A DNA stretch of 33,760 bases, from NCBI GenBank assembly GCA_016212095.1, contig JACRHH010000021.1, positions 1-33,760 of the forward strand. The letters run 5' to 3'. The DNA comes from Nitrospirota bacterium. GTDB taxonomy: Bacteria > Nitrospirota > Thermodesulfovibrionia > SZUA-242. This document shows positions 1 to 33,760 of the stretch, piece after piece. Made by a program: the position numbers and the translations under genes. How positions within the stretch are numbered: position 1 is the first letter of the stretch; every line of letters starts with the position of its first letter. Under the pieces are notes generated by a model. It searched no databases, had not been told where the DNA came from, and saw only the letters and a program-made list of their open reading frames with translations.

Positions 1-1
1 C

Positions 2-118
2 CGGCGTTTTATCGAAACACACAACAAGACATCAACCAAGCCGTTCAGGTGGACAAAATCGGCGGACTCGATAATCGCATCGGTCAACAGGGCCAAAAAC
101 AGGATGGACAATGGTTAA
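2..118 (+). CDS. IS630-like transposase, C-terminal fragment cut by window edge
   Basis: The first 117 bases are open in one frame and end in TAA at 116-118. The 38 residues include RRFIETHN, then KPFRWTKSAD and IIASV. This resembles the C-terminal tail of IS630-family DDE transposases, which commonly end with a KPF-W-TK-A-eI pattern. The catalytic part lies outside the window, so I cannot tell whether the element is intact. The sequence after the stop, 119-200, is AT-rich and shows no clear terminal repeat. The family call rests on a short tail only. Confidence 0.6.
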   Translation, partial: RRFIETHNKTSTKPFRWTKSADSIIASVNRAKNRMDNG

Positions 119-220
119 CCAATTAACCGCACGGTTCACTAGCCCTTTATTATTTCCATCGTCAGCCGATAGGACATCAATAAATTATTTGCTGGTCGTT
201 AATAACGGTGGAGGAAGCCG

Positions 221-1888
221 ATGAAGTGGTTTGACGATGCAAGCCTGAAGACTAAATTCTCATTCATTTTCGGCGGAATCATAATTGGCGCTTTCATCGC
301 GATAGCGTTTGGGCAGTGGGCTTTCGCGAGGGTTCAGGTCGGCGGACGCTATTTCTCCGGCATCGAACTCAAGCGCGACGCCGTTGACGAACTGGCCAGG
401 ATTCGCATGAACCTTAACATGGTCAGGGTGCTGTACTACGACTACGTCGTGGATGACGAGGATACAGTCGAAAGCGTGCGGAAAATGCTTGGCTCCACGA
501 GGGACATCTTTCGGACGCTTGAATCGAAGGGTTCGCCGGCGAGCGATGGAAAGAGCCTGTACTGCGGATCGTGCCATGCGCCGGAGACTTACGAAACGAT
601 ATTTGCGTCTGTCAAAGCGGGGCGCGAGGCATGGGAGCGTTTCGAGGAGAAGATCAAGGGCAATCTTTCGGGCGGCGGCAGCAGGCAGGAACTGCTTGCC
701 GGTGTCGGCGAGGTATCCGAGATCTATCTGGAAATCATGGAAGCCACCAAGATGCCTGTTGATGTGTTGCGGAGCGTATCGCCGCTTCAGGTTGAGAAGC
801 TGAAAAAAGAATCGCAGTACATGCGGTACTCATTTCTGGTCGGCGGCGTTATCGGTTCCGTGTTGCTGATGTTTATAGCGATATTCCTGTCGAAAATAAT
901 AGTGTCGCCTGTGCTTGCCGTGGCCGAAAGCTCGGCTGCAATGGCTGAGGGAGACTTCAGCGCGGTTGAGGTGAATGTGACGGGGCATGACGAACTTGGC
1001 CGCATGGCCGGGTCTTTTCGCGACATGAGCGAAAGGCTGACCAGATTTGCGGGTGAAACGAAGGAGGGTATTTTCAATCTGTCTTCGTCGGCGGAGGAGC
1101 TTTCTGCCACAACCGATGTTCTTGCCCGGACAACCGAAAGCCAGCACTCGCAGGCCGATCAGGTTGTCACGGCAACCGAGGAGATGTCGCAGACCATTCA
1201 GGATGTGGCGCAGAACGCGCTTAAGGCCGCCGAGACTAACAAGCATTCGGCGCAGCTTGCCGAAAGCGGACGAGCCGTGGCGAATGACGCGGTTGCCGCA
1301 ATCGAAAAGATTTCCCATGTGGTCATGGACGCAACCGGAACGATCGAGGCGCTCGGCAGCCGCACGGACGAGATCGGCGAAATCGTATCCGTGATAACCG
1401 ACATTGCCGATCAGACAAACCTGCTTGCCCTGAACGCGGCCATCGAGGCGGCCCGCGCAGGTGATCACGGACGCGGATTCGCGGTGGTTGCCGACGAGGT
1501 TAGAAAGCTTGCCGAGAAGACCGCGCGTTCCACGCGCGAAATATCGGCGCGGATTACGCAGATTCAGAACGAGGCCCGGCGTTCGGTGGATGTCATGAGG
1601 GGAAGCCGTGAGGTTGTGGCGAGAGGCGTGGACATGGTAAGCCGCATGACCGACACGCTCAATTCCATTGCCGAGGCGTCCGCGAACGCGGCCCAGATAG
1701 TCGATAGAATCGCGGTGGCGACGGAAGAACAGTCGTCCACGGCAGAGAACATTTCGCAGAACATGGGCGGGCTGTTCGACGGGATCAAAGACACGCTGAA
1801 CGCGTCGAACCAGATCAAGACGGTTTCGCTCGAACTGGCGTCCCTGTCGGAAAAACTGAAGCTTCAGGCCGCGTGGTTTAAAACCTGA
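221..1888 (+). CDS. Methyl-accepting chemotaxis protein with periplasmic CXXCH motif
   Basis: Membrane chemoreceptor of 555 residues that would signal to CheA/CheW. A first membrane helix lies at about 13-36, a periplasmic sensor at about 37-205, a second helix at about 206-228, a HAMP domain to about 280, and a long cytoplasmic signalling coiled coil. The hairpin tip reads [21 protein letters not shown], shown here only as a landmark around residues 394-414, followed by [16 protein letters not shown]. The sensor holds C115-G-S-C118-H119, a c-type heme attachment site. Geobacter is known to have heme-containing chemoreceptors that sense redox state; I infer the same here. The start is ATG 221 with GGAGG at 210-214. 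No CheR-binding pentapeptide is visible at the C-terminus. No other chemotaxis gene is nearby. The last 25 bases overlap the convergent DUF2442 gene. Confidence 0.95.
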
Positions 1889-2136
1889 CAGTTGTTGATT
1901 TCATCGTAGATGGCATCCGGGGCGATATCCGCTCCGTTTGGCCAGACAATAACGCCGTTTTCAATTCGAGCCTGAGCAAAGAAATCTTCATTTTCCAGCG
2001 GCGCGAATATGCCTTCAAACGGTTCATCCGACATGTCAATAATGCCGTGGGAACCGTCGGCGAATTCGACATCGATGCGATAGCCGGATAGAACTTCGAG
2101 ATTAACAACTTTCCAGGGGATCATGATTGTCGGCAT
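1864..2136 (-). CDS. DUF2442 domain protein
   Basis: Small protein of about 90 residues with the DUF2442 pattern: [10 protein letters not shown] near the N-terminus, then GIFAPL, a partial match to FF-qaRIe, and [10 protein letters not shown]-like residues ([18 protein letters not shown]). Function unknown; family members often lie beside DUF4160 genes in small two-gene units, but no such partner is seen. The frame opens with TTG at 2142, and ATGs follow at 2136 and 2124. A TATAAT sits on the minus strand at 2147-2142, so a transcript would begin about at 2136 and the message could be leaderless; family alignment alone would also fit ATG 2124. No Shine-Dalgarno is visible. Its 3' end overlaps the chemoreceptor gene by 25 bases. 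Confidence 0.75.
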
Positions 2137-2170
2137 AGGCAATTATAGCAAATAGCATTACCGTGCTTGC

Positions 2171-2200
2171 TTGACATTCCCGCTCAAGCTTTCGTATTAT
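2171..2200 (+). promoter_or_regulatory. Sigma-70 type promoter of the fur-like gene
   Basis: TTGACA at 2171-2176, an 18-base spacer, and TATTAT at 2195-2200. Transcription would start near 2207. This places any start codon upstream of about 2207 outside the message and supports ATG 2222 for the regulator. No convincing Fur box was seen around it. Confidence 0.6.
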
Positions 2201-2221
2201 TGCGACAGAGTCTCAGTTGCC

Positions 2222-2701
2222 ATGCAAAAGCATAATATTGAAGCCGGATTGAGGTCTATGGGCCTGCGGATGACCCGCGAGAGGGAGCTTATCGTCGCGG
2301 AGGTCGATTCGTTCGATGGCCATTTCGAGCCGGACGAACTGCTCGACAGGATGCGCCGCAAGAACATCCGCGTTTCGCGAGCCTCGATCTACCGCACGCT
2401 TCCCCTTCTTGTCGAATGCGGAGCGATAAAGGAAGCGGTTTACAAGGACAGAAAGACGCGATACGAGCGGCTGATCGGGCGCGATCATCACGATCACATG
2501 GTCTGCACCGAATGCGGCGGGGTGATCGAGTTCGTGTCGGACGAGATCGAGCGGCTGCAGGAGGCTGTCTGCAAGCGGCACGGCTTCGGCATAGCAGGGC
2601 ATACGCTAGAAATACGCGGCGTTTGCCGCGATTGTTCGGAAGGAAAAACAGGCGCAAGCAGCGCGGGCAGGGGAAATACTAATTCAGATGCACGATCATG
2701 A
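2222..2701 (+). CDS. Fur-family metal-responsive repressor
   Basis: DNA-binding regulator of 159 residues. An N-terminal winged helix carries MTRERELIVAEV and SRASIYRTLPLLVECG (about 17-67), and the C-terminal dimerisation and metal domain carries HHDHMVCTECG (89-99) and CRDC (135-138). The two cysteine pairs C95/C98 and C135/C138 are the structural zinc site of the family. ATG 2222 is chosen over the upstream TTG 2171 because that TTG is the -35 box. The gene overlaps feoB by 14 bases, so it is very likely co-transcribed with it and probably senses ferrous iron. Zur or PerR function cannot be excluded from sequence, but the FeoB neighbour favours iron. Confidence 0.9.
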   Translation: MQKHNIEAGLRSMGLRMTRERELIVAEVDSFDGHFEPDELLDRMRRKNIRVSRASIYRTLPLLVECGAIKEAVYKDRKTRYERLIGRDHHDHMVCTECGGVIEFVSDEIERLQEAVCKRHGFGIAGHTLEIRGVCRDCSEGKTGASSAGRGNTNSDARS

Positions 2702-4655
2702 GGACAAGACGCCAAAGGGCGTGATTAACCGCGTTATCCTGATGGGAAACGCGAATGTCGGTAAAAGCGTTATTTTCGGCCTTCTCACCGGAAAATACGT
2801 TACGGTTTCGAACTATCCCGGCACGACTGTCGAGGTGACACACGGAAATGTTCGAATCGACGGCGCAACGTATCACCTCATGGACACTCCCGGCACGAAC
2901 AGCCTCATTCCGCTAAGCGAAGACGAGCGCGTCACCCGCGATATTCTCATAGACGAGCCTTTCAACTCGATCATTCAGGTTGCCGACGCGAAAAACATGA
3001 AGCGCACCCTGATGCTTGCGGTTCAGGCCGCCGAGTGCGGAAAGCCGATGGTGCTTGTCCTGAACATGCAGGACGAGGCGCGTGAGCGCGGCATAGACAC
3101 CGACAACAGGGAGCTTGCAAGCACACTTGGCATAGAGGTCATTCAGGCAATCGCGCCGCAGAAGAAGGGAATGGGCCAGATTCGCTCCGCGCTTGCCTCG
3201 CCGCGCAAGCCGACGCTTGAAGTTGCATATCCGCAGTGGATCGAGAAGGCTGTAGGCGATATTGCCGGCAAGCTTCCGGATTCGTCTGTCTCGCGCCGCG
3301 CGCTTGCGCTGATGATTCTGGCCGGCGCGCCCGGAATGCGCGACTGGCTAAAGGCGCGTCTGTCCGACGACATAATTGCCGGGATAGAGGATGTATGCGA
3401 CAACGCGCAGAAGCATTTCGACCGTCCGCTTGCCGAGGTGATAAACGTGGCGCGTCTTGCCGTGGTCGAGCGGTTGATGGCAAAGGTTGTGAGCCGTTCC
3501 GCTCCGGGAGGCGGACGCGCGCTTCAGGCTATTGGCCGATACAGCACTCATCCGTTCTGGGGTCTGCCGATTCTGGCGGCGGTTCTTTATGCGGTCTGGT
3601 TTTTCGTGGGCTACATCGGCGCCGACGTTCTTGTCGGTTTTCTTGAGGAATCGATTTTCGGGGAATATCTAAATCCGATGGCCGAACGGCTTGCCGCCGG
3701 AATTCCGGTTCCGTTCATTCGCGATCTGCTTGTGGGGCCGTATGGCGTTGTCACGATGGCGCTAACATACGCCGTGGCGATCATTCTGCCGATTACCGTG
3801 ACGTTTTTCATCGCATTCGGGATTCTCGAAGACTCCGGCTATCTGCCGAGGCTGGCCGTAATGTCGAACCGGATATTCGCCATGATGGGGCTGAACGGCA
3901 AGGCCGTTCTTCCGATGGTGCTTGGGCTTGGCTGCGTGACGATGGCAACGATGACCACGCGCATTCTGGAAACCCGCCGCGAGCGCATAATCACGACATT
4001 TCTTCTGGCGCTGGCCGTGCCGTGCTCCGCCCAGCTTGGGGTGACGATGGGGCTGCTAAGCGCTGTGTCGTATCGCGTGACCGTAATCTGGCTGATGAGC
4101 GTTGTCGGCACGCTTCTGCTTGGCGGCTGGCTTGCCTCCAAGGTGGTTGCGGGCGAGAGACCGGCGCTTTTCATCGAGCTTCCGCCCGTGCGCGTGCCGC
4201 GCATGATGAATGTGTTCAAAAAGACGATGGGCCGCGTTGAATGGTATCTGCGCGAGGCTGTTCCGCTGTTCGTTGTCGGAACGCTGATCCTGTTTTCCCT
4301 CGACCGTTTCGGGATGCTCGGCTGGATAAGGGCGGCGTTCGCGCCTGTTGTGGTGGGCTTTCTCGGTCTTCCGGAAGCTGCGGCGGATGCGCTCATCATG
4401 GGATTCCTGCGGCGTGATTACGGCGCGGCCGGATTCTTTACGATGTTCAAAAACGGCCTGCTCACTCCGGCGCAGGTTACGGTTTCGCTTGTGACTGTAA
4501 CGCTTTTCGTGCCGTGTCTTGCAAGCTTTCTGATGATGGTGAAGGAGCGCGGAATGAAGTCGGCAGCCTTGATGCTGGCGATAGTGATGCCGTATGCCAT
4601 ACTTGCCGGCGGGGTGGTGCGTTTCACGATAGAGATGTTTGGCATAAGTTTTTAG
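2688..4655 (+). CDS. feoB: Ferrous iron transporter FeoB
   Basis: Inner-membrane ferrous iron permease of 655 residues with an N-terminal G domain. G1 is GNANVGKS (20-27), switch I contains SNYPGTT (41-47), G3 is DTPG (66-69), and G4 is NMQD (126-129). The membrane part begins near residue 290 and shows alternating hydrophobic helices, the GLGCVTMA segment, and FLRRDYGAAGFF near the C-terminus, a landmark of many FeoB proteins. It is shorter than the roughly 750-770 residues of E. coli FeoB. The N-terminus is His/Asp-rich (MHDHED). FeoA is not a separate gene; its domain appears fused to the next gene's regulator. The start overlaps the fur-like gene. Confidence 0.95.
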   Translation: MHDHEDKTPKGVINRVILMGNANVGKSVIFGLLTGKYVTVSNYPGTTVEVTHGNVRIDGATYHLMDTPGTNSLIPLSEDERVTRDILIDEPFNSIIQVADAKNMKRTLMLAVQAAECGKPMVLVLNMQDEARERGIDTDNRELASTLGIEVIQAIAPQKKGMGQIRSALASPRKPTLEVAYPQWIEKAVGDIAGKLPDSSVSRRALALMILAGAPGMRDWLKARLSDDIIAGIEDVCDNAQKHFDRPLAEVINVARLAVVERLMAKVVSRSAPGGGRALQAIGRYSTHPFWGLPILAAVLYAVWFFVGYIGADVLVGFLEESIFGEYLNPMAERLAAGIPVPFIRDLLVGPYGVVTMALTYAVAIILPITVTFFIAFGILEDSGYLPRLAVMSNRIFAMMGLNGKAVLPMVLGLGCVTMATMTTRILETRRERIITTFLLALAVPCSAQLGVTMGLLSAVSYRVTVIWLMSVVGTLLLGGWLASKVVAGERPALFIELPPVRVPRMMNVFKKTMGRVEWYLREAVPLFVVGTLILFSLDRFGMLGWIRAAFAPVVVGFLGLPEAAADALIMGFLRRDYGAAGFFTMFKNGLLTPAQVTVSLVTVTLFVPCLASFLMMVKERGMKSAALMLAIVMPYAILAGGVVRFTIEMFGISF

Positions 4656-4672
4656 CACACGAAAGGATTTTT

Positions 4673-5311
4673 ATGAGCCACGAATGCCGCCACGAGGAGA
4701 GCATCGACGAGATGCTCGAAACATTCTGGGAACTGAGGGAGCGAAACGTGCTGACGAGGCAGGCACTGGGCGAGGCGCTGTCGGATGCGTCCGTGGAGAT
4801 GCTTGCGTCAAAAGGGATGATCTCGTTCGACGGCGACACGCCGGTTCTTGGCGCCGACGCCGAAGCTCGCGCCCGCGACATCGTGCGGCGACACCGGCTT
4901 GCCGAGCGCCTGTTTCACGATGTGCTCGATCTCTCGAACTATGAGGCCGACGCGTGCAGCTTTGAGCATGTGATAAGCAAGGATGTGGAGGAGGCGTTAT
5001 GCACATTTTTAGGGCATCCGCCCACATGCCCGCACAACAAGCCGATTCCCAAAGGCGCGTGCTGCCGCGCCGGAACGCGCAAGTTCACGCCGCTTGTCTC
5101 GAACCTGAATCATATCGATGTGGGAAGCCGCGCAACCGTGGAGTTCCTGAACACGCCGCATCTGGACAAGCTCGCCTCGATGGGGCTTTCGCCCGGCAGC
5201 GTTATAAGGCTCATCCAGAAAAGCCCGTCGGTGGTGATTCAGATAGATGAAACAACTCTGGCGCTCGACGGCGAAATAGTGAAGGGCATCTACGTGAAAA
5301 GCGTTTCATAG
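4673..5311 (+). CDS. DtxR/MntR-family regulator fused to FeoA domain
   Basis: A 212-residue protein starting at ATG 4673 behind GAAAGGA (4661-4667). Residues about 5-60 form a short and divergent winged helix. The next part is the metal-binding dimerisation domain of DtxR proteins: VRRHRLAERLFHDVL, ACSFEHVISKDVEEAL and CPHNKPIPKG. The last 75 or so residues are a FeoA/SH3-like domain with the pattern LNHIDVGSRATV, KLASMGLSPGSVI and ALDGEIVKGIYVK. The role is probably iron- or manganese-dependent control of the feoB unit, and the FeoA part may also act on FeoB. It follows feoB by 17 bases. The recognition helix is weaker than in typical DtxR, so DNA binding is inferred. Confidence 0.88.
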   Translation: MSHECRHEESIDEMLETFWELRERNVLTRQALGEALSDASVEMLASKGMISFDGDTPVLGADAEARARDIVRRHRLAERLFHDVLDLSNYEADACSFEHVISKDVEEALCTFLGHPPTCPHNKPIPKGACCRAGTRKFTPLVSNLNHIDVGSRATVEFLNTPHLDKLASMGLSPGSVIRLIQKSPSVVIQIDETTLALDGEIVKGIYVKSVS

Positions 5312-5316
5312 GAGGG
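5311..5316 (+). promoter_or_regulatory. Ribosome binding site pointing to an AUC start
   Basis: GGAGGG begins at the last base of the preceding stop codon and is followed, after five bases, by ATC AAG ATT TAC. No ATG, GTG or TTG lies in frame between the upstream stop at 5295 and the GTG at 5442, which is inside the conserved domain. The strong site fixes initiation near 5322. Confidence 0.6.
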
Positions 5317-5321
5317 ACGGG

Positions 5322-6080
5322 ATCAAGATTTACCGCGAAATAGCAAGCGATCCGGCGCTGGCCGCGAAAAGGGTTGCCGCCCGGCTTATTGAGGAATCGC
5401 CGCCGCCTGACGGCAGGCTTGTTATCCTCAAGCCCAATATAGTGAAGCCCGCGCCGCCGCCTGTAACCACCGATGTTCGCGTGGTTGCCGGTGTGGCCGA
5501 CGCGTTTCGCGACGCCGGTTATTCCAATATTATCGTGGCCGAAGGCTCCGGCACGGGCGATACCGTGCAAAACCTGATCGATCTGGGCTACGGCGCGCTT
5601 GGCCTGCCGCTTGTCGATCTTGACTCGCTGCCGAATTCGCCGGTGAACGTGCCTGACGCCGAGGTTTGGCCGGTTATTCATCTGCCCGACATCATCCGCG
5701 GCGCTTTCATTGTTTCGGTTCCGGTCTTGAAGGATCATTCGATGCTTGGCGTGACCATCGGCCTGAAAAACATGGTGGGCGTTCTTCCAGCCGATCATTA
5801 CAGCGGATACTGGGCGTTCAGAAAGTCCATGATTCATAAGGAAAATCCGCACGGATGCGTGAGCGATCTCATTCGCGCGGCGCGTCCGGACTGGACAATC
5901 GTTGACGCCACGGTCGGAATGCGGGAATCCCACGTTTACGGCGCGCCGATGAACCCTCCCGCGAATCTTGTTTTCGGGTCGGCAGATTCGCTGGAAGCCG
6001 ACAAGTTCGGCGCGGAACTGCTCGGACACAACTGGCTTGAAATCGAATATCTCCGTAAAATCAGCGTGTTCTGGCGATGA
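5322..6080 (+). CDS. DUF362 domain protein, apparent AUC start
   Basis: Protein of 252 residues if read from ATC 5322. The N-terminal part is KIYREIASDPALAAK, then VILKPNIVKP, followed by VTTDVRVVAGV and NIIVAEGSGTGDT. Later come PVLKDHSMLGVTIGLKNMVG, a hallmark of DUF362, and RPDWTIVDATVGM. The domain spans nearly the whole protein and there is no ferredoxin extension. Biochemical role is unknown; some relatives carry Fe-S clusters. A GTG at 5442 would cut off the LKPN strand, so it is unlikely to be the real start. One base change (ATC to ATG at 5324) would give an ordinary MKIYREI start, so either an AUC start or a sequence error is possible. The stop overlaps the next start by four bases (ATGA). 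Confidence 0.8.
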   Translation: MKIYREIASDPALAAKRVAARLIEESPPPDGRLVILKPNIVKPAPPPVTTDVRVVAGVADAFRDAGYSNIIVAEGSGTGDTVQNLIDLGYGALGLPLVDLDSLPNSPVNVPDAEVWPVIHLPDIIRGAFIVSVPVLKDHSMLGVTIGLKNMVGVLPADHYSGYWAFRKSMIHKENPHGCVSDLIRAARPDWTIVDATVGMRESHVYGAPMNPPANLVFGSADSLEADKFGAELLGHNWLEIEYLRKISVFWR

Positions 6081-8683
6081 ATCTGTTCAGGTTGGCCGCT
6101 GTGATTCTTGCCGCGCTGCTTGCCGCATCGTGCGCGACTGTTTCCACGCCAGACATGCTCTCTAAAGGAGGCGCACTTCTGGACGACCGCAAGCCGGTTT
6201 CGGCGCTTGCCCTGTTTGACGCGGCGGCGAAGCTGAATCCGTCGGATCCCGATGTCGATTACATGCGGGCGCAGGCCCTTTTAGCATTGGGGCGGTACGG
6301 CGAGGCGGTATCGGCGTCTGAAGATGCGCTGCGCAAAAAGCCCGATTTTTATGAGGCGATCGATCTTGGCTGGGCCGCGCGGCTTGAGGCAGCGGGCGGA
6401 AGCTCAGGGGTTGCCGCAGGGGTGAGGGCGGAGGTTGAGCGGCTGAACGGGCGGGGAGACCACGCCCCTGCGGGGTTGTTATTTGCTGTCTATAATGGTT
6501 ACGTCTACCTGAAAGATGCGCCGGGCCGGGCGCAGGCTGTGATGCGGCTTGCCGAAAACGCCGTCGGCACGCGCCTTGCCGAAGAAGCCGCAGCGCTTCT
6601 TGCCGAGGAGATGATAGCGCCGGATCAGTCTGAGCGCGCGGCCTTGCTTGCCGAGAGCTATGTACGCAACTTCCCGCGCGGAAGAATGGCTGAGCAGGCG
6701 GTTATCGCGCTGCTTGATAAAAAGGCGGAGACTGTTCCGCCATCCGGGAACGGGGCGCTCGTGACCGAATGCGTGACAGTGCCCAACGGTTCAAGCCGCA
6801 GGCTAAACGCAGGCGCGTCGTGGTGGCTGGCCGAGCGCGGCCACGATCCGTCGCTGGCGCGGTATCTGGCTGAACGGGCGATTGAGCTGCTCGACCGGGA
6901 GGGCCTGGCCGAAAAGCCGTTGCGATTCGATGAGCAGGACTGGCGACGGGAAATGGAGCAGGATCGCGACCGCTACAATTTTTATCTTGGCAGGGCGTGT
7001 TTTAAAGAAGGCGACGCCAAATGCGCGAAGGCGGCGCTGGAGCCGGTTGCAGCGCGGCGGAACTGGCCGGGGCCGAATCATGTTCTGGCCCAGCTTGCGC
7101 TTCATGAGGGCCGGACGGACATCGCCGTGAAAAGGCTGAAACTTGCGATGGAGGCCGGTGGCGCGCGCAGGGAGGCGGAGGAACTTCTCCGGCAATTGAC
7201 ACGTGCCGACGGCGAACTCCGAAAGCAGTTTCTCGATTACGATTCGGGCGTTACATTTACCGACGTGACTGCTGCCGCCGGGTTTTCCGGCGTGAAGGCA
7301 AGCCGCGCGGCGTGGGGCGATTTCGACCGCGACGGGTTCGACGATCTTCTGCTCGACGGGCGAAGGCTGTTCCGTAATCGCGGCGACGGAACGTTTGTGG
7401 ACGTAACTGAACCGCTTGGTTTCAACGCTCCGGCAGACGCAAACGGCGGAGTATTCGGCGATTACGACAACGACGGATTTCCGGATATTCTTTCAACCTC
7501 TCGCGGCGGAAACAGGCTTTTTCATAATGTAGGCGGGAGACGCTTCGAGGATGTGACGGCAAAAGCGTTCGGCGTATCGCCGCGCATGGAAACAGAAGCC
7601 GCCGCATGGGGCGACATCGACAACGACGGATGGCTGGATCTCTACATCGCGAATTACGAGCGCGGCGGTGTAACGCGCGGACTCTGCCTGAAGGACAGGC
7701 TTTATCGCAATAACGGCGACGGCACGTTCACCGATGTGTCGCGGAAGGCCGGAATCGTAACCGAGGAGCCTTTATGCGGCAGAGGCGTAATCTGGTCTGA
7801 TCTTAATAATGACAATCGGTTGGATATTCTGGTTGCCAACTACCGTCTCGATCCGAACCTGCTCTGGCTAAACAGGGGCGGCGGCCTGTTTTCGGACGAA
7901 GCCGGGGCGGCGGGCGTTCGCGGCGTCAACAAAGGCGGCTCGTTCGGCCATTCCATAGGCGCGGCAACCGGCGACATAAACGGCGACGGCCTGATCGATA
8001 TTTACGTTTCGAACCTCGCGCATCCGCGCAATATCGAGAATTCCGACAAAAGCATGCTGCTTCTAAACAGCGGCCCGCCGGATTACCGCTTCGTCGGCAA
8101 GTTTGCCGATTCAGGCATAGCCTTTGAAGAGACGAACGCCGATCCGGCGCTTGCCGACGTGGACAACGACGGCGATTTAGACCTGTATGTCACTTCAATA
8201 TATCCTGGCCGCAACTCTCATCTTTATATAAACGACGGCAAAGGCAAGTTCAGCGACCGCGCGTGGTATTCCGGAACGCGTGTGGGAAACGGCTGGGGCG
8301 CTGCTTTCAGCGATTTCGACAACGACGGTCAGGTTGATCTGATAGTTGCAAGCGCCGACGGAGTGAGGCTTTTCCGCAACGACGGAAGCGGCAACCGCTG
8401 GCTGAAGGTTCGTGTTGACGATTCGCGCTGCAACCGGGCCGGAATCGGCGCGAAGGTGAGGGCATCTTTCGGCGGCAGGAGCATTCTGCGCGAGATTGCG
8501 GCAGGGCGCGGAACCGGAAGCCAGGATTCAGCCGCCGTGGTCATCGGCCTTGGGCAGCATGACGGCCCGGTGGAACTGCCGGTTGATCTGGAGGTAACCA
8601 CGCTCTGCGGCGATGTGATCAGGCGGCGGATAGAGCGATTGGATGACATGGTTGTGATCGGAAATCCGGGCGAAACGAAATAG
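6077..8683 (+). CDS. Lipoprotein with TPR, FG-GAP/VCBS repeats and UnbV domain
   Basis: An 868-residue envelope protein. The signal peptide ends in LLAASC, with C19 as the lipidation site. TPR-like helices occupy about 30-375, including SALALFDAAAKLNPSDPDVDYM. From about 390 to 780 there are at least seven FG-GAP/VCBS-type calcium-binding turns: DFDRDGFDD, DYDNDGFPD, DIDNDGWLD, DLNNDNRLD, DINGDGLID, DVDNDGDLD and DFDNDGQVD. The C-terminus (about 780-850) matches the ASPIC/UnbV pattern, NRWLKVRV, RAGIGAKVR and REIAAGRGTGSQDS. Such proteins are usually beta-propellers on the cell surface with unknown ligands. Its start overlaps the DUF362 stop, so both are likely made from one message. Confidence 0.88.
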   Translation: MNLFRLAAVILAALLAASCATVSTPDMLSKGGALLDDRKPVSALALFDAAAKLNPSDPDVDYMRAQALLALGRYGEAVSASEDALRKKPDFYEAIDLGWAARLEAAGGSSGVAAGVRAEVERLNGRGDHAPAGLLFAVYNGYVYLKDAPGRAQAVMRLAENAVGTRLAEEAAALLAEEMIAPDQSERAALLAESYVRNFPRGRMAEQAVIALLDKKAETVPPSGNGALVTECVTVPNGSSRRLNAGASWWLAERGHDPSLARYLAERAIELLDREGLAEKPLRFDEQDWRREMEQDRDRYNFYLGRACFKEGDAKCAKAALEPVAARRNWPGPNHVLAQLALHEGRTDIAVKRLKLAMEAGGARREAEELLRQLTRADGELRKQFLDYDSGVTFTDVTAAAGFSGVKASRAAWGDFDRDGFDDLLLDGRRLFRNRGDGTFVDVTEPLGFNAPADANGGVFGDYDNDGFPDILSTSRGGNRLFHNVGGRRFEDVTAKAFGVSPRMETEAAAWGDIDNDGWLDLYIANYERGGVTRGLCLKDRLYRNNGDGTFTDVSRKAGIVTEEPLCGRGVIWSDLNNDNRLDILVANYRLDPNLLWLNRGGGLFSDEAGAAGVRGVNKGGSFGHSIGAATGDINGDGLIDIYVSNLAHPRNIENSDKSMLLLNSGPPDYRFVGKFADSGIAFEETNADPALADVDNDGDLDLYVTSIYPGRNSHLYINDGKGKFSDRAWYSGTRVGNGWGAAFSDFDNDGQVDLIVASADGVRLFRNDGSGNRWLKVRVDDSRCNRAGIGAKVRASFGGRSILREIAAGRGTGSQDSAAVVIGLGQHDGPVELPVDLEVTTLCGDVIRRRIERLDDMVVIGNPGETK

Positions 8684-8747
8684 CTGCCTGTGCTAAGATA
8701 ATCGCCGTCCGGAATTTGCATAAACAATAACCAAAGACAAGGGCCAG

Positions 8748-9626
8748 ATGAAGGGAATCATTCTTGCGGGCGGGTCTGGAACAAGGCTCTATCCGCTAAC
8801 ACGAGTAGTCAGCAAGCAGCTTCTTCCGGTTTACGACAAGCCGATGATCTACTATCCGCTTTCGGTGCTCATGCTGGCAGGAATACGGGAAATCCTCATC
8901 ATATCAACGCCGCACGACATGCCCCAGTTCCGCGAGCTTCTTGGCGACGGAGCGGGCCTCGGACTCTCCTTGTCATATGCCGTGCAGCCGGAGCCGGGCG
9001 GATTGGCGCAGGCGTTTGTCATCGGCAGGGAGTTTATCGGCGGCGGCTCGGTGGCGCTTGTGCTTGGCGACAATATTTTTTACGGCCATGGCCTTCAGGA
9101 GCTTCTGCAGAGGGCGGCATTGCTTGAGAGCGGCGGGCTGATATTCGGCTATCCGGTGCGCGATCCGGAGCGATACGGCGTGGTTAGCTTCGACAAGACC
9201 GGAAACGTGGTGTCCATCGAGGAAAAACCGGTCAGGCCGAAATCGAAATACGCAGTGCCCGGACTATATTTCTACGATAACGATGTCGTGGAAATAGCCT
9301 CGAATTTAAAACCTTCACCGCGTGGCGAGCTTGAGATAACCGATCTGAATCTTGAATATCTGCGGCGCGGGACGCTGAAGGTTGAGCTTCTCGGACGCGG
9401 ATTCGCCTGGCTCGACACAGGAACACACGATTCCCTGCACCAGGCAGCCAACTATGTGCAGGCGATTCAGGAGCGGCAGGGGTTGAAGATCGCCTGCGTG
9501 GAGGAGATCGCGTACAGGCTTGGGTATATTGACGAGCATCAGCTTGAACTGCTGGCGTCGGACATGGTGAAAAACGAGTATGGCCGATATTTGATGGATG
9601 TTATAGCCGAGGGGGTGGCTGTCTGA
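8748..9626 (+). CDS. rfbA: Glucose-1-phosphate thymidylyltransferase
   Basis: Makes dTDP-glucose from glucose-1-phosphate and dTTP, the first step of dTDP-rhamnose and related sugars, in the cytoplasm. The 292-residue length is standard. The nucleotide-binding motif is [11 protein letters not shown] (6-16), followed by [30 protein letters not shown] and [13 protein letters not shown] 8748 has a weak AAGGG at about 8739-8743. rfbC follows after one base. rfbB and rfbD are not in the window, so the pathway is completed elsewhere or the product feeds another sugar. Confidence 0.96.
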
Positions 9627-9627
9627 C

Positions 9628-10185
9628 ATGCGAACGGAGTTTATCGAAACTGCGCTTCCGGGAGTGCTGATTGTTGAGCCGGCGGTTTACAGGGACAGCC
9701 GGGGCTTTTTTCTTGAGATGTGGCAGCAGACAAGATACGTTGACGGCGGCATCGACGCGGTTTTCGTGCAGGATAATCACTCTCGCTCATCATATGGCGT
9801 GCTTCGCGGCCTTCATTATCAACTGCGCCATCCGCAGGGCAAGCTGATCTATGTGGTAAGCGGCGAGATATTCGATGTTGCGGTGGACATAAGGCGCGGT
9901 TCGCCGACTTTCGGCAAATGGGTGGGTGTGGTGCTTTCCGGCGAGAACAAGCGTCAGTTGTATGTTCCGGAGGGTTTTGCCCACGGTTTCTGCGTTATGA
10001 GCGAAACTGTCGATGTCATGTATAAATGCACCGACTACTACTCGCCGAAGGATGAATGCGGGGTGAAATGGGACGATCCTTCGCTTGGGATCAAATGGCC
10101 GGTTGATTCGCCGGTGCTTTCTGGCAAGGATGAACTGAATCCGTTATTGAGCGATATTCCCTCCGAACGCCTGCCTCATTATTGA
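9628..10185 (+). CDS. rfbC: dTDP-4-dehydrorhamnose 3,5-epimerase
   Basis: Cupin-fold epimerase of 185 residues acting on dTDP-4-keto-6-deoxyglucose. Landmarks are RGFFLEMW, VQDNHSRSSYGVLRGLHYQ, KLIYVVSGEIFDVAVD, GSPTFGKWVG and YVPEGFAHGF. The catalytic histidine lies in RGLHYQ and the later active-site tyrosine in YKCTDYYSPKDE. It starts one base after rfbA. The stop codon TGA (10183-10185) is made half of old target sequence and half of an inserted mobile element; without the insertion the same protein would end at TAA. The encoded C-terminus LPHY is therefore unchanged. Confidence 0.96.
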   Translation: MRTEFIETALPGVLIVEPAVYRDSRGFFLEMWQQTRYVDGGIDAVFVQDNHSRSSYGVLRGLHYQLRHPQGKLIYVVSGEIFDVAVDIRRGSPTFGKWVGVVLSGENKRQLYVPEGFAHGFCVMSETVDVMYKCTDYYSPKDECGVKWDDPSLGIKWPVDSPVLSGKDELNPLLSDIPSERLPHY

Positions 10186-10309
10186 CACCCTCGTAAAAAG
10201 TCGTCATTCCCGCTTGTCGGGAATCTTGCTGCCGCGTAACACCTTGATAAAGAACGATTCCGGACAAGCCGGAATGATAAAAAAGGCCGGTTTCGACTTT
10301 TTACGAGGG
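10184..10309 (+). mobile_element. 126-bp MITE-like element with 10-bp target duplication
   Basis: A perfect 16-bp inverted repeat bounds it: CCCTCGTAAAAAGTCG at 10188-10203 and its complement at 10294-10309. Inside are two smaller hairpins, ATTCCCG/CGGGAAT near 10205-10223 and ATTCCGG/CCGGAAT near 10258-10275. The 10-mer CCTCATTATT stands on both sides (10174-10183 and 10310-10319), as expected for a target-site duplication. No coding capacity. The outer left end carries four extra bases (GACA) not mirrored on the right. The orientation is arbitrary. Confidence 0.75.
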
Positions 10310-10425
10310 CCTCATTATTAACCTGCGGCAAGGGCGACAAAACCTCCTGCCCGTCAGCCGCCTCCCCTAAAGTATTGTCAACAAGATGTCGATGATAATT
10401 TGTTCATCCGGTGCATTGTGAGGGG

Positions 10426-10440
10426 TGGCACACTTAATGC
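10426..10440 (+). promoter_or_regulatory. Sigma-54 type promoter upstream of multiheme cytochrome
   Basis: TGGCAC at 10426-10431, five bases, then ATGC at 10437-10440. The GG at -25/-24 and GC at -13/-12 have the exact 12-base phasing. Only the first T of the TTGC box is changed. Transcription would start near 10452. Enhancer-binding sites were not identified. Confidence 0.55.
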
Positions 10441-10456
10441 AAATAATAAGTCAATT

Positions 10457-10472
10457 ATTCATTATCATGAAT
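10457..10472. promoter_or_regulatory. Inverted repeat near the predicted transcription start
   Basis: ATTCAT, four bases, ATGAAT, lying 5-20 bases after the predicted start. Short AT-rich palindromes occur by chance, so an operator function is only suggested by position. Confidence 0.25.
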
Positions 10473-10679
10473 GAGGTCTGGTTATGGCGATATGCCGGAG
10501 AAATGGCTTGAAAACGGTACATAGGCGGAATATTGAATGAGCGCCAATGAATTGAGTTGGAGCGTAAAAAAACACAAGGGGAGGTTTGCGGGTTTAGTTG
10601 GCTGCGTTATTTCGCGCTGTTCAAGTTGGGTGACACAGGTTTCCTGCTTTTCATACACATTCGGGGTTCAGGAGGTTTA

Positions 10680-13600
10680 ATGATGGAGATTCATTGTCGA
10701 GGGAAGGGAAGTAACAATTGGAGGCCGGCATCGTTCATGTTTGCCTTTATGGCAATGTTTGCAGCCGCATTCGCGGTTCCGGGCATGGCCGAGGCATTGA
10801 ACGGCACGACAGCCGGAACGGCGACAGCCGTCTCGGCGGACGGCGGTATCACGGTGAGCGCGGATTACACCGACGACACCAATGCCAACAACACTCTCAC
10901 TGTCGAATGGGGTATTGCCGACTATTCGATGGGCACGCAGACGGTAGTTCATGCGGCAAGCCCCTATGCCTACACGATTCCGGGCCTGACAAACGGAACA
11001 GCGTATCGCGTGAGGGTTACCTATCTGGATGCCGACGGGATTATCGGCGGGGTTGCGGTTCAGACGTTCACCAACGTCATTCCGTCGAACCAGTTGATCC
11101 ACAACTCGGCCACCACCCGTTCAACCAAATGGGGCGGCCTCTGGGGCGTCGCGGGCGGAAAGTATGGTGAATTCACCTGCGAAACCTGCCATGAGAAGAA
11201 CGCTGTAAACATCAAGATGCTGAAGTCGAACATCACGGCTCCGAATTCGCCGACCGACGCCTTCCCCGGAAGCGCGCTTTCGGCAACCGACGCCCGTGAC
11301 GGTTCATCCGATTTCGGAAACGACGCCGTCGCCCACACAACCTCGACAAAGGTTTGCGAAGTCTGCCATACGCAGACAACGTTTCACCGTTACAACACAG
11401 CCGGACAGGCGTCGCTCGATCATAACAACGCCCGTGATTGCGCCCGTTGCCATCGCCACGGAGTTGGTTTCAGAAGCTCAGGCTGCGCAACCTGTCACGG
11501 CAATCCTCCTATCGACAACAGCTCGCTTGTTGGCTATCTCTATCCGAGCAGCACCGGATCGACAACCGCCGGCGCGCACAACAAGCATGTAACCGGCAAG
11601 GGTATCGCCTGTGAAAGCTGCCATAGCGGCAGCGTCGGAACCGGCGCAACTCACGATGCCGGATCGGTAACGGTTGGATTCTCGCTCTTCAGCGGCGCTT
11701 ACACCGGCGGCGCATACGATGGTCAGACAACCGTGACATACAACGCAACCGGCACAACCACTGTTACCGCAACCGGACAGGCAAAGTGTTCGAACCTGTA
11801 CTGCCATTCAAACGCGTCGCCTCTTAACGGAGTTAACGCATATGCGCAGCCGGTCTGGTCCGGAGCCGCGACGGCATGTAATTCCTGCCACAGCGCTCCC
11901 GCGGATGGAACCAAAACATGGTCTTCCAGCCACACGAAGCATACTGCCGATTATGGCTATACCTGCGACAGCTGTCACTCGCTGACGGCCGGAAGCAACA
12001 CCACGATCATCGACCAGTCGAAGCACGTTAACAACGTGAAGGATATTGCGATTGCGGCAACCTACGGCGGAACGTATGCGTTGGGCCAGTGCTCGAACGT
12101 CTATTGCCACGGTAACGGCGACGGCGGCGTGGGCGCGGTGACACCGGCGTGGACGGTAACGGCCATGACATGCGGAAGCTGTCACGCGGCCACACCGGCA
12201 ACCGGAAGCCACAGCGCGCATACCTCAAGCTTCAACTGCTCACTCTGTCATAACGCAACCACAACCAACGGCACCACGATAGCCGACAAGACAAAGCACG
12301 TCAACAAGGTGAAAGACATCGCGTTTGATGTGAATTACGGCGGCACCTATACCGCCGGCGTCGGATGTTCGGCCACCTACTGCCACGATCCGTCCGGCGC
12401 AAGCGTTGTCAGCCCCGCATGGGGCGGCACGCTTCCAGACGTTGCGCAGTGCGATTCGTGTCACGGCGGCAACAAGACATCGACCAATGCTGCGGGACGC
12501 GGCCCGATCGTAACCGGCGCGCACACTGCTCATATCAATAACTCCGATGCAAACCTCGGTTCGTTTGGTTGCGGCAAGTGTCACTACAATACCGTTGCCG
12601 ACGGCAACGACCGCACCATCACAGGCGCGGCGTTCCACGTCAACAAGGCGGTGGATGTTCCTGTAACCTGTACAACCGCCTGCCACAAGGACGGCCACGG
12701 CACAGCCGTTGCTCCTCCGGCATGGACAAGCGGCACGAACCTCACCTGCAAGGGCTGTCATGGAGCGGCAACATCAAGCTTCGGCGAGCCTGATTACGCA
12801 ACCGGCAACAGCCACGCCAAGCACGTTCTTGCGGCTTCCGACTGCGGCAAGTGCCACAACAGCACATCTACCACGGGCACAAGCATAACCGGCGCCCTTC
12901 ACCTGAACGGCGTGTCCAATGTTGTAATGTCCGCCACCTATGGCGGAAGCTATCTGGCCGGAACAGGCTGTTCGGCCACTTACTGTCACGATCCTTCAAA
13001 TATCGGCACGGTCAGCCCCGCGTGGGGCGGAGCGCTTGCCGATTCCGCGCAGTGCGACTCCTGTCATGGCGGTAACAAGGCATCCACTAACGTTGCGGGC
13101 AGCGGCCCGATCGCAACCGGCGCGCATACGGCGCATATCAACAACACTGATGCGAACCTTGGTTCGTTTGCCTGCGGCAAGTGTCACTACAACACCGTCG
13201 CCGAAACCGATGACCGCACGATCACAGGCGCGGCATTCCACGTGAACACAGTGAAGGACGTTCCTGTAAACTGTACGACTGCCTGCCACAAGGACGGCCA
13301 CGGCACAGCGGTTGCTCCTCCGACATGGGCGAGCGGCCTGACACTTTCCTGCAAGGGCTGTCACGGTTCGGCAACATCGAGCTTCGGCGAGCCTGACTAC
13401 GCAACCGGCAACAGCCACTCCAAGCACGTTTCGGCGGCTTCGGACTGCGGCAAGTGCCATAACAGCACATCAACCAACGGCACAAGCATCACCGGCGCCC
13501 TTCACCTGAACAGCGTTTCCAACGTAGTGATGTCCGCCACCTACGGCGGCACATACACCGCCGGCGTTGGTTGTTCGGCCACCTACTGTCACGATCCGTC

Positions 13601-16121
13601 CGGCGCCAGTGTTGCAAGCCCGGCATGGGGCGGAACGCTTGCGGACGCCGCGCAGTGCGACTCCTGTCACGGCGGTAACAAGTCGGCAACAGCGGTTGCC
13701 GGACAAGGCCCGATCACAACCGGCGCTCACACGGCGCATATCAACAACGCAGACGCGAACCTCGGTTCGTTCGGCTGCGGCAAGTGTCACTACAGCACCG
13801 TAACCGACGGCGACGACCGCACAATCACCGGCGCTTCCTTCCATGTCAACACAGTGAAGGACGTTCCTGTAACCTGTACAACCGCCTGCCACAAGGACGG
13901 CCACGGCACGGCAGTTGCTCCTCCGACATGGACGAGCGGCCTGACAATCACCTGCAAGGGCTGTCACGGTTCGGCAACATCGAGCTTCGGCGAGCCTGAC
14001 TACGCAACCGGTAACAGCCACTCCAAGCACGTTTCGGCGGCTTCGGACTGCGGCAAGTGCCATAACAGCACATCAACCAACGGCACAAGCATCACCGGCG
14101 CCCTTCACTTGAACAGCGTTTCCAACGTAGTGATGTCCTCCACCTACGGCGGCACATACACCACCGGCGTTGGTTGTTCCGCAACCTACTGTCACGATCC
14201 GTCCAACATCGGCTCGACAAGCCCCGCATGGGGCGGCACGCTTGCCGACAGCGCGGAGTGCGACTCGTGTCACGGCGGTAACAAGACATCCACCAACGTT
14301 GCGGGCAACGGCCCGATCGCAACAGGCGCTCACACGGCGCATATCAACAACGCCGACGCGAACCTCGGTTCGTTTGGCTGCGGCAAGTGTCACTACGATA
14401 CCGTCACCGACGGCAACGACCGTCTGATAACCGGTTTGGCGCACGTAAATGCCTCTGTTGACGCGCCTGTCAACTGTACCACCGCCTGTCACAAGGACGG
14501 CCACGGCACAGCGGTTGCTCCTCCGACATGGGCGAGCGGCTTGACGCTTTCCTGCAAGGGCTGCCACGGCTCGACCTCGTCGAGCTTTGGCGAGCCTGAC
14601 TACGTGGGCGGCAACAGCCACTCCAGTCACGTCGGCGCGGCGTCGGATTGCTCAAAGTGCCATAACAGCACCACGACAACCGGCACAAGCATCACCGGCG
14701 CGCTTCACTTGAACAGCGCGTCAAACGTTAATTTCGCCACCGGTTACGGCGGCATATACACGGCGGGCGTCGGATGTTCGGCCACCTACTGTCATGACCC
14801 GTCCAACGCCGGCGTTGCAAGCCCGGCATGGGGCGGCACACTTTCCGATGTTGCACAGTGCGACTCCTGTCACGGAGGTAACGCCGCATCAACAAGCGTT
14901 GCCGGACGCGGCCCGATGGCCACCGGTTCGCATACAACGCACGTTGCCGGCCAGAGCTTCGACTGCGCCAATTGTCACTCCGCTACCGTGACTCTCGGCA
15001 ACGACCGTCTGGTAACAGGCGCGGCAAATCACGTCAACAAGGTAACAAACGTTGCTTTCAGCGCGGGCGGCAGCTATGCCGGCAGCCAGTGCTCCAACAT
15101 CTCCTGCCATAGCGATGGCAAGGGCAACTACATCAACCCCACATGGGGCGGCACATCAACCGGCTGCGACTTCTGTCATGGCAATCCGCCTGCAACAGGC
15201 GTTCATGCCAAGCACGTCAAGACCGGAGCATCGGCTTACGGCAGCACGGCGGTTGCGTATGACGCAAACGGCTGGATCAATGCCGGATGCGGAAACTGTC
15301 ACCCGACAAGCGCTTCCAGCCATCGTAACGGAAGTGTCGATACCTCGCTTGCCGCTGCTGACGGCGGCACGCTCAAGTCGAAGAACGGCGCGGGCGCTGC
15401 CTACACACCGGCCACCGGCAAGTGCAGCAACGTCTATTGCCATTCAAACGGCTACGACACCAATCTCGTATATGCGCTCACGCCGGACTGGAACAATTCA
15501 ACCGGCACATCTTGCGACTCTTGCCACGGCAACTCGCCGAACTCGACGATTCCTGGTTCGAGCTCGCACTTCAACACCTTTGTGCGGTCTGACGGTCAGA
15601 CCGTTGGCAAGGGCCACTTCGTGGGCATTCACTTCACCAGCATATACACCGGCACAACCGGTCTGGCATCAGCGGGCAACACCGCCGCAGGCAGCCATGG
15701 CAACAGCACGACCGCTTACACGATCAGTTGCTACACCTGCCATAACGACACCGTCAGTGTTGCAGCCAATGCCGGTAACAACGTCTGCGGAACCTGCCAC
15801 ACCAACGGCGGCCCGCAGGTTGGCGACACTCTTGCCACTCTCAAGGCAGGAAGCATCAGCCACATCAACGGTCAGGTTGACATAGTCTTCCAGAGCGCGG
15901 CCCTGAAGTCGAAGGCTCAGCTCAGAGACGAGAGCCTGCCTGCTTCATGGACACGTAACGTCGGCTACAAGGTTGCCGGCGCTAATGACAGTGCGGTCAG
16001 CGCTCTTGCTCCGACCGCATACAACTCCAGCACAAAGACCTGTACGGTTGCGTGTCACAACGAACAGCCGGTTACGTGGACAAGCAGCGTGAGCTGCTCA
16101 AGCTGCCATACCGGTCTATAA
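10680..16121 (+). CDS. Giant secreted multiheme c-type cytochrome, 47 heme motifs
   Basis: Exported protein of 1,813 residues starting at ATG 10680 (or 10683) behind GGAGG at 10671-10675. A signal peptide ends at about GMAEA. Then a fibronectin-III-like domain follows (about 45-130, with YTIPGLTNGTAYRVRVTYLD). The rest is Gly/Ser/Thr/His-rich cytochrome. I count 33 CX2CH, 5 CX3CH and 9 CX4CH motifs: 11 before, 24 inside and 12 after four tandem hexaheme repeats of 201 or 200 residues. Order per repeat: CSATYCH, CDSCH, CGKCH, CTTACH, CKGCH, CGKCH. The CSxxYCH plus CDSCHG pattern is the Geobacter CxxxxCH cytochrome type. Likely role: electron storage or transfer at or beyond the outer membrane. 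No membrane anchor or porin partner is adjacent. Heme loading at CX3CH and CX4CH is inference. Confidence 0.95.
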   Translation: MMEIHCRGKGSNNWRPASFMFAFMAMFAAAFAVPGMAEALNGTTAGTATAVSADGGITVSADYTDDTNANNTLTVEWGIADYSMGTQTVVHAASPYAYTIPGLTNGTAYRVRVTYLDADGIIGGVAVQTFTNVIPSNQLIHNSATTRSTKWGGLWGVAGGKYGEFTCETCHEKNAVNIKMLKSNITAPNSPTDAFPGSALSATDARDGSSDFGNDAVAHTTSTKVCEVCHTQTTFHRYNTAGQASLDHNNARDCARCHRHGVGFRSSGCATCHGNPPIDNSSLVGYLYPSSTGSTTAGAHNKHVTGKGIACESCHSGSVGTGATHDAGSVTVGFSLFSGAYTGGAYDGQTTVTYNATGTTTVTATGQAKCSNLYCHSNASPLNGVNAYAQPVWSGAATACNSCHSAPADGTKTWSSSHTKHTADYGYTCDSCHSLTAGSNTTIIDQSKHVNNVKDIAIAATYGGTYALGQCSNVYCHGNGDGGVGAVTPAWTVTAMTCGSCHAATPATGSHSAHTSSFNCSLCHNATTTNGTTIADKTKHVNKVKDIAFDVNYGGTYTAGVGCSATYCHDPSGASVVSPAWGGTLPDVAQCDSCHGGNKTSTNAAGRGPIVTGAHTAHINNSDANLGSFGCGKCHYNTVADGNDRTITGAAFHVNKAVDVPVTCTTACHKDGHGTAVAPPAWTSGTNLTCKGCHGAATSSFGEPDYATGNSHAKHVLAASDCGKCHNSTSTTGTSITGALHLNGVSNVVMSATYGGSYLAGTGCSATYCHDPSNIGTVSPAWGGALADSAQCDSCHGGNKASTNVAGSGPIATGAHTAHINNTDANLGSFACGKCHYNTVAETDDRTITGAAFHVNTVKDVPVNCTTACHKDGHGTAVAPPTWASGLTLSCKGCHGSATSSFGEPDYATGNSHSKHVSAASDCGKCHNSTSTNGTSITGALHLNSVSNVVMSATYGGTYTAGVGCSATYCHDPSGASVASPAWGGTLADAAQCDSCHGGNKSATAVAGQGPITTGAHTAHINNADANLGSFGCGKCHYSTVTDGDDRTITGASFHVNTVKDVPVTCTTACHKDGHGTAVAPPTWTSGLTITCKGCHGSATSSFGEPDYATGNSHSKHVSAASDCGKCHNSTSTNGTSITGALHLNSVSNVVMSSTYGGTYTTGVGCSATYCHDPSNIGSTSPAWGGTLADSAECDSCHGGNKTSTNVAGNGPIATGAHTAHINNADANLGSFGCGKCHYDTVTDGNDRLITGLAHVNASVDAPVNCTTACHKDGHGTAVAPPTWASGLTLSCKGCHGSTSSSFGEPDYVGGNSHSSHVGAASDCSKCHNSTTTTGTSITGALHLNSASNVNFATGYGGIYTAGVGCSATYCHDPSNAGVASPAWGGTLSDVAQCDSCHGGNAASTSVAGRGPMATGSHTTHVAGQSFDCANCHSATVTLGNDRLVTGAANHVNKVTNVAFSAGGSYAGSQCSNISCHSDGKGNYINPTWGGTSTGCDFCHGNPPATGVHAKHVKTGASAYGSTAVAYDANGWINAGCGNCHPTSASSHRNGSVDTSLAAADGGTLKSKNGAGAAYTPATGKCSNVYCHSNGYDTNLVYALTPDWNNSTGTSCDSCHGNSPNSTIPGSSSHFNTFVRSDGQTVGKGHFVGIHFTSIYTGTTGLASAGNTAAGSHGNSTTAYTISCYTCHNDTVSVAANAGNNVCGTCHTNGGPQVGDTLATLKAGSISHINGQVDIVFQSAALKSKAQLRDESLPASWTRNVGYKVAGANDSAVSALAPTAYNSSTKTCTVACHNEQPVTWTSSVSCSSCHTGL
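12366..14938 (+). repeat. Tandem 603-bp coding repeats in the cytochrome gene
   Basis: Unit boundaries taken at TGTTCG/TGTTCC of the CSATYCH motif lie at 12366, 12969, 13572, 14175 and 14775, giving units of 603, 603, 603 and 600 bases and a partial fifth that fades out near 14938. The 600-base unit lacks one codon just before its CTTACH motif. A degenerate piece of the unit precedes the first copy at about 12240-12365. Repeats two and three are nearly identical at the DNA level over their last third. Confidence 0.92.
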
Positions 16122-16136
16122 TCCGCGAACACTCAC

Positions 16137-16163
16137 CTGCGGGGCCTTAACCGGCCCCGCAGG
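16137..16163 (+). terminator. GC-rich hairpin after the cytochrome gene
   Basis: CCTGCGGGGCC, a short TTAAC-type loop, and GGCCCCGCAGG form a strong stem 15 bases after the stop codon. There is no T-run directly after it, so alone it may work as a 3'-end stabiliser. Confidence 0.6.
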
Positions 16164-16180
16164 ATAACGGGTTTCGCCCA

Positions 16181-16236
16181 AACCCCGCGTCATAATCCGG
16201 CAACCCCCTCCGCCGGAAGCTGACGCGGGGTTTTTT
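16181..16236 (+). terminator. Rho-independent terminator after the cytochrome gene
   Basis: AACCCCGCGTCA at 16181-16192 pairs with TGACGCGGGGTT at 16221-16232 and is followed by TTTT. The loop itself contains a CCGGC/GCCGG stem. Confidence 0.85.
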
Positions 16237-16270
16237 ATTCCATTTCCAGATCAAACGTTCAACAACCTCA

Positions 16271-16349
16271 CCATTCCCTCTCCTGAAGGAGAGGGAATGG
16301 GAGAATGAATTCATCGATCCGCCTTCTACCCCTCCCTTTTGGGGAGGGG
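16271..16349. repeat. Two intergenic palindromic repeats
   Basis: A perfect 13-bp stem with a TGAA loop (16271-16300; arms CCATTCCCTCTCC and GGAGAGGGAATGG) and a second hairpin CCCCTCCC/GGGAGGGG (16329-16349). They look like the dispersed purine/pyrimidine-rich repeats common between genes in proteobacteria. The rest of the 16.12-16.58 kb gap holds two terminators and the amt promoter. Confidence 0.6.
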
Positions 16350-16503
16350 CAGGGGTGAGGCTCTTCACTTCTTCATACAAAATTGTAGCCTTCCCTACCA
16401 CATCGTAAGCTACGGTAGACAAGGGGTTCAGCCAAAAGATTTTATTGGCAGATTAAACCCAATAATAACAAAGAGTTGCAAGGCCGGATAGATTTCATGA
16501 ATC

Positions 16504-16519
16504 AGGCACGCATATTGCC
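16504..16519 (+). promoter_or_regulatory. Sigma-54 promoter of amt
   Basis: AGGCACG, four bases (CATA), then TTGCC. The invariant GG (16505-16506) and GC (16517-16518) are spaced exactly as in -24/-12 promoters. Transcription would start near 16530, which fits nitrogen control by an NtrC-like activator. No NtrC site was recognised upstream. Confidence 0.78.
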
Positions 16520-16581
16520 AATGTATGAACGGGCTACACATGCACTCATTTTATTATTCGGCAAAGGAGCTTGAAGATGTT

Positions 16582-17871
16582 ATGAAACGGATCGGTTTAT
16601 CAGCGAAAGCGGCTGCGGCAGTTGCAGTCACGGGATTATTGGCTCCGTCGGCGGCGATGGCTGCCGACGCCACCTTGAACACGGGAGATACGGCATGGCT
16701 GCTCGTATCGTCGGCGCTCGTACTGTTGATGCTTCCAGGGCTGGCCCTGTTCTACGGCGGCATGGTCAGGAAGAAAAACGTGCTGTCAACGATGATGCAC
16801 AGCTTCGCTGTCATGGGCGTCATCGGCCTGCAATGGGTTGCAATCGGCTACACGCTTGCTTTTGGGCCGGGCGGGCATCCGCTGCTTGGCGGACTGAGCA
16901 AGCTGTTTCTCATGGGCATAGCGCCTGAATCGCTTACCGGGAGCATTCCTGAACTTGTGTTTGCGATGTTTCAGGGCATGTTCGCCATCATCACACCGGC
17001 GCTCATTTCCGGCGCGATTGCCGAGCGAGTAAAGTTTGGGCCATATCTGCTTTTCGTGCTGCTCTGGTCTACATTCATCTACGATCCGCTTGCCCACTGG
17101 GTGTGGGGCGAGGGCGGATGGCTGCTTAAGATGGGCGCGCTCGACTTCGCGGGCGGAACCGTGGTTCATATCTCATCGGGTATCTCGGCGCTCGCGGCCA
17201 TCATCATATTGGGCAAGCGTAACGGCTGGCCGCAGACGGCGATGTTTCCGCACAACATGACCTACACGCTTCTTGGCGCGGGCCTGCTCTGGTTCGGCTG
17301 GTTCGGATTCAACGCCGGATCGGCGCTTGGCGCAAACGGCATCGCGGCCCTTGCATTCGCCAACACGCAGACAGCGGCTGCCACGGCATGTTGCTCATGG
17401 ATGATCGTTGAATGGCTGAAGCACGGCAAGCCGTCCGCCCTCGGCGCGGCTTCCGGAATTGTGGCAGGATTGGTGGCAATTACCCCGGCAGCCGGTTTCG
17501 TTACCCCGGCGGCGTCTATCGCAATCGGCGGCGTGGCCGGAGTGCTCTGCTACTATGCCGTGACGATGAAGATGAAGCTTGGGTACGATGACTCGCTCGA
17601 CGCCTTCGGCGTTCATGGAATCGGCGGAATGTGGGGCGCGCTTGCAACCGGCATCTTCGCTTCCGTGAACAGCACCGGCTTGTTGGCAGGCAACACGCAT
17701 CAGTTTCTGGTTCAGCTTCTGTCGATTGTCGTGACGGTTGCATACGCCTTCATCGGCACGTTCATTCTGGTGAAGCTGCTCGATATGACGGTAGGCTTCA
17801 GGGTATCGGCTGATGATGAAACCGTCGGACTTGACGAAACGGTTCACGGCGAGGCCGGGTACAACTTCTAG
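16582..17871 (+). CDS. amt: Ammonium transporter
   Basis: Inner-membrane ammonium channel of 429 residues. The start is ATG 16582, which gives a proper signal peptide (MKRIGLSAKAAAAV... to SAAMA at about 27). ATG 16525 further up is excluded because it lies upstream of the predicted transcription start near 16530. About eleven membrane helices follow. The Phe gate region is FQGMFAIITPALISGAIAER, the first pore histidine lies in DPLAHWVWGEGGW, and the second in DAFGVHGIGGMWG. The C-terminal tail is cytoplasmic. glnK, its usual PII partner, is not adjacent. Expression is probably induced under nitrogen limitation. Confidence 0.96.
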   Translation: MKRIGLSAKAAAAVAVTGLLAPSAAMAADATLNTGDTAWLLVSSALVLLMLPGLALFYGGMVRKKNVLSTMMHSFAVMGVIGLQWVAIGYTLAFGPGGHPLLGGLSKLFLMGIAPESLTGSIPELVFAMFQGMFAIITPALISGAIAERVKFGPYLLFVLLWSTFIYDPLAHWVWGEGGWLLKMGALDFAGGTVVHISSGISALAAIIILGKRNGWPQTAMFPHNMTYTLLGAGLLWFGWFGFNAGSALGANGIAALAFANTQTAAATACCSWMIVEWLKHGKPSALGAASGIVAGLVAITPAAGFVTPAASIAIGGVAGVLCYYAVTMKMKLGYDDSLDAFGVHGIGGMWGALATGIFASVNSTGLLAGNTHQFLVQLLSIVVTVAYAFIGTFILVKLLDMTVGFRVSADDETVGLDETVHGEAGYNF

Positions 17872-17899
17872 GAATAATCCGGTTAATTAAAGCAATCCG

Positions 17900-17927
17900 G
17901 CAGGGGCGGTTCGCGAACCGCCCCTGC
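17900..17927. terminator. Bidirectional hairpin between amt and pyrophosphatase
   Basis: A perfect 14-bp palindrome, GCAGGGGCGGTTCG and its complement, halfway between two convergent genes. There is no strong T-run on the plus strand (AATTAT follows), so efficiency is uncertain. Confidence 0.6.
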
Positions 17928-17948
17928 AATTATCTGGAACCGGAATTT

Positions 17949-19607
17949 CTACGCCGTTTCCGCGCCGAGCGCCTGAGCCAGCGCCGGAATGAAATCCCGC
18001 TTGCGGGACAGCACCCCCGGCAACATGCAGGTGTCGTCCTTGACGCTGACGCCAAAAGCCTTCTCGACCATCCAGACCTCTCCGCGAAGAAGAACCCGTT
18101 CATGGGAAGCGCTCAGCGGATTGGTGACCAGAAGCACGGTCAGGTCGTATTTGTCATCCTTGCGCAACCGCTCAAGTTCCTCGATCAGTTCCTCCTCTCG
18201 CAGGTTGATTTCCTCGCAATCGAGCACCATCATCTGGCTTATGCCAAGGCGCTTCCCGGCGATGAGAACCTCGCGGAAATCTGCCGAAATAAGCTGTGCC
18301 GCGGTTTTCCCCTCGATATTGATGCTTGCGTGAAGGACTTCCCTGCCGTAATTCCTTATGTTGACGCCCGCGATTGCGGCAAGCCGTTCGGCAAGAAGAC
18401 GGTCGCGCTCCGTTGTTGTGGAGAGCGTAAGCAGAAGGGTGTCGGAAAGTATGCCGGAGAGCAGCAACCCGGCAATTTCAGGCGGAATGTTGATCTGGTG
18501 AAGCACCATCATGCCCGCCACAACGGTGCATGTGCTTCCAACCGGATCGTTGTAAACGTAAATCGGCGCGGCGGTGGATATGTCGCCGACGCGGTGGTGA
18601 TCGATAATTTCGAGGATTTCAACCTCGTCGATGCTGTCAACCGCGTGCGATATTTCGTTGTGGTCAACGAGAATGGCCTTTTTGCGAACAGGTTTCAGAA
18701 GATCGGTACGAGTTACAAAGCCTGTCAGTCGTCCGTCGCCGTCCGTAACGATCACCGATCTGTAATCGGATTCCAGTATTTTCTTCCTGAGAGTGGTCAT
18801 GGGCGTGAAAAGGCCGACGGTCACGGCGTTGCCGCACATGATGGAAGATACCGGCTCAGACATCAAAATGAGCTGAACAGTGGCGAATGCGTTATGGGCG
18901 GAAGAAAGCAGCGCCACGCCTTTCGACTTGGCGGCAGAGGTTACGTCCGCCGAAACCGGAACGCCGTCCGTCACGATCAGCGCCTGACATCCGGCGGCTA
19001 TCAGGTCGAGCTGAATATCGTGCTGATCGCCGATCACCACGATGTCTCCGGCGGTTACACGGTTTAGAACCGTAGCCTTGTTCATCGAGGCTATATGTAT
19101 CCTGCCCGATAGAAAACGAACGTCGCCGGTGTTTGAGATCAACCGGGCGTCGAGCGTTTTAATAAGAATGTCGATGTCGATCGGCGCGTTCGACAGGTCG
19201 GCAAGCCCCACGCTTTCCATGTAGTGGCGGGCGATGTCCTTCAGTCCGACGATTCCGGAAACCCGCCGGTTGTCGTTGACGACAGGCATTGTTCTAACCG
19301 CGCGCTCCCGCATGAGTTCCGCCAATGCATGAACCGATTCGTTCTCGTTAACGCTTATCGGCCTCATAAGGGGCATGTCGCTTACGGTTGCGGCAAGGCT
19401 GTCGATCAAAACAGGAGCCGGCACGCCGAAACGATCCAGCGCAAACGTTGTCTCCTCGTTCAGGGAACCGGCGCGCGCCGGAATGAAATGCCTGGATTTG
19501 TCGGTCAAATTCTTGAAATAAGCGTATCCGATGGCGGAACAGACCGAATCCGTGTCGGGCGTTCTATGGCCGATCACATAAACATTATGTTTTTCCTCAG
19601 TAAACAT
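17949..19607 (-). CDS. Manganese-dependent CBS-domain inorganic pyrophosphatase
   Basis: Cytosolic family II pyrophosphatase of 552 residues that hydrolyses PPi to phosphate and so drives biosynthesis. Metal ligands appear in GHRTPDTDS (H14, D18, D20), DHNE and DHH (IIDHHRVGD). The catalytic DHH halves are split by a regulatory insert: CBS (about 70-130), a DRTGG-like domain (about 190-245) and a second CBS (about 250-310). The C-terminal DHHA2 part ends with SRKRDFIPAL. CBS-type enzymes of this family are known to be tuned by adenine nucleotides. The start is ATG 19607, not ATG 19619, because GGAGG lies five bases before 19607. It stands alone and is convergent with amt. Confidence 0.94.
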   Translation of the reverse strand: MFTEEKHNVYVIGHRTPDTDSVCSAIGYAYFKNLTDKSRHFIPARAGSLNEETTFALDRFGVPAPVLIDSLAATVSDMPLMRPISVNENESVHALAELMRERAVRTMPVVNDNRRVSGIVGLKDIARHYMESVGLADLSNAPIDIDILIKTLDARLISNTGDVRFLSGRIHIASMNKATVLNRVTAGDIVVIGDQHDIQLDLIAAGCQALIVTDGVPVSADVTSAAKSKGVALLSSAHNAFATVQLILMSEPVSSIMCGNAVTVGLFTPMTTLRKKILESDYRSVIVTDGDGRLTGFVTRTDLLKPVRKKAILVDHNEISHAVDSIDEVEILEIIDHHRVGDISTAAPIYVYNDPVGSTCTVVAGMMVLHQINIPPEIAGLLLSGILSDTLLLTLSTTTERDRLLAERLAAIAGVNIRNYGREVLHASINIEGKTAAQLISADFREVLIAGKRLGISQMMVLDCEEINLREEELIEELERLRKDDKYDLTVLLVTNPLSASHERVLLRGEVWMVEKAFGVSVKDDTCMLPGVLSRKRDFIPALAQALGAETA

Positions 19608-19888
19608 GGCGTCCTCCATGGAAGTAATATCATCTTTTGTATTTTACAATACCACTCATGGACTGCTTGTTGTGGCGGAAGCTTTGCGCCCGCACGGTAA
19701 TAATCTCGTTGATATGGTTTATGATGGCGCTACGGCACGTTTTTCGGCTTGACTTCCGCAATAACCGGCGGCTAACGTAACCGCAGTCGTACATTATGCC
19801 GCAGGGGGTAGCAGTGCAGGATAGCCAATCGCTTCAACAATATGCCAAGCCATTTATGGTTACCGTTCCAATTCGTAGAAACAATGTT

Positions 19889-20269
19889 ATGCGCATGGCT
19901 ATTGTTTCCAGCGCGCTTTTATTGCTCTCCTTGATGTCATGCTCTGGTAGTGGTTCGGATGGTTGTTGCAATCTAATCGACATGCAAGTTCACAATGCTT
20001 GCGATCAGCCAATTACGATTGAATATCCGTCGCAAGAAAAATCATGGTACGCAAATGGGGGATGCCAATTTCACATGGAGAAGGTTGTTGTTGGCCCAAA
20101 TCTATCTGTCGAGTTAAGCGTGCTTCTCTTTGGCAGGCCATCATTGGTTACTGACGGGTGTAATGAATCGGCAATTCCTGCTGAGCTAACAGTAACCTAC
20201 AGCGGGAAAGTAGTAACATTTGAGGTGTATGGCTCAGAAAAGATATTTATCCCATCGAACTTTCAGTAG
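19889..20269 (+). CDS. Small orphan lipoprotein, function unknown
   Basis: I do not recognise this 126-residue protein. It begins MRMAIVSSALLLLSLMSC, a lipoprotein signal with LMSC as the lipobox, followed by SGSGSDGCCN. The mature part has four further Cys, patterns such as NACDQPITIEYP and LTVTYSGKVVTFEVYG, and looks like a small beta-sandwich. The open frame extends up to 19796, but that extension would spoil the signal peptide. Base composition and codon use are visibly AT-richer than in neighbours, with ATT, TTT and TTA codons, suggesting transfer. The 280 bases before it carry no other gene I can support. Confidence 0.6.
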   Translation: MRMAIVSSALLLLSLMSCSGSGSDGCCNLIDMQVHNACDQPITIEYPSQEKSWYANGGCQFHMEKVVVGPNLSVELSVLLFGRPSLVTDGCNESAIPAELTVTYSGKVVTFEVYGSEKIFIPSNFQ

Positions 20270-20339
20270 GTTGGAGTTAATAATGAAGAGCGCATGAAAT
20301 TAATAACTTCCCCCGTTTATCGTCTTCCAAAAGCCTGAA

Positions 20340-20762
20340 ATGAACCCCGCATTCGAAATTCTCGACATATCCGGCGATGCCGGGCTTCGGCTTCGTGCCG
20401 ATGACATGAGCACATTGCTTGAGGTCGCCGCGCAAGGCCTTGCCGAGCTTGTCACCGATCCGGCGCTGGTGCGCGAGGAACGCTCCGAACGCGTATCCGT
20501 GACCGCCGATGACGACGGCGCATTGCTTGTGGAATGGCTGAACGAACTGATATTTCTGCTTGACGCGCGCGGATTCATGGCGGCGAGGGCCGAGGTTGCC
20601 ATGACGGGGCCGCATGGCGTTGAAGCGGTTATTTTGGGCGAAACGTTCGATCCGTCGCGTCACGAGCGGCGGCTTTTGGTGAAAGCCGCCACTTACCACT
20701 GCCTTTCCGTGCGAAAGACGGACGACGGCGCAATTGTGGCCGAGGTTATTCTGGATATTTAA
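20340..20762 (+). CDS. Archease, RtcB ligase activator
   Basis: Protein of 140 residues with the archease pattern: FEILDISGDAGLRLRADD at the N-terminus, LLEVAAQGLAELVTD, LLVEWLNELIFLLDARGF in the middle, and LLVKAATYHCLSVRKTDDG towards the end. The conserved Asp at 13 (SGDAGL) and the C-terminal Asp (ILDI) match known metal-binding sites. Archease helps the RNA ligase RtcB turn over during tRNA or RNA repair. rtcB is not in the window. Its stop codon interlocks with that of convergent cbiO in the sequence TTAA. No clear ribosome site is seen. Confidence 0.9.
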   Translation: MNPAFEILDISGDAGLRLRADDMSTLLEVAAQGLAELVTDPALVREERSERVSVTADDDGALLVEWLNELIFLLDARGFMAARAEVAMTGPHGVEAVILGETFDPSRHERRLLVKAATYHCLSVRKTDDGAIVAEVILDI

Positions 20763-21751
20763 TGCCCGTGGCTGTTGTCATGTCCGGCCACTTTTGCCAG
20801 CGTGAGCGCCTTCCCGAAAAGCCCGCTGATTTTTCTTGTTTCAGCCGCGATCTCATCCAGCACGCCGGCCAGTTCCGGCTTGCCCATCTCGCGGGCTTTA
20901 CCCGCCCATTCCGAGTAGGTTCCTGCGTGCTCCTCGTTATGCTCCAGCCAGTGAGAAATCCTGTGCGCCAGTTTTGACATGTCGTCCATAGTTGCGTCTC
21001 CTTTTGCTCTTCTGCCTGCTTCGCGCTGCATCGAAAGCGGAAGCTCAAGATTGTTCGCTTCAAGCAGTTCTCTTGAAGTAAGTATGTCGATAGCCGGGCC
21101 GTCCGCCCGCACAACGCCGTCGCCGATGATTATGCATCTGTCGCAGACGTCCAGAATTAAATCCAGATCGTGCGAGGCGATGATCTTTGTGTGCTCGAAC
21201 CCGTTTAATAGCTCGATAAGCCGCCGCCTTGCCTTCGGATCGAGGTTCGACGCCGGTTCGTCCATTATCAGGATGTCGGGCTCCATCGCGATGACCGATG
21301 CAATGGCCACCGCGCGTTTTTGCCCGCCGGAGAGATTGTGCGGATGCCGGTTGGCCAGATGCGCCGCGCCCACGCGGGAAAGCGCGTTCATGGCCCGCGT
21401 CTGCGCTTCCGCGCCGCCAAGCCCCAGATTAAGCGGGCCGAAGGCCACGTCGTCCAGCACTCGCGGCATGAAAAGCTGGTCGTCCGGATCCTGAAACACG
21501 ATGCCGACACGCTTCCTGATTTCCCGCCTGTTTTTTGCCGTAATCGGCGTGTGGCCAATAGAAACCTCGCCGCTGTCGGCAAGCAGATGCCCGTTTGAAT
21601 GCAGAAGGATGGTGGTCTTGCCCGATCCGTTCGCGCCGACGATGCCGACCGATTCGCCGTGCGTGATCGTGAATGTTACGCCGCGCAAGGCCTCGGTTCC
21701 GTCGGGGTATGCGTGGCAGACGTTGTCATACTCGATTATGTGATGGCTCAC
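20759..21751 (-). CDS. cbiO: Cobalt/nickel ECF transporter ATPase with C-terminal extension
   Basis: Energy-coupling ATPase of 330 residues. Walker A is GANGSGKTT (39-47), the Q-loop is FQDPDDQLF, the signature is LSGGQKR, Walker B is ILIMDEPASNLD, and the switch is ASHDLD. The normal domain ends by about residue 245. A further 80 residues (KGDATMDDMSKL to HDNSHGH) form a helical, His-rich tail containing HRISHWLEHNEEH. Similar modules also occur as separate proteins; the function is unknown. The GTG start at 21751 overlaps the cbiQ stop by four bases (GTGA). Third gene of the porin-cbiMQO unit. Confidence 0.93.
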   Translation of the reverse strand: MSHHIIEYDNVCHAYPDGTEALRGVTFTITHGESVGIVGANGSGKTTILLHSNGHLLADSGEVSIGHTPITAKNRREIRKRVGIVFQDPDDQLFMPRVLDDVAFGPLNLGLGGAEAQTRAMNALSRVGAAHLANRHPHNLSGGQKRAVAIASVIAMEPDILIMDEPASNLDPKARRRLIELLNGFEHTKIIASHDLDLILDVCDRCIIIGDGVVRADGPAIDILTSRELLEANNLELPLSMQREAGRRAKGDATMDDMSKLAHRISHWLEHNEEHAGTYSEWAGKAREMGKPELAGVLDEIAAETRKISGLFGKALTLAKVAGHDNSHGH

Positions 21752-22578
21752 CGCGCGCCTCCGGCAACCATCTGGCCTACAAGCTGGCCCACAAGCGTGG
21801 CGATGTTTACTGTCCGCATTACGGCAAAACCCGAAATTGCCGCGACTGCAAACAGCGCGTCGGCAAGCTTCAGTTTATCTTCCCGAAGCGTTCTCATCTC
21901 GCCGTCGAATCCGCGGGCGGTCATCGCGGCGTGAATGCGCCCGGCGCGGGAGGCTGTCCGCAGGAACAACGCGCCGATGAGATGCGAAACCGTTTTCATG
22001 CCCGGAGTTGAAGATCCCTCGCCGAACGAACGGGCCTCGAAGGCGCGAAGCATCCGCCGCGATTCGTCGCCAAGCACGAAAAGGTAGCGGTAGAGGAAAA
22101 GAAGCTGGGTGGTGAAGGCCACTGGCGCGCCAAGACGTTCGAGCGCCCGGCAGACCCCGTTGAACGATGTGGTGGAGATAAGCACAACCGCCGTGGAAAC
22201 AGTAAGCGCAAAGCGCACCATTATCGACGCGAACGAGAGCCAGCCGCCTGAAATTGCAACGCCGCCGACATGCATCACCGGCGTTGTGTCGAAAAACGGA
22301 TTGAACGCCCCCACCATCAACGCAAACGGCGAAACCACAATAACCTTGCGCGTCACAAGGCCAAACGGAATGCCGCCCACAGCCGCCATCATCACCGGAT
22401 AGAGAAAAAACGGCGTCAAACCGGATACTTCACGCTTCGGAAACGACACCACGCATACGATGAAGGCCACGGCAACCAGAAGCTTGACGCGGGCGTCGAG
22501 CCTGTGAGCAGGGCTTTCGGCGCAGGAAAGCCGGTCGAGCGCGGTGATGTCGAAGTTGAAGTATCCGGTTTTTGTCAT
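21748..22578 (-). CDS. cbiQ: Cobalt/nickel ECF transporter T component
   Basis: Transmembrane coupling subunit of 276 residues. It starts with FDITALDRLSCAESPAHRLDARVKLL, typical of CbiQ. Five or six membrane helices are visible. The two coupling helices contain RAFEARSFG and HAAMTARGFDG, the Ala-Arg-Gly-type motifs that dock onto the ATPase. It starts 10 bases after cbiM ends and overlaps cbiO. Together with CbiM and CbiO it forms the uptake complex in the inner membrane. Confidence 0.94.
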   Translation of the reverse strand: MTKTGYFNFDITALDRLSCAESPAHRLDARVKLLVAVAFIVCVVSFPKREVSGLTPFFLYPVMMAAVGGIPFGLVTRKVIVVSPFALMVGAFNPFFDTTPVMHVGGVAISGGWLSFASIMVRFALTVSTAVVLISTTSFNGVCRALERLGAPVAFTTQLLFLYRYLFVLGDESRRMLRAFEARSFGEGSSTPGMKTVSHLIGALFLRTASRAGRIHAAMTARGFDGEMRTLREDKLKLADALFAVAAISGFAVMRTVNIATLVGQLVGQMVAGGAR

Positions 22579-22588
22579 GCCGCTGAAA

Positions 22589-23587
22589 TTATCCGGCCTT
22601 TTTCCTGCCGGAAAACATGCGGATCAGAAAACCGGCGGCAAATACGAACGCAATAACTATCGCCCCGCCCGCAACAGCAGAAACCGAGCTTCCGGTATTG
22701 TGAGCAGGCCATGTATCCACTGCCTGTTCGCTGCTTCCGCCGAATCCGTAATCGGGCAGGACAGCGGTTTTTTTCTGCAGACCGGCCAGAAAAGATGCAG
22801 CGCCGGATTCCCTTCCCTCAATCTCCTCCCGCCCGGATGTCTTGCCGATCGACCATTCAAGGCCGTCAGGCTTCGACGATGCAAACCACGAAAAAACTCC
22901 GCCGACAACCATCGCGGCAAGCAGTATGACAGCCGCCGTCTTTTTCCAGTTTACGGCTGCCGCATCCTCATGCCTCCAACCGGCTGCCCATACATATGAA
23001 ACCGCTCCCGCAGTCACAACGCCCTCGACAATCCCAATGGCAAGATGTATGGGCTGCATGAACGAAACAAACACCTTGAATGGAAGTTCGGAGATGCCGG
23101 ACATGACAGTTTGAAGCACAACCGAGAACGCGCCAAGCTGAAGCGCCGCAATTGCGGAAACCACTACGGCGAAAACAGCCCTGCCGCCATTGCCGGCAAT
23201 TGGCCTGTAAACAAGCGGATACGCAACGAAACATGAGTAGAAGCCGAGGTTCCAGATATTACAACCAAGCGCCAGAAGGCCGCCGTCGGCAAAGAAAAGC
23301 GCCTGCACAACCAGCACCGACGCCATCGCGATGAACGCGGCATGTGGCCCAAGCAAAATGGCAAGCAGAAGCCCGCCGCCTATATGCCCGCTTGAACCGG
23401 TTCCGGGAATGGCGAAGTTGATCATCTGCGCCGCGAATACGAACGCCGCCAGCACGCCGGTCAAGGGAACAAGCTTTTCGTCGATTTCCTGCTTCAGCTT
23501 TCTTGAACTATATGCTATTGCGGACAGCGACGCCGCCCAGAACGCGCCGCCGACAGCGGGTGAAATTAGTGCGTCAGCCATGTGCAT
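22589..23587 (-). CDS. cbiM: CbiM substrate-binding component fused to PDGLE (CbiN-like) domain
   Basis: A 332-residue S component. It begins MHMADALISP; in this family the N-terminal Met-His pair coordinates the metal directly, so the start is secure. CbiM membrane helices cover about 1-210 with GSSGHIGGGLL, HAAFIAMAS and QPIHLAIGIVEGVVTAG. The later part carries KPDGLEWSI (about 243-251) and a final helix, which is the PDGLE/CbiN-like part often fused in nickel or cobalt systems. A GGAGG stands nine bases upstream. Cobalt and nickel cannot be told apart from sequence; lack of a cobalamin riboswitch here leaves nickel possible. Confidence 0.93.
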   Translation of the reverse strand: MHMADALISPAVGGAFWAASLSAIAYSSRKLKQEIDEKLVPLTGVLAAFVFAAQMINFAIPGTGSSGHIGGGLLLAILLGPHAAFIAMASVLVVQALFFADGGLLALGCNIWNLGFYSCFVAYPLVYRPIAGNGGRAVFAVVVSAIAALQLGAFSVVLQTVMSGISELPFKVFVSFMQPIHLAIGIVEGVVTAGAVSYVWAAGWRHEDAAAVNWKKTAAVILLAAMVVGGVFSWFASSKPDGLEWSIGKTSGREEIEGRESGAASFLAGLQKKTAVLPDYGFGGSSEQAVDTWPAHNTGSSVSAVAGGAIVIAFVFAAGFLIRMFSGRKKAG

Positions 23588-23636
23588 GAAAAAACACCTC
23601 CATTCATTCGTTTCTTGCCCAGCGCATCCGGAACTG

Positions 23637-24770
23637 CTAGAACTTCACGCCCAATCGGGCAAGAACCGCGCTTTCGTCAACGGCCCTTCTCATTCTGATG
23701 GCCCGATATTCGACGCCCATATATGCGGCTGTATCGCCGTCAACATGAAAATTACATCGCGCGCCGACGCTTCCCACGCTTTCAACCGAGGCGGCTCCGG
23801 TTTTGGCGGACATTCCGCCATCGTCGAACGTCTCGTAGCGCAAAGCGATCTCGACCGGTTCGGCCAGAAGATGCGCGCGTCTCACCCAATATGTGCCGCC
23901 AGGCTCGCGTTTTTCGTCCGTTCCGCGAAACACGTAGGCAAGGCTCAGGGACAAGGCCGCATCCCTGAACCCTCCGGCATCGGCGCCGGATTTATCGAAA
24001 TACGTCTCGCGCTGCAACGCGCCGATATATTCCGCATCCACCCTGAATCCTTCGATAAACAGGCAGTTGTAGTTGATCCCGATGCTGAAAGACTCATTCC
24101 GCCTGTCTTTGCCGGGCTCGGAAAGATACGAAGCCGACAGGGCAAGATGATGCGGAACCGGAGTGAAAGCCGCGTTGAAAATCATGGACGAAACATCTTC
24201 CGTATCCGGCCCGGCCCTTTTGACCGTTTCGGCGTCGAACAGGCCGGAGGAGAACAGATGATCCATCATCTCCGCTCCCTTGTAGACGCTCAACGACAAC
24301 TCGGATGCTCCGTTGCCGCCACGGAATCCGGCTGTTACGCCGGGCCGTTTGGTTTCGTATGCCGATTGGGTCAGAGGATCGGAGACCAGATGGTTTTCAA
24401 AAACGCCAAACGGCAGGGTTCGCAAGCCGAACGTATAATAGTACGGCTTCCCGACGGGTTCGAAGGCGATGGTGGCTTCATCGACCACAAGAGGCGCTTC
24501 ATCCTTTGCGCCGATGTTTTCCATCAGCAGGACAGACCTGCCGGTTATCCATTCCGCAATCGACGCCTCAACCCCAAACTCCACCTTGCTCACGAACATG
24601 TCGGAAGATGTTCTTTCGGCCTTGTTCCATGACGCGTCCATCTCCACGGCTCCGGAAATGGTTATGCGCTCCGGCCATGTCCTGCCGCCGGATTCCGAGG
24701 CGTGGGCGGGAAGACAGCCAAGCGCCAGCACAATTACTGCAAGTTGAAATGTGATCAGATATGGTTTCAT
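23637..24770 (-). CDS. Outer-membrane porin-like beta-barrel protein linked to CbiMQO
   Basis: Protein of 377 residues with a signal peptide (MKPYLITFQLAVIVLAL... ending at PAHA). The mature chain shows alternating beta-strand patterns throughout and ends in VLARLGVKF, with the C-terminal Phe expected of outer-membrane barrels. Segments such as ITISGAVEMDASW and FGLRTLPFGVF resemble the LbtU-type siderophore porin family. ATG 24770 is preferred; ATG 24788 overlaps the GGAGG that serves 24770. It lies 49 bases before cbiM and is probably in the same operon, so it may let metal or a metal chelate through the outer membrane. No TonB box or plug domain is seen. Confidence 0.75.
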   Translation of the reverse strand: MKPYLITFQLAVIVLALGCLPAHASESGGRTWPERITISGAVEMDASWNKAERTSSDMFVSKVEFGVEASIAEWITGRSVLLMENIGAKDEAPLVVDEATIAFEPVGKPYYYTFGLRTLPFGVFENHLVSDPLTQSAYETKRPGVTAGFRGGNGASELSLSVYKGAEMMDHLFSSGLFDAETVKRAGPDTEDVSSMIFNAAFTPVPHHLALSASYLSEPGKDRRNESFSIGINYNCLFIEGFRVDAEYIGALQRETYFDKSGADAGGFRDAALSLSLAYVFRGTDEKREPGGTYWVRRAHLLAEPVEIALRYETFDDGGMSAKTGAASVESVGSVGARCNFHVDGDTAAYMGVEYRAIRMRRAVDESAVLARLGVKF

Positions 24771-24800
24771 CCCGAAAATTACCTCCATGTGTTACTTCGG

Positions 24801-24862
24801 TAAATAAAAAAGCCACAAAGGCTTCAGAACCGTTCCCGATCCGTGAAAAGCCTTCGTGGCTT
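24801..24862 (-). terminator. Terminator or attenuator hairpin in the porin-cbiMQO leader
   Basis: Arms of 15 bases (24848-24862 and 24810-24824, AAGCCAC-A/G-AAGGCTT with one mismatch) followed on the minus strand by TTTTATTTA. It lies after the czcA stop and also just after a good promoter, so it could end czcA transcripts, attenuate the porin operon, or both. Confidence 0.7.
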
Positions 24863-24877
24863 GAAATTCGAGTTATG

Positions 24878-24907
24878 AACATACCATGTGGGAGACGAGG
24901 CTGTCAA
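24878..24907 (-). promoter_or_regulatory. Sigma-70 type promoter of the porin-cbiMQO unit
   Basis: TTGACA at 24907-24902, an 18-base spacer and TATGTT at 24883-24878 on the minus strand. It begins one base after the czcA stop. Transcription would start near 24870, a few bases before the hairpin. Confidence 0.5.
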
Positions 24908-27900
24908 TTATATTTCCTCCTCGCCCCTTCTCTTCTCAAACCAACTGTACACCGACGGGATTATCAGCAATGTGAGAAGCGTTGACGTAACCAGGCCGCC
25001 CACAACAACCGTGGCCAGAGGTTTCTGGATCTCGGATCCTGCTCCGCCAGCAAGCAGCATCGGGATGAGGCTGAAAATCGCGATGGACGCGGTCATCAAC
25101 ACAGGGCGCAGCCGGTCTGCTGTTCCTTTCCTGATGGCCTCCTGCAACTCAAGCCCTTCCTCGCGCAGTTGCGAGATGCGCGACACAAGCACAAGTCCGT
25201 TCAGGACGGCAACGCCAAACAGCACGACAAACCCGACCGACGCCGGAACCGACAGGTATTGCCCTGAGATGAAGAGCGAGAATACCCCGCCGATCAGGGC
25301 AAACGGCAGATTGGAAATTACCAGCAGCGCCAACCGGATAGACCGGAAGGTGACGTATAGAAGCAGCAGGATCAGGCCGATGGCCACCGGCCCGATGATC
25401 ATCAGCTTTTTCATGGCCCGCTGCTGGTTTTCGAACTGTCCGCCCCATGTGAGATAGTAGCCGGGCGGCAGATTTACGTTATCCTTTATCTTCTGTTTCG
25501 CCTCGGCAACGAAGCCGCCGATATCTCTGCCGGTGATGTTCATCTCTATTCCGATCCTTCTCACCCCGTCTTGCCGGCTGATCTGAACCGGGCCTTCAAT
25601 CATCTTTACATCCGCCAACTGCTCAAGCGGAACATTGACGCCGGTTTTAGTGGTGATTGTCAGATTCCTGATCGCTTCAAGGGAATTCCTTTTTTCTTCC
25701 GGAAGACGCACCGTTATGTCGAAGCTGCGGTTCTCCTCGTACAGTTGCGACGCCGCCTTGCCTGCCACCGCGATTTCGATCACCTTCTGCACGTCGCTGA
25801 TATTCAGGCCATATCGTGCAATTCTCGCCCTGTCGATGTCTATTGTCAGATATGGCTGCCCCGCAACCTTTTCGGCGCTCAGATCGGTTCCGCCCCGGAC
25901 GGTGGATAGAACCCTCGCGATCTCGGCCGATTTTCCGCTGAGAACGTTGATGTCCTCGCCAAAGAGTTTCAGAATGAGCTGCGCGCGGGTTCCGGCCACG
26001 AGTTCATCGATGCGGCACTGTATCGGCTGGCTAAATCCGACTGAAATTCCAGCTATCGACTCCAGAGCCTCACGCATCTCATTGGTCAGCTCCTCCTTGG
26101 AAATGTCCCTTTTCCATTCACTCTCTGGCTTGAAGATGCCCACATATCCGGTCTTGTCCGTGCCTCTGGTGTCCAGCGCCACTCCGGTCTGTCCTGTTCG
26201 AGACACTATAGTCCCCAGTTCCGGAAACTGCTTCAGCTTTTCCGCCACTTTCTGGTTCACCTCCATCGCCTTGGCCAGGGAAACACCGGGGAGCATAGAG
26301 ACATCCATATCGAACGAGCCTTCATCCATGGTCGGAATGAACTCGGTTCCCAACCGTGTTGACAGGAAGAGCGAGGCAACCAGAAGAACTCCGGCAATGC
26401 TCAACACCACCCGCTTGCTGTTCATCGCAAAATCCAGCAGGGGCAGGTAGAGCCTGTTTGCATGTTTCATGAGAAAGCTCTCTTTTTCCGGGTGCGGCCT
26501 AAGGAATATGATGCAGAGCGCCGGGATGACAAACACCGACAGAAACAGCGACGACAGAAGCGCGATGGCGACAGTGACCGCCAGCGGGCCGAACATTTTT
26601 CCTTCGATTCCTTCCAGCGATAGAATCGGAATGAAGGTGAGCGCGATGATGAGTTCGCCGAAGATGCTCGGCTTTCGAACCTCCATCACCGCCTTGAGCA
26701 CCGTCATCAGTTTAGGATGCCGCCCCCCTTCCTCGCTAAGGTTTCGCTGGACGTTTTCCACCTGGATTATGGTCGTGTCGATGATCATTCCGATGGAAAT
26801 CGCCAGGCCGCCCAGTGACATCAGGTTTGCACTTATGCCCGCAATCTTCATCACGATGAACGTGGCCAGAAGCGACAGCGGCAGAGCTATGAGCACCACG
26901 ATACTGCCGCGGATGCTGTTCAGAAGCAGGTAGAGCACGATCAGAACCAGAATAGAGCCTTCAACCAGAGCCGTGTTGACCGTGCCGACGCTCGCCTTCA
27001 CAATGTCGCTTCTGTCGTAGTAGGGAACGATTCTGATCCCTTCTGGAAGCACATTGTTCTCATTCATTTCATCGACTTTTGCCGCCACGCGGCGCACAAC
27101 GTCGCGGCTGTTCTCGCCGCGCAGCATCATCACGATGCCGCCGACGCATTCATCCTTGCCGTCTTTCATGGCGGCGCCCATGCGGACGGCCTCGCCAACC
27201 TTCACCTGCGCCACGTCCCTGATATAGGTGGGAGTGCCGCCATGGGATTTCAGGACGATATTTTCGATGTCGCCGACATCCTTGATTAATCCGATCCCCC
27301 GGACAATGTATTGATCCGTTCCGCGCTCCAGAAGGTTGCCGCCGACGTTTTCATTGTTGCTGCCGATGGCTGAGAAGACGTCATCCACGGCTATCGCGTA
27401 TTTCAGCAGTTTTTCCGGCGACACGATCACCTGATACTGCTTGAAATACCCGCCGTAGGAGTTGATCTCGTTCACTCCGGCCACGCTTTTCAACTGGGGT
27501 GTGACGATCCACTCCTGAATGGTGCGCAGATTGGTCAGATAGGCGATCTTCTGTCCCGGATCAGCCGGCATCTTTCCTTCGAGGGTGTACTGGTAGATCT
27601 CGCCCATGGCCGTGCCGATTGGCCCCATGGCAACCTCGACCCCCTTGGGAACCTTCTCCCGCGCCTCCGCCAGCCGTTCAAAAACAAGCTGCCGCGCAAA
27701 ATAGATGTCCACATTATCTTTAAATACAATGGTGACAATCGACAGGCCGAACTTGGTGACCGAGCGCATCTGCTCGATATCGGGCAGGCCGCGCATCGAC
27801 ATCTCGATGGGATAGGTTACGTTCCTCTCGATCTCTATCGCCGACAGGCCGTCCGCGTGGCTTACCACCTCAACCTGAATGTTCGTTACATCGGGAAAGG

Positions 27901-28012
27901 CGTCAATTGGCAGTTTCAGATACGAGTACAATCCGAAAACGACAATCAGCAGCGCAAGGAATATGACCATCCCTCTCTGCCGCAATGTATATGCGATCAA
28001 TTTTTCCAGCAT
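24908..28012 (-). CDS. czcA: Heavy-metal RND efflux pump, inner-membrane component
   Basis: Proton-driven heavy-metal exporter of 1,034 residues, the normal length. The N-terminal helix is followed by FPDVTNIQVEVVSHADG and the porter domain. Helix 4 reads GGLAISIGMIIDTTIIQVENV. The second half contains FIPTMDEGSFDMDVSMLPG and IDELVAGTRAQL. The helix-4 Asp and Glu of the proton relay are present, but the first Asp of CzcA (DFG) is Ser, and the three Met that mark CusA are not at their expected places. The metal is therefore uncertain; Co, Ni, Zn or Cd is more likely than Cu/Ag. ATG 28012 has AAGGAG eight bases upstream. It works with the two genes before it. Confidence 0.93.
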   Translation of the reverse strand: MLEKLIAYTLRQRGMVIFLALLIVVFGLYSYLKLPIDAFPDVTNIQVEVVSHADGLSAIEIERNVTYPIEMSMRGLPDIEQMRSVTKFGLSIVTIVFKDNVDIYFARQLVFERLAEAREKVPKGVEVAMGPIGTAMGEIYQYTLEGKMPADPGQKIAYLTNLRTIQEWIVTPQLKSVAGVNEINSYGGYFKQYQVIVSPEKLLKYAIAVDDVFSAIGSNNENVGGNLLERGTDQYIVRGIGLIKDVGDIENIVLKSHGGTPTYIRDVAQVKVGEAVRMGAAMKDGKDECVGGIVMMLRGENSRDVVRRVAAKVDEMNENNVLPEGIRIVPYYDRSDIVKASVGTVNTALVEGSILVLIVLYLLLNSIRGSIVVLIALPLSLLATFIVMKIAGISANLMSLGGLAISIGMIIDTTIIQVENVQRNLSEEGGRHPKLMTVLKAVMEVRKPSIFGELIIALTFIPILSLEGIEGKMFGPLAVTVAIALLSSLFLSVFVIPALCIIFLRPHPEKESFLMKHANRLYLPLLDFAMNSKRVVLSIAGVLLVASLFLSTRLGTEFIPTMDEGSFDMDVSMLPGVSLAKAMEVNQKVAEKLKQFPELGTIVSRTGQTGVALDTRGTDKTGYVGIFKPESEWKRDISKEELTNEMREALESIAGISVGFSQPIQCRIDELVAGTRAQLILKLFGEDINVLSGKSAEIARVLSTVRGGTDLSAEKVAGQPYLTIDIDRARIARYGLNISDVQKVIEIAVAGKAASQLYEENRSFDITVRLPEEKRNSLEAIRNLTITTKTGVNVPLEQLADVKMIEGPVQISRQDGVRRIGIEMNITGRDIGGFVAEAKQKIKDNVNLPPGYYLTWGGQFENQQRAMKKLMIIGPVAIGLILLLLYVTFRSIRLALLVISNLPFALIGGVFSLFISGQYLSVPASVGFVVLFGVAVLNGLVLVSRISQLREEGLELQEAIRKGTADRLRPVLMTASIAIFSLIPMLLAGGAGSEIQKPLATVVVGGLVTSTLLTLLIIPSVYSWFEKRRGEEEI

Positions 28013-28055
28013 CGGCGCTTTCTCCTTTTAGCGGCGCTTGCTCCGCCCTTGCTGA

Positions 28056-29297
28056 TCATTTTCCGTGGCCATGCTCGTCCGTCATTTCGCCCTTCTTCAC
28101 TTCCGACTTCAGAATGAACGATCCCTTGACAGCGTAACGCTCGCCCTCCGCGAGGCCGGACACGATTTCGACCATGCCGCCTGCCGTCCGTCCGGCCAGA
28201 ACCTTGCGCGCCGCGAATTCGGCTTCGTTTTCAGCAACGAAGACCACCTTGCTGCCGTCCAGATCCTGCAGCGCGTCTTCTGGAACCGCCAGAACCGGCG
28301 GCGCATCGACTGACAACGCCAATTCAACCGTGGCGAACATCTCCGGTTTCAGCTTCCGCCCCGGATTTGCAACCTCGATTCGCGCCTTGACCGTGCGGGT
28401 TGCACCGTCAACCAGATCGGCGATGTAGGTGATTCGCCCCTTCAGCCTCAGGTCTGGAAAAGCGCCGACGACAACGATTGCCGCCTGCCCCATGCTCACC
28501 TTGGCGAGATCCTTTTCGTTGACGTCCACCAGCACCCAGACCGAGGAGAGATCGGCCACGGTGTAAAGGCTTTTGGACGGATCGGAAAGCTCGCCCACGA
28601 TGGCGTGTTTTTCGGTGATAATGCCGTCGATGGGGGAGTGTACCGGCAAGAGCGGCCTGTTGTGGCCTTCACCTTTCAGATCGGAAATGGAAACACCATA
28701 CATAGACAGGCGTTCTTCGTCGGTGTGCAGTTCCGTCTGCGCTGTCTTGTAGTCGGTTTCGGCCTGAAGGATGTCTTTCCGCGCGGCAATTTTCTTTTCG
28801 ACGAGGCTCTTGATCCTGTCCATGTTGGACTGGGCCAATGCGAGTTTGGTTTCCGACTGGCGATAGCGGCCAAGCGCCTCGCCAAGCTCGACGCTGTCCA
28901 GCGTGACGAGTGTCTGTCCGGCGGCTACGCTGTCCCCAAGAGAAGCCGCGACACTCACGATCTTGCCGGAGATGCGCGGTGAGACATGGGCTATCCGGTC
29001 GGCGTTGGCCTCAACCTTGCCGGTTGCGCTTATGGAGCCTGCCAGGCTTTGCCTCTTAACCGCCGCCACAACCACGCCGTTCTGCCTCTGCGCATCGGCG
29101 GCCATCCTGACGCTGCCAGCCTCGCCGCCGTGCCCGTCGTGGCCCTCGTGCTCGCCGCCCTCTTCCTCGATATGGCCGGTTTCCTTCGTTTCCGCATGTT
29201 CCACCCCGCCGCCCTTGGGAATGGTGGAGCGATAGAAAAAGCCGCCAGCCAGCGCCGCGGCCAGAATAAGTCCGATAATTATTACCTTGCTGTTCAC
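28056..29297 (-). CDS. czcB: RND efflux periplasmic adaptor
   Basis: Membrane fusion protein of 413 residues linking the pump to the outer-membrane channel. An N-terminal signal anchor (about 5-22) leads to a His/Glu-rich stretch around residues 33-60 (EEEGGEHEGHDGHGGE), a probable metal-binding lure. Then comes the barrel-sandwich part (ISATGKVEANADRIAHVSPR and VHSPIDGIITEK), an alpha hairpin (about 145-200) and the beta-barrel and C-terminal domains, ending in DEHGHGK. The start is GTG 29297, overlapping the stop of the outer-membrane gene (GTGA), with GGAGG six bases before it. Confidence 0.93.
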   Translation of the reverse strand: MNSKVIIIGLILAAALAGGFFYRSTIPKGGGVEHAETKETGHIEEEGGEHEGHDGHGGEAGSVRMAADAQRQNGVVVAAVKRQSLAGSISATGKVEANADRIAHVSPRISGKIVSVAASLGDSVAAGQTLVTLDSVELGEALGRYRQSETKLALAQSNMDRIKSLVEKKIAARKDILQAETDYKTAQTELHTDEERLSMYGVSISDLKGEGHNRPLLPVHSPIDGIITEKHAIVGELSDPSKSLYTVADLSSVWVLVDVNEKDLAKVSMGQAAIVVVGAFPDLRLKGRITYIADLVDGATRTVKARIEVANPGRKLKPEMFATVELALSVDAPPVLAVPEDALQDLDGSKVVFVAENEAEFAARKVLAGRTAGGMVEIVSGLAEGERYAVKGSFILKSEVKKGEMTDEHGHGK

Positions 29298-30601
29298 TGT
29301 GTACCTCCGGCAAGTTCTGTTGCCACCGCTGATTCGAGCATCACAAATGCGGCCTGCATGTCATGCAATGCCGCCAGCCAGCCTTCGCTGACCTCGAAGA
29401 ATTTCTTCTGTTCCTGAATGACCGCCAGTATGCCGACCTCGCCGAGGCGATAGGCTTCCTCTGTCAGTTTCAGGTTCTCCTCAAGTTGGGGAATAATATT
29501 CGTCTTGTACAGGGAAAGGACTCTCTCATTGTTCAGGTAGCCGGCGCAGGCAGATTCAACCTCCAGTTCAATCTGTCTTCTGGCCGCCAGCAAACGGCTT
29601 TCGATGCCGTCCCGTCTGGCGCGGGCCTCCTGAACTCCTGCCTGATTCTTGTCGAACACCGGAATGGGCATCGACAGCTTCAATCCTATGGCGTAGGCGG
29701 TGTCGTTGCCTTCCAGACCGCCGATTTCCATGGATGTCGTGTCGCGTGTTACTGCCACGCCTGCCGTGAGATTGGGAACGCCCTCGGCTCGCGCCAGTAC
29801 GATGTCTGCTTCGCCTCTTTTCCCCTCGGCTTCCAGAGCCTTGAGGTCAGGCCTGTTTTCATTCGCAAGCCGCTTCAGCCGCGTTGGATCAACCAGCGGC
29901 TTCGGCATGGCCGCTTCGGCGTCGAGACTGCCGGCAATCTCAGGCGATTCTCCACCCGGAAGTCCCATCAAAGTCCAGAGTGCTGCCCGGCTCTGGTTCA
30001 GCGCTTGCGCAAGATTGATTCTGAAACCTTCGCTCCGCGCCAGTTCAACCTTGACCAGGTTCATTTCAAGCTCCGGAATATCCCCTGCCGCAAGGCGCTC
30101 CATCGCCACATCGAGAAGCTGGCGGTTAAGGTCAATCGCCCTGTCCGCCAGTTCGATCCTTTTTTTTGCATGAATGACATCGTGGAATGCCATCGTCACC
30201 TCCCGGCGAACCATTCGCTCCCGGTCGGCCAGTTGCCAACGATATATCTCCTGCTCAAATTCAGCGACGGCCAGACGCTTCTCCCGCTTCCCGGCCATGA
30301 AAAATTCCTGCGATATTCCGATGGACAGGCTGCTCTCGGCGTTGCTGCCGGTTAAAGCGCCCGTGGCTGCTTCAAGATCGAGCGTCGGATTCGGCAGAAG
30401 ACCTGCCCTGACCTTTCCGGCGTCGCGGATGCCTCTTTCCTGGCGAAAAGACTGGAGTTCGCCGTTATTGCGCAGCGAATACTCGACTGCCTGCGGCAAT
30501 GCCAGCTGCGGCGTCTCTGCCCAAACAGGCATTGACGTTGCCATGCAAATAATTCCCTGCGCCAAAAGCAGGGCTCCACGCGCAAATATAGTTATCCCCA
30601 A
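29294..30601 (-). CDS. czcC: RND efflux outer-membrane channel, TolC family
   Basis: Outer-membrane factor of 435 residues that completes the tripartite pump. The signal peptide ends at about PVWA. Two TolC repeats are visible: LPQAVEYSLRNNGELQS with GLLPNPTLDLE, and NRPDLKALEAEGKRGEADIVLARAEGVPNLTAG. The start is TTG 30601: AAGGAGG at 30616-30610 lies at a suitable distance (eight bases), and the first ATG at 30544 would cut into the signal peptide. It overlaps the adaptor gene by four bases and follows the Cys-rich gene by 68 bases. Confidence 0.92.
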   Translation of the reverse strand: MGITIFARGALLLAQGIICMATSMPVWAETPQLALPQAVEYSLRNNGELQSFRQERGIRDAGKVRAGLLPNPTLDLEAATGALTGSNAESSLSIGISQEFFMAGKREKRLAVAEFEQEIYRWQLADRERMVRREVTMAFHDVIHAKKRIELADRAIDLNRQLLDVAMERLAAGDIPELEMNLVKVELARSEGFRINLAQALNQSRAALWTLMGLPGGESPEIAGSLDAEAAMPKPLVDPTRLKRLANENRPDLKALEAEGKRGEADIVLARAEGVPNLTAGVAVTRDTTSMEIGGLEGNDTAYAIGLKLSMPIPVFDKNQAGVQEARARRDGIESRLLAARRQIELEVESACAGYLNNERVLSLYKTNIIPQLEENLKLTEEAYRLGEVGILAVIQEQKKFFEVSEGWLAALHDMQAAFVMLESAVATELAGGTQ

Positions 30602-30669
30602 GGAAATGACCTCCTTAAATCGAATTACCCCTGAACCGGGGCAAAACTACTTCCGCCGCAGTTTTAAGG

Positions 30670-31029
30670 TCAGGATTTGGGGGGGATAAACCAGGAAAGG
30701 TAAACTTCGGGCACGCGCCTGAACGGGTCGGGCGCGATCAGATTCAGCATGGTGGGATCATAGCCAAGTTTAATAAACGGCTCAACGGTCAAGGGGGCAT
30801 GGCATGCACAGTTGAGACAGGTATCGCAATCGTCGCAGTCCGAATGTTGCCCTTGAGGGGCGCAAGGCAACTGGCCAGGCCCGGACACTTCAGCAGGAGA
30901 CGCCTGTTCGCTTGCCGCTAAAACATGGTTTTGCATGGCATGAGCGCTTTCATGCGCGCAATTGACCGTGACGGCAAGCATTACCAAAACCAGAATTTCA
31001 GAGAGGAATTTCAGAGGTTTGAGTTTCAT
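30670..31029 (-). CDS. Secreted Cys/His-rich protein leading the efflux operon
   Basis: A 119-residue protein starting at ATG 31029. The signal peptide MKLKPLKFLSEILVL... ends near SAHA. The mature part has a dense metal-binding cluster CDDCDTCLNCACH (about 73-85) and a conserved-looking tail, RRVPEVYLSWFIPPKS. Similar small proteins sit ahead of czc operons in Geobacter-like genomes, from memory of that pattern. Probable role: periplasmic metal buffer or sensor passing ions to the pump. I know no enzymatic function. AAAGG (31041-31037) is the only ribosome site and lies at the predicted transcript 5' end. Confidence 0.7.
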   Translation of the reverse strand: MKLKPLKFLSEILVLVMLAVTVNCAHESAHAMQNHVLAASEQASPAEVSGPGQLPCAPQGQHSDCDDCDTCLNCACHAPLTVEPFIKLGYDPTMLNLIAPDPFRRVPEVYLSWFIPPKS

Positions 31030-31043
31030 TATGTTGCCTTTGC

Positions 31044-31073
31044 AATATAAGCAATCGAAAGAAACATTGTCAA
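31044..31073 (-). promoter_or_regulatory. Strong sigma-70 promoter of the Cys-rich-czcCBA operon
   Basis: TTGACA at 31073-31068, an 18-base spacer, TATATT at 31049-31044 on the minus strand. Eleven of twelve hexamer bases match consensus. A start near 31037 leaves only about eight bases before the ATG. No convincing MerR-type dyad was seen in the spacer. It makes the pump independent of the upstream riboswitch gene. Confidence 0.7.
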
Positions 31074-31087
31074 GAAGCGTCAATACC

Positions 31088-31828
31088 TCATGCCGAAACC
31101 TCCTTGGGCGAGATCATGCCGAAGCGAACCAGCATGTCGGGCCGCCGTTTGGCAAGCATTGTCACCATTCCCGCGGTCATGAATCCTTCCAGAATTCCAA
31201 GCGGAAACTGGGTCGGCACGAACGCGGCGGCGATTTTCAGGAACAGCGGCATCACCGGATCGGCTCCGCTTATGGACGACGCAAGCTCGAACGCGGTTGC
31301 GGCGTATGTGCCCCAGTCGGCCAGAACTCCGGCGGCGAAAGCCGATGCGCCAAGCCCTGCGCCGAAACGCCTGAGCAGCCTGAACACGGCGTATCCGGCC
31401 AGCGATCCGGCAACGCCCATCGACATGATGTTGGCGCCCCATGTTGTAAGGCCGCCGTGAGCCATGAACATCGCCTGAATGAGGAGCGCCGCCGCCGCCG
31501 TGAGTATGCTCATGGCCGGGCCGAGCAGAATGGCCGAAATGGCGGTGCCGCAGGGGTGCGAGCAGGTTCCGGCGGTCGGAACCGGAATCGGCATGCACGA
31601 GATGATGAACACCGCCGCCGCGGTTACGCCCAGAAGCGGCTTGAGTTCGATGTTTTCGCGCGCTGCAAGCCTTGTTTTCCGGATGCCCCACGCCAGAAAT
31701 GGCAGGGCTGCCGCCGACCATAACGAGGCCCACCCGGCGGGCAGGATCCCCTCCGAGATGTGCATGGCATGAGCCGGAGAGGCGCAGAGCATGACGATTG
31801 ATACGATGAGAAACGCCTGTGAGTACAT
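31088..31828 (-). CDS. cbiM: Orphan CbiM-type cobalt uptake component with signal peptide
   Basis: Membrane protein of 246 residues. A signal peptide (MYSQAFLIVSIVMLCASPAHA) precedes MHISEGILPAGWA, so cleavage exposes the Met-His metal-binding N-terminus of CbiM. Further landmarks are CSHPCGTAISAILLGP, AAALLIQAMFMAHGGLTTWGAN and PLGILEGFMTAGMV. ATG 31828 has GGAGG ten bases before it; the longer frame upstream runs through the terminator and is not real. No cbiN, cbiQ or cbiO follows directly. It may use the CbiQO encoded 8 kb further on, or work alone; CbiMN without CbiQO is known to retain some transport. Cobalt is the likely substrate because a cobalamin riboswitch precedes it. Confidence 0.92.
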   Translation of the reverse strand: MYSQAFLIVSIVMLCASPAHAMHISEGILPAGWASLWSAAALPFLAWGIRKTRLAARENIELKPLLGVTAAAVFIISCMPIPVPTAGTCSHPCGTAISAILLGPAMSILTAAAALLIQAMFMAHGGLTTWGANIMSMGVAGSLAGYAVFRLLRRFGAGLGASAFAAGVLADWGTYAATAFELASSISGADPVMPLFLKIAAAFVPTQFPLGILEGFMTAGMVTMLAKRRPDMLVRFGMISPKEVSA

Positions 31829-31846
31829 TGCGAAAATACCTCCACG

Positions 31847-31885
31847 AAAAAATAAACCCGGCATTCCGAAATGACGGAAGCCGGG
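31847..31885 (-). terminator. Terminator forming the riboswitch expression platform
   Basis: On the minus strand, CCCGGCTTCCG pairs with CGGAATGCCGGG (31885-31857, one bulge) and is followed by TTTATTTTTT (31856-31847). It lies between the riboswitch and cbiM, as in a transcription-termination riboswitch. Confidence 0.85.
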
Positions 31886-31941
31886 CATACGATTTCGTGA
31901 ATAAACAGGCGAATTCGTTCCCAATGGCCTCAGTCCTCGAA

Positions 31942-32094
31942 GGCGTTGCGGGTTTCGTCAGGCCGGTCTTCTGGCTTTCGGCATCCTACTTTTCATACCT
32001 TCCCATCCGATCACGTCCGGACAGTGGCTTTCATGAATTTCGCTCCGATTACAGCGGCGGGTCCGCTCCCGAATTTAACGGGATTCCCAACGCC
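31942..32094 (-). ncRNA. Cobalamin riboswitch
   Basis: On the minus strand the hallmark elements follow in order: GGGAATCCCGT, GGGAGCGGACCCGCCGCTGTAA, the B12 box GCCACTG (32028-32022), GGATGGGAAGG, and GCCGAAAGCCAGAAGACCGGCC. The closing stem P1 is GGCGTTG (32094-32088) with CAACGCC (31948-31942), seven perfect pairs. Adenosylcobalamin binding would favour the downstream terminator and shut off cobalt uptake. A weak -10 (TAACCT, 32111-32106) lies just upstream. Confidence 0.93.
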
Positions 32095-32152
32095 TGACTG
32101 CCCGTAGGTTAGCATGAGCCGCCGGCGCGGCGCAATGCCGCGAATTGCCCGG

Positions 32153-32182
32153 TTGACCTCCCTTTCCCGGCGGAACTAGAAT
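32153..32182 (+). promoter_or_regulatory. Sigma-70 type promoter of the TPR gene
   Basis: TTGACC at 32153-32158, an 18-base spacer and TAGAAT at 32177-32182; transcription would start near 32189. It is divergent from the riboswitch promoter. Confidence 0.55.
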
Positions 32183-32226
32183 AGTCGGCGCATAAAAAAT
32201 GCAATTACATCCTTGAAAGGTTTCAC

Positions 32227-33760
32227 ATGAATAATCCGGGATCGAACATCAATTTCGCAGCGGAATCAGGCAGCGGTATGCAGCATTTGGCCTCCGGCAG
32301 ATACAGGGAGGCGGAGGCGGTATTCATGAATCTGCTTAAAAACCTTCCGGAAGGCAGCACCGAGGAGCGCGCGATAACGCTTGGACAGCTTGGAAGCTGC
32401 CACTCGGCGCAGGGTAGGCCGGACAGGGCCGCCGAGTGCTACCGGTCGTCGGTTGCGCTGTACGACAAGCTTGGCGACAAGGATGAACCGGCGCGGCACA
32501 AGGCTGTTGTACTGTCGGAACTGGGCAACATGCTCAGGCTGACCGGCGACATGGACGGCTCCCGGACGTCTTACGAGTCATCACTTGAGGTGTTCCGCCG
32601 TCTGAACGACTCACGGAACATCGCGTCGCTTGCCGGACGGCTTGGCGCAATCGCGCTCTATGGCGGCGATCTTGAGGAGTCGGAGAAGCGATACACCGAG
32701 GCGCGGGATCATTCGAAGGCATTAAAGGAAACCGAACACGAGGCGCTGGCAAGCCATCAGCTTGGTCTGGTCTGCCAGATCGGGCGTCGCTGGGACGAGG
32801 CGGAGCGTCATTACGCCGAGGCCGCCCGAATAAGGGAGGCTTCAGGGAAGATCGTCGGAGCAAACAGCGCATCGGTCACATGGAACCAGCTTGCGCAGGT
32901 GGCCGATCATGCCGGAAAGCCTGGCGAAGCCGAGGATTGGTTCCGAAAGGTGCTTGAAGCACGTCAGGATGTGGATGCCGCCGGCGCCTGCATGACGCTC
33001 TGTAATCTGGCGCGGCTTCTCCTCAAGCAGCCGGATCGTCTGGACGAGGCGGATGCGCTTGCCGAAAGCGCGTTGGCGGAAGCCGAAAAACTTGAGCCCG
33101 GCAAGGTCGGGATTTGGGAAATCCACGACACTCTGGCTGATATTGCCAACGCGCGGGGACTGGCCGAGGATTTCCGCAAGCACCGGATGCTTGCCAGGCA
33201 GACAAACGCTGTTTTCCCGGAAACCCGCAACGCGGTCAGGCAGTACATGCCGCTTATAGCGGCGGTTGTCTCGTTTCGTCATGGTCACAAGGATGCCGCT
33301 GCCGTTGTTGCGCACGAGCAGGCAGCCATGCGCGAGACAGGCATGGAATGGACAAGGCTTGCCGATGCCATAGACCGCATCATGGCGGGCGAGGAGTCGC
33401 AGGGTATTTTCAATTCCCTTTACGCTTTTCAGGCGAACATCGTGGCGACCATTCTTCTTGGAATCGAAAACCCCGACAACCTTCAGGCCCTGATCGACGG
33501 GGATGCCGCTGAAGTGAAGGGCGGAAGCAGCGAAAGCGGGGCGGTTCCCGGCGTAGATGAAGTGTCGAGGGAACTTGTTGACATGATCCGCAGAACACTG
33601 GCGCAACCGGAACTTCGGGCAGCGTTTGAGCACATGCTGGTTGAGATGGGAAATCACGGCGGCAAGGACTTCGCCGACGTGCTGCGCCGCGTGATGAAAG
33701 GCGAGCGCGACGCCGACGCTCTCTGCCGCGGTCTGGACGACAAGGACGCGGCGGTGCTGC
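32227..33760 (+). CDS. TPR-repeat protein, 3' end beyond the window
   Basis: Open from ATG 32227 (GAAAGG at 32215-32220) to the window edge, 511 codons with no stop. The N-terminal 300 residues are tetratricopeptide repeats of the kinesin-light-chain type: GSGMQHLASGRYREAEAVF, then units around LGSCHSAQGRPDRAAECY, LGNMLRLTGDMDGSRTSYE, LGAIALYGGDLEESEKRY, LGLVCQIGRRWDEAERHY and LAQVADHAGKPGEAEDWF. The C-terminal part visible (about 310-511) is helical and not recognised. No signal peptide is seen, so it is probably cytoplasmic and acts as a scaffold. Similar TPR blocks occur in signalling proteins and in effector proteins; the missing end may hold the decisive domain. Confidence 0.8.
   Translation, partial: MNNPGSNINFAAESGSGMQHLASGRYREAEAVFMNLLKNLPEGSTEERAITLGQLGSCHSAQGRPDRAAECYRSSVALYDKLGDKDEPARHKAVVLSELGNMLRLTGDMDGSRTSYESSLEVFRRLNDSRNIASLAGRLGAIALYGGDLEESEKRYTEARDHSKALKETEHEALASHQLGLVCQIGRRWDEAERHYAEAARIREASGKIVGANSASVTWNQLAQVADHAGKPGEAEDWFRKVLEARQDVDAAGACMTLCNLARLLLKQPDRLDEADALAESALAEAEKLEPGKVGIWEIHDTLADIANARGLAEDFRKHRMLARQTNAVFPETRNAVRQYMPLIAAVVSFRHGHKDAAAVVAHEQAAMRETGMEWTRLADAIDRIMAGEESQGIFNSLYAFQANIVATILLGIENPDNLQALIDGDAAEVKGGSSESGAVPGVDEVSRELVDMIRRTLAQPELRAAFEHMLVEMGNHGGKDFADVLRRVMKGERDADALCRGLDDKDAAVL

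Follow-up and report, generated by a model that had tools for sequence, protein, structure and literature searches.

A 47-motif TIGR01904-family cytochrome with tandem hexaheme units in a Nitrospirota bacterium, a probable extracellular or cell-surface heme wire or charge store

The stretch of DNA analyzed here (33,760 nucleotides, hereafter the window) is the entire contig C15 of a 2.97-Mb Nitrospirota genome and encodes a multiheme cytochrome with 47 heme-binding motifs. With a probability of roughly 0.7, this protein is an exported member of the TIGR01904 family that acts outside the cell or at its surface as a heme wire or charge store. This interpretation is based on the 47 motifs, a TIGR01904 score of 338 bits and seven conserved non-motif histidines per six-heme unit, as well as on the presence of four such units versus two in a paralog (Q), a contrast in dS values, a dN/dS of 0.18–0.26 between units and a predicted fibronectin-III-like (FnIII-like) fold. 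It is further based on the location of other giant cytochrome genes of this genome and its relatives beside genes for NHL, FG-GAP, BACON, PKD or FN3 proteins, on the presence of genes for ResB and a CcsA-type assembly protein, and on the Geobacter cytochrome GSU1996 as a solved single-chain precedent. Counted against it were the solitary position of the gene, the absence of an adjoining conduit gene and the absence of an MtrB/PioB homologue from the genome.

Gene, heme motifs and modular organization

The open reading frame starts at ATG 10680, ends with a stop codon at 16121 and encodes 1,813 amino acids (Table 1). Its 47 motifs comprise 33 CX2CH, 5 CX3CH and 9 CX4CH, a count identical to that made by eye in the preliminary description. 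In 200 shuffled sequences of the same composition, a mean of 0.76 and a maximum of 4 motifs were found. Each of the nine CX4CH motifs is followed by a CX2CH. There are 38.6 residues per motif over the whole chain and 33.5 within the units. Since the chain contains 55 non-motif histidines for 47 motifs, bis-His ligation of all hemes would be possible. No RNA family was found upstream of the gene.

Table 1. Features of the cytochrome gene and its product (window coordinates).
Feature	Position	Strand	Basis
AGGAGG ribosome-binding site, ATG 10680 4 bases on	10670..10675	+	sequence reading
47-motif multiheme cytochrome c gene, TIGR01904 family, 1,813 aa	10680..16121	+	motif count; TIGR01904 and Pfam matches
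Probable type I signal peptide, residues 1-39	10680..10796	+	inspection only: hydrophobic run, then PGMAEA/LN
FnIII-like beta-sandwich, residues ~50-135	10827..11084	+	predicted fold, Foldseek matches
N-terminal heme module, from residue ~141 (...KWxxxWGVxGGKYGxFTCxTCH...), first 10 motifs	11100..12236	+	alignment with 10 relatives; windowed BLAST
Hexaheme unit U0, residues 520-721	12237..12842	+	
Hexaheme unit U1, residues 722-922	12843..13445	+	
Hexaheme unit U2, residues 923-1123	13446..14048	+	
Hexaheme unit U3, residues 1124-1323	14049..14648	+	
Half unit U4, residues 1324-1428, one triheme; divergence from paralog Q near here	14649..14963	+	
C-terminal heme module, residues ~1440-1813	14997..16118	+	windowed BLAST
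Possible terminator, GC-rich inverted repeat ending GGGGTTT, 3' of gene	16180..16233	+	22-nt arms, 86% complementary

The proposal that the chain is secreted was supported by a probable export signal, which was recognized by inspection of the N-terminus. Residues ~50–135, downstream of this signal, were modelled as six strands with a pLDDT of mostly 60–82. The best Foldseek matches of this domain in the PDB were FnIII domains (integrin beta4, fibronectin and others) with a probability of 1.00; their E-values started at 1.6e-3, none being at or below 0.001, and the target TM-score of the best match was 0.65. In contrast, the Pfam fn3 model matched the domain with an E-value of 0.015 and 15.9 bits, below its gathering cut-off of 25 bits. 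Because the predicted fold agrees and the fn3 score is below the cut-off, the domain was named FnIII-like. The FnIII-like N-terminus of the preliminary description was thus supported at the level of the predicted fold. That this domain tethers the protein, as had also been suggested, is a guess.

A second element of the preliminary description, four tandem hexaheme units of 201 or 200 residues with a constant motif order, was confirmed with a slight adjustment of lengths. Units U0 to U3 are arranged head to tail and span 202, 201, 201, and 200 residues (residues 520–1323), with a DNA spacing of 603, 603, and 600 bases. The order X2-X4-X2-X2-X3-X2 is fixed in every unit, so that the four units contribute 24 motifs. 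Protein identity between units is 74–86%. The two halves of a unit align at 36–48% identity (z 3.3–6.1 against shuffles in which C and H were kept fixed), which indicates that the hexaheme is a duplicated triheme. Triheme blocks make up most of the chain: four CX2CH motifs precede 14 blocks that each carry one CX4CH or CX3CH. An AlphaFold2 model of three tandem units, computed from a 17-row alignment, had a pLDDT of 35 and was unusable for heme spacing, and modelling gave equally poor results for the heme region at the N-terminus.

Repeats are known to mislead assemblies, and a contig of a relative (L067, described below) terminates within an array of this kind. In principle, the present array or the junction of its two ends could therefore be an assembly artefact, or the gene could be decaying. 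This explanation is hardly credible. The units are distinguishable, differing at 15–25% of their DNA positions, the 5.4-kb frame is open with 47 of 47 motifs intact, the dN/dS between units is low, and both types of terminal module co-occur in two relatives, G008a and G011b.

The TIGR01904 model (GSu_C4xC__C2xCH, CxxxxCH/CxxCH domain) matched the cytochrome in 14 stretches with a score of 338.1 bits (cut-off 27), and Pfam matches were obtained to PF14522, PF09698, and PF22113. The model for triheme nanowire cytochromes, TIGR04257 (c(7)-type), scored 16.5 bits, below its cut-off of 40. Searches of PDB sequences with the protein, a unit profile and an N-terminal profile returned only weak multiheme or chance matches. 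These profile matches point to a very long TIGR01904/PF09698 protein and not to a new class. A role chiefly as a terminal reductase, in which a catalytic site is fed with electrons by the repeats as a stalk, would fit the unique N- and C-terminal modules on either side of the array, which are also conserved among relatives. However, no enzyme domain was found in the protein by Pfam or NCBIfam, triheme blocks form most of the chain, and the 55 non-motif histidines would allow all hemes to be bis-His-ligated, giving no indication of an open heme site. A reductase is therefore very improbable.

Unit number and mosaic ends relative to paralog Q

The same genome encodes paralog Q (53 motifs), which is 71% identical to the cytochrome across residues 20–972. 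Q contains two and a half units, versus four and a half in the cytochrome. This difference of four complete units versus two bore out the earlier proposal that the units are modular and that chain length can be changed by adding them.

Among the units of the cytochrome, 0.60–0.74 of third codon positions are shared, versus 0.37–0.45 in comparisons with units of Q, pairs at the same position included. Correspondingly, dS is 0.45–0.80 within the array and ranges from 2 to saturation against the units of Q. These far lower values within the array demonstrated that it was multiplied or homogenized after the split from Q, with function kept. The dN/dS among the units of the cytochrome is 0.18–0.26, and the units are under purifying selection. 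A clade of U1, U2, and U3 that excludes U1 of Q received 97% support on DNA and only 64% on protein. In U0, the first 90 bases are nearest to U0 of Q (0.78, versus 0.51–0.56 for the neighboring units) and the remainder is nearest to the neighboring units, a patchwork that is the pattern left by gene conversion or unequal recombination.

G008a (30 motifs) and G011b (31 motifs) match both ends of the cytochrome and yet have no array, which favors a gain of units in the cytochrome rather than a loss in Q. A point against simple gain is ORF1, a gene adjacent to Q in the same genome, which contains about 1.7 units.

In windowed BLAST searches, the cytochrome tracked Q up to residue ~1400 and then departed from it. 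Residues ~1500–1813 matched G011a, ORF1, G011b, and G008a at roughly 33–52%; the C-terminal heme module is common to these four and absent from the C-terminus of Q, whose final thousand residues correspond to other regions of the family. Since the cytochrome follows Q only to residue ~1400 and its C-terminal fifth resembles other genes, the family is a mosaic: genes have exchanged N-terminal, unit and C-terminal modules, and the switch lies close to where the unit array ends. It is equally possible that Q is the rearranged gene. The idea that the cytochrome arose within this genome as a hybrid of Q and ORF1 was considered and dropped, as G008a and G011b match both ends.

Genome context and distribution among relatives

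The cytochrome gene stands alone, with rmlA/rmlC-type sugar-nucleotide genes on one side and an ammonium transporter gene on the other; no porin, periplasmic cytochrome or other conduit gene adjoins it. MtrB/PioB homologues, the only porin types sought, were absent from the genome. Across the genome, 64 TIGR01904 domain matches were found in about ten large proteins. Four giant cytochrome genes with 39, 53, 29, and 13 motifs, including that of Q, lie in a row on contig C37 (L059:2820-18999 and L060:3-3098) and are preceded by a gene for an FG-GAP-repeat protein. The genes for ResB and for a CcsA-type cytochrome c assembly protein lie ~10–15 kb beyond this row. The second and third cytochrome genes of the row share a reading frame and are divided by a single stop codon, but a separate hydrophobic N-terminal segment is present in the third. 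The genome also has sulfite-reduction genes and encodes DsrA (536 bits, above the cut-off); an apparent in-frame TAG in dsrA proved to be its normal stop codon. Together with the distribution of relatives, the dsr genes would fit a Thermodesulfovibrionia-like bacterium, which is a guess.

Several other features of the window were recorded. A palindromic, MITE-like element of 131 bp (10180–10317), with 24-nt terminal inverted repeats that are 88% complementary, lies between rmlC and the cytochrome gene; of its copies elsewhere in the genome, one is full-length (87% identity), one nearly full (81%), and two are partial. Genes for Fur, FeoB, and a DtxR/FeoA-type regulator, involved in iron homeostasis, occur in a row at 2171–5311, ~5 kb upstream of the cytochrome gene. 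On the minus strand, a cobalamin riboswitch (31944–32112) directly precedes a CbiM gene. This gene is followed, within 20759–32112, by genes for a TolC-like protein, a CzcB-like adaptor, a CusA/CzcA pump, an LbtU-like porin, a second CbiM, CbiQ, and a CbiO-like ATPase, a group for cobalt uptake and metal efflux.

Across the 230 genomes surveyed from the class, the unit was matched at 190 bits or more only in the source genome, in three genes, and more weakly in 19 further genomes. In the sample of the phylum, a 147-bit unit match was found at a contig end in one genome of another class, and a pattern scan of genome contigs returned a single weak relative, which belongs to a Geobacteraceae MAG and has 30% identity. 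No unit relatives were found in viral contigs or in plasmids, which gives no indication that the unit came from a mobile element.

In-chain repeats with different periods recur across the phylum. Expressed as best identity over 100 residues, repeats of 197 aa (97%) were found in L067, which belongs to the same taxonomic family, 460 aa (88%) in L065, 245 aa (67%) in L107, 187 aa (65%) in the third gene of L059, 466 aa (80%) in L117, and, as a candidate heme-bearing repeat, 99 aa (92%) in L120. The L067 frame (L067:2870-5998, G001:C183) has 29 motifs and a hexaheme repeat; as its 6-kb contig ends inside the frame, this array may be longer than is visible. An open frame of 3,813 residues (L118:5615-17053, G249:C24), which comes from a different class of the phylum and has 57 motifs, is among the longest family members in this set. 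In relatives, giant cytochrome genes adjoin genes for large non-heme proteins in a recurring neighborhood (L066, L068, L069, L070, L071, L072, and L074), in which the non-heme neighbors carry NHL/FG-GAP/SBBP beta-propeller repeats or BACON, PKD, or FN3 domains.

Proposed function and comparison with known cytochromes

In the proposed mechanism, hemes would be arranged along a single chain by triheme blocks, some of them duplicated into hexaheme units of 201 residues, and electrons would hop between neighboring bis-His hemes. The FnIII-like domain may bind or space the cytochrome at the surface or within the matrix. Recombination between in-frame repeats would shift the number of units, giving four here and two in Q, and N- and C-terminal modules have been exchanged among giant cytochrome genes. 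The sequence data establish the motifs, the family, the units, their differing number in Q, their multiplication or homogenization after the split, the purifying selection and the mosaic relationship; heme loading, an extracellular location, conduction and a role of the FnIII-like domain are inferred.

Location is the point at which the main alternative differs. The protein could be a periplasmic charge store or periplasm-spanning wire of the GSU1996/GSU2210 class; single-chain cytochromes of repeated trihemes with 12 and 27 hemes have been described as periplasmic, no lipoprotein or outer-membrane anchor was visible, and no porin gene adjoins. However, the FnIII-like domain and the position of other giant members beside surface-type beta-propeller, BACON, PKD, and FN3 proteins point away from the periplasm, as do Geobacter bioanode genomes, in which the cytochromes with the most hemes are predicted to be extracellular or of unknown location. 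A periplasmic protein was therefore judged unlikely, and an extracellular or cell-surface wire or charge store was preferred.

A further, tentative suggestion is that in-frame recombination between similar heme modules still lengthens, shortens and re-joins giant cytochromes in this lineage, which is possible but doubtful. If true, the length of a heme wire would be an evolvable and perhaps population-variable trait. What stands out is that the closest relative, Q, has only two units and that the units have recombined with each other. The paralog pair, 71% identical over ~950 residues with four versus two units and different C-termini, represents a natural experiment on the growth of giant multiheme cytochromes and on the dependence of conduction or charge storage on chain length. 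At 201 residues, the unit is short enough for expression singly, as a dimer or as a tetramer.

The suggestion in the preliminary description that the protein may define a distinct large-cytochrome architecture was not upheld. TIGR01904/PF09698 is a known family, relatives with 30–31 hemes and no array match the N- and C-terminal modules, and both repeat-built cytochromes with up to 85 hemes and the gain and loss of heme domains have already been published. A literature search that included few subscription papers found no publication on an FnIII domain combined with a TIGR01904 hexaheme array.

PCC3-type extracellular cytochromes, proposed to be molecular wires, have a median of 34 motifs and up to 85, in repeats that each bear a heme site, with 22–39 residues per heme (He et al., 2017, PMC5566968). 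They share with the cytochrome very many motifs arranged in repeats, but their median of 26 residues per heme compares with 38.6 here, and they are co-encoded with a porin and a periplasmic cytochrome, neither of which was seen beside the present gene. Among large cytochromes of Burkholderiales and Anaerolineales, CxxCH domains, in pairs or multiples, are inserted in or deleted from one close homologue relative to another; the parts of the study consulted describe no hexaheme array, FnIII-like domain or homogenized units (Arbour et al., 2020, PMC7399161).

The cytochrome has alternating CX4CH and CX2CH motifs in common with other TIGR01904/PF09698 proteins. The present protein is larger than most, with lineage-specific 201-aa hexaheme units, and CX3CH replaces CX4CH in every second triheme. 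GSU1996 (12 hemes) is a solved single-chain wire of repeated trihemes, with a linear heme array and gaps of 3–5 Å, and a c7 fusion with 27 hemes (GSU2210) is also known. The cytochrome resembles both in being one chain of repeated triheme modules, which are c7-like in GSU1996 and GSU2210. These two are shorter and have been described as periplasmic, whereas the present protein misses TIGR04257 and has CX3CH and CX4CH motifs and an FnIII-like domain.

OmcS, OmcE, and OmcZ filaments are polymers of small subunits with 4 to 8 hemes. They are likewise long heme chains for extracellular electron transfer, and had no sequence match to the cytochrome in the PDB searches; in the cytochrome, in contrast, many units are fused in a single chain.
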